Part shown: one piece after another, positions 1 to 64,000 of the stretch | Position numbering within the stretch: the stretch's first letter is position 1 | Layout of the letters: each line of letters opens with the position of its first letter | DNA from: Symbiodinium natans | Lineage: Eukaryota > Sar > Dinophyceae > Suessiales > Symbiodiniaceae | Direction of reading: 5' to 3' | NCBI GenBank assembly: GCA_905221605.1 | Contig: CAJNDS010002495.1 | Coordinates: 213,214 to 277,213, forward strand | DNA length: 64,000 nt | The notes under the pieces: model-generated | What the model was told of the DNA's origin: nothing | The model's input: the letters and a program-made list of their open reading frames with translations, nothing else | The model's database searches: none | Made by a program: the position numbers and the translations under genes

Positions 1-6
1 GAAAAA

Positions 7-43
7 GGGATCGTAGATGCGCTTGCTTTCTACTGAATCCCTT
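7..43. repeat. Terminal hairpin repeat of element A, 3' end
   Basis: A 37-bp sequence flanked by complementary arms (AAAGGGAT and ATCCCTTT), so the strand can fold into a stem-loop. The same core recurs at 8268-8304 in the same orientation, giving direct terminal repeats each made of an imperfect inverted repeat. This is a plausible recognition site for the element's recombinase. Confidence 0.7.
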
Positions 44-227
44 TTCATAAAAGGATTTTCAAACCCCAAGAAAACTCTTAAGATGTCTTGAAGGGAATTG
101 CAAAGCTCAGCACTCACATGAAGGTGCAATCGCAAAGCAACAGATCCCACATGCCTAAAAGCTCGGATGCACTCTTTTTGTCGCATGGGGCGAAACGGAT
201 CTGGCGTCCGCCCCCTTCACCCCACTT

Positions 228-1037
228 TCAAATTTTTCCAAGGGCGCCAAGATCAACAAGGTCAAAACCACTAATGGGACACGAGGGAGTGACCCTGCGA
301 CAATGAACCTTATGCAAAAACCCGAAGGCAGCACGTGACGGCTCGTCTGCGACATTGCTTGGACTCGCCACTCGGGCGAACCACGTCCAGGAAGGGGAAA
401 GTTTTTCCGACTCCTCGAAAGAAAGGAGGATTTCCCGCACGTGAGGGTTTGCAGAGGTGCCCTTTATGTAGGAGTCTTGTGCCTGCACATTATCGATGAA
501 AAACAGAGCGCGCTGCGAAGCAATGAATTGGTGCCAAACTCTCCTTGCCACCGCAACTGCATATGATTCAACTGGCCCGATAATGTGTCGCATCGTGGAG
601 GTCCATTTGCTGATCAAGTGATCGGGAACAAAAGACCCAAAGCAAGAATGCAACCTTCCTTGCACTACAAGGACCCCACCAATCGAGTGCACCTCACCCT
701 CACTGGCGCCATCCGTGAAGACGTGCACAACGTGGCTTGCCACTCCACAAGGCACCTGGCGAGGCTCACAAGCACGGAGACGCGCAATGAACAGACGCAG
801 CGAATCCCTTGCTGCATCGTCCAAGACCAACTCGTCAGAACAATGCCCCTTTGCCCACGAGCGAATGTCCGCCATGATCAAACGGCCCGACTTACCAAGT
901 ATGTATGAGTCAGTGTAGTGGAGCCGACCCATGAGACTGAGGTAACGCTTTCGAGAGATCGCTCCCTCGCGCAGAAACTCTTCAAGAGACACCACGAGTT
1001 CCTCAGCACGACCAGGCTTGTTCCTTACGAGCACCAA
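228..1037 (-). CDS. RNase H domain of element A (C-terminal part of RT-RNase H)
   Basis: This 269-aa frame carries a retroelement RNase H fold readable by its acidic residues: FTDGA (first Asp), a Glu in GPVESYAV, FIDN (Asp) and a final Asp in NVADEPSR. RNase H degrades the RNA strand of the RNA-DNA hybrid during reverse transcription. The same motif series occurs in elements B (TDGS, IDNE, NVADAPSR) and C (FTDGA, FVDH, NPSDAPSR). The frame overlaps the RT frame to its right by 13 bases; comparison with B and C shows that RT and RNase H belong to one polypeptide, so a frameshift near 1030-1070 separates them. The 3' UTR to the terminal hairpin is about 185 bp. Confidence 0.85.
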   Translation of the reverse strand: MVLVRNKPGRAEELVVSLEEFLREGAISRKRYLSLMGRLHYTDSYILGKSGRLIMADIRSWAKGHCSDELVLDDAARDSLRLFIARLRACEPRQVPCGVASHVVHVFTDGASEGEVHSIGGVLVVQGRLHSCFGSFVPDHLISKWTSTMRHIIGPVESYAVAVARRVWHQFIASQRALFFIDNVQAQDSYIKGTSANPHVREILLSFEESEKLSPSWTWFARVASPSNVADEPSRAAFGFLHKVHCRRVTPSCPISGFDLVDLGALGKI

Positions 1038-2944
1038 ACCCTCATCACACCTAGAACAATCGACTTCAACCCCAACATGGTGGCAGCAGGCTGAAAGGGG
1101 CTAAGCTTGTCGTCAGCGAAGGCGAACCCGAGAAGGGAACACAAGGCAGTCATTGTACTCATGGTATTGTCTGAGATGGCACTCGGTGACATTGCAGGGA
1201 AGTCGTCGAAAAAGTTTCCCCATGGGATCAAAAGCTCAACCCCCAACCTCCACAACAATCTCGAGAGACGGTTGAAATGCAGCACCGAGGCCGCGCTGCC
1301 AAAAGGCAACGCCTTCGACTCGAAAAGGCCCGGCACCAGCGTATCAGGGTTAAGCAAAGCGATAACTGCCCAAGCTCGCGAGTCGGCCGACACGGCGAAC
1401 TGTTTGTAAGCAGCTCGAAGATCAAGTGTGGTTAAAAGCGGCTGATGCCCCGCCTTCTTCCAACCAGGATGCACACGGCCTTTGAGCACAAGCCCCGAGG
1501 AAAGCGCGAGCTGACAATCATGCCCCCCACACATGGCCCTTGCCCAAATGCGGCAGGTGCAGATAAGTTGATCAAGCGCATTCAAGTCCAGCTTGTCCAT
1601 AGACCCAAAGGCAAGATTCACCTTGTTCTCGGTGAAATCATCAACAGGCCGCAGCTTGCGTCCAGCAGCAGAAGTCTGTTCCACCCCGAAACGCCGAGTG
1701 GGCAACCAGCCAGAGGGATGCCTATCATCCAGCTGCTGCGACGACAGAGGTCCCTCCAACATACCACTCTCCACCTCCTGCATCGTCTTTTCCCACAGCT
1801 CACGCGCGTTGCGATCCACGGACGACGATTTTACCTTACCCAGCAGGGCGGGCTTAAGAAATTTTGTGGCAGCAAGAAAGTCATCCTTAGGAAGCTTCGA
1901 AGGCCTGGGCTCAAGCGCGAAAACTCCCGTGTGCTTTGCATGCCCCACCAAATCAAAGCCCTTCCTAAGCTCAGCAAAAACGCCCATGTCAACCCAGCCG
2001 ATTGACGACGCAATCTTCTCAAGAAGCAGGAGCCTTTTCCCTTGCAACACCTTTGCAACCTCAGGGTCTAACGACTTGCGAAGGCCTGCTTCCTCGGCCT
2101 CAAGGTCGCGAGCCCACTGGGTCCACTTCTTGAGCAGCTTTGCCCTACGATCCACTACCCAAGCAGGCCCCTTGGTCAGCATGTCAAAAAGGCACTGTTT
2201 GAGCACATCAGGCGCAGCATGCAGCTGATCAAAGGGGTGCCCTACGTTCAGGCATTCTTCCACAAGTTCTTCGGGGGAAGCATACACACCCAGCGACACT
2301 TCAAAGCACACACTGGCCTGGTCATCCGGGCCCACAGGAGACGCAGTGTCATCTGACTCAGACGAGCTCGAATCTACGACTAGTGCATCTGCCTGAACCG
2401 GTGTCTCCGAGGCGCTTTTCAACCCCACCTCAGAAAGCAAAGACGTCGAGGAGATAAGCTTGGAGCCCGCCGGGGCATCCCGCAAAGGTTGCAGCAAGCG
2501 ACGCTTGTGATCCACCTGGGGCAACGCAGCAACCTGATACACGAGCACACGCTTAAACTCAGGCATGACAGGAGGGATGCGACGCCCACGGGGCTGGCGA
2601 GCTGAAGAAGCAGACGCCTGAGCTGACACCTGAGGGGCAGGCGTGGCTGGCAGGGACCGCCCAAGGTGGCGGAAAACCAGCGCCACAAATTGCACGCAGA
2701 ACGGACGCGGGTATGCCGCTTCGTCTGCCGTAGGGAAATGCACCTTTCCACCTGAGGCAACCTTGGGGGTCCACGGCAAATGTTCATGACCCCCAGAACA
2801 TCGTTGGCGAAAATGGCGCAGCCCAAAGCACGAAGTGAGCAAAGACCTGTGGGTCAGCCGGGACCCCCCATAACAACACATGTCGAAGGAGAAAACATGG
2901 TGATCCTTCACCAAGGGCTGAAAACAGGGCAGCTGCCACAGCAT
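1025..2944 (-). CDS. Methyltransferase C-terminus, linker and reverse transcriptase of element A
   Basis: A 639-aa frame. Its first residues continue the methyltransferase-like domain: the DNA just upstream in this frame reads VENPESSMLW, the ENP motif. A long linker follows, then the RT, with the conserved WLPTRRFGV/RPVDDFTEN segment, the DLRAAYKQF segment, ALPFGSAASVLHFNR, and the catalytic FFDDFP box (Y/F-x-DD) near residue 590. RT copies the element RNA into DNA. The frame ends shortly after MLGLKS, where B and C continue without a break into RNase H, so the stop is a frameshift lesion. Another frame change near 2930 separates it from the upstream 2OG/methyltransferase frame. Confidence 0.87.
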   Translation of the reverse strand: MLWQLPCFQPLVKDHHVFSFDMCCYGGSRLTHRSLLTSCFGLRHFRQRCSGGHEHLPWTPKVASGGKVHFPTADEAAYPRPFCVQFVALVFRHLGRSLPATPAPQVSAQASASSARQPRGRRIPPVMPEFKRVLVYQVAALPQVDHKRRLLQPLRDAPAGSKLISSTSLLSEVGLKSASETPVQADALVVDSSSSESDDTASPVGPDDQASVCFEVSLGVYASPEELVEECLNVGHPFDQLHAAPDVLKQCLFDMLTKGPAWVVDRRAKLLKKWTQWARDLEAEEAGLRKSLDPEVAKVLQGKRLLLLEKIASSIGWVDMGVFAELRKGFDLVGHAKHTGVFALEPRPSKLPKDDFLAATKFLKPALLGKVKSSSVDRNARELWEKTMQEVESGMLEGPLSSQQLDDRHPSGWLPTRRFGVEQTSAAGRKLRPVDDFTENKVNLAFGSMDKLDLNALDQLICTCRIWARAMCGGHDCQLALSSGLVLKGRVHPGWKKAGHQPLLTTLDLRAAYKQFAVSADSRAWAVIALLNPDTLVPGLFESKALPFGSAASVLHFNRLSRLLWRLGVELLIPWGNFFDDFPAMSPSAISDNTMSTMTALCSLLGFAFADDKLSPFQPAATMLGLKSIVLGVMRVWCS

Positions 2945-3825
2945 ACTCGACTCAGGATTCTCAACAGACCACGGCCCAAGTCCTGCAAGAAAAGACCCAG
3001 CTTAGTATAAATCTGGTTTGCTGCCTCGACCTTTGCCCGGTCGACTCCAGTCAGGGACGGCAAGCCCATAGGGAACTGCTTTGAGCGAAGGGGACCAGCA
3101 GACACACCCTTGCGCCGGATATGCCTGGCCATAGAGCATGTGCCACACGGTGGAGCGGCATGCACAAACAGGATGTCACAAGTATCAATCAAGTGTCTCA
3201 GGAAGTCCCAGGTCGAGTCCTCAGTGAGGCTGAGGTTACACACCTTAGCCAACGGAAGATGCCGATTGCGCTGATGGTCAATGGGCATGACCGGGACGCC
3301 GACCTCATGAAAGCAACGCGACAACATGGCAGTACCAGCACATAGCTCCAAGAACAAGGGCTCACCAGCAGCCGGCTTAGGAATGTCGGGAACCGAAGGC
3401 ACAGATGCAAGGATGGGCAACCGAGGCGGCCAGGGAAGACGCACCGGCAATTGCGGGCGCTCTTGAAAAGCATCAGCATCGGGCTGGCTTGGCAAGTTAA
3501 ACTGCAGTGCAGACAAGCGGTCAGAAGCCTCGTTGGACAGCTTCGAAAATGCACCGATAGAAAAGGCCACTAAGACCACACGGCGGCCTTGCCAAGGTTC
3601 AGTGAGATGCAGAGCACGGCGTGCATCAAACAGCACGGGTTCGGTTCCCACGGGCAAGAGAACTCCCTTCTGCTGCTTGCCATTGACCTGTCGAGAGACA
3701 GTTCCAGAGTCACTAGCCACCCAAATTTCACCCCTCTCAAAACTTGACAAAGGAACCACCAAATTGGGTACACAAGAGTTCTGCTGATCACGGTGGGGTT
3801 TGGCGCGAACCCCCTCAAAAACCAC
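2908..3825 (-). CDS. 2OG-Fe(II) oxygenase-like plus C5-methyltransferase-like domains of element A
   Basis: This 305-aa frame joins two enzyme-like domains. The first has KPHRDQQN (HxD iron ligands), GEIWV, a distal His in LHLTEPW, and an Arg in GRRVVLVAFS, the H-x-D...H...R arrangement of Fe(II)/2-oxoglutarate dioxygenases. The second starts at FLELCAGTAMLSRC (SAM-binding motif I-like), continues with MPIDHQ, and has HAAPPCGTCS, a PPC catalytic-loop motif like motif IV of cytosine-C5 methyltransferases. The same pair occurs in element C in one frame and in element B in two. Substrates are unknown; nucleic acid is the natural guess for a retroelement. The frame is broken just before the ENP motif, and the first residues of the oxygenase lie in the overlapping upstream frame. 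Confidence 0.75.
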   Translation of the reverse strand: MVFEGVRAKPHRDQQNSCVPNLVVPLSSFERGEIWVASDSGTVSRQVNGKQQKGVLLPVGTEPVLFDARRALHLTEPWQGRRVVLVAFSIGAFSKLSNEASDRLSALQFNLPSQPDADAFQERPQLPVRLPWPPRLPILASVPSVPDIPKPAAGEPLFLELCAGTAMLSRCFHEVGVPVMPIDHQRNRHLPLAKVCNLSLTEDSTWDFLRHLIDTCDILFVHAAPPCGTCSMARHIRRKGVSAGPLRSKQFPMGLPSLTGVDRAKVEAANQIYTKLGLFLQDLGRGLLRILSRVCCGSCPVFSPW

Positions 3826-4208
3826 AACTGAAGTGAACTTATGCGGGCAGATTGGCGCACGAACGATGCAAAGACGCGGGACGCCTGAGGGAAAACAGCA
3901 ACATTAGTACGCAACCCAACCTTGACCCGAGCAAACGCTCCGGTAGCAAAAGCCTTGCCCTCAGTTCCACGCTGGGGCGCGGCCATTGGTAACATCTCAA
4001 AAAGCTGCAAAACATCGCTCGCCTCAAGCCACGTCTGCTTGAGCAGCTGAGACGCAAAAGCTTCGGGGTTGTCGGAAAGCGGTTGAGGCGGAACTGAGGC
4101 CGAGCACGGGACCTGCTTCGGTGATGACTCCCCTTCAGGGATCTCATCATCGGAAGAAGAGAGCACAAGCTCCTCACCGAGCTGTGCTACATCTTTATCA
4201 TCAGTCAC
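3570..4208 (-). CDS. N-terminal part of the 2OG/methyltransferase protein of element A
   Basis: A 212-aa frame beginning about 25 bases after the Gag stop. It opens with an acidic/Ser-rich leader, then a segment matching elements B and C: a helical stretch with LLQLFDLLP-like residues (here VLQLFEMLP), a GKAFATG motif and VGLRTN. From about 3825 leftward the true coding frame switches to the 2908-3825 frame, so the last ~80 residues here are probably out of frame. The conserved GKAFxTG and VGLR blocks occur at the same distance before HxD in element B, supporting one continuous ancestral oxygenase domain. Confidence 0.7.
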   Translation of the reverse strand: MTDDKDVAQLGEELVLSSSDDEIPEGESSPKQVPCSASVPPQPLSDNPEAFASQLLKQTWLEASDVLQLFEMLPMAAPQRGTEGKAFATGAFARVKVGLRTNVAVFPQASRVFASFVRQSARISSLQLWFLRGFAPNPTVISRTLVYPIWWFLCQVLRGVKFGWLVTLELSLDRSMASSRREFSCPWEPNPCCLMHAVLCISLNLGKAAVWS

Positions 4209-4232
4209 GTGAACCTGCGCCTCAGAGCCTAG

Positions 4233-5477
4233 TCACTCCCTTTTATGCTTTGGGCAATTTGTATAGACATGATCCCGCTTGAAGCAGCCTTTGACGCAAC
4301 AAATGTGAAGGCCACGGTCGCACTTCCCACTAGTGACGGGACGCTGGCACCGCCCCAAGTTGTGGTCGAAGCAGATGGGCAAGCCCCGGGCGGTGACTGG
4401 CACCCCATCGGACAGCTCAGCAGGTATACGCACATTTCCCTTACCCTTTCCTTTCCCTTTACCCTTACCGCGACCCTTCAAACCCCTGCGGTCATCATAG
4501 GGCCCAGGCCGCGGATGCAAAGGAGCAGGCGGAGGCAAGGGCAAGGGTTGCAGCAGGTGAGTGACATTGTTGCAAGACATGGCGTCACTCCAAATGCGAT
4601 CGACCGGTCGCCCGGAAGCCACCACCTGAATCCCCTGGCGGGTCCGATCAGCTGCTTCAACAAAAACCTGCCTGTCAGCCTGGATGAGTTGCTGGAGCGT
4701 GACACGGGCATACTGGTCTGGTGGATCACGAAATCGAGCCTGAAACAACGCCTCAGACCAACGCTCATGCTCCGCGAAGCTCAGAATGCCAGCTTGGTCC
4801 AACGCAAGCCCACGACGAGTAAGTGCATGCTTAAGCAAAAGGTCAGTGGACACATCGGCCTCCACTTTCACGGCCTGCGACCTAAGAGACACGTGCCCCG
4901 TGCCATCCACAGCAAGCATCTTGTCATCTCGGTCCTTCTTGAACTTCACTTCATCATCCCGGCAGGGACAAGACTGCAAAGGTAGGTATGAAAGAGAGTT
5001 ATCCTCATACATCTGAACGCAACGATCGATGACCGAATGACCAGGGAGAGTCGGGCCATGGATGTTCAGGCCAGCAAGCCTGACTTGTTGCCGCTGAAGC
5101 CTATCGGCTCGATCGGGAGCCGCCAACCGCCTCGGAGCAGAATCTTCCGTTCTTTCAACCTGCACCTGAAGCTCTGAGACAGTGAGGTTGTAGCTTTCAT
5201 GAAGAAGCCTGCGCAGCACGCTCAACTCTGCCACATTAGCAGCGCGCCCCAAAACCCCAGCAACTGCATCGGTAAAAGGGGACTCATCGGTGTTGCCAGG
5301 CACGAACGCACTAATGAAGGCAAATTTGCTCACGCAGTCAATACCGGCATCAGTGAACTTCTTCAAAACGTCAGCGGCCAACCCCAAGGCCGTCGCCCTG
5401 GAAGAAAAGTTTGCCTTGCTCTCGGTGATGGCCATGGCGAATTGTCCTGCAAGTGCACTACACGATCCTTCAGCCAA
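4233..5477 (-). CDS. Gag-like nucleocapsid protein with zinc finger, element A
   Basis: A 414-aa frame that appears intact. It has an N-terminal helical domain shared with B and C (a Gly-containing turn followed by KFAFISAF-like residues), a middle region with VERTEDSAPRRL and ADRQVFVEAADRTRQG, then a basic GRGKGKGKGKGKG tract and a C-terminal zinc finger. The finger reads C-x7-C-x8-C-x3-H followed by CCVKGC, an His and a final Cys, a CCCH-like arrangement with an added Cys/His cluster. Such proteins package element RNA. It lies between the recombinase and the oxygenase/methyltransferase frame, with about 25 bp separating it from the latter. Assignment as Gag is by position, basic tract and zinc finger, not by a recognised capsid fold. 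Confidence 0.75.
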   Translation of the reverse strand: MAEGSCSALAGQFAMAITESKANFSSRATALGLAADVLKKFTDAGIDCVSKFAFISAFVPGNTDESPFTDAVAGVLGRAANVAELSVLRRLLHESYNLTVSELQVQVERTEDSAPRRLAAPDRADRLQRQQVRLAGLNIHGPTLPGHSVIDRCVQMYEDNSLSYLPLQSCPCRDDEVKFKKDRDDKMLAVDGTGHVSLRSQAVKVEADVSTDLLLKHALTRRGLALDQAGILSFAEHERWSEALFQARFRDPPDQYARVTLQQLIQADRQVFVEAADRTRQGIQVVASGRPVDRIWSDAMSCNNVTHLLQPLPLPPPAPLHPRPGPYDDRRGLKGRGKGKGKGKGKGNVRIPAELSDGVPVTARGLPICFDHNLGRCQRPVTSGKCDRGLHICCVKGCFKRDHVYTNCPKHKRE

Positions 5478-5799
5478 AACTGTATGCTCAAGTTATCACT
5501 CACACCACAAGGCGTTGTCGTATGCAAATCGCAACATCTACGGAATCACAGCACCGTACAGCCACATTTTCAAGTCATGGTTGACTTCCTTCCAAAACCG
5601 CGTGCCCCGGTTAACTTGAGCTCTTTCAGCTCATCCGAGTGGACCGGCACACCAAAGCACCGCGAGCACCGGTGCAACTGCTCACATAATCAAACTTCCC
5701 CGCGAGGACCGGTGAATGCATAGCCGAGTCTATCCGGCTGCGTCACAAAGACACGACCCATTTGCCGAGTGATCCGGCTGCCCCTCAGTTGAGCCGGGC

Positions 5800-6156
5800 T
5801 CACTTGAAACAATTCAAGCACATGTCAGCCATAAACCTTGGCTTCTCACTGAGCCTCTCGAACTTTCGCGCGCACGCCTTTCCGCACTTCAGCCGATTCC
5901 CACTCTCGTCAGCGAGGCGGTGCAACTTCCTTGAAGTTATGTGACGGACATAAACCAGAGCATCAGGATCCTGAACCACAAGTTCAGCCCAAGGCGGCAC
6001 AACCTGATCAGCGGCCGCTTCCTCCGCTCTCAAGTCCTGCACATTGTCCTCTTCATCGAGCGAAACTTCGGACTCTGATGGCTCCTCAACAAACTCAGGC
6101 CCAGGCTCCCTCTGCGGCTGGTTCGGGAAGTAACCCGACCGAGTGACGTCCGGCAA
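5800..6156 (-). CDS. Displaced C-terminal domain of the element A recombinase
   Basis: This 118-aa frame continues the recombinase protein after a frame change: upstream in the same frame the DNA reads SPALRSLEAVIQDIRQG, matching the helix after the catalytic Tyr in B and C. It contains an acidic Glu/Ser-rich linker and a C-terminal domain with YVRHITSRKLHRL, CGKACA and a terminal CLNCF. The same layout (acidic linker, RH or HR residues, CGK/CGR, then CxxC) ends the recombinases of B and C, so it is a real conserved extension, perhaps a zinc ribbon. In this copy it can no longer be translated with the catalytic domain unless frameshifting occurs. Confidence 0.7.
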   Translation of the reverse strand: MPDVTRSGYFPNQPQREPGPEFVEEPSESEVSLDEEDNVQDLRAEEAAADQVVPPWAELVVQDPDALVYVRHITSRKLHRLADESGNRLKCGKACARKFERLSEKPRFMADMCLNCFK

Positions 6157-6200
6157 AAACAGGCCTTGCCTGATGTCCTGGATGACAGCCTCCAGCGACC

Positions 6201-7619
6201 TCAGGGCTGGAGAAACATTGTCACGTGCATCATCTCATCCTGCGGGGCCTTGTGATACCCCAAAACACGCCGGTGCAGAGGATCAACTCCGTGCTTCGAC
6301 AGCCAAGAAAGACACGTGCATTTGCAACTGTGAGTTCCGAGCTTGCGTGCCGCAGGGAAGCCTCGAGAGATAAGGATTCCCCGGAGCCATGCAGCGGCCA
6401 CCGTAGCCGAAGGTGGGATCGGAGCCCAACCCCCTTCTAGCCCACGACTCGGCAGCAGAGGAAAGTCCTCGCCTTCAGGGATGCCCATGTCCTCGCGGAG
6501 ACCTAACCATGTCTTAAACCAAGGAACCGCAGTCAAGCCGAAAAGTGGCCCAACCATCGGGAGCAGAGCCGTCTTCCTTTCCAGCGAGAAACTCGTCTTT
6601 GTCCTTGAAGCTTCCCCTTGAAAATATCCTGTCAAGCGGCCAGCAAAACCTTCAGGCTCGTCGATTGCAAGATTCTTCAGACCTTGAGCATCGCTATACC
6701 TTGCTCGGAGGAAAACACAAACGAGGAAGAACCCTGCACACAGCCTGTCGATATCTCCTTCACGTTCGGAGATCACCAATCTCTCAAGGGCCTTCACCAT
6801 ATCGACAGTGAGGGGTGGCTTCTGTCGTCGCTTCCTTTTGTTCAGGAACATCGAACGAGCCAAGCCCCCAAACCGACCACTGCTCAGAACATCAGAAGCA
6901 TTCTCAACGCCTAGCACAAATTTGCAAAATGCAAGTGCAGACATCAATGCCTTTCCGAATGACGGCGCACAAGTGCTCTCGGATTCAAGCAGAAAATCAT
7001 ACAAAAGCGCCTCGCTGAAGGGTAGGGGCTTGCACTGGCGAGCCTTGGCCCAGGCAACAAACCTGATGAGAGGCCCAGCCCGGCTGTGCAAGGTACCTGC
7101 CGATTTGCCCGAAAAAGTGTGCAGAAGGCCCTGAGAAATCGCCTCGTCATTTCCCACGAAAGCAGCACACCGCCTACCGACGTCAAAAGAGAAAGGATCC
7201 TCAACCACTAAGGCAACCCACTTTTGTATGGCAGCACTAAGCCTCCTCTCAAGGTGAGCACCCCAAGAATCATCCAAACGGACCCTGGAAATCGCAATCT
7301 TCGTTGCGGCCACGGTTGGCGTCACTGGAGTGATCACAGGCACAAGAGATGGCACTGGTGGGATCATGCCACGTGACTTAACCACACCGGTAAAGAGCAC
7401 TGAAGAAGGCCTCAACCGAAAATCCCAAGACCGAGAATAGCCCGTCCTATTAACCTTGCAAGTGCAGGCAGCCAAATGAGCCTCATAATCCTGAACAGGC
7501 ACCTCTGCCGGTCTCCTCCGGTCGCTGTCCTCAGGCACACGAAGGGACCCAGGATCCAAACCCCCAGCTAGCAAACCCTCTGGGGCACGAGGGGGCTGAG
7601 CCATGCGGGCAAAGGGCAC
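6201..7619 (-). CDS. Tyrosine recombinase of element A (broken near the catalytic Tyr)
   Basis: A 472-aa frame. Recognisable catalytic features are RARYSDAQ (first Arg), GTHSCK (H-x-x-K instead of the more usual H-x-x-R) and LGYH (second His). All three elements have Lys at the H-x-x-K position, so this is a family trait. Where B has LTYSRQ and C has LIYEVD, this copy reads MMH, so the nucleophilic Tyr seems replaced by His; it then runs into a stop because of a frame change near 6220. It is therefore probably inactive. The protein would insert circular or linear cDNA by strand exchange. A start at MAQPPRAPEG (about 7604) is as likely as the first codon. Confidence 0.85.
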   Translation of the reverse strand: MPFARMAQPPRAPEGLLAGGLDPGSLRVPEDSDRRRPAEVPVQDYEAHLAACTCKVNRTGYSRSWDFRLRPSSVLFTGVVKSRGMIPPVPSLVPVITPVTPTVAATKIAISRVRLDDSWGAHLERRLSAAIQKWVALVVEDPFSFDVGRRCAAFVGNDEAISQGLLHTFSGKSAGTLHSRAGPLIRFVAWAKARQCKPLPFSEALLYDFLLESESTCAPSFGKALMSALAFCKFVLGVENASDVLSSGRFGGLARSMFLNKRKRRQKPPLTVDMVKALERLVISEREGDIDRLCAGFFLVCVFLRARYSDAQGLKNLAIDEPEGFAGRLTGYFQGEASRTKTSFSLERKTALLPMVGPLFGLTAVPWFKTWLGLREDMGIPEGEDFPLLPSRGLEGGWAPIPPSATVAAAWLRGILISRGFPAARKLGTHSCKCTCLSWLSKHGVDPLHRRVLGYHKAPQDEMMHVTMFLQP

Positions 7620-8267
7620 TTATGCAGACAGCTGGAGAAGCTGTCGGGCGCACGCGTGTGGCCGTCGGCCGGAGCAAGCAAGTGCAAACCAACTGGAAGG
7701 ATGGAGCAAGAGGAGCACGCGGGCCTCACGGGAACTGACAAGCACTCCGCAGAGAGAACTCTCGAAAATGTACGTGAAGAGACTGGGGGGGGCCTCCAGG
7801 CTGCGCTCAAGTGAAGCAAGGTGGAAAGAGCGAGGCCTGATGCTGATCGCCTGAAAGGCAGGCGCCTGAAAGGCAGGCACTGGAGGCCACTCCCAGCTGA
7901 GGGAGCTCTCCTCTGAACTGGATGTGCTGTCCATCCACCGAGAGCACTCAGGCCCCCGGCTTGCACGACCCCTAAGGGGAGACCACTAGCACCTCGAACC
8001 TCTAGCACGGCACCCCTACAGGAGTAGCGGAGGCTCAACACAAAATTTTCACTCTCTAGCGCTCACAATTGAGCACTGCGTTGCAAGAGCCGGGATGGCA
8101 ACCCGTTCAAGAAAATTTCTGCACATGCAGGAAAAACGCAAGTCAAGCAAAACGTGACCCCACAAAACTGCATTGCACATCAAAGCTTGCACAGGTGACC
8201 AAAGGCAAATGTCCAAGAAAATCTCAGTTTGAAAACGCTCGTACCCTCGCTGTCCTACAATGAAAAC

Positions 8268-8304
8268 GGGATCGTAGATGCGCTTGCTTTCTACTGAATC
8301 CCTT
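8268..8304. repeat. Terminal hairpin repeat of element A, 5' end
   Basis: Second copy of the 37-bp core found at 7-43, in the same orientation. The copies agree across the core and diverge on both sides. It lies about 650 bp upstream of the recombinase start, leaving a long 5' leader with no supported gene. Confidence 0.7.
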
Positions 8305-8773
8305 CTTGGGTACTGAACTACACGGTCCCCACCCAGTGTGCCCTCCAAGGGCCACTTGCAGTTCACAGGACTACAGGGCCAAAGGGGTTGCGTTCTGCAC
8401 GGCGCGTGGGAAGAAGGCGCAGCTCCATCGCTGCGGTCTTTGCGGAGAGCAACGACGAGCCTTGTGGCGGAGCGCTTCGGTGTGTGGGCCTTGCGACGCC
8501 CTCGCTGCGAAATCTGGATGATGGAGACACTTGGGATCAAAGAGTCAAGGGTTCATGCAAGGAGCTCGAGTTCAGACGGCTTACAGGGATGAACGCCCCT
8601 GTTTCCTGCAGAAAATGTTCAACAGTGATTGTTCTGAGCGCACACGAGTCATCAGAAAAAATTGGGCCGAAGCTGAAACGAGGCGATCAGGAAAGGAAAG
8701 CGATGCTGAAACGTGGGAACGGTTGAACTACAAGGCGGAGGGGAAGTGGTTTTTGCATCCTCCAACATCGCTA

Positions 8774-9627
8774 TCATATTCCCCAGGTCCGGAGACAAGA
8801 GAACCGCATCTTTATTATCCCGTCCGAGATTTCTGGAGCAAAGCGAGGAACATCCAGGCCCGACGCAACAGGGGCGCCCTCTTCCACCATTTTCTTCATC
8901 TGCTGGAAGAGCTCGGCATCATCTAGACAACGGGAAGGCCTTGCTCCAGTTCTTCGGGTCGATGTCATGGCAGAACTTGAAATTTTCACAGATGCAATCT
9001 GAAGCATCCTGCCAAGCCCCTTCTACCATCTGCCAACAAGAGCCGCGCCATGAACTTCGCCGAGACTTCCAAGACCGGGGCCCACACACACACACACAGA
9101 GGCCGTCCTGGGAGGTCGCAGCAGTCACCACGAAAAGGCGCCATGACCACATCTTCGTGGCAAGCAGAAGTCACATCCATCAATCTGGAGTCTGCAGAGG
9201 CAGGCATGACGCGCGTCGGTGTTTGTTTTGCAGGGCTGGACTTCCCCAACATCTTGCCTTCAGCAATCCGGATGAGGTCACGTCGATGGTCCGGGACGAA
9301 CCCCTGGGCGTGGGCAAGAACAAGGGAGCGGTGTACCCCGGCCTCCCTGATCATGGGCAGCATCGTGGCTCAGCAGCGCCACCCAGTCCTGAAGGGTTTC
9401 GTTATATAGCCGTTAGCGGTGATGTCCTCACACAAGGGCATGTCGAAATCCATGGCGAAAAACAGAGAACAACCCGATCCCGCTGGGGGAGCACTACAAC
9501 ACCGAGAAAAAGATCTCCCCCTTTGGGGGAGAGAATAGCTCCTTTCCAACTTCGTCGCACAGCCACCTGTTCCCGAAAATGGACACGGAATACATAAAAT
9601 TTTGGCACGAACAAACCAGGAAAACAA
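8774..9627 (-). pseudogene. Decayed minus-strand coding sequence, family unknown
   Basis: Several short minus-strand frames join into what looks like one eroded protein: a stretch with DFDMPLCEDITANGY, one with MIREAGVHRSLVLAHAQG, one with SDCICENFKFCHDIDPKNW, and one with CLDDAELFQQMKKMVEEG. Their composition is protein-like and they follow each other in the right order but in changing frames, consistent with a pseudogene or a multi-exon fragment. A longer plus-strand frame over the same DNA is rich in Arg, Ser and Pro and looks like an antisense shadow. I do not recognise the family. 8305-8773 shows no supported gene. Confidence 0.3.
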
Positions 9628-9725
9628 AACATGTCACGCAAGGAGAGCGAAAGCAGCGCCGCGCAGCCACAGCACCTAGCCCTATGACAACAGTGCACCA
9701 GCCTCCCAAGCTTGCTTCACACATG

Positions 9726-10690
9726 TAAAACACCTACACCCTAAACCCGAAAAACCCCTAAACCCTATAAAAACTCAAAAAATCTAAACCCTAAATCGAA
9801 ACTGTAAAGAACATCCCCAAAACCCTAAACCCTAAAAACCCATGAGCCCTAAATAATCCAAGAAAACCCGAAACCCTGTAAGCTCTAGACACCAAAACCC
9901 GAAATCCTAAAGCCATACGCCCTAAACCCTAAACCCTAACCTAAAAACCCCTACGCCCTAAACCCTAAAAACCCTAAACCCTAAAAACCCCGAAAATAAA
10001 AGCCCTAGACTCCAAAAAACCGTGAGCCCTAAACATAAACAACCCTAAACCCTAGAAACCCTCAACTTCAAGCCCCAAACACCCTAAACCCTGAAACCCC
10101 CTCAGGCCTGGACCCTAATCAACCCTAAACCCAAAAAACCCTAAGCCCTAAACCCTTATAACCCTGAGCCCTAGACCCAAAAACCCTATAACCCTAAAAC
10201 CGCCTAAACTCTAAGCCCAAAAGCCTAGAAAACCCCGAACCTCAAACCCTTGATCCACAAAAACCCTAAACCCTAACCTCTTAAAACGCCTGAACCCTAA
10301 ACCTAAAACACCCTCAGCCCTAAACCCCAAACCCTAAAAACCCCTAAACCCTCAACCCTAAAATCCCGTGAGCCTTAACCCCTAACAAAAACCCGAAACC
10401 ACAAAAACCCGAAACCCTAAACCCCAAAAATCCCGAAACCCTTTTCATCCCCTGAGCACAGAACCCGAAAATCCCCTAAACCCTATATAAACTAAAAAAT
10501 CCTAAACCCAAAACCCTAAAAATCTTGAAACCCTAAAGAAAAGTTCCAAAACCCCAAACCCTAAAACCCATGAGCCCTAGACCCAAAAAGCCCTAAACCC
10601 TGTAAGCTCTAGACACCAAAACCCGAAACCCTGAAAACCCATACGCCCTGAACCCTACAAACCCAAAAAAGCCCTAAACCTCGAAAGGGC
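9726..10690. repeat. Interstitial telomere-like array 1 (degenerate CCCTAAA)
   Basis: About 1 kb of imperfect CCCTAAA (TTTAGGG) repeats, with spacers such as AACCCTGAGCCCTAGACC. The heptamer is the Arabidopsis-type telomere repeat, also reported for dinoflagellates. The array is not a clean telomere: it has internal duplications, for example 9755-9930 resembling about 10474-10660, and 10014-10355 resembling 11422-11790 in array 2. No genes are supported inside it. Confidence 0.85.
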
Positions 10691-11391
10691 CCCGTAACAA
10701 GTATGAAGCGTGCAGAAATTATCCTGCTGCTCCGTCGAAAGGGTGGGGCTGACTAAGTCGACGCTACAAAGGCTTGCTTGGCTGGTCCTGCAGCTGATGT
10801 GGGACAGAGGGTCCTTCACAGTTCCACAAAGCCGATCTTCGAGCTCTATTTCGAGCCTCCTGCAGTCTCTAAGTCACCTCCGAAACCTTTAACTAGTGAG
10901 TGCAAGCGCTTACGCTGCGTGAGTCCGGGCGTCCTCACATTGTGGGTCTCTCTAATTTGAAGAACCCATTGGCCAGCAGGACAGGTGCAAAGAGTATGCA
11001 ATTGCGCCACTGGAAGGATGGGGCTGGCTAAGTCCAACACTCCAAGGGCTTGCTTGCTAGTGCTACAGCTGATGACAGTGAGCAACCGACGGGATAGTCA
11101 CAGCCTACTTCAGGGTGGGTTGCCATCAACTCTGCCCGTGAAGGAACTGCCCACCGGCCAATCAAAAAGTGCACAACAGGGGAGGTACTGCAATGTTGCT
11201 GAAGCTTCTACAGGCAGTATTCGATGCCGTCCCCAATGAGGGAGCCATCCTCCTGGAGTGGGTAGTATGCTTTTTGGATGAGCGTATAGCCACTGATATC
11301 CTTGAACACCTGGCTGAAGGAAGAAACAACACACCTCGCCAGTGTAGATGGACAGGAAGGCTACTTGCGAGCAACGACAGTTGAGGTTGCC
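10691..11391. other. Unique spacer between the telomere-like arrays, with an internal duplication
   Basis: About 700 bp of mixed-composition DNA. The stretch 10708-10810 and the stretch 10983-11090 are diverged copies of each other (shared GGGGCTG/GGCTAAGTC and GGCTTGCTTG blocks), so the spacer contains an old ~275-bp-spaced duplication. Short frames on both strands show no recognisable domain. The clean edges against CCCTAAA DNA on both sides suggest an insertion into one older array. Confidence 0.5.
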
Positions 11392-12182
11392 AACCTAAAC
11401 CCTAAACCCTCCCTGAAAAAAGCCCTAGACCCTAGAAGACCGTGAGCCCTAAACATTAACAACCCTAAACCCTAGAAACCCTCAACTTCAAACCCCGAGA
11501 ACCCTAAACCCTGAAACCCCCTAAGCCCTTGACCCTAATCAACCCTAAACCCAAAAAACCCTAAGCCCTAAACCCTTATAACCCTGAGCCCTAGACCCAA
11601 AAACCCTAAACCCTAAAAACGCCTAAACTCTAAGCCCAAAAACCTAGAAAACCCCGAACCTCAAACCCTTGATCCACAAAAACCCTAAACCCTAACCTCT
11701 TAAAACGCCTGAACCCTAAACCTAAAACCCCCTCAGCCCTAAACCCTAAACCCTAAAAACCCCTAAACCCTCAACCCTAAAATCCCGAATCCCGAAAACC
11801 CCAAAGCCCCTGACCTAGTCAACCATAAACCTAAGCCATAAACCCCCTGAACCCTAAACCCTAAAAACCCTAAACCCTAAAACGCCTAAACTCTAAGCCC
11901 AAAAAACCTTGACCCACAAAAACTTAAACCCTAACCTCTTAGAACGCCTGAACCCTAAACCTAAACCCTGAACCCTAAAACCTCCTACACCCGCAACCCT
12001 AAAATCCTGTGAGCCTCAAACCCAAAGCCTAAACCCTAAGAACCCCGTAGTCCGAAACCCTCAAAACTCAAAGCCTAAGTGCTAGAAAGCACTAAACCCA
12101 AAAGAAACCCAATTACCCCAAAACCCTAAAACCTAAAAACCGCTAAACCCTGAACACCAAAAAAACCTAAGCTCTCAACCCT
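11392..12182. repeat. Interstitial telomere-like array 2 (degenerate CCCTAAA)
   Basis: A second block of about 790 bp of degenerate CCCTAAA repeats. Its first ~370 bp follow the same sequence of variants as 10014-10355 of array 1, including CAACTTCAA and CCTTATAACCCTGAGCCC markers, so the blocks derive from one another by segmental duplication. Confidence 0.85.
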
Positions 12183-12428
12183 TTTTTGCCACGCATGGAT
12201 GTTCGTTGAAACACACATTCTTGCAAGAGAGCGGTCACGCAGACAGTCGCCGCAGACATCCCTCATGTCTTCTTCACGCAGCAAAAACTGTCTGTGGTTT
12301 GGAGCTATGGCAGTGGCCCATCCCTCTTGCTTTCCTGCTGCTGAGCCTCCAAGGCCACAGGAAGCGGCTGACAAGAACGCACTCAAACACCACGGAGAAA
12401 GGGCGGAGCTCTGCATCAACAGCCCTCC

Positions 12429-12716
12429 TTGGGCTTGCCATTCGGTCAGATTACAGCGCTTGTTCCTGTGTGCGTGGATGACATGACTGGTGCGCAACTG
12501 GATCGGAACCAGCTTGAAGTGGGCCTCCGAACAGAAATGCAAGCCCTTGAGAAACTGCGGGTAGGAACTTTCTTGGCAGACTCTGACGCCGTTCAGCTGG
12601 CTAAGGATGAAGTAACTACATTGGTGGTGATTTTGAGCAAAGGCGAATCAGCACTGCATGAAGGTTGGCACAGCCCAACTTCTTACAGTACTGTGTTCAG
12701 AAAGGCCTCACGGTAG
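12429..12716 (+). pseudogene. Ty1/copia reverse transcriptase fragment
   Basis: A 95-aa plus-strand frame containing RTEMQALEKLRVGTFLADS, which resembles the start of copia-type reverse transcriptase domains (an EM-x-AL-x-K segment followed by a short beta strand). No catalytic YVDD box follows; the sequence passes after about 60 residues directly into the RNase H end of the same polyprotein type. It is a deletion remnant. The frames upstream (12199-12486) do not show a supported domain. Confidence 0.5.
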
Positions 12717-12981
12717 TCTTCTGATTGCTGGGGTCACGCATGGAGCAGATGGACTGACGAAGACTCCAACGAGAGAGACGTTGGTAAGCTTGTTCCAAAC
12801 TGCAGGGTTGTTGTTGGTGGAAAGATTGGAAGTGGCAAGTAGAGAGTCTGCTGAAGCAGGGCTTTCCGACAGATCTGTGGAGTGGGAAGCCGCCCAGGCA
12901 TTGCAGACCCAGAACTTGAATCTGGAAGGCGTGGCGATGCTTGAAACTGCGGTGAAGTGCCCAGATGCCGTTGCCTGCTAG
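12658..12981 (+). pseudogene. Ty1/copia RNase H C-terminal fragment
   Basis: A 107-aa plus-strand frame with THGADGLTKTPTRETL followed by LFQTAGL. An ADxLTK motif close to the end of the polyprotein is typical of copia RNase H. It lies immediately after the RT start fragment at 12429-12716, in another frame, so the core of RT and the catalytic RNase H residues have been deleted between them. Non-functional. Confidence 0.5.
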
Positions 12982-13049
12982 GATTCGACGCGCTCAAGAA
13001 ACTGGGCGTGGGGCAGTTATGGGACATGGCAACTTCGCGAGCATACCCC

Positions 13050-13745
13050 GCGGGCTTGGGTTGAGGGTTCGGGTTGAACTTTGTTACAACCCCGGGTCCG
13101 ACCCCGGCGGCGGGGGGGGGAGCTAACCCTAACCTGGGTTAAGGTTTGGGTTAACCCGAACCCCAACCCAGGTTGGAGTCCGAGTTCGACCCAAACCCTA
13201 ATCTGAGTTAGGGTTCAGGATAACAGATAGCCGAACCTCAGGTGTCAGGTCAAGATAATCTGAACCCCAACCAGGGTTAGGGTTGGCCCCCCCTCTCCGG
13301 TTAGGGTTCGGACTAACCCTGACCTCAACCCAGACCTGGGGTTGGGTTCGGGTTAACCCCAACTCTAACCGCCCCCTCCCCTAAGCTCCCTCTTAAGAAG
13401 CCAGGGGTTAGGGTCGAGCTACCCTGACCCAACCTGGATGCGGGGTTCGGGTTCAAGTTTATAACCCAAGACCCCAGGTTAAGGTTCGGTTAACCCCAAC
13501 CCTAACCCTTGCCTAAGCTCCCTCATAAGGAGCCAGGGTTAGGGTTGGGGTTAACCCCAACCTTAACCCCTTCCCAGACCTGCGATTACCCTAACCACAA
13601 CCCGGATGCGGGGTTAGGGTTCGGGTAAACCCCAACCCTCCCTTCCTGGGGGGTAAGGTTCAAGCTAACCCTGACCCAACCCGGACCTGGGGTTGGGGCT
13701 CGAGTTAACTCAACCCTAACCCCTCCCCTAAGCTCCCCTGATATA
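13050..13745. repeat. GGGTTAGGGTT / AACCC mixed-orientation repeat block
   Basis: About 700 bp built from GGTTAGGGTT-, GGGTTCGGGTTA- and AACCCTAACC-like words in both orientations, often abutting as GGGTTAACCC palindromes. A longer marker (CTAAGCTCCCT followed by AAGGAGCC or AAGAAGCC) recurs near 13381, 13511 and 13730. This differs from the one-way CCCTAAA arrays to the left. A related short block lies at 14660-14800. Confidence 0.75.
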
Positions 13746-13869
13746 AGAAGCATCAAAATTTCAGCGTCCATAAAACCAATGATGCGAGCATGTATTTGCC
13801 CCCCTAATTTAAGTTGTGCAAGCTTGCTTCAAAATTGTGCGACCCAAAAACAACTCCACCCGTTTAGAA

Positions 13870-14580
13870 TAATTCTCTTCTCCTCTCTTCGTCTACAGGC
13901 TTTGCAGGACGACAAGAGACAAGGAAGGAGGGGTGGAATTTATCTCTTCTCCTCTTCTTCAGGCTTCGCAGGACGAGAAACAAGGTGGGGTGGAATTTAG
14001 AACTATTCTCTCTGTTCTTCTACCCCAACCCCCCGCTAACTTAAGTCGCGCGACCCAAAAAAAACTCCACAGGACGACAAGAAACAAGGGGGGGTGGAAT
14101 TTAGAATAATTCTCTTCTCCTCTCTTCTTCTACAGGCCTCGCAGGACGAGAGAGAAACAAGGTGGGGTGGAATTTAGAACTATTCTCTTCGCCTCTCTTC
14201 TCCTACGGACTTCGCAGGACGAGAAACAAGGTGGGGTGGAATTTAGAATCGAACTATTCTCTTCGCCTTCTCTTCCTCTCTTCTTCTACAAACTTCGAAG
14301 GACGACAAGAAACAAGGGGGGTGGAATTTAGAACAATTCTCTTCTCCTCTCTTCTTCTACAGGCTTCGCAGGACGAGAAACAAGGTGAGGTGGAATTTGG
14401 AACTATTCTCTTCGCCTCTCTTCTCCTACGGACTTCGCAGGACGAGAAACAAGGTGGGGTGGAATTTAGAACTATTCTCTTCGCCTCTCCTCCGACTTCG
14501 CAGGACGAGAAGCCAGGAGGAGGAATTTGAGTAATTCTCCTTGCAAGAAAACAAAGCGGGTGGAATTTAGAATCATTTTC
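13870..14580. repeat. Tandem array of ~70-bp units
   Basis: About ten imperfect units beginning GGTGGAATTTAGAA, then a CT-rich stretch (TTCTCTTCGCCTCTCTTCT), then ACTTCGCAGGACGAGAAACAAG. Unit starts are near 13934, 13990, 14092, 14166, 14236, 14321, 14388, 14458, 14511 and 14551, so the period varies from about 40 to 100 bp with a mode near 70. The open frame across 14162-14530 is a by-product of the repeat. Confidence 0.8.
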
Positions 14581-14659
14581 TCAAGAAACGACAACTAATA
14601 CCACTAGTACTGCTGCTACTAGAACTATTTGTACTTCTGACTACCACGAAGAAAACCAT

Positions 14660-14800
14660 CCTTGGGGTTGGGTTCGTTAACCCGATAACCTGACCTTTAT
14701 CCAGGTTCGAGTTGGAGTTAACCTAACTCCAACCCAAGTTGGAGTTCGAGTTAATCTGAACTATTTGGGTTGAAGTTAACCTAAAGAGTTCGGTTAAACA
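14660..14800. repeat. Second GGGTTAACC-type block
   Basis: A 140-bp stretch of GTTGGAGTTCGAGTTAA and its complements, related in style to 13050-13745 but built around GAGTT rather than GGGTT words. Confidence 0.5.
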
Positions 14801-14929
14801 CAACTTCAGAAAAATGTTCAAGAAAAGGATCAGGATAAACCCAAAGCCCCAAACAGCAAGGCTGAGAGTGGATAAAACCCCTTAGCAAATGGTCTCTGAT
14901 CACCTTATCACTCCCTGCCTCTGAGCATA

Positions 14930-15260
14930 GGTGTGCCACGCCGCGCGTCCTGTGGAGTTCGCTCTTCGCTTGACGGATGCGGAACGCCACGGAACGCCAT
15001 TCGGAACACCGCGGAACGCCGCGCGTCCTGTGGAGTTCCCCCTGAGCTTGACGGATTCGGAACGCTGGAACGCCACGTTCTGTGAGTTCCCCCCCTTTGC
15101 TGACTTCGGAACACCACGTGTTCCCCCTTAACAGCGCGCGTTACGCCACTCGCGAACGCGGAGCATTCGGGAAAAACGGGAACCCTTCTGCGGAGCATTC
15201 GGGAAGGAACGCCACGTCGGAACGCCACGTCGGCGTGCGTCCTGCAGCGTTCCCCCTTGG
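14930..15260. repeat. GGAACGCC-rich short-repeat region
   Basis: Irregular repeats of GGAACGCCACG and GCGCGTCCTGTGGAGTTCCC with intervening TTGACGGAT-CGGAACGC. The long minus-strand frame across 14908-15315 has a repetitive composition and is not treated as a gene. Confidence 0.65.
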
Positions 15261-15382
15261 CTACAAAACAGCTATCACGCCCACCACTGTTGGCATAAGT
15301 TGATCTCCTTGTCAAAACCTTTGGGTTGGCCTACGTCAGGAAGGCACAGCATCCCGGCGTCGAGCCGACCGACAAAGACAAT

Positions 15383-17930
15383 AGATGTTCTATCTGTCTT
15401 AGAGCCAGAGGAATCAGTATCTTGCAGCTCCAAGCACTATGTTCAAGATTGAAGAACTTCATGACCAGGTGCTAAACCGGACGGAGGATAAGTCACAGAT
15501 TGAACTTCAAGTCTGGTATCGTTTTGCTCCCGGGATTGCCTGGCAATAGCGTTAACTTTGTTGATCTTCCATATTCCATCAGCTCTAAGCAGCAAAGGAT
15601 GAAGTTTTTAGGATGCAATGTATCCTTAATCAGCATAGGCTCATGCATGCCTTTCATTCTGCCCCTGGAAAATATCAGTTTCAGAAAGTGATCCTGGAGC
15701 TCCGCCAGAAACAGTTAGCCATCTCAGATGAGCTCGCACTTCAGGCGGCAAGGTTCCACATCTATGGAGTTAAATCTTCACAGGAGATCTTTGCCTGGAA
15801 GGTAACTGCCCCTAGGAACACTTCGGATGTCTTTCTGCAGATTACTTTCCAGGATAGTACGTGGAACCCGCAGAAGATCCAGGAGTGTCTCAAGCAGGTT
15901 GCACTTCCTATCCAATACCAAGGTATTGCACATGTTCAAATTGGAGATGATGTCATTGTACCCGCCGCGCACGTGGTTGCGCATGTCTCCATTGCAGAAA
16001 TGCTTGTACACAATCCATACCTTGATCCCGTATGGCAGAGCGACTGTTCAACGGCTACAAGAGGTTGTTGATGCTCCAAAATGGGTCAGCAAACCTATCA
16101 ATCATATCTCTGAAAACCCCAGGGAACATTTCCTGAATTGCCACTCTGGGAGTGATAAAGTTGGGCAGGAAGGTTGATTCATGTCAGAGCAAGGGATGAA
16201 TATCAACCTGTCGCCAAACAGAGAATTGCCAGCATCCTGTGGCATAAAGACGACCTTGAAACACATTTCTTAATCCTCAACAAACAAGCGCCCTATGTTG
16301 TCATGACTGGCAAGTGTGAAGATGTACCAGAGCTTCAGAAGTTACAAAGCCTTCAGGCTTTTCTTCGGCGGAACTCTATCTTCCAAGATTGGGTGACACC
16401 TGATCATTTACCTAAGGTCCGCCAGAATGACGAAGATTTTAAGGCTGAACAAGGGATTGTCCAATATCTGCTTGTTCGAATTGTTGGTAAAACTGAACTT
16501 GAGATCCCCTTGATCCTCAGGAATGGGCACCTCCTTGTCTGTCATCCCGGGACTTCAGTGAACAAAAACGTTGTACTGTCGCTGCATCAAGGAGCACTTC
16601 TTTTTCTTCCACGATGTCACTCATGTGACATCTTGAAATTAATTGGAGCCAAACCGAGCGACATTTATGCATTCGACCTCTGTGCTAAAAGTAACCCTAA
16701 AACTGACCCTAAGGCTGGTCATACTAGCGCTCCTCTCATTCATAGCCGGGAATCAGGCCAACAAGATGTCAGTATTGAGCAATCGGACACTGCCCAGTGT
16801 CCGACTTTGCCCCATCAGCGACGGTCTGCTGCGCCGGCGACACGTAGAGAGCCCCAGGACAAGGAGCTGCAGGAAGTACAATCCTGAACCAAAGGTACTG
16901 AAGGTTCCAAGAAAAGGGGCAAGAGGCTGATAAAGGACAACTCGAGACTGTTCGAAGACGAAATACGTCCTTACGGTTTCAGGGTGAAGTTCCAGCTAAC
17001 GTTCGAGAACAAGTGCAACGATGTATTGCTGGATTATATTGCCCTGTCGCTGCGGCATACCCCATAATTGCTTGTGCGCAATGGAGCAAAGAAAACAGCC
17101 AGCACTATGCTCCTTTTCCCAAACAAGCTGCCCTTGTGCTGGCTGCGATTGGCTACAATGTCGGAGAAGCTGCAAGGGCAAAGCTTGACCATATCCTTGG
17201 TCGAGTCTACCTTGACTTGGCGAATAATACACCTTTAGAGCTTCCCGGCCACCGCACTCCTAGGTCCTAGGTTCCTTTGGGGAAATAGTTCGACATCACG
17301 CTGATCCAAATGAGGTTTCCATACCGCAACACGCAAGTGAACAAGTCAATGGTAAGGCAGGAAACACAAGTCAAGAGGCAAAAAGTAGGGACAGCCCTGT
17401 CCCTACCCAAACCTACTTAGCGCCCAACATTGAGACTGACTTTGGTCTTCCTGATCCCTCACATGCACATCTTTTGCCCGAATCTGAAACTAGCAAGGTC
17501 GGCCCCGACCTTGTCATAGTTAGAGGGAATGGACATAAAGGCCCAGATGATGACAAGCCAAGTACCGTTAGCTCCACTGAGCTGATACAGAAGTCAGAGG
17601 CTATCAAGGGGTATGAGTACCAAACAACGGAGCGTCAGAGTCCTGTTCCATGTTTGGGCTCTGCTCTCCCAACACAACCTGATAGCCCTACCCAACCGGA
17701 AATTCATAGCATTGCCACCAGTTCTGAAGATGACAGTGCACCTGAAACTACGAAGGCCAATGATAGTCATAACCCCAGTGCTGCTGGCGAACTAGGCCAC
17801 AGTCATTCATCAAGAACTAAGCCCCGAATAACTGGTTTATCTCAAGTCCTTAGAGCCAAGAAAGGACTTGTGAGAATTTTCCTGATACTTTCCACAGAAA
17901 TTAAAGAAATTCCAAACCAAACGTGAATTA
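15383..17930 (+). pseudogene. Degenerate partial copy of the large methyltransferase gene at 58574
   Basis: Fragments in changing plus-strand frames (15613-16071, 16174-16887, 17013-17270, 17474-17926) match, in order, the region of the 58.5-kb gene from about 59190 to 62220. Shared stretches include FHSAPGKY/FHTAPGKY, NPREHFLNCHSGSDK and HKDDLETHFLI. Visible lesions are: loss of the N-terminal ~205 residues, an in-frame-scale deletion of about 24 bp near 15677, premature stops, and a deletion of roughly 630 bp at about 17268 that removes the counterpart of 61090-61715. The copy stops before the methyltransferase domain. It is divergent, so it represents an old family member rather than a recent duplicate. 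Confidence 0.85.
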
Positions 17931-18133
17931 TATATAGTGAGAATCAATGTCAGTCCGAATATTATGCACGTCCCAATGTTAGTATTCTCAAATGTCAATT
18001 GCTCTTGGCGCAAGTCCTTCTTTTTTCACATCAAAAAGGGGTGTGCCGAAGATGCATGCACAGACGCGTTTTGCATCTGGTTTTTGCACGTGGTGAGTTT
18101 CCACGCGCATCAGCACCCGTGATTCCCCCAGCA

Positions 18134-19639
18134 TCAGTGCTGTAGCAAAAATCTCTCGACTGGCAGCTTGCCGAAAGAAGAAAGCTCAGTTGCACCAACC
18201 ATGTGAAGGACTGTCTGTCCAGCAAACCTCGAAGGAGCATCGGCCACATTGGACCACGATGGGACTCGTGCATACCAACTCAAAGACGGGCATGAATCTT
18301 CCAAGGCGCAAACATCTCTCAGAAGACGATCCATAGAAGGTGAAGAGCTGTACCCTTTCACCAGTCCAAGTCGCGCAGATTCGTTGTCAATCCACATGAT
18401 CACACGTCTGTTTTTGAGCATGTCTCCCAAAGAAAGCTTGATGGCCCATACCACGAACAGCTCAATTTGGCAAATCAAATGATCGCCATCACCGACAGTT
18501 CGGCTCCACTCTTCCAACACCTCCTTTGGAACTTCGTCTTGAAAAACCGCGCCAAAACCTCTTGAGCCATCTAATACCACAGCACCGATGCCTGCTATTT
18601 TGTTCTCCCAGGAGCCATCAGTCCAAATGTGGACTACCGAAGGATCATGTTCAAGGCGAATCTCTCGCGGAGGCAGGACAGAAATTGCTTGAATGGCCCT
18701 CTCACAAAGATTGCGGAGAACATCGGCGCTTGGCTTAGCACCGGCATATACGAAGCGGTTCAGATCGACACAAACATGTTTCAGCGTCATCCCCGAGAAG
18801 AATCCAGCTGCAAATCTTAGAAGACCAAGCAATATTTGCCCATCATGCCTTTGCAGCGCACCACTCTCATGCACATCGCGAAGTCTCTCAGTGACCTTTT
18901 CAACTCGGGACGATTTGTTGGCCATCCTGAAGATACCATGATGCAGTTCAGATACGTCAGCCACGGTTCCCAACACTTCGAATTTGGCTGAGAACGGTAG
19001 GCCTTTATGGCCTTCTCCCGACCGAGCGTGCTTCCAGCCTAATAGGTCCAAAAGGCGAGAACACGCCCAATCCGCACTCTCAGCAAGGGATTCCGTAGAC
19101 AACAGGGGAAAATCGTCAAAGTAGCATGACGACGCCACATGCAGCATCTTGTTGAATAAGAAATGTAAGGAGCGACTGATTCTGAGAAAGCTTGGCACGG
19201 ACGCGCTGGCTCCAAACAAGAGTGAGTTGCTCAAAAAGAATTTTCTCTGTCCGCACGCATCATCCAAGAACACCACGGCCAGCCTTCTGTCTTTTTGGGA
19301 AATCGGTACCTGCTTATAGGCTTTAGACAGATCCAGAGTTTTTCCAACCCAAGGGACCGCAGAGCCCATCTCCTTCATCTTCCGCGCCACCAGTATGGCC
19401 ATCGCCGCCAGGTAGTCACAGTCTTGTAAAACCAACCGCATGGAAGGTCCAAAAGAATCGTTCAGCTGGGCATCACTCGCATTGTCAATCGGCCTGATTT
19501 TGCTCGACTGTTGCAGGCCAAACCGTCGAATCGCCACCCACTGTTTGCTGCCCAGGAGTTGAGTGACTTCTCTCTCCGAAAATGGCCCGTCGAGGAATCC
19601 ATCCTCATCCTCTTCTTGAGTATTCGAGAAGCTGGTCAC
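18134..19639 (-). CDS. Reverse transcriptase-RNase H of element B
   Basis: A 501-aa frame covering RT and RNase H without interruption. RT motifs: KIRPIDNASD, TLDLSKAYKQV, LLFGASASVPSFLR and the catalytic YFDDFP. RNase H motifs: HIWTDGS (Asp), ICQIELFVVW (Glu), MWIDNESA (Asp) and SNVADAPSR (Asp). This frame shows that RT and RNase H are one polypeptide in this family and so identifies the equivalent break in element A as a frameshift. The N-terminal start overlaps the linker frame to the right by about 35 bases, another likely frame lesion. Confidence 0.9.
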   Translation of the reverse strand: MTSFSNTQEEDEDGFLDGPFSEREVTQLLGSKQWVAIRRFGLQQSSKIRPIDNASDAQLNDSFGPSMRLVLQDCDYLAAMAILVARKMKEMGSAVPWVGKTLDLSKAYKQVPISQKDRRLAVVFLDDACGQRKFFLSNSLLFGASASVPSFLRISRSLHFLFNKMLHVASSCYFDDFPLLSTESLAESADWACSRLLDLLGWKHARSGEGHKGLPFSAKFEVLGTVADVSELHHGIFRMANKSSRVEKVTERLRDVHESGALQRHDGQILLGLLRFAAGFFSGMTLKHVCVDLNRFVYAGAKPSADVLRNLCERAIQAISVLPPREIRLEHDPSVVHIWTDGSWENKIAGIGAVVLDGSRGFGAVFQDEVPKEVLEEWSRTVGDGDHLICQIELFVVWAIKLSLGDMLKNRRVIMWIDNESARLGLVKGYSSSPSMDRLLRDVCALEDSCPSLSWYARVPSWSNVADAPSRFAGQTVLHMVGATELSSFGKLPVERFLLQH

Positions 19640-20252
19640 GCGACAGTACGGGCGGCTTCACATTGACTTCAAAGCAATCTGGGCAGGCACCAACTCCTGA
19701 CAGGTCGACTCCTTGCTTAAGTAGGTTTACCACTCCCAAATCATCGTAGTGGTACTGCTTGAGCAATTCTTCCCAGAGCAATATCTTTTTCCCTTTGATC
19801 ACTTTCTGCATCCATTGGGGCATCTCCGCATGAAGGGCATCCTCGCGTTTTTGTAGTTGCTTCCCCAAGATCTCCGCCTTGAGCAACGCCGTCTTTCTCT
19901 TCAAGAGCACATGTGAAGTGGAATTCTCAAGAACAAAGTCGATGGCTTCCAAGGTGTGTCTGCAAACAGGGTTCACAGTGTCAACCGGATGCTTAAGGGC
20001 CGTTGCTTCCTTCACCAAGCACCAACCTTGCAAACGACCTCTTGGCCCCCCGCTGCACCACCAGATTCCGGGGCCGAAAGAACTTTTGCGCCCTCGAGGG
20101 GCACTTTGGAGCACGGCAGGTCCACTACGCGGTCGTACTCGGAGATCAAGGGGGTTGCCTTCCGGGACTGCCGGCCCTGTGCCGCCAAAGTGAGCGCACG
20201 AGCGGGCAAGACAGCTGTAAACACCAGGCCTCGCGTCTGAAGATCTGCGCAA
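19605..20252 (-). CDS. RT N-terminal linker region of element B
   Basis: A 215-aa frame matching the linker that lies between methyltransferase and RT in A and C: a CR..LEAIDFVLENSTSHVL-like segment, a run of Lys/Glu-rich helix with LWEELLKQYHYDDLGVVNLL, and GVDLSGVG. Comparable helices occur in A (LLLEKIASSIGWVDMGVF) and C (LLKRIAESLDWPDKQ). Function unknown; it probably connects methyltransferase and polymerase in one polyprotein. Its N-terminal part is read through the overlap with 20012-21094 and may be out of frame. Confidence 0.65.
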   Translation of the reverse strand: MRRSSDARPGVYSCLARSCAHFGGTGPAVPEGNPLDLRVRPRSGPAVLQSAPRGRKSSFGPGIWWCSGGPRGRLQGWCLVKEATALKHPVDTVNPVCRHTLEAIDFVLENSTSHVLLKRKTALLKAEILGKQLQKREDALHAEMPQWMQKVIKGKKILLWEELLKQYHYDDLGVVNLLKQGVDLSGVGACPDCFEVNVKPPVLSRDQLLEYSRRG

Positions 20253-21094
20253 AGAAGATCGGCCCAGCGCTCGACCAGAAGGAGGGGGTACTGCGCCTCG
20301 AGGTGTGTGTCAAACGTCCAGCCGGAAGTTGACCAGCGCACTTTCCAGGGGGCGTGCTCATGGGAGCCGGAACAACGGCGAGCCAGGGCAAGCAGAGCCC
20401 GGCAATTGGTGAGCAGCTTAGTGGTTTTGGGTCTTCGTCCGCCATGCTCGCAAGAATCGAAAACGACCTCGTACAGCTGGGCATGGTGAAAAGGAGCGCG
20501 GGGATCGCCTCGGGCCAGGTGAGCGAGCACAGCCCAAAACCAAGAGTTCTCCGGGTTCTCAATCGTGAAGTACACGCCAGCTTTAAGGCACCAATTCAAA
20601 AGCCGCCAGCAAAACCGATACAGTCTGTTTGCAGATTGCACACGTTCGTAGCTGATACTGCCCCGCGGCAACGAAGGCAACCCTAGAGGATGTAGGCCGG
20701 AACGTAGCGGCTGAGGTTGCGGTGCCCCCTGTCGCACCAGGAACTTAGGCACAGGACGCCCCCTAGCACGACTCGCCGTACCACATGGTGGTCCCAAGTG
20801 TAGATACACAGGGTGCGTCACCTGAAGCTGTTCAAGAACAAGGTTCTGCGACTCGTCGGAAGAGAGGTCCAAGCGCATGGTGGGGACCAATGGTTTGTTC
20901 GGCAAATGATCCACCGCAAGGGCTTGGAAACCATTGGCATGCAGCGCTGCGGACAGACTGCCACTCCCGCTAAAGAGCTCCCGTCGGAACCTCAGGCGTT
21001 GGGAGGCTGTCTGGGCGAGGAGGGTCGTCGAAGCGTCGGCAGGGAGCATGAATCCCAAACCATGAGCGCTGAGAATCAAGTTTGCGCGAGTCAC
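20012..21094 (-). CDS. C5-methyltransferase-like domain of element B
   Basis: A 360-aa frame with the clearest methyltransferase motifs of the three elements: RELFSGSGSLSAALHANGF (motif I, FxGxG type), ALAVDH, HLGPPCGTASRARG (motif IV with PPC), a PLGLP segment, FTIENPENSWFW (ENP, in the place of motif VI ENV) and RCSGSHEHAPW. These are hallmarks of cytosine-C5 methyltransferase-like folds. I see no obvious motif IX/X, so the domain may be short or divergent. Acting on element DNA, or on RNA-DNA intermediates, is inference. A conserved Cys-rich tail (TNCRALL, RCSGSHEH) is shared with A. Confidence 0.75.
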   Translation of the reverse strand: MTRANLILSAHGLGFMLPADASTTLLAQTASQRLRFRRELFSGSGSLSAALHANGFQALAVDHLPNKPLVPTMRLDLSSDESQNLVLEQLQVTHPVYLHLGPPCGTASRARGRPVPKFLVRQGAPQPQPLRSGLHPLGLPSLPRGSISYERVQSANRLYRFCWRLLNWCLKAGVYFTIENPENSWFWAVLAHLARGDPRAPFHHAQLYEVVFDSCEHGGRRPKTTKLLTNCRALLALARRCSGSHEHAPWKVRWSTSGWTFDTHLEAQYPLLLVERWADLLCADLQTRGLVFTAVLPARALTLAAQGRQSRKATPLISEYDRVVDLPCSKVPLEGAKVLSAPESGGAAGGQEVVCKVGAW

Positions 21095-21665
21095 GAACTG
21101 AAAAAGCGATCAAAACCACTCGGCGACCTTTGTTGGGCAGAGTTGCATGCCTCACTTTGCGTGCACAAAAGCATGCTGGGCCAGGTATGACGGGTAACAG
21201 CCGCCCTTTCAAAACCACCTCCTCGTGCTTAAAGTCCACGGAGCCACTTGAGTCCTCGATCCAAACTTCCCCTCCGGAGAAAATCCCAGGAGGGCCCAGA
21301 CCGAACACAGCATTCTCACTGCTGGGGTCGTTATGACTGTCTACGTGGGGGAATGTCTCCACGCCTTCCATGATGACGATCGAAGAAAAGGTGAGGCCAG
21401 GGCATCTTTGTTTAACAAAACGTGTCATGACCTTAGTGCTTGTCGCAAAAGTTGTACAAGAATTCCTCAGTCCAACCATTCCGCCATGGACCCACAAGCC
21501 AGTTCCGAAAGCTTTACCTTCGGTAGCAGCACGGCCCTCTGTAGGGGGCTTGACTGTAGGCAGAAGATCAAAAAGCTGTAAGAGATGGGCCGAATCGTTG
21601 GACTCCTTTCTCATGCACTGACACGCGAACATCTCGGCAGCATGGCAGACCTGTTTATCCGCCAC
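20970..21665 (-). CDS. 2OG-Fe(II) oxygenase-like domain of element B
   Basis: A 231-aa frame holding the whole domain: an N-terminal helix (LLQLFDLLP), GKAFGTG, VGLRNS, a strand ending in SIVIMEGVETFPHVDSHND (HxD), FSGGEVWIED, a distal His in KVRHATLPN and the 2-oxoglutarate-type Arg in GRRVVLIAFS. Spacing from HxD to the distal His is about 70 residues, within the range usual for this fold. Known relatives of the fold include TET/JBP base dioxygenases and AlkB; which branch this belongs to cannot be said by eye. It lies directly before the methyltransferase frame, which overlaps it by about 125 bases. Confidence 0.7.
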   Translation of the reverse strand: MADKQVCHAAEMFACQCMRKESNDSAHLLQLFDLLPTVKPPTEGRAATEGKAFGTGLWVHGGMVGLRNSCTTFATSTKVMTRFVKQRCPGLTFSSIVIMEGVETFPHVDSHNDPSSENAVFGLGPPGIFSGGEVWIEDSSGSVDFKHEEVVLKGRLLPVIPGPACFCARKVRHATLPNKGRRVVLIAFSVRDSRKLDSQRSWFGIHAPCRRFDDPPRPDSLPTPEVPTGAL

Positions 21666-21725
21666 ATCCGCCTCGAAGGACGGCTTAGTTTCCTTCGGAG
21701 AGTGCGTCGCGCTCCCCGGACACCA

Positions 21726-22031
21726 TCACTGCGCAGCTTTGGTGCAGGCGTGGCCTGGGTGGTTACCACCACATCCTTTCCACCAACAAACATGGAAGCC
21801 ACGTCCACACCGATTCTTTTTGTTGACTTTGAAGCCACAAGTGCCGACATTGTAAGCAAAGCAAACCGGTTGATCATTCACCTTGGTCTGCGCACCCTCG
21901 GGGACCTGGATGCCACTGCCTTTGCCTTTGCCTTTCCGGCCACGGCCCACGGCCTTTTCCTCGTCCGCGCCCCCGTCCTCGACCTCGACCCCAATCGCCA
22001 TCCTCGTCAAAGGCGCGCTTGGAACTGCCAC
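21726..22031 (-). CDS. Gag zinc-finger segment of element B (displaced frame)
   Basis: A 101-aa frame with a basic GRGRKGKGKGSG tract and a finger starting QPVCFAYNVGTC, then CGRGFHVCWWKGC and HPGHAC. The pattern C-x7-C-x9-C-x3-H plus a second Cys/His cluster matches the end of element A Gag. The main Gag frame loses this part because of a frame change in the Gly-Arg tract near 21900-22030. Confidence 0.7.
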   Translation of the reverse strand: MAVPSAPLTRMAIGVEVEDGGADEEKAVGRGRKGKGKGSGIQVPEGAQTKVNDQPVCFAYNVGTCGFKVNKKNRCGRGFHVCWWKGCGGNHPGHACTKAAQ

Positions 22032-22938
22032 CTTGAGGGAGATGAGTCAAGAACTGGAGGACCTCGGGACTGTCGCTGAGGCGCTTGATCTCTTTGTCTA
22101 AGGGTTTAGGCTGACCGGGCTGCGGCTGAAGCTGCCCCAACAAGTTTGAAGCTGCGAGGGTGAACATGTGCCGATCAGCTGCCACAATCTGGGTCAAAGC
22201 GATGGGGTGATATCCTGGTGGAGCAGGGCGTTGAAGGACCACGTAGAGTTTGTGCGACCACCCCTCCAGGGTAGCATAGGAGGCCATGCCGGCAATGTCA
22301 AACGCGAGGCTCCTTCGTGACCACGCCTGCCGCAAGGTGAGCTCGGACCCCGTATCACAGGAGATCAAGTCCTCGCCCTTTGCAGCGATCTTCAAGTTCC
22401 CATCCGCATCTATGGCCAGCGTCTTGTCCGGCTTGCTTGCCTGGATCTCTTGTTCTCTGCTGGTGAACTTCCCTGGTGGAATGTATGCTAAGACTCCCGT
22501 TTCCAGCATTTCCACGATCTGGTCGACGATGCGGTGTGAAGGCGTAGTTTGTGGGTCAAAAATGACTCCTGGCAGCCGTTTCTCTTGCGCCTTTTGTCTA
22601 GAGAGACGCTCCGCGGTTGGCATCTTTCTGGTCAGGATCTCGGTAGTCGGCTCGACTCTTGTCTTCATGTCGTTGATGCCCAGTGCCTGGGATTCAAAGA
22701 GGATCCTTCGCAAACAAGACAGCTGATGGTGGTTTGGCGCAGTTGCGAAGACATTCCTAACCCAGTTCTGAAAATCCTCCTCCGAAATCGAGGTGGGGGA
22801 TGCGCCAACTGCAAAGGCCATGGATCCGAATGTTTTGTATCCCTGACCCGTCAGCTCATCGAAGACGTCGTTGTTGAGGCCGACCTTGTCGCACCGTTCT
22901 TTGAAGGCTGCCTCGGAATCTAGCGTCACCCCTGCCAT
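21874..22938 (-). CDS. Gag-like protein of element B
   Basis: A 354-aa frame with the same N-terminal fold as A and C (AFKERCDKVGLNNDVFDEL, then a SMAFAVGAS segment), VEPTTEILTRKMPTAERL, AADRHMFTLAASN and a Gly-Arg/Lys tract (GRGRGRGRGRGKGRG). It then reads out of frame into a non-conserved tail. The true C-terminus is the zinc finger at 21726-22031. The nearby codon count of the repeated GR tract makes slippage a natural cause of the break. About 540 bp separate it from the recombinase; that gap (22939-23480) shows no supported gene. Confidence 0.75.
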   Translation of the reverse strand: MAGVTLDSEAAFKERCDKVGLNNDVFDELTGQGYKTFGSMAFAVGASPTSISEEDFQNWVRNVFATAPNHHQLSCLRRILFESQALGINDMKTRVEPTTEILTRKMPTAERLSRQKAQEKRLPGVIFDPQTTPSHRIVDQIVEMLETGVLAYIPPGKFTSREQEIQASKPDKTLAIDADGNLKIAAKGEDLISCDTGSELTLRQAWSRRSLAFDIAGMASYATLEGWSHKLYVVLQRPAPPGYHPIALTQIVAADRHMFTLAASNLLGQLQPQPGQPKPLDKEIKRLSDSPEVLQFLTHLPQGGSSKRAFDEDGDWGRGRGRGRGRGKGRGPWPERQRQRQWHPGPRGCADQGE

Positions 22939-23480
22939 GGCTGCGTCCTACTTTTTTGGGAGACCTAGCTAGCCTCTCTCTTGGATCCTGGAGTGTTTCC
23001 AGGTAGAGCAGTCTGCGCGAAGTTCACAATCAGAGCTTCCGATGAAACTCACCTTCATCGGTACAAGTCAATCGCATTCAGCAGGAGGCAAACTTACTCG
23101 CAACGACATGTTCGTCCTTCCTGGCTTTCTCTGCTTCCAGCGGATGAGCTTTCCGCTGGTAGTGAGATTTAACTGATCCAAAATCGTGTGGAAGGATCGG
23201 AACACAACTTCAAGAAGTGTCGCATGTAGCACAGGAAAGGATCTAGCCCAGATTTTGCGGGTCACAGATTCCCGCAATGTTTCGGCTGGGATTCCGGCAG
23301 ACAAGATCTCTGCCGGTCGCCGTCCATCCACATCACAGCACGTGCAAATGTCAGTAAGCAGAGAGCAAATGAAGTGCACCAGCTGTGCATGCTGTGTACG
23401 TATACTAGCGCAACCGCCGTTCGCTTCCGGCCGGGTGAGTTTCCCGACCGGTCGGCAACTCCCCATTTCTTTCAGTCGGA

Positions 23481-25241
23481 TTAGCGCCTGCGTCCATCCC
23501 TAGCACGGCTGCACTGGATACAGCAGTCCGGATCTTCCGCCGCTGCACCAGCCTCTTCAAAAGCGTTATAGGCGCATGTCTTAACTCGACCACAATAAAA
23601 CTCGACGCCACCAGGACCATCCTTCAAGCAATGGACAATTCCAGAAACCCGATGGACGAAGACCTCTCCAGCCTGAACAGGCTCATCAAAAGGGGCCCGG
23701 CACCTGCGTGCAGGATTCAAGTTCCCCGCAGCCGGTACTCTATGGGCCTCTTCGCTGCCGGACGACGAGTCCTCGGATCCCTCGGAATCTCCCATGGCGC
23801 CAGATTGATCATCATCACAAAGCCCATCAGCTCGCCTGCTACGCTCCGCGCGTAGAGACTCCTCTCCTCCCGGTGCGTCAAATTCATTGGCCACACGCAA
23901 AATGCGCTGCACCTCAGAAAGGTCAGGCTCATAACGCCCACTCTGGATTGTCCGGAACATCGATAGGATCTTCCCGTACAGCGACGTATAAGATTGCCTG
24001 GAATAGGTCAGAGGGCTGCGATCCTTTGGTTTCACGTGGTGCCCAACCAAACGCTGCTCGGCACTGGTAAACTTCACAACAGAGCTCCGCGCCGTCCAAG
24101 TGGGCAATGTGGCTTTGCACGAGTGAGAGCTAATGCGTTGCAAAGTTTCTTCAGGGTGTTGCTTCCGCATCAAAAAGTCCCATAACCAGATCGTTGCTTC
24201 TGATGAAGACATTGGCACTGCAGCCCAATCACCAGTCGCCTCTCGCCATGACGGGAGTGTGAAATCATCCAGCGTCAACCTACACTCTTTCCGTGCCGCC
24301 AGCCACGCCGAGCCCCAGGCGTGCTTGATGCCCGAGCCTATCGCCACATATGGGAGGAAGGTAGTTTTTGCATCCTCTGTCATGGTGGTCTTTGAAGAAA
24401 GACCCATAGCGACAATCAGCACCACACATCCGTCCATTTGAAGCTCAATGGATCTGAGCCGCTGCGCGTCACTCCATCGAGCTCCCGAATGCAAACAAAA
24501 CAACAGCTGCCCAGAGATGCAGGCCTCATATGCAACAGCTCCACAGCAAAAATCTTCCAGATCCGCAGTCATTGCCACGGTAAGTTCAGATGCCTGCTTC
24601 TTCGGCCGCTTTTTAAGAAACATATCCTGTGCCACACCACGTACTCTGGCACTAAGGACTTGTTCAGGCAGCATATTCCGGAAGATTGCCACAGAATGAA
24701 GAAAACGAATCGCCTCCAAAAAGTGCCTGGCAGAGGTCGGTCCTTGCTGATCTTCCCTGAGGGTCTTGACGTAGTCGTAGATCACCTGTTCGCTAGCGGA
24801 CCAAGGAGACTCACACCCATGATTGAGTGCCCATAAGAAGTATTTCTCCAGCGATCCACATCTCTTTTGCAAAGTAGAAGTTGCCTTGCTCCTGAAGGAA
24901 TCAGCAAACGACTGCCTCAATTCTTGGTCATCCATCACGCGGGTTGCCAAAGTCGCCAGGCTTTGACCCATCCTAGTAGCATCCAGATCGTACATGATCA
25001 TGTATTTGAAACGTTTCAATGCATGCACTCGTTGGTCAGACTCCTCACGCAAGACAGGCAACCTCTGCAGCAGTCTTCGAGTGGTCCCTAAAATCTTAAC
25101 AGGAGCAGACACGGGATGGGTGTTGGCCTCGCAAGACTCGAAAACATCACGCATTCCAATAAATGTCATACTTTCTCGCCCGCGAAGATCCCAGACTTGA
25201 TTATAGCTGCCCCAACCAGAACAAAAATCTTTCATCCGCAA
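23481..25241 (-). CDS. Tyrosine recombinase of element B (open frame)
   Basis: A 586-aa frame with a complete catalytic set: SGARWSDAQRL (Arg), SSHSCKAT (His-x-x-Lys), LVGHHV (His) and SPLTYSRQSY (Tyr nucleophile). An N-terminal helical core-binding-like part precedes it. After the Tyr there is an IQSGRYEPD helix end, an acidic Ser/Glu-rich linker, and a C-terminal domain with FVHRVSGIVHCLKD, FYCGRVKTC and CCIQC. This tail is shared with A and C. It would integrate element DNA through recombination of circular cDNA. The first residues overlap the start of the 322-bp direct repeat, so the true start may be the internal Met in MTFIGMRDVF. Confidence 0.88.
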   Translation of the reverse strand: MRMKDFCSGWGSYNQVWDLRGRESMTFIGMRDVFESCEANTHPVSAPVKILGTTRRLLQRLPVLREESDQRVHALKRFKYMIMYDLDATRMGQSLATLATRVMDDQELRQSFADSFRSKATSTLQKRCGSLEKYFLWALNHGCESPWSASEQVIYDYVKTLREDQQGPTSARHFLEAIRFLHSVAIFRNMLPEQVLSARVRGVAQDMFLKKRPKKQASELTVAMTADLEDFCCGAVAYEACISGQLLFCLHSGARWSDAQRLRSIELQMDGCVVLIVAMGLSSKTTMTEDAKTTFLPYVAIGSGIKHAWGSAWLAARKECRLTLDDFTLPSWREATGDWAAVPMSSSEATIWLWDFLMRKQHPEETLQRISSHSCKATLPTWTARSSVVKFTSAEQRLVGHHVKPKDRSPLTYSRQSYTSLYGKILSMFRTIQSGRYEPDLSEVQRILRVANEFDAPGGEESLRAERSRRADGLCDDDQSGAMGDSEGSEDSSSGSEEAHRVPAAGNLNPARRCRAPFDEPVQAGEVFVHRVSGIVHCLKDGPGGVEFYCGRVKTCAYNAFEEAGAAAEDPDCCIQCSRARDGRRR

Positions 25242-25522
25242 CGGTATAACTTCTGCCCGCAGGCGAGCTACAGAGAATTATCCAACATTCAATCTCGAGG
25301 GGAAACGCGTTGAACTCAGCATTAAAAATATCGGATTCCCAAATCACGCAAATCTAACTCATCACACTTCACACTCTAACACATGCGCACTTTTTCTTCA
25401 TCGGCACGCCGAGAAAATGGGGAAAGTACGTCATGCCACTTTTTAAGTGGCCTGCATTATGGCACATGTAGTGCCATCGGCCCTCTGACACAACTGATGT
25501 GTCGGCCCCGTTCATCTCCCCC
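25201..25522. repeat. 322-bp direct repeat, copy 1, with four short hairpins
   Basis: Nearly identical (about two visible mismatches) to 25790-26111. It contains a TCGGC-AC-GCCGA hairpin (25401-25412) and three 17-nt hairpins: 25435-25451 (GCCACTT/AAGTGGC), 25460-25476 (TGGCAC/GTGCCA) and 25487-25503 (GACACA/TGTGTC). It overlaps the 5' end of the element B recombinase frame. Such ends resemble split direct repeats or recombinase sites of tyrosine-recombinase retroelements. Confidence 0.85.
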
Positions 25523-25789
25523 GGGTTGGGAGGGTGGGAAAGAAATTTCCTTGCTTTGCTGACTGCTGAGCCAAGCTCTGGAATGCAAGCGAAATTTCAA
25601 TCACAAATTTAAACAATCCTGAACAACACATGTCCCAAGAATGTGTCATGCATACAAAAGCAAAGTGCTGTTGAATATTAAAATTCCAAACTTTTGTTCT
25701 GGCCCAAAATTGCTTAAAGATACTCTCCGACAGACAATTTTGGTTTTGGTGCAACTATAAGGCAACGTCATGCAAGCATGAAGTATAGC
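25523..25789. other. 267-bp AT-rich spacer between the direct repeats
   Basis: Single-copy in the window, visibly more AT-rich than its surroundings, with no supported gene. Its edges coincide exactly with the ends of the 322-bp repeats. Confidence 0.6.
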
Positions 25790-26111
25790 TTATAGCTGCC
25801 CCAACCAGAACAAAAATCTTTCATCCGCAATGGTATAACTTCTGCCCGCAGGCGAGCTACAGAGAATTATCCAACATTCAATCTCGAGGGAAAACGCGTT
25901 GAACTCAGCATTAAAAATATCGGATTCCCAAATCACGCAAATCTAACTCATCACACTTCACACTCTAACACATGCGCACTTTTTCTTCATCGGCACGCCG
26001 AGAAAATGGGGAAAGTACGTCATGCCACTTTTTAAGTGGCCTGCATTATGGCACATGTAGTGCCATCGGCCCTCTGACACAACTGATGTGTCGGCCCCGT
26101 TCATCTCCCCC
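25790..26111. repeat. 322-bp direct repeat, copy 2
   Basis: Second copy of 25201-25522, with the same hairpins at 26024-26040, 26049-26065 and 26076-26092. It ends only 21 bp from the RNase H stop codon of element C, so C's own 3' untranslated region has been lost or replaced at this junction. Confidence 0.85.
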
Positions 26112-26131
26112 ACTTCTCTTTGGCCGGCGCA

Positions 26132-27232
26132 TCAAGTGCTTTCAAGAGTGCAATAGGTCATCGGACATTTGACCTCGTCGCGCAAGAACTCCCCTAGGTA
26201 CCGCAGTTTCTCCCACTCACCCCGGGAGGGGGCATCGGAAGGGTTACTTTCACTGGCAACCCTGTGGAACCATGCTAGGCACGGCGCCGCCTCGTCCGCA
26301 GCCTCTAGTTGCATGAGCAGCTCACGCCAGGAGGTATCAGCCGCATTCCCGTTGATACACGAGCTGTGGACACCCGTATGGTCAACGAAGAAGAAGACCC
26401 TGTTCCCTCCTAGTGCCCTGGACCACAAGACCCTGGCTAAGACCACGGCATACAACTCAACCTGGCCTATGATGTGCTTGCGCCCCCGTGCCCACCGTTG
26501 GATCAAGGCCTCAGGAACTTTGGCACCAAAGACACGGGGCTTCGACCCCGGAGCGATGAGAACGCCTCCCACAGCCGCATGAAAGGAACTTCCACAGGGA
26601 TCGCATGCTCCATCGGTAAACACGAGGACTGGGGCAGATGCAGGGCTCGCTGAAAGCTGACGGGGAACCCCCTTCAAAAGGCGAGCACGTAGCAAAGCAA
26701 CCGCATCGAACTGTGACTGGCTCAGCTCCACACTGAATGCAGCCGCCCGCTCCAGGTTCCTCAAATCGGAAATGGCCAGACGGCCCGTGCGTCCCAACAT
26801 CTGCGACTCAAGAAATTGCAATCTCCCCAAAAGGGAGGGCACCTCGCGAACCAGCACCTTTCGATCCCTCAACACGCCTGCAAGTGTCTCACACATCGCC
26901 GCAGCCCGTTCCTGTTTGTTTGACACGCACACGTGCCCAAAGGACGGGTCACTTGTATCCAGGACAACTCCCAGCATCTCGCTAGCAGAGCTGAAAGGCT
27001 GCTCTTTGTCGCGCGATAGCGTGAACCCAAGAAGGTCCATGACCGAATGCACTGCATTATCAGTGCCCCCACTAAGCATCGCAGGAGCCATCGTTGGGTA
27101 GTCGTCATAGTAACATGCTGCTACCACGCCGACTTCCCAAAGGATCCGCTGCAGCAACAAGGACACTCGATTGAAGTGCATCACCGAAGCCGACGAACCG
27201 AAGGGCAAGGTGTTGCACGGAAATGCATACAC
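26132..27232 (-). CDS. RT catalytic region and RNase H of element C
   Basis: A 366-aa frame that begins in the RT at LPFGSSASVMHFNRVS, continues to the catalytic YYDDYP box, and then covers RNase H: LVFTDGACD (Asp), IGQVELYAVV (Glu), FFFVDHTG (Asp) and SNPSDAPSRG (Asp). It is preceded in the overlapping frame by the RT N-terminal half, so a frameshift near 27200 splits the polymerase just before the FGSSAS motif. Confidence 0.88.
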   Translation of the reverse strand: MYAFPCNTLPFGSSASVMHFNRVSLLLQRILWEVGVVAACYYDDYPTMAPAMLSGGTDNAVHSVMDLLGFTLSRDKEQPFSSASEMLGVVLDTSDPSFGHVCVSNKQERAAAMCETLAGVLRDRKVLVREVPSLLGRLQFLESQMLGRTGRLAISDLRNLERAAAFSVELSQSQFDAVALLRARLLKGVPRQLSASPASAPVLVFTDGACDPCGSSFHAAVGGVLIAPGSKPRVFGAKVPEALIQRWARGRKHIIGQVELYAVVLARVLWSRALGGNRVFFFVDHTGVHSSCINGNAADTSWRELLMQLEAADEAAPCLAWFHRVASESNPSDAPSRGEWEKLRYLGEFLRDEVKCPMTYCTLEST

Positions 27233-28692
27233 CGGTCGTCGGTAGGGTTTTTGAGAATCAGGACTGCTTTCGGCTTCTCTCCCGGGTGAAGAGGTAGTTG
27301 TTTGTAAGCTGCTCTAAGGTCATAGGTCTTCGTGAGTGGACGCAGTTTCTCGCGATCCGCCCAAACCTTGTGCAACCTGCCCTCGAGGGACGTACCGTCA
27401 CTCAACACAAACTTCACCCAACCGGAACCCAAGGCACACCGGAATACCTGCAGGCAAACCCAGCAAAGCTCATCCAGTGCTTTCAGGCTAACACGCTCGA
27501 AACACCCAAAACAGGAGTTCACGCCGGATTCGGAGAAGTCGTCGATTGGGCGAAGCTTTCCTTGCATTACACTGAAGCGGCGACAAGGCGACCACCCTTG
27601 CGGGTACACTTCTTCGAGCTGCTCTCTAGTGTAAGGACCATCAAGCCAAGCCTTTGATGTTGCATCTGCTTCTTCAAGAGTGACGTTCCACAGCTCTTGC
27701 GCATGCTCACCACAAACTTGGCTGGACACCTTGTCCCACAGAGAATCCCTCAAGATGGCCGCACCTTCCCAAAAATCTTGTTCGGAGCTAAGTGCCGGCT
27801 TCTCGTCAGGATGGAAGACCCCAGTGCACGGCATATAGCCAGTGAGTTTGAACCCCACCTCCAAGTCGTGATGAAGTTGCTTGTCAGGCCAATCAAGAGA
27901 TTCGGCAATGCGCTTAAGAAGGCACAGGCGCTTGCCTCCCAAGACACGCCTCACCGAAGGTTCAAGTTTTTGCTTCAGGGCACGCTCCTCGCCCTCAAGC
28001 TCAACAGCCCATTGTCTCCAGAGCCTGATTTTCTCCAGTCTCCGTCGCATAACCACTACCGGGCCTTGCACAAGGAGGTCGAAGAGCACACGAACCAGTC
28101 CGTCCGGAAGGGCCCTGGCAGTATCAAAGGGGTGATCAAGCTGCTTTGCCTCACGCACGAAAACCTCTGGAGATCGATACACACCGAAAGTGTAAAACCG
28201 ACAAGAAGCTGCATCCAACTGGAGCTCATCTCCCAGCTCACCTGCGCGGGTGTCGGCACCACCCCTTTCAACGGACACACGCAGCAGTTTAGACTTGGCA
28301 GGCACCTGCAACCAAGGTTTTTCCAAGCAGTACTTAGCATTCAGCGGGGGGGCTTCGGAGGAAGCCACTGACACGGTATGCGCAAATTCGCCGATGACAG
28401 GCGCGAAACGGCGACCTCGGGGCTGAACCTGCCCTGCTGCACGGGCAGTAGCTAGCTCAGAAGTCTGAAGCTTGCTCGGAAGAAGCTGACGCTCGGCAGC
28501 GACGTCATCGATGCAGGCAACAAGCCGTTCACAGAGAAGTTTTGGGTAGGCGGCCTCCAAAGCTGTGGCAGATGTGCCGTCCACAACCCAAGCATCATGC
28601 TTGGGGCAGCCCGGGCAGGGCCCGCTGAGACGACCCAAAACTGGGTGGGAGGACAGGAAAGCTGTAGCCTTCTTGCGTGTAGAACCATGCAA
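27181..28692 (-). CDS. RT N-terminal half and linker of element C
   Basis: A 503-aa frame starting near the end of the methyltransferase region (CPGCPKHDAWVVDG, comparable with CSGSHEHAPW in B), through the long helical linker (VYRSPEVFVREAK, FDTARALPDGLVRVL, LLKRIAESLDW), to the RT: QGWSPCRRFSVMQGKLRPID and KTYDLRAAYKQLPL. It loses frame immediately after KNPTDDRCMHF, where the neighbouring frame takes over with LPFGSSASV. The linker is similar in length and content to that of element A. Confidence 0.83.
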   Translation of the reverse strand: MHGSTRKKATAFLSSHPVLGRLSGPCPGCPKHDAWVVDGTSATALEAAYPKLLCERLVACIDDVAAERQLLPSKLQTSELATARAAGQVQPRGRRFAPVIGEFAHTVSVASSEAPPLNAKYCLEKPWLQVPAKSKLLRVSVERGGADTRAGELGDELQLDAASCRFYTFGVYRSPEVFVREAKQLDHPFDTARALPDGLVRVLFDLLVQGPVVVMRRRLEKIRLWRQWAVELEGEERALKQKLEPSVRRVLGGKRLCLLKRIAESLDWPDKQLHHDLEVGFKLTGYMPCTGVFHPDEKPALSSEQDFWEGAAILRDSLWDKVSSQVCGEHAQELWNVTLEEADATSKAWLDGPYTREQLEEVYPQGWSPCRRFSVMQGKLRPIDDFSESGVNSCFGCFERVSLKALDELCWVCLQVFRCALGSGWVKFVLSDGTSLEGRLHKVWADREKLRPLTKTYDLRAAYKQLPLHPGEKPKAVLILKNPTDDRCMHFRATPCPSVRRLR

Positions 28693-29764
28693 GGAAGCTT
28701 ACTAAGGTAAGTCTCTGCACCAAGGATTGGAAGCAGGGCAAGTGCCAAAGCCACGAGTGTAATGGATTTTCCACCGAGAAATGGACGCAAGCATGGTTGG
28801 ACAGGAGCCATTGGCAAAAGGCAGCCGTCTCCCGATAGATAGCGTTGGCGCTAGCAACCCGAGCTGCCTCAACCTCGGACAGATCGGGCCGCCCCCAAGG
28901 GTGGTGAAGGGACCTAAGCGGGCGCGGTCCCTTCCCAAGCTCGCGTGCACGGCTGGCTGTGCCGCACGGCGGTGCGATATGCACCCACACAACGTCGCGC
29001 GTCTCAACAAGACGCCTGATGAAGTCCCAGGTGCGTGACAAGCGCAAGTCCAGCTGCAGCACATGAACATAAGGTCTATGCTTACTGTGGCCCCAATCCA
29101 CCGGCACGACCGCATACCCGGCCTCTCTGGCTACGCAAGACAGAAGGGCAGAGCCCGCACACAACTCGAGCACAAGGGGGCGAGAAGTCGACGGCGACAG
29201 CAGACGAGATGAGTGTTGCCCGGGCGGTGCAAGAGGGCCCGAGGCCTCTGCCAAGGGTTGGGCTCCTGCAGCTGGAGCGACACCTGGCGGGGTTGGCAGG
29301 TTTGGACTGGGACTAGCTTCTAAGGGAAACCCTAAGCGCCGCAGCTCTGCCTTAGCGGGGGGCTTTAGCTTTTCCACGAAACGCACCGTGAAACCTACCA
29401 AGACAAGGCGGCGGCCCTGCCATGGGAGGACGCAGTGCGCATTCTCGCTGGCCGACAAGAGCAGACACGGGCCATTCCAGGGAACGGGGCCACCGATGAC
29501 ATCGTGGCCTTGAAACTCACGGACTTCGGAGCCCTCACCCTCAACCCAAAGACAACCTCCCTGAAAGGCGGTTAGGGGAGTGATTATATTAGGGAAGGGC
29601 GCATTTTGCAGGTCCTTATGCATGGAAGAGGGGCTCTGATCAAGCACGGCAATGGAAGAGAAGACACACCCGGGGGCCGCATGTTTGAGCCATGCCACAA
29701 ACAAGGCAGTGGATGCAGGGTACTTCCCAGTCGTCGTCCGCACGCCGACGACTCCGCCATGCAC
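28595..29764 (-). CDS. 2OG-Fe(II) oxygenase-like and C5-methyltransferase-like fusion of element C
   Basis: A 389-aa frame encoding both domains as one polypeptide. Oxygenase part: VGVRTT, SIAVLDQSPSSMHKDLQN (HxD), GGCLWVEG, ENAHCVLPW (distal His) and GRRLVLVGFTV (Arg). A Pro-rich linker follows. Methyltransferase part: LVLELCAGSALLSCVAREAG (motif I), AVVPVDWG, VHIAPPCGTASRARE (PPC), and HFSVENPLHSWLW (ENP). The fusion shows that the two domains are naturally one protein in this family; the splits in A and B are lesions. The frame ends out of register before the Cys/His tail. Confidence 0.75.
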   Translation of the reverse strand: MHGGVVGVRTTTGKYPASTALFVAWLKHAAPGCVFSSIAVLDQSPSSMHKDLQNAPFPNIITPLTAFQGGCLWVEGEGSEVREFQGHDVIGGPVPWNGPCLLLSASENAHCVLPWQGRRLVLVGFTVRFVEKLKPPAKAELRRLGFPLEASPSPNLPTPPGVAPAAGAQPLAEASGPLAPPGQHSSRLLSPSTSRPLVLELCAGSALLSCVAREAGYAVVPVDWGHSKHRPYVHVLQLDLRLSRTWDFIRRLVETRDVVWVHIAPPCGTASRARELGKGPRPLRSLHHPWGRPDLSEVEAARVASANAIYRETAAFCQWLLSNHACVHFSVENPLHSWLWHLPCFQSLVQRLTLVSFLAWFYTQEGYSFPVLPPSFGSSQRALPGLPQA

Positions 29765-29982
29765 AAACGCGCAGTGAAGCTGCTGCCTTCAGCAGCGCGG
29801 GGGGATGGTTCCTTTGGCAAGGCGTCGAACAGGCGCACAAGGTCTGAAGCATTCAGCTCACGATGGCCTGCCAAATCCCAAGCCAAGTTCTCAGCCTGAT
29901 CAAGATCATGTGGTTTTGCACCCTGAGGCACCTGCCGCGAGTGACGGTCTCGCGACAAGTTTTGAGACCGTATCCGAAGCAT
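29584..29982 (-). CDS. N-terminal part of the 2OG/methyltransferase protein of element C
   Basis: A 132-aa frame whose ASDLVRLFDALPKEPSPRAAEG stretch (split here as ASDLVRLFDALP and a following AAEGSSF) matches the LLQLFDLLP and GKAFGTG blocks of B. The part left of about 29760 is out of frame; the domain continues in 28595-29764. Confidence 0.6.
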   Translation of the reverse strand: MLRIRSQNLSRDRHSRQVPQGAKPHDLDQAENLAWDLAGHRELNASDLVRLFDALPKEPSPRAAEGSSFTARLCMAESSACGRRLGSTLHPLPCLWHGSNMRPPGVSSLPLPCLIRAPLPCIRTCKMRPSLI

Positions 29983-31139
29983 ATGGGGTCTCCGCCGTTC
30001 GTGTGACTCCGACAGCCTTCCAGCCCCTGGGGCATTTTCATCTGCCGAACGGAAGCCTTACCTCGCTTCCCCTTTCCACGGCCCTTCCCTCCAGGAGGGG
30101 GCGGCGGAAGGCCGTAAGGCCCACCACGCTCTTTCTCAGAGCCAGCGCCAGTAGCCTTAGGCAAGGGCTGCATCAAGCTGACAACCTCCGTTGAACAGGT
30201 GGCGGCTTCGAACACCTGATCCAAGGGCCTTCCCGATGCTGTGACCTGGAGGCCGGCACGTGTCTGATCAGCAAGGCACTGGAACAACTTGCGATCCGCA
30301 GCCTGCAACTGCATGAAGGTTGGTAGATTGTGAGTGGAAGGAACAACATCCAGGCGTGCACTCAGAAGCTTTTCTACCCAACGGCTGTGATGGACAAAAT
30401 CCAAGAGATTCGCCATCTCGAAAGCAATGCCTCGACGGGACAAAGCAAGGTGGATGAGGAACTCACTGGACGTGTCTGCACGCCCCGGGTCAGGCTTTTC
30501 AGTCTTGAGTTTCCCCGAGCTGTCGATGGACAAGACCGACTCTCGCTTGGCACTCGTCTGTGCCTCGTGCTCTTTGCTTGTCAGACGATCCCACTCCAGG
30601 TATTGGAGGCGATTCTGTTCATAGATGGCGACACACGCATCCACCAGAGCATCTGATGGCTCCATTCGATTCCGGATGTCCAACCCCGGCAACTTCTTCA
30701 CGATGGCAGCGAACCTCTCTGAGCGTTCCGGCACCGAAAGCTTCCTAGGGGCTGTTTCATCGGTCCGCTCCACCAACGAGCGCATTTCACTCGTAGTGAC
30801 AGCAAAGCTCTCATGGAACAACCTGCGAAAGGCTGCCTTCTGCCCCAAACTCGCCGGGCCTCCAAGCGCTGTCTCAAAAGCGGCGATGAGCTCCTTGTCA
30901 TCGCCCGATCCTGGCGTATAGCTTGACATGAAGGCTACCCGGGCCAGAGTAGTGATGCCAGCCCGTTTAAGGGCTGCGACATCAGCTTCTTCTAAGCCTA
31001 CCTTCACACATCTCGCAGAGAAACACTGGACCACTCTCCGAGTATGCAGCCATCTTTGACGGCCACCCAAACTAGGCTTGAGACCTGGCACCTGCTCAGA
31101 GCTGGTAAAGCATCTGTGTTTGCCATGACATGCAGACAA
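29853..31139 (-). CDS. Gag-like protein of element C, zinc finger truncated
   Basis: A 428-aa frame with the family N-terminal domain (VGLEEADVAALKRAGITTL), VERTDETAPRKL, AADRKLFQCLADQTRAG and a GKGRGKGKRG tract. The finger starts normally (DPICFGYGLKTC, then RC) but right after CLR the sequence passes into the DNA that, in another frame, encodes the start of the 2OG protein. A deletion seems to have removed the second half of the finger and the Gag-2OG spacer. The first ~45 residues lack counterparts in A and B, so a later start is likely. Confidence 0.75.
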   Translation of the reverse strand: MSACHGKHRCFTSSEQVPGLKPSLGGRQRWLHTRRVVQCFSARCVKVGLEEADVAALKRAGITTLARVAFMSSYTPGSGDDKELIAAFETALGGPASLGQKAAFRRLFHESFAVTTSEMRSLVERTDETAPRKLSVPERSERFAAIVKKLPGLDIRNRMEPSDALVDACVAIYEQNRLQYLEWDRLTSKEHEAQTSAKRESVLSIDSSGKLKTEKPDPGRADTSSEFLIHLALSRRGIAFEMANLLDFVHHSRWVEKLLSARLDVVPSTHNLPTFMQLQAADRKLFQCLADQTRAGLQVTASGRPLDQVFEAATCSTEVVSLMQPLPKATGAGSEKERGGPYGLPPPPPGGKGRGKGKRGKASVRQMKMPQGLEGCRSHTNGGDPICFGYGLKTCRETVTRGRCLRVQNHMILIRLRTWLGIWQAIVS

Positions 31140-31286
31140 CTCTCAAGAGAGAACTCTCACATGGGCGTAGAGCACGAACATCACATTCATGGACATAGAG
31201 CACATGCAAAAAGGGGGCGCAGCAAGTGAGCAAATCGTGGGCATCACACACACCCTTTATGCACTATGCACAAGTGAAATCTCACA

Positions 31287-32213
31287 TCAAGCCACATATG
31301 CTCTAAAGCACTGCTTACACCTAGGATGCAAAACTGCAGGTCGCTCATGGCATCGCCCATACTGTACAGACAACGCCTTTCCACATATCAAATGTGCTCC
31401 TGCTTCATCGGCGGTTAGGTGGATGACTCTCGACTGGCGGTGTCTGAAGTACCTTGCATCACCTGGCAGCCGCTGCTCATCCACTCTGCCCGGCCACCTC
31501 TCCATAGTCCTGGCGACGGCCTGCTCGTCTTCTGAGTGGTCGCGTTCTTCTTCGTCGACCGAGGATCCCGAAGACGACGCCATATCATCCTCGGAATGAG
31601 GTGGATCCTCCTCATCGGACCTCTCACACTCCTCTGCCAGCTGTTGCCCCCTTGGGTTGTCAGGCATGAACTTCCCAGAGCGAACCTCACGCAACATCGA
31701 CGCCATGGCCCTGAGGGGGACCGACTGAGCATCGACCTCATAGATGAGCTCCGTGCCCACACCGGCAGACTTCGAAGTATGATAGCCTAAGATGGCCCTT
31801 TGGTCCCTTGGCAGACCACGTTTGCTGGCCCATGAGAGGATTGTTCTTTTGCACGAATGCGTACCCACATTGTTCAAGTACTCATCGGGGCCCACTCCCT
31901 GGGCAAGCAGGCTCCTGAGCCACACACAAGCCTGGTCGCACGGCAGAGGCACATTCCTCCAGGTCCCGTTGGAACCCGGACACGGCAAAAGGGGCAAATC
32001 CTCGTGGATACGAATCCCACATTCTTCCATGACATCGATCCAAGCATCGGCCCACCTGAGACCCGACAGACCCAAAGCACAAGCTGCCATCGGCAAGAAC
32101 CTAACCTTCCTCTCGAGGGAGTAGCTGGTCTTGCTCCTCGAAACGTGGACCTCGAGATATGCTGAAATCAGGCGCACAAAAAGGAGCGCACGCTGGGCAT
32201 CGGAGAACCCCAA
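31287..32213 (-). CDS. Tyrosine recombinase of element C, 5'-truncated
   Basis: A 308-aa frame that begins at GFSDAQRAL, exactly where A reads RARYSDAQ and B reads GARWSDAQ, so the first catalytic Arg and all N-terminal sequence are missing. There is a stop just upstream in frame, and the nominal start is TTG. Remaining motifs: GTHSCKRT (His-x-x-Lys), LGYH (His) and ELIYEVDA (Tyr). The tail has the acidic linker, HRQSRVIHLTAD, LICGKAL and CKQCF. Not functional. Confidence 0.8.
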   Translation of the reverse strand: MGFSDAQRALLFVRLISAYLEVHVSRSKTSYSLERKVRFLPMAACALGLSGLRWADAWIDVMEECGIRIHEDLPLLPCPGSNGTWRNVPLPCDQACVWLRSLLAQGVGPDEYLNNVGTHSCKRTILSWASKRGLPRDQRAILGYHTSKSAGVGTELIYEVDAQSVPLRAMASMLREVRSGKFMPDNPRGQQLAEECERSDEEDPPHSEDDMASSSGSSVDEEERDHSEDEQAVARTMERWPGRVDEQRLPGDARYFRHRQSRVIHLTADEAGAHLICGKALSVQYGRCHERPAVLHPRCKQCFRAYVA

Positions 32214-32229
32214 CTAAACCCCAGACCCT

Positions 32230-32460
32230 TCCCAAAACCCTTTTGAACCTGGAAAACCGGCGGAGGGTTTTTTTTTTTGCAAAGGTGTGGCTCGGCCCTG
32301 TCCTCTTGCAAAGGTGTGGCTCGGCTTCCCCCCTCACGTCCCACCCACCCCCTCCCACCCCACCCCCCCCCCACCCCCACCCCCTTCCCACACCCCCTAC
32401 CCCCCACGCCTCCACCCCCCCCCCCCCCCCCTCCCCACCCCCTTCCACCCCCACCCAAGA
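32230..32460. repeat. Low-complexity C-rich tract with a short duplication
   Basis: A T-run, two copies of GCAAAGGTGTGGCTCGG (about 32278 and 32307), then about 120 bp of almost pure C with sparse A/T (CCCACCCACCC). Long frames through it consist of Pro/His or Gly/Trp runs and are artefacts of composition. Confidence 0.8.
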
Positions 32461-33587
32461 GGAGGGTCCATTTGCCTTGCATCATCCTCTCTGCAAGCAC
32501 CTCCCTTCAAGACCACAGCAAATTCTCCAGCAACATGTCCGACTTTCAAGAGGTTTCGTTGAAGGAGTTTCCTTTTCTGCAAGAAAAGCCAAGCTGCCAG
32601 GCCTCGAACACGACCCAACTCCAAAATCTCGTCAACACCCTTCAAGCCCACAACATACTTTGCCTAAGGCAAAAGCGGAGAGAACACTCTTCAAGTAAAT
32701 CGACGCAGCGTCCTTTGCATCAAAATCTATCGCAGTCTCCCGAAGTCCAAGCAACATACCTCATAAGAGCATTTCCAACGTGAGTGCAAGGTAGACGTGG
32801 CTTTCACGGCCAAGACATCTGCCACGCTGTTAAGAAAAGGACCAGTACCCAACTCTGCTGCCTTTAAAGCATGGAAGTCACGTGCAATTCCAAAGGCAAG
32901 AGGCTCGACAAGAATGATGCGCTGCCACTTTGCAACGCAAGGTTGCGTTTCTCACTCTGGAGATCAATCCAAGCCTTAGGGTTCGAGACGTGCTTGCTGA
33001 AACAAGCCATCTTTCAGCAATCTTGACAAGTCCAGAAGACTTAGAAAAAGACATCAGAACCCTCTGCAAAGCAGACGAGCCACCGCGCAGGAGCCACCGC
33101 ATGCAAGCCACCGACTCTTGGACTTGAACCCCAAAGTTTGTTCCAGCCAGGCTTGGAACCCTCAGCTGATTCAGGCTTCTCAAGTTCACAAAGCAAGGGA
33201 CCCCTAGGAACCAACTTTCTCTTTGCCGGCTGACTCACAAGGCCAATCTCCCAGGGTTGCCACACGCTGGCACAAGTGCAGGGAAACTCTGTGTGATCGT
33301 CAAAAGCCATGAATGCCCAAAGCCAGGACACACTCCCTTCTATTACGGAATTTGGGCAGGAAGATGCAGCGCACTTGGAGCCGAGCAGGGCTCAAGAAGC
33401 CAGTGGCAAAAGAATGCTCAAACAAGTATGCGGCCAGCGCGCTACAGCCACAAGGGCTGCGTTGTCGGTTGTTGCCCCAGCCAAGTTAGATGCAGTGGCT
33501 CGCGTAGTGTAAAGGAACCTCACTTTACACGTGTAACTTCCTTCTACTGTTTTTCGGTGGTGGAATTTTGTTAAAGGGTTCTTTTTG
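32461..33587. other. Stretch without a supported gene
   Basis: Minus-strand fragments here (for example one with SSGLVKIAERWLVSASTS and one with FNSVADVLAVKATSTLHS) look like scraps of protein-coding sequence in changing frames, possibly a decayed retroelement. No family motif could be identified, so none is called. Confidence 0.35.
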
Positions 33588-33622
33588 TCCGTAACCCCTT
33601 TGGCTCAAGGACTTGGCTCAAG
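33588..33622 (+). other. Spliced-leader-like relic followed by a partial second copy
   Basis: 33588-33609 matches the 22-nt dinoflagellate spliced leader at 19 of 22 positions, ending in TTTGGCTCAAG. Three bases later TTGGCTCAAG occurs again (33613-33622). A full leader followed by a truncated leader is the pattern described for dinoflagellate genes re-inserted from trans-spliced mRNA. The plus-strand DNA that follows (33623-33880) has no recognisable protein. Confidence 0.5.
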
Positions 33623-33883
33623 GTAGCCACCAGGGAGCCGTAGGAGGGGTGGAGTCCGTTGCCAAAGGTCCTTCTTTGCTTTGGAGGCGTAGGTGTGCTT
33701 GGTGCTGTGTTTGCTGTGTAGCTGGGGCTTCTTAGCATTTCACAGTTCCTTATGAGCGCCCGCTAATCCAAAGCTTGCGCTCTGTAAACACTTTGCAAGC
33801 TGCATTGGCTCTCCCTTGAGTCTTTGTGGGTTGAGCGCTCGAAAGTTGCGTCAACTGAGGCTCAGTTGTCCTGCCAACTTTCT

Positions 33884-34087
33884 CTAACTGTTCGAGACTG
33901 AGAACGCCCGTTCTCTTTCTCTTTGTTTTTCTTTCTTGCTTGCGAGCGAGACTGAGAACGCCCGTTCTCTTTCTCTGACGCTTCTCTTTCTTGCAACTTG
34001 CTGAGATTGAGAACGCCCGTTCTCTTTCTCTTACCTTTTTCGTTGTGTTCCCTTTCTTTATCAAAGTTGGGAGCGCCCGCCTTGTTA
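33884..34087. repeat. Three-copy repeat containing a GAGAACGCCCGTTCTC inverted repeat
   Basis: The 16-bp imperfect palindrome with following TTTCTC occurs at about 33898, 33954 and 34009, about 55 bp apart, with a weaker GGGAGCGCCCGCC near 34069. A diverged relative (GAACGCACGTTCTC) occurs at about 58450 on the other side of the duplicated block. Confidence 0.7.
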
Positions 34088-34134
34088 CTGTGTGGCACGC
34101 GAGCAGCTTGCAGAAGACATGAGGCAACCTGCAT

Positions 34135-35043
34135 TTACAGAGCAAGCACGCGTCTTGACCAAAGTCCCGCACGAAGGGTGTGCCCTTTAGGCAACAGCTG
34201 CCGTAGCTCTTCCGCTGTAAGCGGGGCTTGTGCCAGGACGGGCAGCCCATGTGGAAACAGAGCTTGGAGATGTTTCGTGAGAACTGCATCTCCGCAGAAA
34301 CCTAGCTGTTCGAAAGCACCTCTCCATGTCCTGCTGCACAGATAATGCTGACATTCTGTTGAAAGCATTTCCAGGAAAGCAGAAGCGGTCATCTGTCCAT
34401 CTTGCAGGAGGCGACGTCTGTAACAGCGCCGGAAATGTTGTTTCAAGCCTGAAAAGAGGTGAACATCGGCTGGCTGTACCAGCCACGTCAGATGCGGGGG
34501 TATGGGGCATATGCCAATGCCTAAACATTTCGCCTCAGCCAGCACCTTGCCATCGAGGTGGCAGGGAGCGCAATCCAAGAGTAATATTGGTTCGACGTCG
34601 ACCGGAACGCAGGCCTTTAACACTCGAAGAACTTCCACCATTCGGGCTCCTGAATTCCAGGCTGTCTTTGCAAATTCCACATGAAAATTAGCCGGCATGT
34701 TTGCACGGGCACTTCGCAAAGCTTTCTTTGTCAGGTATCTACCATTCGACAGGATGTACTGTGGCATTGCAGCCTGCAACGATGCGTCGCTGCACACGCA
34801 AGCCAGCAACGTGCAGCATCCTCGGCGAACGTCCTTCTTTGCGTGTCCAGAAACACCACGTCGCTGCAGACCTTCATGTACCAACCCAGTGAAAGAGGGC
34901 CGGGTATACTGTAAACTTGTCTCGTCCATATTGATCAAAACCACACGCTTCTGCGTCGTGCCTGTCAAGTGCCGGCACCTTTGCCAACACAGCTGCACCT
35001 GCCAACCAAAAAGGGAAGCGAACGAAGCCAAATATGGGAACAA
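34135..35043 (-). CDS. DDE transposase, catalytic domain (copy 1)
   Basis: A 302-aa frame with the three catalytic acids of a Tc1-mariner/pogo-type DDE domain: VLINMDETSL (Asp near residue 40), PILLLDCAPCH (Asp near 157) and LTWLVQPADVHLFSGLK (Asp near 193, about 35 residues later). The IPPHLT-x-x-QPxD segment before the third acid is typical of pogo/Tigger-like enzymes. It would cut and rejoin transposon ends. The frame overlaps the upstream frame 34965-36095 by about 80 bases; the two are halves of one protein joined by a frameshift or an unrecognised intron. The first ~30 residues may be translated from the overlap in the wrong frame. No terminal inverted repeats could be identified by eye. 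Confidence 0.8.
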   Translation of the reverse strand: MFPYLASFASLFGWQVQLCWQRCRHLTGTTQKRVVLINMDETSLQYTRPSFTGLVHEGLQRRGVSGHAKKDVRRGCCTLLACVCSDASLQAAMPQYILSNGRYLTKKALRSARANMPANFHVEFAKTAWNSGARMVEVLRVLKACVPVDVEPILLLDCAPCHLDGKVLAEAKCLGIGICPIPPHLTWLVQPADVHLFSGLKQHFRRCYRRRLLQDGQMTASAFLEMLSTECQHYLCSRTWRGAFEQLGFCGDAVLTKHLQALFPHGLPVLAQAPLTAEELRQLLPKGHTLRAGLWSRRVLAL

Positions 35044-36095
35044 TTTACGAGTCTAAATTTGGGCTCGGGCTTGCGCCAGGAAAGGCAGATTGACTGTTTT
35101 TTTGAAGCCAAATGTGGCCTCGGGTTTGGATCACACGGGGTCGACAGGATGCATGACAAGGACACTGTTGCAGGAGCTTGGGACACCGAAGCCGGAGCCT
35201 TCTGCTTGATGTCCTCGGACGAGAGGTGCGACGCCGGCCGCAGCTGCCCGAGCTTGAAGCCCCATTCGTACTGGAACTTCTTCGCCCACCGCCGGAAGTA
35301 GCGACCAGCCGAGTGCTGCACGGCGCCATCTTCCAGCGCCCTCTGCATGCGTGCGGCGCGCGGGTGATCGGGGCATAAGTGAAAGCATAAGGTCACATAC
35401 ATCTCTGCCGCCTCGGATATGGACGGCGGAAGCCGGGCCATCAGATTTTGCTCGCATATCCACTGTCGGAGACGGTATTCCACCAAAAAATGCACAGCTT
35501 TCTGATGAATCTGCAAATGCTTCTTGCTCCTAGGCATCATTAACTGCGCTAAGAGGTCGGTGTCCGAAGCCAACACCATGGTTTCGAGGGCAGCTGTCAT
35601 GGCATCGGAAGTAACGGCGTCACCGGCAAGAGTCCCCTCTTGCGCAACACCCGTCTCGCAAACAGGACTGCAGGCTGGCTTCTCCAATCCGCCAACATGA
35701 AGATGCAAATAGCTATCAACCGCTGGAGTGGACTCAACTGGTGATTCTCTTCCCGCTTTCGCTGACGCCATCGAGCTTGCAAAGCAGCTTTCAGGGCCTT
35801 CCTCAGCTCGCGGTCCTGCAACTGGCCACTCTTGTCTGCAGTCGCAGGATGCATCCTGCAACCGGCCCCTCTCTGCGGCGTAACAGCGGCAGACTTTGCG
35901 GCGCAGGCCAGGTCTTTTTGCTTGAGTTGCTGTAGCTTCAGGGTTGCTTCGTCCCACCTGGCATGCACAGTAGGAAAGGGGGCGCCGGGCTTGAGCCTTG
36001 CTGTATGGACAGTATACAGTCACTGCACGGGACCATGTGCAAGTAGCAACAGTAGGGGCGGTAAACTGACACCCATTGTCGGCTTCAGAACCCAC
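34965..36095 (-). CDS. DDE transposase, N-terminal part (copy 1)
   Basis: A 376-aa frame whose convincing coding part is roughly residues 160-310: SDAMTAALETMVLASDTDLL, SKKHLQIHQKAVHFLVEYRL, and a helix-turn-helix-like end at AGRYFRRWAKKFQYEWGF. This would be the DNA-binding region preceding the catalytic domain. The first ~150 residues are Cys/Pro-rich and probably out of frame; a better N-terminus lies in the frame 35597-35968. Beyond about residue 330 the sequence again looks out of frame. The gene is thus spread over three frames, consistent with introns or decay. Confidence 0.6.
   Translation of the reverse strand: MGSEADNGCQFTAPTVATCTWSRAVTVYCPYSKAQARRPLSYCACQVGRSNPEATATQAKRPGLRRKVCRCYAAERGRLQDASCDCRQEWPVAGPRAEEGPESCFASSMASAKAGRESPVESTPAVDSYLHLHVGGLEKPACSPVCETGVAQEGTLAGDAVTSDAMTAALETMVLASDTDLLAQLMMPRSKKHLQIHQKAVHFLVEYRLRQWICEQNLMARLPPSISEAAEMYVTLCFHLCPDHPRAARMQRALEDGAVQHSAGRYFRRWAKKFQYEWGFKLGQLRPASHLSSEDIKQKAPASVSQAPATVSLSCILSTPCDPNPRPHLASKKQSICLSWRKPEPKFRLVNCSHIWLRSLPFLVGRCSCVGKGAGT
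35597..35968 (-). CDS. Possible N-terminal exon of the transposase (copy 1)
   Basis: A 123-aa frame rich in Lys, Arg, Gln and Leu (LRKALKAALQARWRQRKREE, then LSPLQRLIAICIFMLADWRS), with coding-like composition and a Met start. It sits directly upstream of the conserved part of the 34965-36095 frame in a different phase. It could be the true beginning of the transposase protein or of a separate small basic protein. Confidence 0.4.
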   Translation of the reverse strand: MHARWDEATLKLQQLKQKDLACAAKSAAVTPQRGAGCRMHPATADKSGQLQDRELRKALKAALQARWRQRKREENHQLSPLQRLIAICIFMLADWRSQPAVLFARRVLRKRGLLPVTPLLPMP

Positions 36096-36926
36096 TTAGT
36101 TCTTATAACTCCCACAACCGGGTTACACGACCGCTCCTGCGCAGCCGGCTGCGAAGGCCTTGCTTCGGCCCTTCTCGCGACATCGCCTTCTACAGGCAGT
36201 TCTCCCTCCATTCCGCAAACCCTCACACAGCCGCCAAGTGCCTTGCAGGAGCCAAAAAACTTCCGGCGCAACTTGCTCGCAGCCACAGCAGCGTCTGGCT
36301 CTGAAACATTCTCCAAACACGGTGTTGGTGTAATCCGGCTTTGAACCTGACCAAACCTGTTTACACCCTCCCCTCCAAGCTGCGTTACTGCTCACACGTC
36401 GGACGTGCAATGTTCTGGTCTCGAGTTCATCACACAAGGGCGCTCGCCCCTTTAGCTTCCCCCGGAAACCCCGAGGAAAACAAAACCCTGGAAAGCGCCT
36501 TTCAAGGAAGCTGGAGGCCGAAGAAGGGTGCAGTTTCCGACTCTCTTCACAATCTGGCTGCCGACCGATGCTTGCACTGGAAAAAAGATTCCCTCCCTTG
36601 GAAGGCGAGCCCCAGGGTTTTGTTTTACTGCCGCCCCAAAATCATTAGCTTGTTGTTTGCGCAGGGCCTCCGAAATCGCGTCCATTCCCTTGCTGCCACA
36701 AGACTAGATGGCAAAGCCTCCTAAATCGCGTCAATTGCTTTTGACTTGGGGCAGGGGTCTCTAAAACAGTGCCATGCTGTTGAGGTCGCCTCGCGCGTCT
36801 CCACAATGCTGGGACATTTGGGTTACCTGTTCCGGCCTCACAGCGCTTTGTCTAAGTTTAGGATACCTTCTGACTCCTCAACTCGGTGTTGCTAGGATAC
36901 CTTCTCACTCATAAATAAATCCGGCG

Positions 36927-39870
36927 TCGAAAAAGTATGGCTCATGCATCCTAAACCCTTTTGGATCCAAAAGCTACAAACTTGATTTTCACAGGCACCA
37001 CGGGTGCTTGTCTTTGCATGGATTTTGAAAGGAGGAAGCCCGCATAGCGAAAACAGAGCAGGGAGGCCCCATAGTTCAAAAAAATATGGCTCATGCATCC
37101 TAAACCCTTTTGGATCCAAAAGCTACAAACTTGATTTTCACAGGCACCACGGGTGCTTGTCTTTGCATGGATTTTGAAAGGACGAAGCCCGCATAGCGAA
37201 AACAGAGCAGGGAGGCCCCATAGTTCAAAAAAATATGGCTCATGCATCCTAAACCCTTTTGGATCCAAAAGCTACAAACTTGATTTTCACAGGCACCACG
37301 GGTGCTTGTCTTTGCATGGATTTTGAAAGGACGAAGCCCGCATAGCGAAAACAGAGCAGGGAGGCCCCAGAGTTCAAAAAAATATGGCTCATGAATCCTA
37401 AACCCTTTTGGATCCAAAAGCTACAAACTTGATTTTCACAGGCACCACGGGTGCTTGTCTTTGCATGGATTTTGAAAGGACGAAGCCCGCATAGCGAAAA
37501 CAGAGCAGGGAGGCCCCAGAGTTCAAAAAAATATGGCTCATGCATCCTAAACCCTTTTGGATCCAAAAGCTACAAACTTGATTTTCACAGGCACCACGGG
37601 TGCTTGTCTTTGCATGGATTTTGAAAGGACGAAGCCCGCATAGCGAAAACAGAGCAGGGAGGCCCCATAGTTCAAAAAAATATGGCTCATGAATCCTAAA
37701 CCCTTTTGGATCCAAAAGCTACAAGATCTTCAAACTTTGATTTTCACAGGCACCGCGGGCGCTTGTCTTTGCATGGATTTTGAAAGGACGAAGCCCGCAT
37801 AGCGAAAACAGAGCAGGGAGGCCCCAGAGTTCAAAAAAATATGGCTCATGCATCCTAAACCCTTTTGGATCCAAAAGCTACAAACTTGATTTTCACAGGC
37901 ACCACGGGTGCTTGTCTTTGCATGGATTTTGAAAGGACGAAGCCCGCATAGCGAAAACGGAGCAGGGAGGCCCCATAGTTCAAAAAAATATGGCTCATGC
38001 ATCCTAAACCCTTTTGGATCCAAAAGCTACAAACTTGATTTTCACAGGCACCACGGGTGCTTGTCTTTGCATGGATTTTGAAAGGACGAAGCCCGCATAG
38101 CGAAAACGGAGCAGGGAGGCCCCATAGTTCAAAAAAATATGGCTCATGCATCCTAAACCCTTTTGGATCCAAAAGCTACAAACTTGATTTTCACAGGCAC
38201 CACGGGTGCTTGTCTTTGCATGGATTTTGAAAGGACGAAGCCCGCATAGCGAAAACAGAGCAGGGAGGCCCCAGAGTTCAAAAAAATATGGCTCATGAAT
38301 CCTAAACCCTTTTGGATCCAAAAGCTACAAACTTGATTTTCACAGGCACCACGGGTGCTTGTCTTTGCATGGATTTTGAAAGGACGAAGCCCGCATAGCG
38401 AAAACAGAGCAGGGCGGCCCCAGAGTTCAAAAAAATATGGCTCATGCATCCTAAACCCTTTTGGATCCAAAAGCTACAAACTTGATTTTCACAGGCACCA
38501 CGGGTGCTTGTCTTTGCATGGATTTTGAAAGGAGGAAGCCCGCATAGCGAAAACAGAGCAGGGAGGCCCCATAGTTCAAAAAAATATGGCTCATGAATCC
38601 TAAACCCTTTTGGATCCAAAAGCTACAAGATCTTCAAACTTTGATTTTCACAGGCACCGCGGGCGCTTGTCTTTGCATGGATTTTGAAAGGACGAAGCCC
38701 GCATAGCGAAAACAGAGCAGGGAGGCCCCAGAGTTCAAAAAAATATGGCTCATGCATCCTAAACCCTTTTGGATCCAAAAGCTACAAACTTGATTTTCAC
38801 AGGCACCACGGGTGCTTGTCTTTGCATGGATTTTGAAAGGACGAAGCCCGCATAGCGAAAACGGAGCAGGGAGGCCCCATAGTTCAAAAAAATATGGCTC
38901 ATGCATCCTAAACCCTTTTGGATCCAAAAGCTACAAACTTGATTTTCACAGGCACCACGGGTGCTTGTCTTTGCATGGATTTTGAAAGGACGAAGCCCGC
39001 ATAGCGAAAACGGAGCAGGGAGGCCCCATAGTTCAAAAAAATATGGCTCATGCATCCTAAACCCTTTTGGATCCAAAAGCTACAAACTTGATTTTCACAG
39101 GCACCACGGGTGCTTGTCTTTGCATGGATTTTGAAAGGACGAAGCCCGCATAGCGAAAACAGAGCAGGGAGGCCCCAGAGTTCAAAAAAATATGGCTCAT
39201 GAATCCTAAACCCTTTTGGATCCAAAAGCTACAAACTTGATTTTCACAGGCACCACGGGTGCTTGTCTTTGCATGGATTTTGAAAGGACGAAGCCCGCAT
39301 AGCGAAAACAGAGCAGGGCGGCCCCAGAGTTCAAAAAAATATGGCTCATGCATCCTAAACCCTTTTGGATCCAAAAGCTACAAACTTGATTTTCACAGGC
39401 ACCACGGGTGCTTGTCTTTGCATGGATTTTGAAAGGAGGAAGCCCGCATAGCGAAAACAGAGCAGGGAGGCCCCATAGTTCAAAAAAATATGGCTCATGA
39501 ATCCTAAACCCTTTTGGATCCAAAAGCTACAAGATCTTCAAACTTTGATTTTCACAGGCACCGCGGGCGCTTGTCTTTGCATGGATTTTGAAAGGACGAA
39601 GCCCGCATAGCGAAAACAGAGCAGGGAGGCCCCAGAGTTCAAAAAAATATGGCTCATGAATCCTAAACCCTTTTGGATCCAAAAGCTACAAGATCTTCAA
39701 ACTTTGATTTTCACAGGCACCACGGGTGCTTGTCTTTGCATGGATTTTGAAAGGACGAAGCCCGCATAGCGAAAACAGAGCAGGGAGGCCCCATAGTTCA
39801 AAAAAATATGGCTCATGAATCCTAAACCCTGGGACCCAAAAGCTACAAGACCTTCAAACTTATCACAAAC
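36927..39870. repeat. 149-bp satellite with 904-bp higher-order repeat (copy 1)
   Basis: Twenty occurrences of the unit marker CCTAAACCC give nineteen full units between 36950 and 39821: fifteen of 149 bp and four of 159 bp (10-bp GATCTTCAAA insertion). Five 149-bp units plus one 159-bp unit form a 904-bp higher-order repeat, seen twice (37695-38598 and 38599-39502). Each unit carries a telomere-like CCTAAACCC word and a TTTTGGATCCAAAA palindrome. The many ~105-aa minus-strand frames with identical sequence are produced by the repeat and are not genes. Confidence 0.93.
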
Positions 39871-39894
39871 TTATCACAGGCGCTTGTCACGACG

Positions 39895-41600
39895 TGCTAA
39901 ACCAGCTCACGCTCCCTATTGGTGGGTGAACAGTCCGACACTTCGAGACTTCTGCGTCTCAATGATAGGAAGAGCCGACAGCCAAGGATCAAAAAACGCA
40001 CGCAGTCCAGCCCCCTACCTACTCCCTCCCACCCCGAGGCGATCAGTCGCAGTCCAACAGATGATGGCTTCGTGGTAGGACCTTTCCAGCTGGCCACATG
40101 AGTCACATGAACCAAGTATCTGAAGGAAGTGTTCCTTTCGCACTGATTTCGATTACTGTCGCAGCATCCAGTTCATCAGTCGGGCAAACTAACCTGTCTC
40201 ACGAAGCTCACGTTCCCTATTGGCGGGTGAAGACTCTGACACTTTGGGACTTCTGCGTCTTAATGATAGGAAGAGCCGACATCCAAGGATCAAAAAGCGC
40301 ACACAGTCCAGCCCCCTACCTACGCCCTCCCACCCCCTCCGAAACACCGAAAAACCCTGAACACGTGCACACAGTCCAGCCCCCTACCTACGCCCTCCCA
40401 CCCCTCCGAAGCACCGAAAAGCCCTGAACACTGAGCGGCGTTCAGTCGCAGTCCAACAGATGATGGCTTCGTGGTATGACCTTACTGTCGCAGCATCCAG
40501 TTCATCAGTCGGGCAAACTAACCTGTCTCACGAGGCTCATGTTCCCTATTGGCGCGTGAACAATCCGACACTTCGGGACTTCTGCGTCTCAATGATAGGA
40601 ACTCCCGCCCTCTCCGAAACACCGAAAAACCCTGAACACGTGCACACAGTCCCTACGCCCTCCCACCCCCTCCCAAGCACCGAAAAGCCCTGAACACTGA
40701 GCGGCGTTCAGTCGCAGTCCAACAGATGATGGCTTCGTCGCATGACCTTACTGTCGCAGCATCCAGTTCATCATTCGGGCAAACTAACCTGTCTCACGAA
40801 GCTCACGTTCACTTTGGGACTTCTGCGTCTTAATGATAGGAAGAGCCGACATCCAAGGATCAAAAAGCGCACACAGTCCAGCCCCCTACCTACGCCCTCC
40901 CACCCCCTCCGAAACACCGAAAAACCCTGAACACGTGCACACAGTCCAGCCCTCTGCCTACGCCCTCCCACCCCTCCGAAGCACCGAAAAGCCCTGAACA
41001 CTGAGCGGCGTTCAGTCGCAGTCCAACAGATGATGGCTTCGTGGTATGACCTTACTGTCGCAGCATCACCGAAAAACCCTGAACACGTGCACACAGTCCA
41101 GCCCCCTGCCTACGCCCTCCCACCCCCTCCGAAGCACCGAAAAGCCCTGAACACTGAGCGGCGTTCAGTCGCAGTCCAACAGATGATGGCTTCGTCGCAT
41201 GACCTTACTGTCGCAGCATCCAGTTCATCATTCGGGCAAACTAACCTGTCTCACGAAGCTCACGTTCCCTATTGGCGGGTGATAGGAAGAACCGACATCC
41301 AGGGAACAAAAAGCGCACACAGTCCAGCCTCCTACCTACGCCCTCCCGCCCTCTCCGAAACACCGAAAAACCCTGAACACGCGCACACAGTCCAGCCCCC
41401 TCCTGCCTCCGCCCTCCCACCCACTCCGAAGCACCGAAAAGCCCTGAACACTGAGAGGCGTTCAGTCGCAGTCCAACACATGATGGCTTCGTGGTATGAC
41501 CTTTCCAGCTGGCCACATGAGTCACATGAACCAAGTATCTGAAGGAAATGTTCCTTTCGCACTAACCTCGTTACTGTCGCAGCATCAAGAGCCGCAATCT
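39895..41600. repeat. Complex tandem array of 150-400-bp modules (copy 1)
   Basis: Modules share CAGTCCAACAGATGATGGCT (near 40050, 40451, 40710, 41022, 41173 and 41473), GTCGCAGCATCCAGTTCATCA, a GTCTCACGAAGCTCACGTTC word and CGCCCTCCCACCCC followed by CACCGAAAAGCCCTGAACAC. Spacing is irregular because modules are missing or shuffled. ORFs through it are repeat-derived. 41601-42192 holds no supported gene. Confidence 0.8.
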
Positions 41601-42192
41601 CCGAAGATCACCAAAAATGAGCACGAAGACTGGGGCGGATTTCCGAAATGTCAAGAAAACATGGGAGAACAGCACAAGTGCGAACGCACGTCAGAGCCGA
41701 AAAACAAAATCTGAGAAACATAAACCCAACATCTGAGAAATTCAGCGCGCCGACAAGAGCAGCAGATTTGCACAACACTGCTGCAAGTCCGACTGCCGCT
41801 CGTGCGAGTGACTACGAGTTACCACTAGGTCAAGACCCAGCCGTAGAAGACCCCTTACAGCAGAATCCAAAAACCGAGCCAGGACGCAACGCTACGTAAG
41901 CTGTTTATACAGCGGAGCCCAAACCCGAGCCAAAATGCAATGACGTTTGCTGCATCTTGGGCCATCCTAAACGCGATACAGGCCGGCTACTTTTGTTGCA
42001 TCCTGGGCCATCCTAACCCCGGGGGATACAGGCCGGCTGCTTTTGGTGCCCAAAACCTACCAAGACATAGCTGCAAGCACTTCTAGCTGTTCTTTGCTGC
42101 GCGTTTGCTCAAGCCTTGCAAGGGCAGGTCCAGCCAATTACGAATTTCGCATCGATGCTGACTAGGCTGGCGCTTGGTGGACTGGCGACGTG

Positions 42193-43899
42193 CTAGACGA
42201 AGAAATCGCGCAAGCCAGCATCGTCGTCCTCGGGAAACTCTGCAAGAGGCAGCGAGGGGATGTCAGGCTCGACAGGGGCGCTTGCGCTTGGGCCGCTGGG
42301 GGCAGCGTCGACCCTACGGAGATCTTCCACAACATGGAGCCAGCGATGCCGGCGGTCGACGGCAATGCGATGCGCATCGTCCTGGAAATACTCAACGGGG
42401 AAGAACTGGCCTGGTTTGTGGTTGGTCGTAAAAACTCTCACCACACCCTCCGGGAGAAATCCATCCTCATGACGCCCAGCGCAATCCCGCGGTTTCTCCA
42501 AATCAAACCATGCCTTCACATCGTCTATCTCAAGACGGGCCATGCTGATGTCATCCAGAACAACAGCCTGGTGCGGAAGCAACCGCACTTTCTTCAAGGC
42601 ATCCATCTTGTTCAGGAAATGCACTGCGCTGCACAACTCCACCAAGCATGCCATGACCATCTCCGTTTTGCCCAACCCTCCATCGCCTTGCACCACCAAG
42701 GCCTTTGTTTTGGTCTCGTGCTTCAACCATTCCTTCATACCGTCAGGGATGGAAAACGCTGAGACGGCATACCGAGATTGGGTAAACAAAGTTGAGCTTT
42801 GGGACGCAGGCTGCCACGCTGCAAGCACCTTGTGCAACTCCTTCTCTGCATTCGGAAGGCTGCCAACGTGATTCCAAACCAGGACGTTACCTTGCAGCTT
42901 TTCTGTTTTGGCAGCCTGCCACAACCGAGAGACCGTCTGAATGTTGCGTTCCACCACAAAATCCGTGAACTCAGAGAAGCTGAGACGTGTGCGACGTTTT
43001 TCAGCCGCAGGAGCTGGCGTTACCTTCCCTTTGTTCTTTTTCTGTGCGGCATCTTGCGGGCGAGCGACAGTCAAGGCCATGGCTTTCTCGCGAGTAAAAG
43101 AGCGTGGCCAAAAGAGAGCATCTCCATCTAGATCTTGACCTGGTTTGCGTGGGCCTTCAGTCAAGAGGTAGCTGACATATGCAGCAAAACCACTGCGATT
43201 GAAGGTGAAAAACGCATGTATCCCATGTTTTGTCGCCAAGTCCTTGCGGACACTGCAATGCACAAAATGTGCATTGCACAGGAATGCTAGGTGTTGGTGA
43301 CGCTCACGCTTGTCGGACCCAGGTTCATAGCGTTTGTGAGGCTCTTCTACCACAATGATCTTTTGAATCGTGTGGCGTGAACCACGAGCCTGACACACGT
43401 CAAGAAACACCTGAAGGAAGGCCTTCTTGCTGAGGTCACTGGGCTTCAAGCACTTCTCCTGCTGGCGGCGGTCGCACGTTTCCATGTATGCTCGTGGACA
43501 AGGCCACGTCAGCATACCTGCATAGGCACGCTTCTTTGCAGGAGCCGGCTCATTCATGGAACTCTCCGTCTCCGAAGCCGAACATTGCACCAGCTTGCAC
43601 TCTGGAACTTTATCGCGGTGGCTGCTTACGCTGCTGGAGGAGCTTGAGCTGGAGGAGCGGGAGGAGCTGGCGGGCATGGCAGCAAAACGGGCAAAAGCCA
43701 CACGGGACCTCGAGACTCGTCTCTTTGCGCAAGAACAAACAATCCGGGCACGTGTGCTTGGGACGCGGGCAAGCATGTGATGATGCGGCTGACAGGCAGT
43801 CCTTTCATGGGCATGGAGGACAAGACAGAAAACATTCGTCAACCAAACGAAGCGTCTGCGGTTCACAGGTGTGCTTTGGCCAAGTCGCGCACGGTGCAA
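42193..43899 (-). CDS. Rep-like protein: HUH endonuclease plus SF3 helicase (copy 1)
   Basis: A 568-aa frame; the likelier start is MPASSSR at 43677 (494 aa), just before a Ser-rich tract. HUH part: AGMLTWPCP (motif I-like, ~127-135), RERHQHLAF (HUH motif II, H201 and H203) and AAYVSYLL (motif III with Tyr241/Tyr244). Helicase part: GDGGLGKT (Walker A, ~405-412), AVVLDDIS (Walker B, ~445-452) and RVFTTN (motif C, ~488-493). This combination is that of replication initiators of eukaryotic circular Rep-encoding ssDNA viruses and related plasmids, which nick an origin hairpin and unwind DNA. The frame is open and identical in both copies. The C-terminus is acidic. A long palindrome lies about 500-750 bp upstream. 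Origin by capture from a Rep-encoding replicon is inference. Confidence 0.85.
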   Translation of the reverse strand: MHRARLGQSTPVNRRRFVWLTNVFCLVLHAHERTACQPHHHMLARVPSTRARIVCSCAKRRVSRSRVAFARFAAMPASSSRSSSSSSSSSVSSHRDKVPECKLVQCSASETESSMNEPAPAKKRAYAGMLTWPCPRAYMETCDRRQQEKCLKPSDLSKKAFLQVFLDVCQARGSRHTIQKIIVVEEPHKRYEPGSDKRERHQHLAFLCNAHFVHCSVRKDLATKHGIHAFFTFNRSGFAAYVSYLLTEGPRKPGQDLDGDALFWPRSFTREKAMALTVARPQDAAQKKNKGKVTPAPAAEKRRTRLSFSEFTDFVVERNIQTVSRLWQAAKTEKLQGNVLVWNHVGSLPNAEKELHKVLAAWQPASQSSTLFTQSRYAVSAFSIPDGMKEWLKHETKTKALVVQGDGGLGKTEMVMACLVELCSAVHFLNKMDALKKVRLLPHQAVVLDDISMARLEIDDVKAWFDLEKPRDCAGRHEDGFLPEGVVRVFTTNHKPGQFFPVEYFQDDAHRIAVDRRHRWLHVVEDLRRVDAAPSGPSASAPVEPDIPSLPLAEFPEDDDAGLRDFFV

Positions 43900-44099
43900 A
43901 GTTTTTGGGGGCTCCGAAACATGACTTGCATCGAAGTCCGTGCATTTTCAGTACTCGAAATGGTGCTTCCGCCCAGATCCCACTCATGTTCCCCACCGGA
44001 CAAGTGGGGTTGTTAGCTTTTAAGGACAAAGCGGCGGCGCACATCATGCGACGCGATTCTCAGGACAGAAGGCAGGACAGCGTTGAGGCAGACAGCAGT

Positions 44100-44345
44100 A
44101 CGAGATGCAGGACGCTAAGCAGGCCAGGGAGGCTGAGGCGGGCAACTGTGCCGGATTGTGGCCACGTGCAATAAACAGGCCAGGAGGGCTCAGGCGGGGA
44201 ATTGTGCCGGAATATGGCCAGACGCAGTAATTAAGCAGGCCAAGGAGGCTCGCAATAAGCAGGCCGGGAAGGCTCAGGGGGGCAACTGTACCGGGCACAC
44301 GGGAAGGCTCAGGCAGGCAACTGTACCGGAATGCGGCCACACGCA
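44100..44345. repeat. Short GGCAGG/CAACTGT repeats upstream of Rep (copy 1)
   Basis: About four to five imperfect ~58-bp units with CAGGCCAGGGAGGCT, GGCGGGCAACTGTGCCGG and TGGCCAC-GC words between the Rep start and the palindrome. Confidence 0.65.
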
Positions 44346-44386
44346 CCAAGCTGGCCACATTTTGTGTGCTGTCACTACTACCTCGC

Positions 44387-44640
44387 AGGCCTTGAAATCG
44401 TGCGCTGCGCAGGGAATTTCCAGGGTTACGATTTTGTTTTGTGCGTTTTACAGTAGGAACGGCGCCAAAAAACACAAAATCGTAACCCTGGACGTTGTCA
44501 AAAAAAAGAGTCTTTTTCGTTTTTTTTAGAGAACACCCAGGGTTACGATTTTGTGTTTTTGGCGCCGTTCCTACTGTAAAACGCACAAAACAAAATCGTA
44601 ACCCTGGAATTTCCCTGCGCAGTGCACGATTTCGAGGCCT
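44387..44640. repeat. Long palindrome, 105-bp arms and 45-bp loop (copy 1)
   Basis: Left arm 44387-44491 and right arm 44537-44640 are reverse complements with only a few mismatches; the loop 44492-44536 is A/T-rich. Each arm contains GGTTACGATTTTGT and TAGGAACGGCGCC. The right arm merges into a ~95-bp tandem repeat. It could be a fold-back element or, given the Rep gene nearby, an origin-like cruciform. I find no CRESS-type nonanucleotide in the loop. Confidence 0.9.
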
Positions 44641-44935
44641 TCAAGAGCCATTTTCGGTGACTTTTCCAAGGTAAAACGCGCAAAGCAAAATCGTAACCCT
44701 GGACATTCCCTGCGCAGCGCACGATTTTCAAGGACTTCAGGAACCATTTTCGTGGTTTTCCTGAGGGAAAACGCTCCAAGCAAGATCGTAAGCCTAGAAA
44801 TTCACTGCACCGTGCACGACTTCAAGGACTTTAGCAGCCATCTTCGTGATTTTCCGGAGGGACAATGCTCAAGGTGCAATCGTATCCCTGGAATGCGCTT
44901 TCAAGGACTTTAGGAGCTAGTTTTCCTTAGCGAAA
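44591..44935. repeat. ~95-bp tandem repeat next to the palindrome (copy 1)
   Basis: Four diverging units marked by AAATCGTAACCCTGG-like words at about 44592, 44687, 44781 and 44876, each followed by CCTGCGCAG-GCACGA and a CAAGGACTT-AGGA block. The first unit is part of the palindrome's right arm. 44936-46025 has no supported gene apart from a C-rich run near 45215-45265. Confidence 0.75.
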
Positions 44936-46025
44936 ACGCTCAACCATCCTGAACCCCAGGCCTTCTTCGCTCGCAGGCGCCCCAGAGGAGGCAGGTGTCC
45001 GATCACATCTGCCACAGCGTTTTTGATTCTAACTTGAGCCGAAGCCTGAAGCAAAAAAAAGCTTGAACTTCACCTGCTGCCCACGGATCTCGCCAAGAAA
45101 TCCCAGATTGCCGGCATCACAGACCTACAAAGGAATTGTTGTTAAACTTCGGTGGAATTGTGGAATGGTTTCGTCCGCAAGCGCAAAAACTGTCTTCTTC
45201 TTCTGCCGCCTTTCCCCCCCCCAAGCCTGCCCCCCCAGCCTGCCCCCCCAACCTGCCCCCCCCGTTGTCCCTCCTCCTTTGGCTCTTCGGGGTTTTGGGA
45301 TCAGGTTGCGGTAAAAGATCTGTCCAACTTTCCACGCCCCCATAACTCCCACAGCCCTCTTAAACGTCACAAAACTTCACAAACGCTTTCGTCGTCCTAG
45401 GGTCCTAGGCCCACGCTAATCATGATTGCGGACTCGTCAGCTTCTTTAAGCATCTTCAAGCCTCACGTTGGGGCTGGTGCTTGTGATACAGCTGCAGTGT
45501 AAGATCTGAACGCGGCACAGGCTGCCAAAGACGATCACGCAGCTGCGCCTCACAAAGTTAAACAGTCGACGCTCCAGGCGTATGCTGTGCAGCGCTGCTG
45601 GCGCAGCCTCCAAAGCACCAGCTTCCAAAGTATCTGGCGCGGCTTCAAACCTGGTGTCGTAAATTGAGCACCACAACTGAACCTTAAAAGGCTTGCACCG
45701 GTGCACCGGTACACTGTACACTGCAGCACGGGCTGCAAAACGCCAGACATGCAGCTACGTCATGAAAGACGACGGTTGCAGCGATGCCCCGAGACACAGA
45801 AGCACGGGCTACAGAAGACTCGACTAGCAGCTGCAACTGGAGCGACTTACCTGTACACAGCACGGGCTGCAAGAACAGAGAACACTGCAAACAACAGCGG
45901 CTGCTACACATCACACAGTAGCACTTCCTACGCTCCAGGCGCTGGATTCGGACCAACACTTGCAGCGGCTTTCAATGCCAAGATTCTGCTCAGGTCTTCT
46001 TGCGACAGCTTCTTGGCATGTGCGA

Positions 46026-46247
46026 CTAACCTGGCGCAGAAGAAGCCCATATGTATAACCACAACCCCCAGACACTCCAAGTTTGTTCCGGCCTGGCCCG
46101 TTTCTGGCGCATCGATTTGAGCTCTTTGGCTGCGGCAGCTGCGTCACGCTTCAGAGCGCGTCGTGCCTCCCGCAACTCATTGATTCTGGTGTCCAAGTCC
46201 TGCATCGCATAAAAGGCCAGGAAGAAACTACCACCAACACGACCCAT
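46026..46247 (-). CDS. Short coiled-coil frame at the end of copy 1
   Basis: Starting at MGRVGGSFF (46247), this ~73-aa frame has a heptad-like, charged helix (DLDTRINELREARRALKRDA, then AAAAKELKSMRQKRAR), followed by a tail that looks out of frame. The adjacent frame to the left reads RQVSRTCQEAVARRPEQNL. It may be the first exon of a minus-strand gene whose remainder is not identified. The ATG lies only five bases inside the duplication boundary, so sequence upstream differs between the two copies. Confidence 0.4.
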   Translation of the reverse strand: MGRVGGSFFLAFYAMQDLDTRINELREARRALKRDAAAAAKELKSMRQKRARPEQTWSVWGLWLYIWASSAPG

Positions 46248-46295
46248 GCTGTGTGGCACGCGAGCAGCTTGCAGAAGACATGAGGCAACCTGCAT

Positions 46296-47204
46296 TTACA
46301 GAGCAAGCACGCGTCTTGACCAAAGTCCCGCACGAAGGGTGTGCCCTTTAGGCAACAGCTGCCGTAGCTCTTCCGCTGTAAGCGGGGCTTGTGCCAGGAC
46401 GGGCAGCCCATGTGGAAACAGAGCTTGGAGATGTTTCGTGAGAACTGCATCTCCGCAGAAACCTAGCTGTTCGAAAGCACCTCTCCATGTCCTGCTGCAC
46501 AGATAATGCTGACATTCTGTTGAAAGCATTTCCAGGAAAGCAGAAGCGGTCATCTGTCCATCTTGCAGGAGGCGACGTCTGTAACAGCGCCGGAAATGTT
46601 GTTTCAAGCCTGAAAAGAGGTGAACATCGGCTGGCTGTACCAGCCACGTCAGATGCGGGGGTATGGGGCATATGCCAATGCCTAAACATTTCGCCTCAGC
46701 CAGCACCTTGCCATCGAGGTGGCAGGGAGCGCAATCCAAGAGTAATATTGGTTCGACGTCGACCGGAACGCAGGCCTTTAACACTCGAAGAACTTCCACC
46801 ATTCGGGCTCCTGAATTCCAGGCTGTCTTTGCAAATTCCACATGAAAATTAGCCGGCATGTTTGCACGGGCACTTCGCAAAGCTTTCTTTGTCAGGTATC
46901 TACCATTCGACAGGATGTACTGTGGCATTGCAGCCTGCAACGATGCGTCGCTGCACACGCAAGCCAGCAACGTGCAGCATCCTCGGCGAACGTCCTTCTT
47001 TGCGTGTCCAGAAACACCACGTCGCTGCAGACCTTCATGTACCAACCCAGTGAAAGAGGGCCGGGTATACTGTAAACTTGTCTCGTCCATATTGATCAAA
47101 ACCACACGCTTCTGCGTCGTGCCTGTCAAGTGCCGGCACCTTTGCCAACACAGCTGCACCTGCCAACCAAAAAGGGAAGCGAACGAAGCCAAATATGGGA
47201 ACAA
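46296..47204 (-). CDS. DDE transposase, catalytic domain (copy 2)
   Basis: Same 302-aa sequence as 34135-35043, including the MDETSL, LLLDCAP and QPADV acid motifs. The flanking DNA to the left differs from copy 1 because this gene's 3' side lies at the duplication joint 40-50 bp away. Confidence 0.8.
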   Translation of the reverse strand: MFPYLASFASLFGWQVQLCWQRCRHLTGTTQKRVVLINMDETSLQYTRPSFTGLVHEGLQRRGVSGHAKKDVRRGCCTLLACVCSDASLQAAMPQYILSNGRYLTKKALRSARANMPANFHVEFAKTAWNSGARMVEVLRVLKACVPVDVEPILLLDCAPCHLDGKVLAEAKCLGIGICPIPPHLTWLVQPADVHLFSGLKQHFRRCYRRRLLQDGQMTASAFLEMLSTECQHYLCSRTWRGAFEQLGFCGDAVLTKHLQALFPHGLPVLAQAPLTAEELRQLLPKGHTLRAGLWSRRVLAL

Positions 47205-48256
47205 TTTACGAGTCTAAATTTGGGCTCGGGCTTGCGCCAGGAAAGGCAGATTGACTGTTTTTTTGAAGCCAAATGTGGCCTCGGGTTTGGATCACACGGG
47301 GTCGACAGGATGCATGACAAGGACACTGTTGCAGGAGCTTGGGACACCGAAGCCGGAGCCTTCTGCTTGATGTCCTCGGACGAGAGGTGCGACGCCGGCC
47401 GCAGCTGCCCGAGCTTGAAGCCCCATTCGTACTGGAACTTCTTCGCCCACCGCCGGAAGTAGCGACCAGCCGAGTGCTGCACGGCGCCATCTTCCAGCGC
47501 CCTCTGCATGCGTGCGGCGCGCGGGTGATCGGGGCATAAGTGAAAGCATAAGGTCACATACATCTCTGCCGCCTCGGATATGGACGGCGGAAGCCGGGCC
47601 ATCAGATTTTGCTCGCATATCCACTGTCGGAGACGGTATTCCACCAAAAAATGCACAGCTTTCTGATGAATCTGCAAATGCTTCTTGCTCCTAGGCATCA
47701 TTAACTGCGCTAAGAGGTCGGTGTCCGAAGCCAACACCATGGTTTCGAGGGCAGCTGTCATGGCATCGGAAGTAACGGCGTCACCGGCAAGAGTCCCCTC
47801 TTGCGCAACACCCGTCTCGCAAACAGGACTGCAGGCTGGCTTCTCCAATCCGCCAACATGAAGATGCAAATAGCTATCAACCGCTGGAGTGGACTCAACT
47901 GGTGATTCTCTTCCCGCTTTCGCTGACGCCATCGAGCTTGCAAAGCAGCTTTCAGGGCCTTCCTCAGCTCGCGGTCCTGCAACTGGCCACTCTTGTCTGC
48001 AGTCGCAGGATGCATCCTGCAACCGGCCCCTCTCTGCGGCGTAACAGCGGCAGACTTTGCGGCGCAGGCCAGGTCTTTTTGCTTGAGTTGCTGTAGCTTC
48101 AGGGTTGCTTCGTCCCACCTGGCATGCACAGTAGGAAAGGGGGCGCCGGGCTTGAGCCTTGCTGTATGGACAGTATACAGTCACTGCACGGGACCATGTG
48201 CAAGTAGCAACAGTAGGGGCGGTAAACTGACACCCATTGTCGGCTTCAGAACCCAC
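47126..48256 (-). CDS. DDE transposase, N-terminal part (copy 2)
   Basis: Same 376-aa frame as 34965-36095. The same frame discontinuities are present in both copies, so they arose before the duplication or reflect introns rather than independent decay. Confidence 0.6.
   Translation of the reverse strand: MGSEADNGCQFTAPTVATCTWSRAVTVYCPYSKAQARRPLSYCACQVGRSNPEATATQAKRPGLRRKVCRCYAAERGRLQDASCDCRQEWPVAGPRAEEGPESCFASSMASAKAGRESPVESTPAVDSYLHLHVGGLEKPACSPVCETGVAQEGTLAGDAVTSDAMTAALETMVLASDTDLLAQLMMPRSKKHLQIHQKAVHFLVEYRLRQWICEQNLMARLPPSISEAAEMYVTLCFHLCPDHPRAARMQRALEDGAVQHSAGRYFRRWAKKFQYEWGFKLGQLRPASHLSSEDIKQKAPASVSQAPATVSLSCILSTPCDPNPRPHLASKKQSICLSWRKPEPKFRLVNCSHIWLRSLPFLVGRCSCVGKGAGT
47758..48129 (-). 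CDS. Possible N-terminal exon of the transposase (copy 2)
   Basis: Identical 123-aa basic frame to 35597-35968 (LRKALKAALQARWRQRK). Confidence 0.4.
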   Translation of the reverse strand: MHARWDEATLKLQQLKQKDLACAAKSAAVTPQRGAGCRMHPATADKSGQLQDRELRKALKAALQARWRQRKREENHQLSPLQRLIAICIFMLADWRSQPAVLFARRVLRKRGLLPVTPLLPMP

Positions 48257-49087
48257 TTAGTTCTTATAACTCCCACAACCGGGTTACACGACCGCTCCTG
48301 CGCAGCCGGCTGCGAAGGCCTTGCTTCGGCCCTTCTCGCGACATCGCCTTCTACAGGCAGTTCTCCCTCCATTCCGCAAACCCTCACACAGCCGCCAAGT
48401 GCCTTGCAGGAGCCAAAAAACTTCCGGCGCAACTTGCTCGCAGCCACAGCAGCGTCTGGCTCTGAAACATTCTCCAAACACGGTGTTGGTGTAATCCGGC
48501 TTTGAACCTGACCAAACCTGTTTACACCCTCCCCTCCAAGCTGCGTTACTGCTCACACGTCGGACGTGCAATGTTCTGGTCTCGAGTTCATCACACAAGG
48601 GCGCTCGCCCCTTTAGCTTCCCCCGGAAACCCCGAGGAAAACAAAACCCTGGAAAGCGCCTTTCAAGGAAGCTGGAGGCCGAAGAAGGGTGCAGTTTCCG
48701 ACTCTCTTCACAATCTGGCTGCCGACCGATGCTTGCACTGGAAAAAAGATTCCCTCCCTTGGAAGGCGAGCCCCAGGGTTTTGTTTTACTGCCGCCCCAA
48801 AATCATTAGCTTGTTGTTTGCGCAGGGCCTCCGAAATCGCGTCCATTCCCTTGCTGCCACAAGACTGGATGGCAAAGCCTCCTAAATCGCGTCAATTGCT
48901 TTTGACTTGGGGCAGGGGTCTCTAAAACAGTGCCATGCTGTTGAGGTCGCCTCGCGCGTCTCCACAATGCTGGGACATTTGGGTTACCTGTTCCGGCCTC
49001 ACAGCGCTTTGTCTAAGTTTAGGATACCTTCTGACTCCTCAACTCGGTGTTGCTAGGATACCTTCTCACTCATAAATAAATCCGGCG

Positions 49088-52050
49088 TCGAAAAAGTATG
49101 GCTCATGCATCCTAAACCCTTTTGGATCCAAAAGCTACAAACTTGATTTTCACAGGCACCACGGGTGCTTGTCTTTGCATGGATTTTGAAAGGAGGAAGC
49201 CCGCATAGCGAAAACAGAGCAGGGAGGCCCCATAGTTCAAAAAAAATATGGCTCATGCATCCTAAACCCTTTTGGATCCAAAAGCTACAAACTTGATTTT
49301 CACAGGCACCACGGGTGCTTGTCTTTGCATGGATTTTGAAAGGACGAAGCCCGCATAGCGAAAACGGAGCAGGGAGGCCCCATAGTTCAAAAAAATATGG
49401 CTCATGCATCCTAAACCCTTTTGGATCCAAAAGCTACAAGATCTTCAAACTTGATTTTCACAGGCACCACGGGTGCTTGTCTTTGCATGGATTTTGAAAG
49501 GACGAAGCCCGCATAGCGAAAACAGAGCAGGGAGGCCCCATAGTTCAAAAAAATATGGCTCATGAATCCTAAACCCTTTTGGATCCAAAAGCTACAAGAT
49601 CTTCAAACTTTGATTTTCACAGGCACCACGGGTGCTTGTCTTTGCATGGATTTTGAAAGGACGAAGCCCGCATAGCGAAAACAGAGCAGGGAGGCCCCAT
49701 AGTTCAAAAAAATATGGCTCATGAATCCTAAACCCTTTTGGATCCAAAAGCTACAAACTTGATTTTCACAGGCACCACGGGTGCTTGTCTTTGCATGGAT
49801 TTTGAAAGGACGAAGCCCGCATAGCGAAAACAGAGCAGGGAGGCCCCATAGTTCAAAAAAATATGGCTCATGAATCCTAAACCCTTTTGGATCCAAAAGC
49901 TACAAACTTGATTTTCACAGGCACCACGGGTGCTTGTCTTTGCATGGATTTTGAAAGGACGAAGCCCGCATAGCGAAAACAGAGCAGGGAGGCCCCAGAG
50001 TTCAAAAAAATATGGCTCATGCATCCTAAACCCTTTTGGATCCAAAAGCTACAAGATCTTCAAACTTTGATTTTCACAGGCACCACGGGTGCTTGTCTTT
50101 GCATGGATTTTGAAAGGACGAAGCCCGCATAGCGAAAACAGAGCAGGGAGGCCCCAGAGTTCAAAAAAATATGGCTCATGCATCCTAAACCCTTTTGGAT
50201 CCAAAAGCTACAAACTTGATTTTCACAGGCACCACGGGTGCTTGTCTTTGCATGGATTTTGAAAGGACGAAGCCCGCATAGCGAAAACAGAGCAGGGAGG
50301 CCCCATAGTTCAAAAAAATATGGCTCATGCATCCTAAACCCTTTTGGATCCAAAAGCTACAAACTTGATTTTCACAGGCACCACGGGTGCTTGTCTTTGC
50401 ATGGATTTTGAAAGGACGAAGCCCGCATAGCGAAAACAGAGCAGGGAGGCCCCAGAGTTCAAAAAAATATGGCTCATGAATCCTAAACCCTTTTGGATCC
50501 AAAAGCTACAAACTTGATTTTCACAGGCACCACGGGTGCTTGTCTTTGCATGGATTTTGAAAGGACGAAGCCCGCATAGCGAAAACAGAGCAGGGCGGCC
50601 CCAGAGTTCAAAAAAATATGGCTCATGCATCCTAAACCCTTTTGGATCCAAAAGCTACAAACTTGATTTTCACAGGCACCACGGGTGCTTGTCTTTGCAT
50701 GGATTTTGAAAGGAGGAAGCCCGCATAGCGAAAACAGAGCAGGGAGGCCCCATAGTTCAAAAAAATATGGCTCATGAATCCTAAACCCTTTTGGATCCAA
50801 AAGCTACAAGATCTTCAAACTTTGATTTTCACAGGCACCGCGGGCGCTTGTCTTTGCATGGATTTTGAAAGGACGAAGCCCGCATAGCGAAAACAGAGCA
50901 GGGAGGCCCCAGAGTTCAAAAAAATATGGCTCATGCATCCTAAACCCTTTTGGATCCAAAAGCTACAAACTTGATTTTCGCAGGCACCACGGGTGCTTGT
51001 CTTTGCATGGATTTTGAAAGGACGAAGCCCGCATAGCGAAAACAGAGCAGGGAGGCCCCAGAGTTCAAAAAAATATGGCTCATGCATCCTAAACCCTTTT
51101 GGATCCAAAAGCTACAAACTTGATTTTCACAGGCACCACGGGTGCTTGTCTTTGCATGGATTTTGAAAGGACGAAGCCCGCATAGCGAAAACGGAGCAGG
51201 GAGGCCCCATAGTTCAAAAAAATATGGCTCATGCATCCTAAACCCTTTTGGATCCAAAAGCTACAAACTTGATTTTCACAGGCACCACGGGTGCTTGTCT
51301 TTGCATGGATTTTGAAAGGACGAAGCCCGCATAGCGAAAACAGAGCAGGGAGGCCCCAGAGTTCAAAAAAATATGGCTCATGAATCCTAAACCCTTTTGG
51401 ATCCAAAAGCTACAAACTTGATTTTCACAGGCACCACGGGTGCTTGTCTTTGCATGGATTTTGAAAGGACGAAGCCCGCATAGCGAAAACAGAGCAGGGC
51501 GGCCCCAGAGTTCAAAAAAATATGGCTCATGCATCCTAAACCCTTTTGGATCCAAAAGCTACAAACTTGATTTTCACAGGCACCACGGGTGCTTGTCTTT
51601 GCATGGATTTTGAAAGGAGGAAGCCCGCATAGCGAAAACAGAGCAGGGAGGCCCCATAGTTCAAAAAAATATGGCTCATGAATCCTAAACCCTTTTGGAT
51701 CCAAAAGCTACAAGATCTTCAAACTTTGATTTTCACAGGCACCGCGGGCGCTTGTCTTTGCATGGATTTTGAAAGGACGAAGCCCGCATAGCGAAAACAG
51801 AGCAGGGAGGCCCCAGAGTTCAAAAAAATATGGCTCATGAATCCTAAACCCTTTTGGATCCAAAAGCTACAAGATCTTCAAACTTTGATTTTCACAGGCA
51901 CCACGGGTGCTTGTCTTTGCATGGATTTTGAAAGGACGAAGCCCGCATAGCGAAAACAGAGCAGGGAGGCCCCATAGTTCAAAAAAATATGGCTCATGAA
52001 TCCTAAACCCTGGGACCCAAAAGCTACAAGACCTTCAAACTTATCACAAA
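49088..52050. repeat. 149-bp satellite with 904-bp higher-order repeat (copy 2)
   Basis: Again twenty unit markers and nineteen full units (49111 to 52002), but here six units carry the GATCTTCAAA insertion (one shortened to 158 bp) and one unit is 150 bp. The 904-bp period is visible at 49876, 50780 and 51684. The left half of the array has a different order of variants from copy 1 while the right half agrees, so the satellite is changing faster than its flanks. Confidence 0.93.
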
Positions 52051-52075
52051 CTTATCACAGGCGCTTGTCACGACG

Positions 52076-53781
52076 TGCTAAACCAGCTCACGCTCCCTAT
52101 TGGTGGGTGAACAGTCCGACACTTCGAGACTTCTGCGTCTCAATGATAGGAAGAGCCGACAGCCAAGGATCAAAAAACGCACGCAGTCCAGCCCCCTACC
52201 TACTCCCTCCCACCCCGAGGCGATCAGTCGCAGTCCAACAGATGATGGCTTCGTGGTAGGACCTTTCCAGCTGGCCACATGAGTCACATGAACCAAGTAT
52301 CTGAAGGAAGTGTTCCTTTCGCACTGATTTCGATTACTGTCGCAGCATCCAGTTCATCAGTCGGGCAAACTAACCTGTCTCACGAAGCTCACGTTCCCTA
52401 TTGGCGGGTGAAGACTCTGACACTTTGGGACTTCTGCGTCTTAATGATAGGAAGAGCCGACATCCAAGGATCAAAAAGCGCACACAGTCCAGCCCCCTAC
52501 CTACGCCCTCCCACCCCCTCCGAAACACCGAAAAACCCTGAACACGTGCACACAGTCCAGCCCCCTACCTACGCCCTCCCACCCCTCCGAAGCACCGAAA
52601 AGCCCTGAACACTGAGCGGCGTTCAGTCGCAGTCCAACAGATGATGGCTTCGTGGTATGACCTTACAGTCGCAGCATCCAGTTCATCAGTCGGGCAAACT
52701 AACCTGTCTCACGAGGCTCATGTTCCCTATTGGCGCGTGAACAATCCGACACTTCGGGACTTCTGCGTCTCAATGATAGGAACTCCCGCCCTCTCCGAAA
52801 CACCGAAAAACCCTGAACACGTGCACACAGTCCCTACGCCCTCCCACCCCCTCCCAAGCACCGAAAAGCCCTGAACACTGAGCGGCGTTCAGTCGCAGTC
52901 CAACAGATGATGGCTTCGTCGCATGACCTTACTGTCGCAGCATCCAGTTCATCATTCGGGCAAACTAACCTGTCTCACGAAGCTCACGTTCACTTTGGGA
53001 CTTCTGCGTCTTAATGATAGGAAGAGCCGACATCCAAGGATCAAAAAGCGCACACAGTCCAGCCCCCTACCTACGCCCTCCCACCCCCTCCGAAACACCG
53101 AAAAACCCTGAACACGTGCACACAGTCCAGCCCTCTGCCTACGCCCTCCCACCCCTCCGAAGCACCGAAAAGCCCTGAACACTGAGCGGCGTTCAGTCGC
53201 AGTCCAACAGATGATGGCTTCGTGGTATGACCTTACTGTCGCAGCATCACCGAAAAACCCTGAACACGTGCACACAGTCCAGCCCCCTGCCTACGCCCTC
53301 CCACCCCCTCCGAAGCACCGAAAAGCCCTGAACACTGAGCGGCGTTCAGTCGCAGTCCAACAGATGATGGCTTCGTCGCATGACCTTACTGTCGCAGCAT
53401 CCAGTTCATCATTCGGGCAAACTAACCTGTCTCACGAAGCTCACGTTCCCTATTGGCGGGTGATAGGAAGAACCGACATCCAGGGAACAAAAAGCGCACA
53501 CAGTCCAGCCTCCTACCTACGCCCTCCCGCCCTCTCCGAAACACCGAAAAACCCTGAACACGCGCACACAGTCCAGCCCCCTCCTGCCTCCGCCCTCCCA
53601 CCCACTCCGAAGCACCGAAAAGCCCTGAACACTGAGAGGCGTTCAGTCGCAGTCCAACACATGATGGCTTCGTGGTATGACCTTTCCAGCTGGCCACATG
53701 AGTCACATGAACCAAGTATCTGAAGGAAATGTTCCTTTCGCACTAACCTCGTTACTGTCGCAGCATCAAGAGCCGCAATCT
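52076..53781. repeat. Complex tandem array of 150-400-bp modules (copy 2)
   Basis: Same modules and spacing as 39895-41600, with a visible single-base difference (CTTACAGTCG here, CTTACTGTCG in copy 1). 53782-54373 holds no supported gene. Confidence 0.8.
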
Positions 53782-54373
53782 CCGAAGATCACCAAAAATG
53801 AGCACGAAGACTGGGGCGGATTTCCGAAATGTCAAGAAAACATGGGAGAACAGCACAAGTGCGAACGCACGTCAGAGCCGAAAAACAAAATCTGAGAAAC
53901 ATAAACCCAACATCTGAGAAATTCAGCGCGCCGACAAGAGCAGCAGATTTGCACAACACTGCTGCAAGTCCGACTGCCGCTCGTGCGAGTGACTACGAGT
54001 TACCACTAGGTCAAGACCCAGCCGTAGAAGACCCCTTACAGCAGAATCCAAAAACCGAGCCAGGACGCAACGCTACGTAAGCTGTTTATACAGCGGAGCC
54101 CAAACCCGAGCCAAAATGCAATGACGTTTGCTGCATCTTGGGCCATCCTAAACGCGATACAGGCCGGCTACTTTTGTTGCATCCTGGGCCATCCTAACCC
54201 CGGGGGATACAGGCCGGCTGCTTTTGGTGCCCAAAACCTACCAAGACATAGCTGCAAGCACTTCTAGCTGTTCTTTGCTGCGCGTTTGCTCAAGCCTTGC
54301 AAGGGCAGGTCCAGCCAATTACGAATTTCGCATCGATGCTGACTAGGCTGGCGCTTGGTGGACTGGCGACGTG

Positions 54374-56080
54374 CTAGACGAAGAAATCGCGCAAGCCAGC
54401 ATCGTCGTCCTCGGGAAACTCTGCAAGAGGCAGCGAGGGGATGTCAGGCTCGACAGGGGCGCTTGCGCTTGGGCCGCTGGGGGCAGCGTCGACCCTACGG
54501 AGATCTTCCACAACATGGAGCCAGCGATGCCGGCGGTCGACGGCAATGCGATGCGCATCGTCCTGGAAATACTCAACGGGGAAGAACTGGCCTGGTTTGT
54601 GGTTGGTCGTAAAAACTCTCACCACACCCTCCGGGAGAAATCCATCCTCATGACGCCCAGCGCAATCCCGCGGTTTCTCCAAATCAAACCATGCCTTCAC
54701 ATCGTCTATCTCAAGACGGGCCATGCTGATGTCATCCAGAACAACAGCCTGGTGCGGAAGCAACCGCACTTTCTTCAAGGCATCCATCTTGTTCAGGAAA
54801 TGCACTGCGCTGCACAACTCCACCAAGCATGCCATGACCATCTCCGTTTTGCCCAACCCTCCATCGCCTTGCACCACCAAGGCCTTTGTTTTGGTCTCGT
54901 GCTTCAACCATTCCTTCATACCGTCAGGGATGGAAAACGCTGAGACGGCATACCGAGATTGGGTAAACAAAGTTGAGCTTTGGGACGCAGGCTGCCACGC
55001 TGCAAGCACCTTGTGCAACTCCTTCTCTGCATTCGGAAGGCTGCCAACGTGATTCCAAACCAGGACGTTACCTTGCAGCTTTTCTGTTTTGGCAGCCTGC
55101 CACAACCGAGAGACCGTCTGAATGTTGCGTTCCACCACAAAATCCGTGAACTCAGAGAAGCTGAGACGTGTGCGACGTTTTTCAGCCGCAGGAGCTGGCG
55201 TTACCTTCCCTTTGTTCTTTTTCTGTGCGGCATCTTGCGGGCGAGCGACAGTCAAGGCCATGGCTTTCTCGCGAGTAAAAGAGCGTGGCCAAAAGAGAGC
55301 ATCTCCATCTAGATCTTGACCTGGTTTGCGTGGGCCTTCAGTCAAGAGGTAGCTGACATATGCAGCAAAACCACTGCGATTGAAGGTGAAAAACGCATGT
55401 ATCCCATGTTTTGTCGCCAAGTCCTTGCGGACACTGCAATGCACAAAATGTGCATTGCACAGGAATGCTAGGTGTTGGTGACGCTCACGCTTGTCGGACC
55501 CAGGTTCATAGCGTTTGTGAGGCTCTTCTACCACAATGATCTTTTGAATCGTGTGGCGTGAACCACGAGCCTGACACACGTCAAGAAACACCTGAAGGAA
55601 GGCCTTCTTGCTGAGGTCACTGGGCTTCAAGCACTTCTCCTGCTGGCGGCGGTCGCACGTTTCCATGTATGCTCGTGGACAAGGCCACGTCAGCATACCT
55701 GCATAGGCACGCTTCTTTGCAGGAGCCGGCTCATTCATGGAACTCTCCGTCTCCGAAGCCGAACATTGCACCAGCTTGCACTCTGGAACTTTATCGCGGT
55801 GGCTGCTTACGCTGCTGGAGGAGCTTGAGCTGGAGGAGCGGGAGGAGCTGGCGGGCATGGCAGCAAAACGGGCAAAAGCCACACGGGACCTCGAGACTCG
55901 TCTCTTTGCGCAAGAACAAACAATCCGGGCACGTGTGCTTGGGACGCGGGCAAGCATGTGATGATGCGGCTGACAGGCAGTCCTTTCATGGGCATGGAGG
56001 ACAAGACAGAAAACATTCGTCAACCAAACGAAGCGTCTGCGGTTCACAGGTGTGCTTTGGCCAAGTCGCGCACGGTGCAA
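54374..56080 (-). CDS. Rep-like protein: HUH endonuclease plus SF3 helicase (copy 2)
   Basis: Identical 568-aa frame to 42193-43899, with RERHQHLAF, AAYVSYLL, GDGGLGKT, VVLDDIS and VFTTN motifs; the likelier start is at 55858. Intact HUH and helicase motifs in both copies argue that the gene was functional until recently. Confidence 0.85.
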   Translation of the reverse strand: MHRARLGQSTPVNRRRFVWLTNVFCLVLHAHERTACQPHHHMLARVPSTRARIVCSCAKRRVSRSRVAFARFAAMPASSSRSSSSSSSSSVSSHRDKVPECKLVQCSASETESSMNEPAPAKKRAYAGMLTWPCPRAYMETCDRRQQEKCLKPSDLSKKAFLQVFLDVCQARGSRHTIQKIIVVEEPHKRYEPGSDKRERHQHLAFLCNAHFVHCSVRKDLATKHGIHAFFTFNRSGFAAYVSYLLTEGPRKPGQDLDGDALFWPRSFTREKAMALTVARPQDAAQKKNKGKVTPAPAAEKRRTRLSFSEFTDFVVERNIQTVSRLWQAAKTEKLQGNVLVWNHVGSLPNAEKELHKVLAAWQPASQSSTLFTQSRYAVSAFSIPDGMKEWLKHETKTKALVVQGDGGLGKTEMVMACLVELCSAVHFLNKMDALKKVRLLPHQAVVLDDISMARLEIDDVKAWFDLEKPRDCAGRHEDGFLPEGVVRVFTTNHKPGQFFPVEYFQDDAHRIAVDRRHRWLHVVEDLRRVDAAPSGPSASAPVEPDIPSLPLAEFPEDDDAGLRDFFV

Positions 56081-56567
56081 AGTTTTTGGGGGCTCCGAAA
56101 CATGACTTGCATCGAAGTCCGTGCATTTTCAGTACTCGAAATGGTGCTTCCGCCCAGATCCCACTCATGTTCCCCACCGGACAAGTGGGGTTGTTAGCTT
56201 TTAAGGACAAAGCGGCGGCGCACATCATGCGACGCGATTCTCAGGACAGAAGGCAGGACAGCGTTGAGGCAGACAGCAGTACGAGATGCAGGACGCTAAG
56301 CAGGCCAGGGAGGCTGAGGCGGGCAACTGTGCCGGATTGTGGCCACGTGCAATAAACAGGCCAGGAGGGCTCAGGCGGGGAATTGTGCCGGAATATGGCC
56401 AGACGCAGTAATTAAGCAGGCCAAGGAGGCTCGCAATAAGCAGGCCGGGAAGGCTCAGGGGGGCAACTGTACCGGGCACACGGGAAGGCTCAGGCAGGCA
56501 ACTGTACCGGAATGCGGCCACACGCACCAAGCTGGCCACATTTTGTGTGCTGTCACTACTACCTCGC

Positions 56568-56821
56568 AGGCCTTGAAATCGTGCGCTGCGCAGGGAATTT
56601 CCAGGGTTACGATTTTGTTTTGTGCGTTTTACAGTAGGAACGGCGCCAAAAAACACAAAATCGTAACCCTGGACGTTGTCAAAAAAAAGAGTCTTTTTCG
56701 TTTTTTTTAGAGAACACCCAGGGTTACGATTTTGTGTTTTTGGCGCCGTTCCTACTGTAAAACGCACAAAACAAAATCGTAACCCTGGAATTTCCCTGCG
56801 CAGTGCACGATTTCGAGGCCT
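56568..56821. repeat. Long palindrome upstream of Rep (copy 2)
   Basis: Arms 56568-56672 and 56718-56821, same as 44387-44640. The neighbouring ~58-bp repeats (56281-56526) and ~95-bp tandem units (56772-57116) are also present. Confidence 0.9.
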
Positions 56822-58206
56822 TCAAGAGCCATTTTCGGTGACTTTTCCAAGGTAAAACGCGCAAAGCAAAATCGTAACCCTGGACATTCCCTGCGCAGCG
56901 CACGATTTTCAAGGACTTCAGGAACCATTTTCGTGGTTTTCCTGAGGGAAAACGCTCCAAGCAAGATCGTAAGCCTAGAAATTCACTGCACCGTGCACGA
57001 CTTCAAGGACTTTAGCAGCCATCTTCGTGATTTTCCGGAGGGACAATGCTCAAGGTGCAATCGTATCCCTGGAATGCGCTTTCAAGGACTTTAGGAGCTA
57101 GTTTTCCTTAGCGAAAACGCTCAACCATCCTGAACCCCAGGCCTTCTTCGCTCGCAGGCGCCCCAGAGGAGGCAGGTGTCCGATCACATCTGCCACAGCG
57201 TTTTTGATTCTAACTTGAGCCGAAGCCTGAAGCAAAAAAAAGCTTGAACTTCACCTGCTGCCCACGGATCTCGCCAAGAAATCCCAGATTGCCGGCATCA
57301 CAGACCTACAAAGGAATTGTTGTTAAACTTCGGTGGAATTGTGGAATGGTTTCGTCCGCAAGCGCAAAAACTGTCTTCTTCTTCTGCCGCCTTTCCCCCC
57401 CCCAAGCCTGCCCCCCCAGCCTGCCCCCCCAACCTGCCCCCCCCGTTGTCCCTCCTCCTTTGGCTCTTCGGGGTTTTGGGATCAGGTTGCGGTAAAAGAT
57501 CTGTCCAACTTTCCACGCCCCCATAACTCCCACAGCCCTCTTAAACGTCACAAAACTTCACAAACGCTTTCGTCGTCCTAGGGTCCTAGGCCCACGCTAA
57601 TCATGATTGCGGACTCGTCAGCTTCTTTAAGCATCTTCAAGCCTCACGTTGGGGCTGGTGCTTGTGATACAGCTGCAGTGTAAGATCTGAACGCGGCACA
57701 GGCTGCCAAAGACGATCACGCAGCTGCGCCTCACAAAGTTAAACAGTCGACGCTCCAGGCGTATGCTGTGCAGCGCTGCTGGCGCAGCCTCCAAAGCACC
57801 AGCTTCCAAAGTATCTGGCGCGGCTTCAAACCTGGTGTCGTAAATTGAGCACCACAACTGAACCTTAAAAGGCTTGCACCGGTGCACCGGTACACTGTAC
57901 ACTGCAGCACGGGCTGCAAAACGCCAGACATGCAGCTACGTCATGAAAGACGACGGTTGCAGCGATGCCCCGAGACACAGAAGCACGGGCTACAGAAGAC
58001 TCGACTAGCAGCTGCAACTGGAGCGACTTACCTGTACACAGCACGGGCTGCAAGAACAGAGAACACTGCAAACAACAGCGGCTGCTACACATCACACAGT
58101 AGCACTTCCTACGCTCCAGGCGCTGGATTCGGACCAACACTTGCAGCGGCTTTCAATGCCAAGATTCTGCTCAGGTCTTCTTGCGACAGCTTCTTGGCAT
58201 GTGCGA

Positions 58207-58428
58207 CTAACCTGGCGCAGAAGAAGCCCATATGTATAACCACAACCCCCAGACACTCCAAGTTTGTTCCGGCCTGGCCCGTTTCTGGCGCATCGATTTG
58301 AGCTCTTTGGCTGCGGCAGCTGCGTCACGCTTCAGAGCGCGTCGTGCCTCCCGCAACTCATTGATTCTGGTGTCCAAGTCCTGCATCGCATAAAAGGCCA
58401 GGAAGAAACTACCACCAACACGACCCAT
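58207..58428 (-). CDS. Short coiled-coil frame at the end of copy 2
   Basis: Same coding sequence as 46026-46247, starting at MGRVGGSFF. Upstream of the ATG this copy has the unique right flank, whereas copy 1 has the transposase end of copy 2. Confidence 0.4.
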   Translation of the reverse strand: MGRVGGSFFLAFYAMQDLDTRINELREARRALKRDAAAAAKELKSMRQKRARPEQTWSVWGLWLYIWASSAPG

Positions 58429-58433
58429 GCTGT

Positions 58434-58573
58434 AAGTTGCTGAGTGTGAACGCACGTTCTCTCTTTTGCAAACTTCTTAAGGGTGGGAGCCTCTTTACTT
58501 TACTTGCACCTTTTGGCAAATTTGTCTTGCGCACTGTGCAGTACGGATAGCTTCGGCGTAAGGTATCTGCACG
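58434..58573 (+). promoter_or_regulatory. Leader of the large plus-strand gene
   Basis: A 140-bp unique stretch between the duplication and the ATG. It contains GAACGCACGTTCTCTC, a relative of the three-copy repeat at 33884-34087, and a TTTT run (TTTTGGCAAATTT). No TATA box is evident. If the 24-kb duplicated block is an insertion, this leader would originally have continued into 33588-34087. Confidence 0.35.
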
Positions 58574-61500
58574 ATGTCGCAAGATCGAATTAGCAACATC
58601 GATGGAAGCGCATTTCAGTGTACTGAGTATGATGCTCTCTTTGCCAGAACACCATCAACACATTTGCTGGAGTATCTTAGAGATGGATGTATCGTGTCTA
58701 CACAAACTATGCAAGAATTGCGCCAAGTGCAGGGCTCAGAGCTCCAATCTATCTTACTCGTCAACCCTAGTAAGAATTTCCTTCATAATCTAAGGAAGGG
58801 TCTTACGCAACAGACGAGTATAACGATCGTGAGTAATTTGCACAGCTCACTTTCCATATCAGACATCCCATGTGTACTCTTCAGGAGTTATGATGAAGAC
58901 TTCCTTCGTCAAATCCACAGCTTGACGGTTATTAGTGCCATTGAAGTGCAGGGCAAACGGGAACTTGTATACTTGGTCACTTACATTCCCAGCAGCTACC
59001 CTGTCCATCACACTTGCTACTACATTGCCATAACGCCTTCCATGAAGCAAGAAGCCGCCAATACTGAAGTCATCTTCGCTGGCACTGTTGGAATATTTGA
59101 CGAGGAAGTTAAACACCTCAGTCGAGACTTTGGATTAGCTCACATTAGGAAGCCACAGCAGCCCATCGTTGCGTTAACTGATCAGGAGAATCGATGTGTT
59201 GTTTGCCTCAGAGCGCCTAAGATCAGCGTAAGTCAACTTCAAGCGCTTATGCTGAAGGTTGAAGAGATTTATGATAAGGTGCTCAAACAAACTGAAGGCA
59301 AATCACAAATTGAGCTCCAGGTCTGGTATCGCTTTGCGCCTCTTGAAGGGATGCCGGGCAATAGTGTCAACTTCGTTGACCTTCCGTATGCTATCAACTC
59401 TGCCCGAACTAAGGATGAAGCCTTTCAAGTGCATTGCATTCTCAATCAGCATAGGCTTATGAATGCGTTCCACACTGCTCCTGGAAAGTATCTGAGAATC
59501 TTTGCAGACCCCTATCAGCTGCAGAAGGCTATCCTGGGTCTTCGGCAAAAGCAGCTTACCATCCCTGACAGCCTTGCATTGCATGCCGCAAGATTTCACA
59601 TTTGCAATGTGAAGAACTCACAGGAAATCTTTGCTTGGAAGGTGACTCAACCTTTCAACTCTACAGAGGTCTCTCTACAGATCACCTTTCACAATTGCAC
59701 CGGAGACATGCAAGACATTATTCAGGATCTCGAGTACATCAAAATTCCGGTGCAATACAGAGGAGTCGTACATGTATTAGCTGGCACTGACGTTGTCATA
59801 CCTGCTGTCCATGTAACTGCTACTGTCGCCGCTGCCGATGCGCTCACCCAATGTCAATATTTCGACCTTCCTTGTGGAAGAACTGAAGTGCAATTGCTGC
59901 AAGAGGTTGTTGATGCCCCAAGATGGAGCAACAAACCCATTAATCACATTTCCGAGAACCCTAGAGAACATTTTTTGAATTGCCACTCTGGGAGCGATAA
60001 GATTGGGCAAGGAAGATTGATCCATGTCAGAGCAAGGGATGAGTATCACCCCTTGTCCAAGCAACGAATTGCTAGTACAATTTGGCACAAGGATGACCTT
60101 GAAACACACTTCCTGATCATCGACAGACAGGCGCCTTACGTTGTTATGACTGGTAAATGTGAGGATGTTCCCGAACTAGTGAAGCTGCAGAGTGTCCAGA
60201 CATTTCTCAGCCAAAATGAAGCCTTTCAAGGTTGGAGAGTGCCAGAAAACCTTCCTAAGGCTTCCCAAGAGGATGAAGACTTTACTGCCGAACTGGGATC
60301 TATCCAGTACCTGCTTGTCCGCATTACTGGTAAGACTGAACTAGAAATCCCGCTAGTTCTCAAGAACGGCCAACATCTCGCTTGTCATCCGGGATCTTCT
60401 GCGAGTAACAATGTTCTCGTCTCCCTACATCAGGGCGCGCTTCTATTCCTGCCACGATGTCACTCATGTGATATCATCAAGTTGATAGGGATTAATACTA
60501 GCGTCATCTATGCTTTTAACATCCGCACTGATGATAGACTTAAGGCTACTGCAGCCAATAAGCCGAACAAAGCCAGATGTGCCAATCATCAGGATGGGAA
60601 GTCAAGCAAGGTTGCCATGGAGCAATCGGATACTGCCCAGTGCCCGACTTTGCTCCATGGAAAGCCTCCTGCTGTTAAAGGTGATGATGCGGCTGCCAAC
60701 ATGTTACCGGAAAATCCTGCCTCAGCACAGTTGAGTCAAGAAGGTGGGACTGGCAAAAGAAATATTGAGAGTAGCAAGGAAAAAGTTGAGATTGCTAGAA
60801 GACGTAATACTGTCTTAAGGTTTCAGGCGGAAGTCCCGGCCAACGTTCAAGAAGAAGTGCAAAGGCGCATTGCTGGCCTTTATTGCCCTGTTGCTGCTGC
60901 CTATCGAGTCATCTCGTGTGCTCAATGGAACAAAGAGCAATGCCAGCATTACGCCCCCTTTCCTAAACAAGCAGCTCTTGTCCTTGCTGCGGTTGGATAT
61001 AATATACGTGAGGCCGCTCGAGCAAAGCTTGCACACATACTTGGCCTGACCTATCTTCAATTGGCAAGTGCTACACCGTTGGAGCTTCAGAGCTTTACTG
61101 AGGTGTATAGTAAGGCCATTTGGGCTATTCCGGCCAAGGAGCAATACACCATGCTTGTCCAGATCCATTGCAAGTGCTCCATGTGCCAACAGCCGCAGCC
61201 CATTCTTGCTCTACCGTTGCATTCGGAACAGGACTCCTCTGATCAGATCAGTATCCTCGCTGATCTAGGTCAACTTGCTGACCTTGCGATTGCGTGCATG
61301 CAGCAAAACTTGAGCCCTCGCAATGACATGTGCAAACTTGTCATTCAAAGACTTCCGTCTTTTTTCTGCCTTCTCACACAGAAGACTCAGAAAAGCTCTT
61401 TTGCGCAAGTCTGCAAAAGCGAGGCGGATATTCAAAGCTTTCTTGGCAGTACGGTATCAGTCATGCAACAGGCATATATTGTCGTTGCACTCGTTCTGCA

Positions 61501-62740
61501 TGATCCTAGTGCTAAGCACTACTTAGTGCTACGCCATGCCAAAGAACAAGCAGGAGACTCAGTTCTTCTTTATGACTCAATCTATGGAGTCCGTAAAGAA
61601 AACTTGTGGGCACAATTGATTAAGGCTGAGCACTACATCGAAGCCATCTTCATCAGAAGTGTTTGTGTCAATCAGCTTTACCCCGCCACTGCTCTCATTA
61701 ACTCTTTTAATGAGATTATCCGGCATCATGCTGATCCCAGTGAAAACGCAGAACAGCATATCAGTAGTGAAGCACTCACTATTGAGCAAGCTAAGATAAT
61801 GAAGGTTGCAAGCTGGGGCAGCCCTGTCCCTTCTGCAACCTATATGACCATCACCTCAGAGGATGATTTTGGCTTGCCTAATCCGCCCTGTGCCCATCTT
61901 CTGCCACAAGCACAGGAATGCCAAAGCGGTACTGAATTTACTCTCGCCCAAAAGGGCAAATTCGATGAGGAGTCAGAACACCAAGCCAGTGTTAGTCTCC
62001 AACCCGACCCTAGTACTGCTTTGGCGACACAACTTGATAATGCATCTCTTCCTGAAGTGCACTCCATTGCTACTGATTCCGATGAGGAACAGAGACCGCA
62101 ACAACATGAAGTTCAAACTGCGCTGAACTCTGAGAAGAATGGCTCTGATAGGGGCAGCCAGCCCCTTAAAGCCAAGTCTGACTTGAGCTCTGATTCTCAG
62201 ATGCGAAGAGTCAAGAAAAGCCTCGATAAGCTTAACAATGCCAAGCCTGTCTCCAAGAGAAAAGACGGTAAAATTGGAAGCAGGAACAATCAAAGTAATG
62301 CTGTCTCGTCGGAAGACTGCATACAGGTCGCACTCGGTGTTGAACGTTACATCATCTTATCGCTTTTTGATGGATGCGGAATATCACGTGCTGTCACCGT
62401 TGAATGCCTCAAGCAACAACCAGTTGCGGCTGTAAGTGCAGAAAGTGACAGCGTCCTTCGCGCCCTCATATGCCATAAGTATGACTATGACAAAAGCCAA
62501 AGATGGGCTCTTGACTCGCACCGTGTGCCATCGATCGCAATCGATGACGTTTGGACTCTACTTAAAGAGGATTACCGATTGCTGCGTGAATGTTTGTCTT
62601 TCCTGGGAAGGACTCATCCACAAAAAACAGCCATCATCATTCCCGCCGGTTCCCCCTGCCAAGATCTCACGGTTGCAGGGTCCAGCTCAGGTGGATTAGG
62701 ACTTCTGGGAGATCGCTCGCAACACATGCTTGTCTTATAG
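58574..62740 (+). CDS. Large retroelement-like protein with cytosine-C5 methyltransferase domain, interrupted by an amber codon
   Basis: A 1,388-codon intron-free frame. Residues 1-~1100 form a domain of unknown function, with ENPREHFLNCHSGSDK (~460), CQHYAPFPKQAALVLA (~795) and HYLVLRH...LLYDS (~975-1000; weakly reminiscent of a cysteine-protease His/Asp pair). A polar low-complexity linker (~1105-1245) follows, then methyltransferase motif I, IILSLFDGCGISRAV (near 62350), and motif IV, IIPAGSPCQDLTVAG (62640), with the catalytic Cys. The frame stops at TAG 62738-62740 inside the helix after motif IV, but the same frame stays open afterwards and carries the remaining motifs. A decayed relative lies at 15383-17930. 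Retrotransposon-borne C5-methyltransferases have been reported in dinoflagellates; whether this belongs there cannot be settled without the RT, which would lie beyond the window. Confidence 0.8.
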   Translation: MSQDRISNIDGSAFQCTEYDALFARTPSTHLLEYLRDGCIVSTQTMQELRQVQGSELQSILLVNPSKNFLHNLRKGLTQQTSITIVSNLHSSLSISDIPCVLFRSYDEDFLRQIHSLTVISAIEVQGKRELVYLVTYIPSSYPVHHTCYYIAITPSMKQEAANTEVIFAGTVGIFDEEVKHLSRDFGLAHIRKPQQPIVALTDQENRCVVCLRAPKISVSQLQALMLKVEEIYDKVLKQTEGKSQIELQVWYRFAPLEGMPGNSVNFVDLPYAINSARTKDEAFQVHCILNQHRLMNAFHTAPGKYLRIFADPYQLQKAILGLRQKQLTIPDSLALHAARFHICNVKNSQEIFAWKVTQPFNSTEVSLQITFHNCTGDMQDIIQDLEYIKIPVQYRGVVHVLAGTDVVIPAVHVTATVAAADALTQCQYFDLPCGRTEVQLLQEVVDAPRWSNKPINHISENPREHFLNCHSGSDKIGQGRLIHVRARDEYHPLSKQRIASTIWHKDDLETHFLIIDRQAPYVVMTGKCEDVPELVKLQSVQTFLSQNEAFQGWRVPENLPKASQEDEDFTAELGSIQYLLVRITGKTELEIPLVLKNGQHLACHPGSSASNNVLVSLHQGALLFLPRCHSCDIIKLIGINTSVIYAFNIRTDDRLKATAANKPNKARCANHQDGKSSKVAMEQSDTAQCPTLLHGKPPAVKGDDAAANMLPENPASAQLSQEGGTGKRNIESSKEKVEIARRRNTVLRFQAEVPANVQEEVQRRIAGLYCPVAAAYRVISCAQWNKEQCQHYAPFPKQAALVLAAVGYNIREAARAKLAHILGLTYLQLASATPLELQSFTEVYSKAIWAIPAKEQYTMLVQIHCKCSMCQQPQPILALPLHSEQDSSDQISILADLGQLADLAIACMQQNLSPRNDMCKLVIQRLPSFFCLLTQKTQKSSFAQVCKSEADIQSFLGSTVSVMQQAYIVVALVLHDPSAKHYLVLRHAKEQAGDSVLLYDSIYGVRKENLWAQLIKAEHYIEAIFIRSVCVNQLYPATALINSFNEIIRHHADPSENAEQHISSEALTIEQAKIMKVASWGSPVPSATYMTITSEDDFGLPNPPCAHLLPQAQECQSGTEFTLAQKGKFDEESEHQASVSLQPDPSTALATQLDNASLPEVHSIATDSDEEQRPQQHEVQTALNSEKNGSDRGSQPLKAKSDLSSDSQMRRVKKSLDKLNNAKPVSKRKDGKIGSRNNQSNAVSSEDCIQVALGVERYIILSLFDGCGISRAVTVECLKQQPVAAVSAESDSVLRALICHKYDYDKSQRWALDSHRVPSIAIDDVWTLLKEDYRLLRECLSFLGRTHPQKTAIIIPAGSPCQDLTVAGSSSGGLGLLGDRSQHMLVL

Positions 62741-64000
62741 GCAATTTTGCTTGCATTCCAAAGCATTGAACCCAGTATCCTTCAGTGCGTGCACATCTTC
62801 CTTGAAAATGCTGGGTCTATGAAGCCCATCCACCAGGACTTCATTCAGCAGATCTTCGGAATACGTGATTGTTGCTGCCATCACATTGCTGGAGCTACAT
62901 TCGGCCATGTTGAAAGGAAAAGGAAATTCTTCACTAGATATGGGCAAATTGGCACCTTCAGCAACCGCCCCACTCCGTGGTTCCAAGGATGGCGTCCTGT
63001 TGCGGAACACATGTGCGGAATAAAACCCCCCGGCGAAAAACTAAAGCCTTGGCTTCGTCCCAAACGCTTTGATCGCGAGAGGGGGCTCCGATTGGCTGCA
63101 TACTTTTACCACCCCTCTGCCCTTCTTTACCATGTACCCAGCTTCGGCGGAGCTGAAGCTTTCCAGAGGCAATTCTCACAAGCGGCTAATACCTCCAATG
63201 GGGTTCCAAATCTACAATGGGAAAAATTTGTTCCTGATGGACCCATTGGCCTGCGCTTTGTAACAGATGTTCAGAAGCTTTCTCTTCAAGCGGATATCCC
63301 AAGCCTTGCAGCAATGGATCGCTTTGCGGAAGCTAATTACGAACTTCTCCGTGCAGAAAATGCCTTCCTTATAGGTGATAGTGGCATTCCTCCTTTCAGG
63401 GTTGCTCACTACAAGGAAATGTTGAGAGATGCTGAGCTCGATATCTGGCTTGCAGATGTGGAAGAACACATTAATGATATGTGTATTGCTTCCATTGTTG
63501 GGAATTGCTTCTACCCTGGTGCTCTCAAAGCTGCGATCAAATACACATCCCTTCGAGAGTTACTGAATGAAAACCCCGACAGTCATTGGAAACCGCTTCC
63601 CCTCTCACAGTTTCTCCAATACTGGCCTAGCTATGGCCAACAAGTTCTTGCTGCTACTACAGCTGTTAAGCTACAAGACAAGTTTTCGCATAAGTTTCAT
63701 GCGCCTTTTCCATGCGATGAACTTAATGCGGTTGGCTGGCTCAAACAAGGTTTAACTGTCAATAAGCCTGTTGTTCTGGAGTACACCCCCGGCCAAGGTA
63801 AATTCCAAGGCATTAGAGAGAGCGCGTCCGGCATTCCTAGAGGAATTTCCTTTGTGACGGAAACTCGATTCCATCAAACGCAAGACTTATTGCAAGAAAA
63901 AGGAATCCCATCGGCCATCCAGCGTGTCTTGCAAATGGTTGACCCTCAATTAAAGCTTTTGTGTGGATCGAGACGCAATGTCATGGCCAATTTGTGCAGA
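62741..64000 (+). CDS. Continuation of the methyltransferase protein after the amber codon (runs off the window)
   Basis: In the same frame as 58574-62740, 420 codons follow without a stop to the last base. They start AILLAFQSIEPS and contain HIFLENAGSM (motif VI, ENA for ENV, near 62800), HVERKRKFF (Arg/Lys-rich motif VIII-like, near 62910) and SIVGNCFYPGALKAAI (motif X, GN-x-x-x-P, near 63495). The C5-methyltransferase core is thus complete across the stop. Beyond it, HAPFPCDELNAVGWLKQG and GISFVTETRF are unassigned. It is partial: the protein continues past the window. Without readthrough it would lack any start context. Confidence 0.75.

Follow-up and report, generated by a model that had tools for sequence, protein, structure and literature searches.

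A 2OG-Fe(II) dioxygenase-like domain precedes a C5-methyltransferase-like domain in the Pol of DIRS/PAT-like retrotransposons of Symbiodinium natans

5-Hydroxymethyluracil is abundant in dinoflagellate DNA and is enriched on repeats. The window analysed in this study is a 64,000-nucleotide stretch of the Symbiodinium natans genome (contig CAJNDS010002495.1, positions 213,214 to 277,213), in which three retrotransposon copies, A, B and C, are found. An earlier note on this DNA claimed that each copy places a 2OG-Fe(II) oxygenase-like domain with HxD, H and R residues before a C5-methyltransferase-like domain with PPCGT and ENP motifs, followed by reverse transcriptase (RT) and RNase H, and that the retention of these residues implies selection. 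In this study, we asked whether this fusion is real, whether it is maintained by selection, and what it may do for the element.

In pol of A, B and C, a domain with HxD..N..H..GRR residues is followed by a domain with Pro-Cys-Gly and ENP motifs, and then by RT-RNase H (Table 1). All oxygenase and methyltransferase motifs were re-located on the minus strand where the earlier note had placed them, and the claimed order stands. The reading frames need correction: the two domains of B lie in separate open frames, and A is split over three ORFs, with the start of its oxygenase in another frame and its ENP in a third ORF (1025-3001). In C, both domains share a single frame, which starts just inside the oxygenase and exits before the end of the methyltransferase. 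The window copies are broken, and intact relatives occur elsewhere in the genome.

Table 1. Features of elements A, B and C in the window.
Feature	Position	Strand	Evidence or remark
A 3' terminal repeat	1..43	-	98% to 8262-8304; probably runs off the window edge
A methyltransferase end, RT, RNase H	228..3001 (ORFs 1025-3001, 228-1100)	-	RVT_1 E 6e-4, below cut-off
A oxygenase-like and methyltransferase-like domains	2908..4232 (frames 3570-4232, 2908-3903)	-	ORFs, motifs
A motifs PHRD; LHLTEP; GRRVVL; APPCGT; VENP	3787-3798; 3595-3612; 3571-3588; 3139-3156; 2954-2965	-	
A in-frame TGA, then CTAG, between gag and pol	4233..4235	-	sequence
A gag-like ORF, zinc-knuckle-like end	4236..5492	-	ORF
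A tyrosine recombinase-like ORF	6201..7619	-	ORF; intact-frame relative L031
A 5' terminal repeat	8262..8304	-	repeat match
B pol linker and RT-RNase H	18134..20309 (ORFs 19605-20309, 18134-19657)	-	RVT_1 E 1.9e-4 in 18134-19657, below Pfam cut-off
B C5-cytosine methyltransferase-like domain, other frame than oxygenase	20012..21109	-	ORF, motifs
B 2OG-Fe(II) oxygenase-like domain, first of pol	20970..21725	-	ORF, AlphaFold2 model, Foldseek/VIA, motifs
B motifs PHVD; RHATLP; GRRVVL; GPPCGT; IENP	21339-21350; 21135-21152; 21111-21128; 20777-20794; 20552-20563	-	
B in-frame TGA between gag end and pol	21726..21728	-	close relative L088 arranged alike
B gag-like ORF	21874..22947	-	zinc-knuckle-like end in another frame, just before TGA
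B tyrosine recombinase-like ORF	23481..25277	-	Phage_int_SAM_1 E 0.017, below cut-off
C 3' repeat B2	25201..25522	-	sequence self-match
C 3' repeat A2	25523..25789	-	same sequence in L032 also at 5' end (A1)
C 3' repeat B1	25790..26111	-	322 bp, 99.4% to 25201-25522; 96% to L032
C methyltransferase end, linker, RT-RNase H	26132..28698 (ORFs 27181-28698, 26132-27313)	-	intact-frame relative L032
C oxygenase-like and methyltransferase-like domains, one open frame	28595..29788	-	ORF, motifs
C motifs MHKD; AHCVLP; GRRLVL; APPCGT; VENP	29612-29623; 29423-29440; 29399-29416; 28958-28975; 28763-28774	-	
C gag-like ORF	29853..31142	-	ORF
C tyrosine recombinase-like ORF, 5'-truncated	31287..32213	-	ORF; compared with L032

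The intact relatives are ordered repeat, tyrosine recombinase, gag, UGA, 2OG-methyltransferase-RT-RNase H, repeats. Split direct repeats of the A-coding-B-A-B type were recognized in L032 taken together with window element C, and also in L034; no second A-repeat copy was found near the 5' end of C within the window. Terminal direct repeats are present in A, L031 and L033 too. By eye, the recombinase motifs R.R.SD, GTHS.K, LGYH and a later [VI]Y were read in the ORFs of all four relatives, and a [FY]DD box and VFTDGA (RNase H) in all four open Pols. Pfam scanning of the recombinase drew a blank for the A and C pieces and for the ORFs of these four relatives, and for B it gave only the sub-threshold match in Table 1; RVT_1 was matched in three of the four open Pols (E 2.2e-3, 3.5e-6, and 2.8e-6, all below cut-off), L032 being the one without it. 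Judged from these motifs, repeats and models, A, B and C are DIRS/PAT-like retrotransposons with a putative tyrosine recombinase, and their Pol opens with a 2OG dioxygenase-like domain fused to a C5-methyltransferase-like domain.

All 14 families read have a UGA, in frame, between gag and pol, with CUA or CGG next in nine. Since a single codon is all that stands between gag and pol in their shared frame, readthrough is proposed. Strong RNA structure immediately downstream of this UGA (z below -2.5) was predicted in 4 of 14 families versus 0 of 14 control stretches; with only four positive families, such structure is no general feature.

The two-domain order was found in 28 sequences, comprising 26 database proteins (in six of which the oxygenase is represented by its end alone) and two window pieces. 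In the window's own 759-Mb genome, where copies were picked by similarity to an intact protein, 58 of 99 search rows, counted by eye, cross both domains free of stops (scored as query residue ≤83 through ≥421). Because of these 28 sequences, the 58 stop-free rows and the residues kept in 15 groups of oxygenase copies (bar one residue in one copy), the arrangement is far beyond chance.

AlphaFold2 models and PDB fold searches assign the first domain of pol to the 2OG-Fe(II) oxygenase fold, as the earlier note had supposed, and the double-stranded beta-helix on which it had made its claim depend is matched. The B oxygenase was modelled with a pLDDT of 83.7. Human TET2 was the best Foldseek match and took ranks 1-4, and the VIA scores were 11.4 for a bacterial 2OG oxygenase, 10.9 for TET2, 10.4 for prolyl hydroxylase and NgTET1, and 9.9 for AlkB. 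No named family of Pfam, NCBIfam or PHROG matched the oxygenase above cut-off. Its weak Pfam matches were Tet_JBP and 2OG-FeII_Oxy_3, with no AlkB family among them. Tet_JBP, matched in one of 30 members of one Pfam scan and one of 10 of another, reached at best 15.6 bits (P0062) and 14.1 bits (L038), below its cut-off of 34.9. Searched against PDB sequences, the oxygenase profile returned only a chance protease (E 1.5), and P0001 had no relative among the viral contigs scanned. PF12851 had no match in the own genome, but neither had its controls; neither this blank nor an absence from the VIA lists counts as evidence here. Membership of TET/JBP is thus not established, TET2 being first by Foldseek and the VIA scores lying close together. 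By fold and by its iron and 2-oxoglutarate residues, the domain belongs to the 2OG-Fe(II) superfamily, and its catalysis is predicted.

For the second domain, AlphaFold2 models and the PDB fold search likewise bore out the proposed C5-cytosine methyltransferase fold. No Pfam family lies above cut-off for either domain in the window pieces or ten homologues; PF00145 in particular has no match in these or in four whole Pols, and a PDB sequence search with the two-domain profile gave only weak methyltransferase matches. This suggests that some DIRS elements scored as methyltransferase-free by Pfam may carry a cryptic one. Among the 28 own-genome loci showing the domain, three duplicates excluded, the motif IV Cys is present in 26 and the motif VI ENP in 25. 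L012 and L013, of one family, read PFG and EAP and so are without the catalytic Cys and ENP while their oxygenase is intact; in L011 (window A), ENP lies in another frame. L034, a sister element without the oxygenase, reads PPH, with His replacing the catalytic Cys. L012, L013 and L034 count against a tight coupling of oxygenase and methyltransferase.

Loss of the HxD, H and R residues from most copies, which the earlier note had set against its own claim, is not seen in the copies read: all five diagnostic positions are kept in 73 of the 74 similarity-picked copies readable over them, the lone exception being L066 (first H to R), and few alignment columns are as conserved as those of the iron and 2-oxoglutarate residues. 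Synonymous versus nonsynonymous variants in the oxygenase numbered 127 versus 38, 23 versus 7, and 10 versus 1 in the three variable families (L009, L010, L011 and L021 of family A, window C of family C, and L027 of L17 were left out of the within-family counts), in contrast to 2 versus 9 in the family A linker. With an oxygenase omega of about 0.1, these counts indicate the selection that had been surmised, in its purifying form. The L12 family and the L22 oxygenase and linker (three of five L22 copies used, identical) have no or one variant; L17, with two to six variants per region, has a ratio indistinguishable from neutral. Pairwise pN/pS was 0.34 for the L17 oxygenase, 0.84 for the L17 RT, and 0.15 for the L22 oxygenase. 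Between families, saturation of synonymous sites (pS 0.53-0.84) leaves dN/dS without information. In the gain/loss tree, 12 of 78 rows are classed as without the oxygenase, 47 are unclassifiable either way, 24 inner branches are open, and the label OG requires 12 changes. We are nearly certain of the domain folds and of selection on the oxygenase.

The best explanation of the whole, to which we give a probability of about 0.5, is a fusion Pol made by readthrough that modifies bases of the element's own cDNA. Pol would be a minority Gag-Pol product of programmed UGA readthrough and would be packaged with the element RNA inside Gag particles. The methyltransferase would methylate cytosines of the cDNA, either as reverse transcription proceeds or once it is over. 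The oxygenase would oxidise a pyrimidine 5-methyl group in that cDNA, turning new 5-methylcytosine into 5-hydroxymethylcytosine or thymine into 5-hydroxymethyluracil. Marked in this way, the cDNA may be taken for host DNA and withstand nucleases or methylation-based silencing up to its integration by the recombinase. We put the odds on the substrate and role as such slightly below even.

The oxygenase might instead be an AlkB-like demethylase that strips N-methyl groups (m6A, m1A) or alkyl damage from single-stranded cDNA or RNA of the element, a role also ascribed to AlkB domains of plant RNA viruses. An AlkB-type domain of orchid Gypsy elements acts in this way (PMC9289625). For the domain here, this is unlikely given the Foldseek rank of TET2, the absence of AlkB from the weak Pfam matches and the adjoining C5-methyltransferase, since AlkB enzymes do not usually act on the product of such a methyltransferase. 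A P4H/AspH-like hydroxylase of prolyl, lysyl or Asp/Asn residues in Gag or a host factor is harder to reconcile with a domain that sits in Pol beside a base methyltransferase and RT and whose first Foldseek match is TET2, and we consider it improbable. The relatives without the domain (L034; the 12 tree rows) indicate that it is dispensable for some elements and would suit a fold kept for nucleic-acid binding or particle assembly; such a role would make no demand on the iron and 2-oxoglutarate residues, yet 73 of 74 copies retain them, which makes it more improbable still. That the motifs arose by chance in decayed repeats and mark no true domain might be suspected from the frameshifted window copies and the lack of Pfam families above cut-off, but is ruled out by confident fold predictions, conservation over 15 groups, omega, and open pol frames of >1300 aa.

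The conserved key residues of the oxidase suggest that these elements chemically modify nucleic acid while copying themselves. Each part had a precedent of its own: dinoflagellate retrotransposons with a C5-methyltransferase, fungal DNA transposons with TET, and a plant retrotransposon with AlkB. The closest described element, SymbioDIRS-Dnmt3 of Symbiodinium, published in 2018 (de Mendoza et al., PMC5890265), is likewise dinoflagellate and DIRS-like, with a C5-methyltransferase in Pol beside RT, a separate tyrosine recombinase ORF and A-coding-B-A-B repeats. As described there, its methyltransferases match PF00145 and cluster with Dnmt3, whereas the elements here have no PF00145 match and carry a 2OG oxygenase in front; the main text of that paper holds no word starting with TET, oxygenase or hydroxymethyl. 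The fungal elements with TET/JBP also carry a 2OG oxygenase, but are described as DNA transposons and Helitrons, with no C5-methyltransferase partner mentioned in the account at hand (PMC12730594). The orchid Ty3/Gypsy elements share a retrotransposon-borne 2OG-Fe(II) dioxygenase with conserved cofactor residues, an m6A demethylase of AlkB type, in LTR elements for which the description consulted gives no methyltransferase (PMC9289625). Phage hypermodification, as named in PMC12730594, pairs the same proposed reaction types, C5-methyltransferase and TET/JBP, in separate proteins with glycosyltransferases, rather than in one fused retrotransposon polyprotein. Our literature search, which covered journal papers on 2OG oxygenases, TET and AlkB in DIRS or dinoflagellate retrotransposons, brought up no retrotransposon in which a 2OG oxygenase and a C5-methyltransferase are fused.

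The fusion Pol offers a specific protein for expression and assay. By joining a base methylator to a 2OG oxidase, this Pol ties transposons to the question of how and why dinoflagellates put 5-hydroxymethyluracil on repeats. Tentatively, the elements may represent a retrotransposon lineage with its own two-step base-hypermodification machine, co-translated with RT and writing 5-hydroxymethylcytosine or 5-hydroxymethyluracil onto cDNA, and in dinoflagellates possibly one source, or the evolutionary source, of 5-hydroxymethyluracil.

All three DIRS/PAT-like copies (A, B, and C) lie on the minus strand, as judged from ORFs within the 64-kb window. In the transcription sense, each is ordered as a tyrosine recombinase-like ORF, a gag-like ORF, a 2OG-Fe(II) oxygenase-like domain (oxygenase), a C5-cytosine methyltransferase-like domain (methyltransferase), RT, and RNase H. 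The oxygenase-methyltransferase-RT-RNase H order claimed in the earlier note is therefore present in A, B, and C, and its two-domain part recurs in database proteins. The window copies are broken elements: C is truncated, the oxygenase and methyltransferase of B fall in separate frames, and A has one frame change within the oxygenase and a second within the methyltransferase. Coordinates of repeats and junctions are listed in the table.

Features of the window and gag-pol junction loci
Feature	Position or locus	Strand	Detail
Element A terminal direct repeat	1-43 and 8262-8304		98% identity
Element C terminal block B1-A2-B2	26111-25201	minus	
gag-pol junctions, window	4233-4235 and 21726-21728	minus	
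gag-pol junctions, other loci	L001, L012, L014, L017, L022, L081-L088, L090		
Degenerate stretch	9726-12180		internally repetitive
Strand asymmetry in that stretch	10001-12000		strong; GC skew -0.40, AT skew 0.35
Dnmt3-like ORF	58562-64000	plus	1392 aa, same frame continuing past one stop
DNA relative (see row above)	15319-17244		67%
Tandem pair of 12.2-kb unit	34088-58433		99.6% identity; 149-bp satellite in both units
ORF in first 12.2-kb unit	34135-35052		DDE_1 transposase family match, E 2.8e-8
90-nt inverted repeats, one per 12.2-kb unit	44382-44645 and 56563-56826		94% complementary, 84 nt between arms

A protein search with a piece of element A returned 57 proteins. A profile search, scoring only the 8000 candidates that shared most words, returned at least 82, and the combined set held 107, including the Symbiodinium relatives P0058, P0059, and P0085 (CCMP2592), P0072 (CCMP2456), and P0073 (S. 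pilosum). From these relatives the host is dinoflagellate-like. By one HMM per domain, 26 of the 107 contain both domains (only the latter part or end of the oxygenase in P0005, P0007, P0010, P0060, P0073, and P0101), 6 contain just the oxygenase, and 75 just the methyltransferase. Both HMMs are matched in two window pieces as well. Many single-domain homologues are cut pieces and some are true sister elements. The oxygenase match lies upstream of the methyltransferase in 23 of the 27 proteins having at least 120 residues there. Among HMM matches covering the column, window pieces included, the diagnostic residues are H in 26/27, D in 28/29, N in 28/29, the second H in 32/34, and R in 32/33.

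The window's own genome assembly (759 Mb, 2543 contigs; the window is positions 213214-277213 of one contig) was searched with the homologue P0001. At least 99 rows were obtained, a lower bound because 85 of 1836 candidates were scored; 58 of the 99, counted by eye, are stop-free from query residue 83 or earlier through at least 421. The oxygenase is present in 29 of the first 30 loci (three duplicates removed; absent from L016; L011 is window element A). Retention of its residues in diverged copies, as previously claimed, was upheld: H, D, N, H, and R are all kept in 28 of these 29 loci and in 45 of a further 46. Decayed copies are under-sampled, since similarity to an intact protein was the basis for finding every copy, and several copies are identical. 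L009 keeps the first four, its R position falling outside the piece read, and the single change is R for the first H in L066. These counts leave aside the oxygenase rows on contigs C1808, C1412, and C1974 (one internal stop in each of the last two); the window C row was covered by the window sequence, which keeps the residues. Clustered at 70% identity, the 77 oxygenase sequences (from 75 loci and from window B and C) fall into 15 groups.

Selection on the oxygenase, also claimed earlier, is supported by a within-family excess of synonymous variants, every variant being scored once; synonymous sites are saturated between families. In the largest family (30 copies, 27 distinct), 127 synonymous and 38 nonsynonymous variants were counted in the oxygenase (omega ~0.11, binomial p 5e-40). 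In family A (8 of 12 copies, 7 distinct), the respective counts are 23 vs 7 in the oxygenase, 18 vs 5 in the methyltransferase, and 2 vs 9 in the inter-domain linker (oxygenase vs linker, Fisher p 0.0012). Those for family C (2 of 3 copies) are 10 vs 1, 5 vs 4, and 5 vs 7. The linker serves as an internal control: the oxygenase of families A and C is under selection, and the adjoining stretch is not. Elsewhere, counts are 11 vs 9 for the L22 family methyltransferase, and 1 vs 1 (oxygenase) and 2 vs 3 (methyltransferase) for the L17 family; the L12 family oxygenase has no variants among the copies compared.

Some results argue against tight coupling of the two domains. In the L012 and L013 family the oxygenase is intact; in the methyltransferase PFG replaces PCG, with loss of the Cys, and EAP replaces ENP. 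L034 consists of recombinase, gag, an in-frame TGA, a stretch with no recognisable domain, methyltransferase, RT, and RNase H; it has no oxygenase, and its methyltransferase has PPH in place of PPC. L034 and L090 are methyltransferase-only sister elements. The pair is thus not obligatory, and in some families the substrate of the oxygenase may be a mark made by the host. The tree, most rows of which are not classable, suggests repeated gain or loss of the oxygenase.

In the intact relatives L031, L032, and L033, near-identical direct repeats (99.6-100%) enclose recombinase, gag, and Pol ORFs of 593-658, 412-445, and 1340-1394 aa (stop to stop), respectively. In L032 the 5' end carries A1 and the 3' end B1-A2; its B2 position lies beyond the stretch read, and window C provides B1-A2-B2. 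Together they give A-coding-B-A-B, as reported for SymbioDIRS (PMC5890265). The Dnmt3-like ORF of the window, with LSLFDGCG, GSPCQDLT, and ENAGSM recognised by eye and no Pfam match in its 1392-aa part, is possibly of the published SymbioDIRS-Dnmt3 type.

The gag C-terminal end is zinc-knuckle-like and is followed by a single in-frame TGA, after which Pol goes on in the same frame. The junction could be read in one or more copies from each of 13 of the 15 oxygenase groups and in the methyltransferase-only family (14 families); L066 is left out, as is the L028 copy, which is too decayed (a TAA and more stops). The stop is TGA in 14/14 families, and the next base is C in 11/14. CTA follows in seven (families of L001, L012, L014, L022, L067, and L038, and the methyltransferase-only family) and CGG in two (L078 and L057); UGA-CUA and UGA-CGG are contexts that promote readthrough. 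Ten family A copies share the same junction. The L17 family has TGA CAG in four copies; L019 and L030 have a different TGA, and L027 has a TAA, following disturbed sequence. A folded stretch 3' of the stop was found in 4/14 families vs 0/14 controls. The TGA is a candidate signal for programmed UGA readthrough. Caution comes from Candida Tca2, for which the gag-UGA-pol junction alone is reported to give no readthrough in yeast, and pol is nonetheless made from gag-pol RNA (PMC2194720).

Each component has precedent; literature searches on 2OG oxygenase, TET, or AlkB in DIRS or dinoflagellate retrotransposons found no published match for the combination of both enzyme domains. Predicted folds, conserved residues, purifying selection, domain order, repeats, and the in-frame UGA are established, and a mechanism can be proposed. 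UGA readthrough would yield Pol joined to gag, and Pol would be packaged with Gag. The methyltransferase would then methylate cytosines of the element cDNA. In the study of De Mendoza et al., retrotransposon DNMTs are reported to be capable of de novo CG methylation, and the authors suggest that retrotranscribed DNA is self-methylated; the SymbioLINE DNMT they assayed is described as giving no such methylation in yeast (PMC5890265). The oxygenase may oxidise a 5-methyl pyrimidine, either the methyltransferase's mark or thymine, to a hydroxymethyl base, and the element would benefit through disguise or resistance to silencing. Most repeats in Breviolum show 5hmU enrichment, which is strongest on Maverick elements (PMC11071213); the main text of that paper contains no word starting with JBP or dioxygenase, and neither DIRS nor Ngaro. 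Its authors consider a 5hmU role in repeat control possible.
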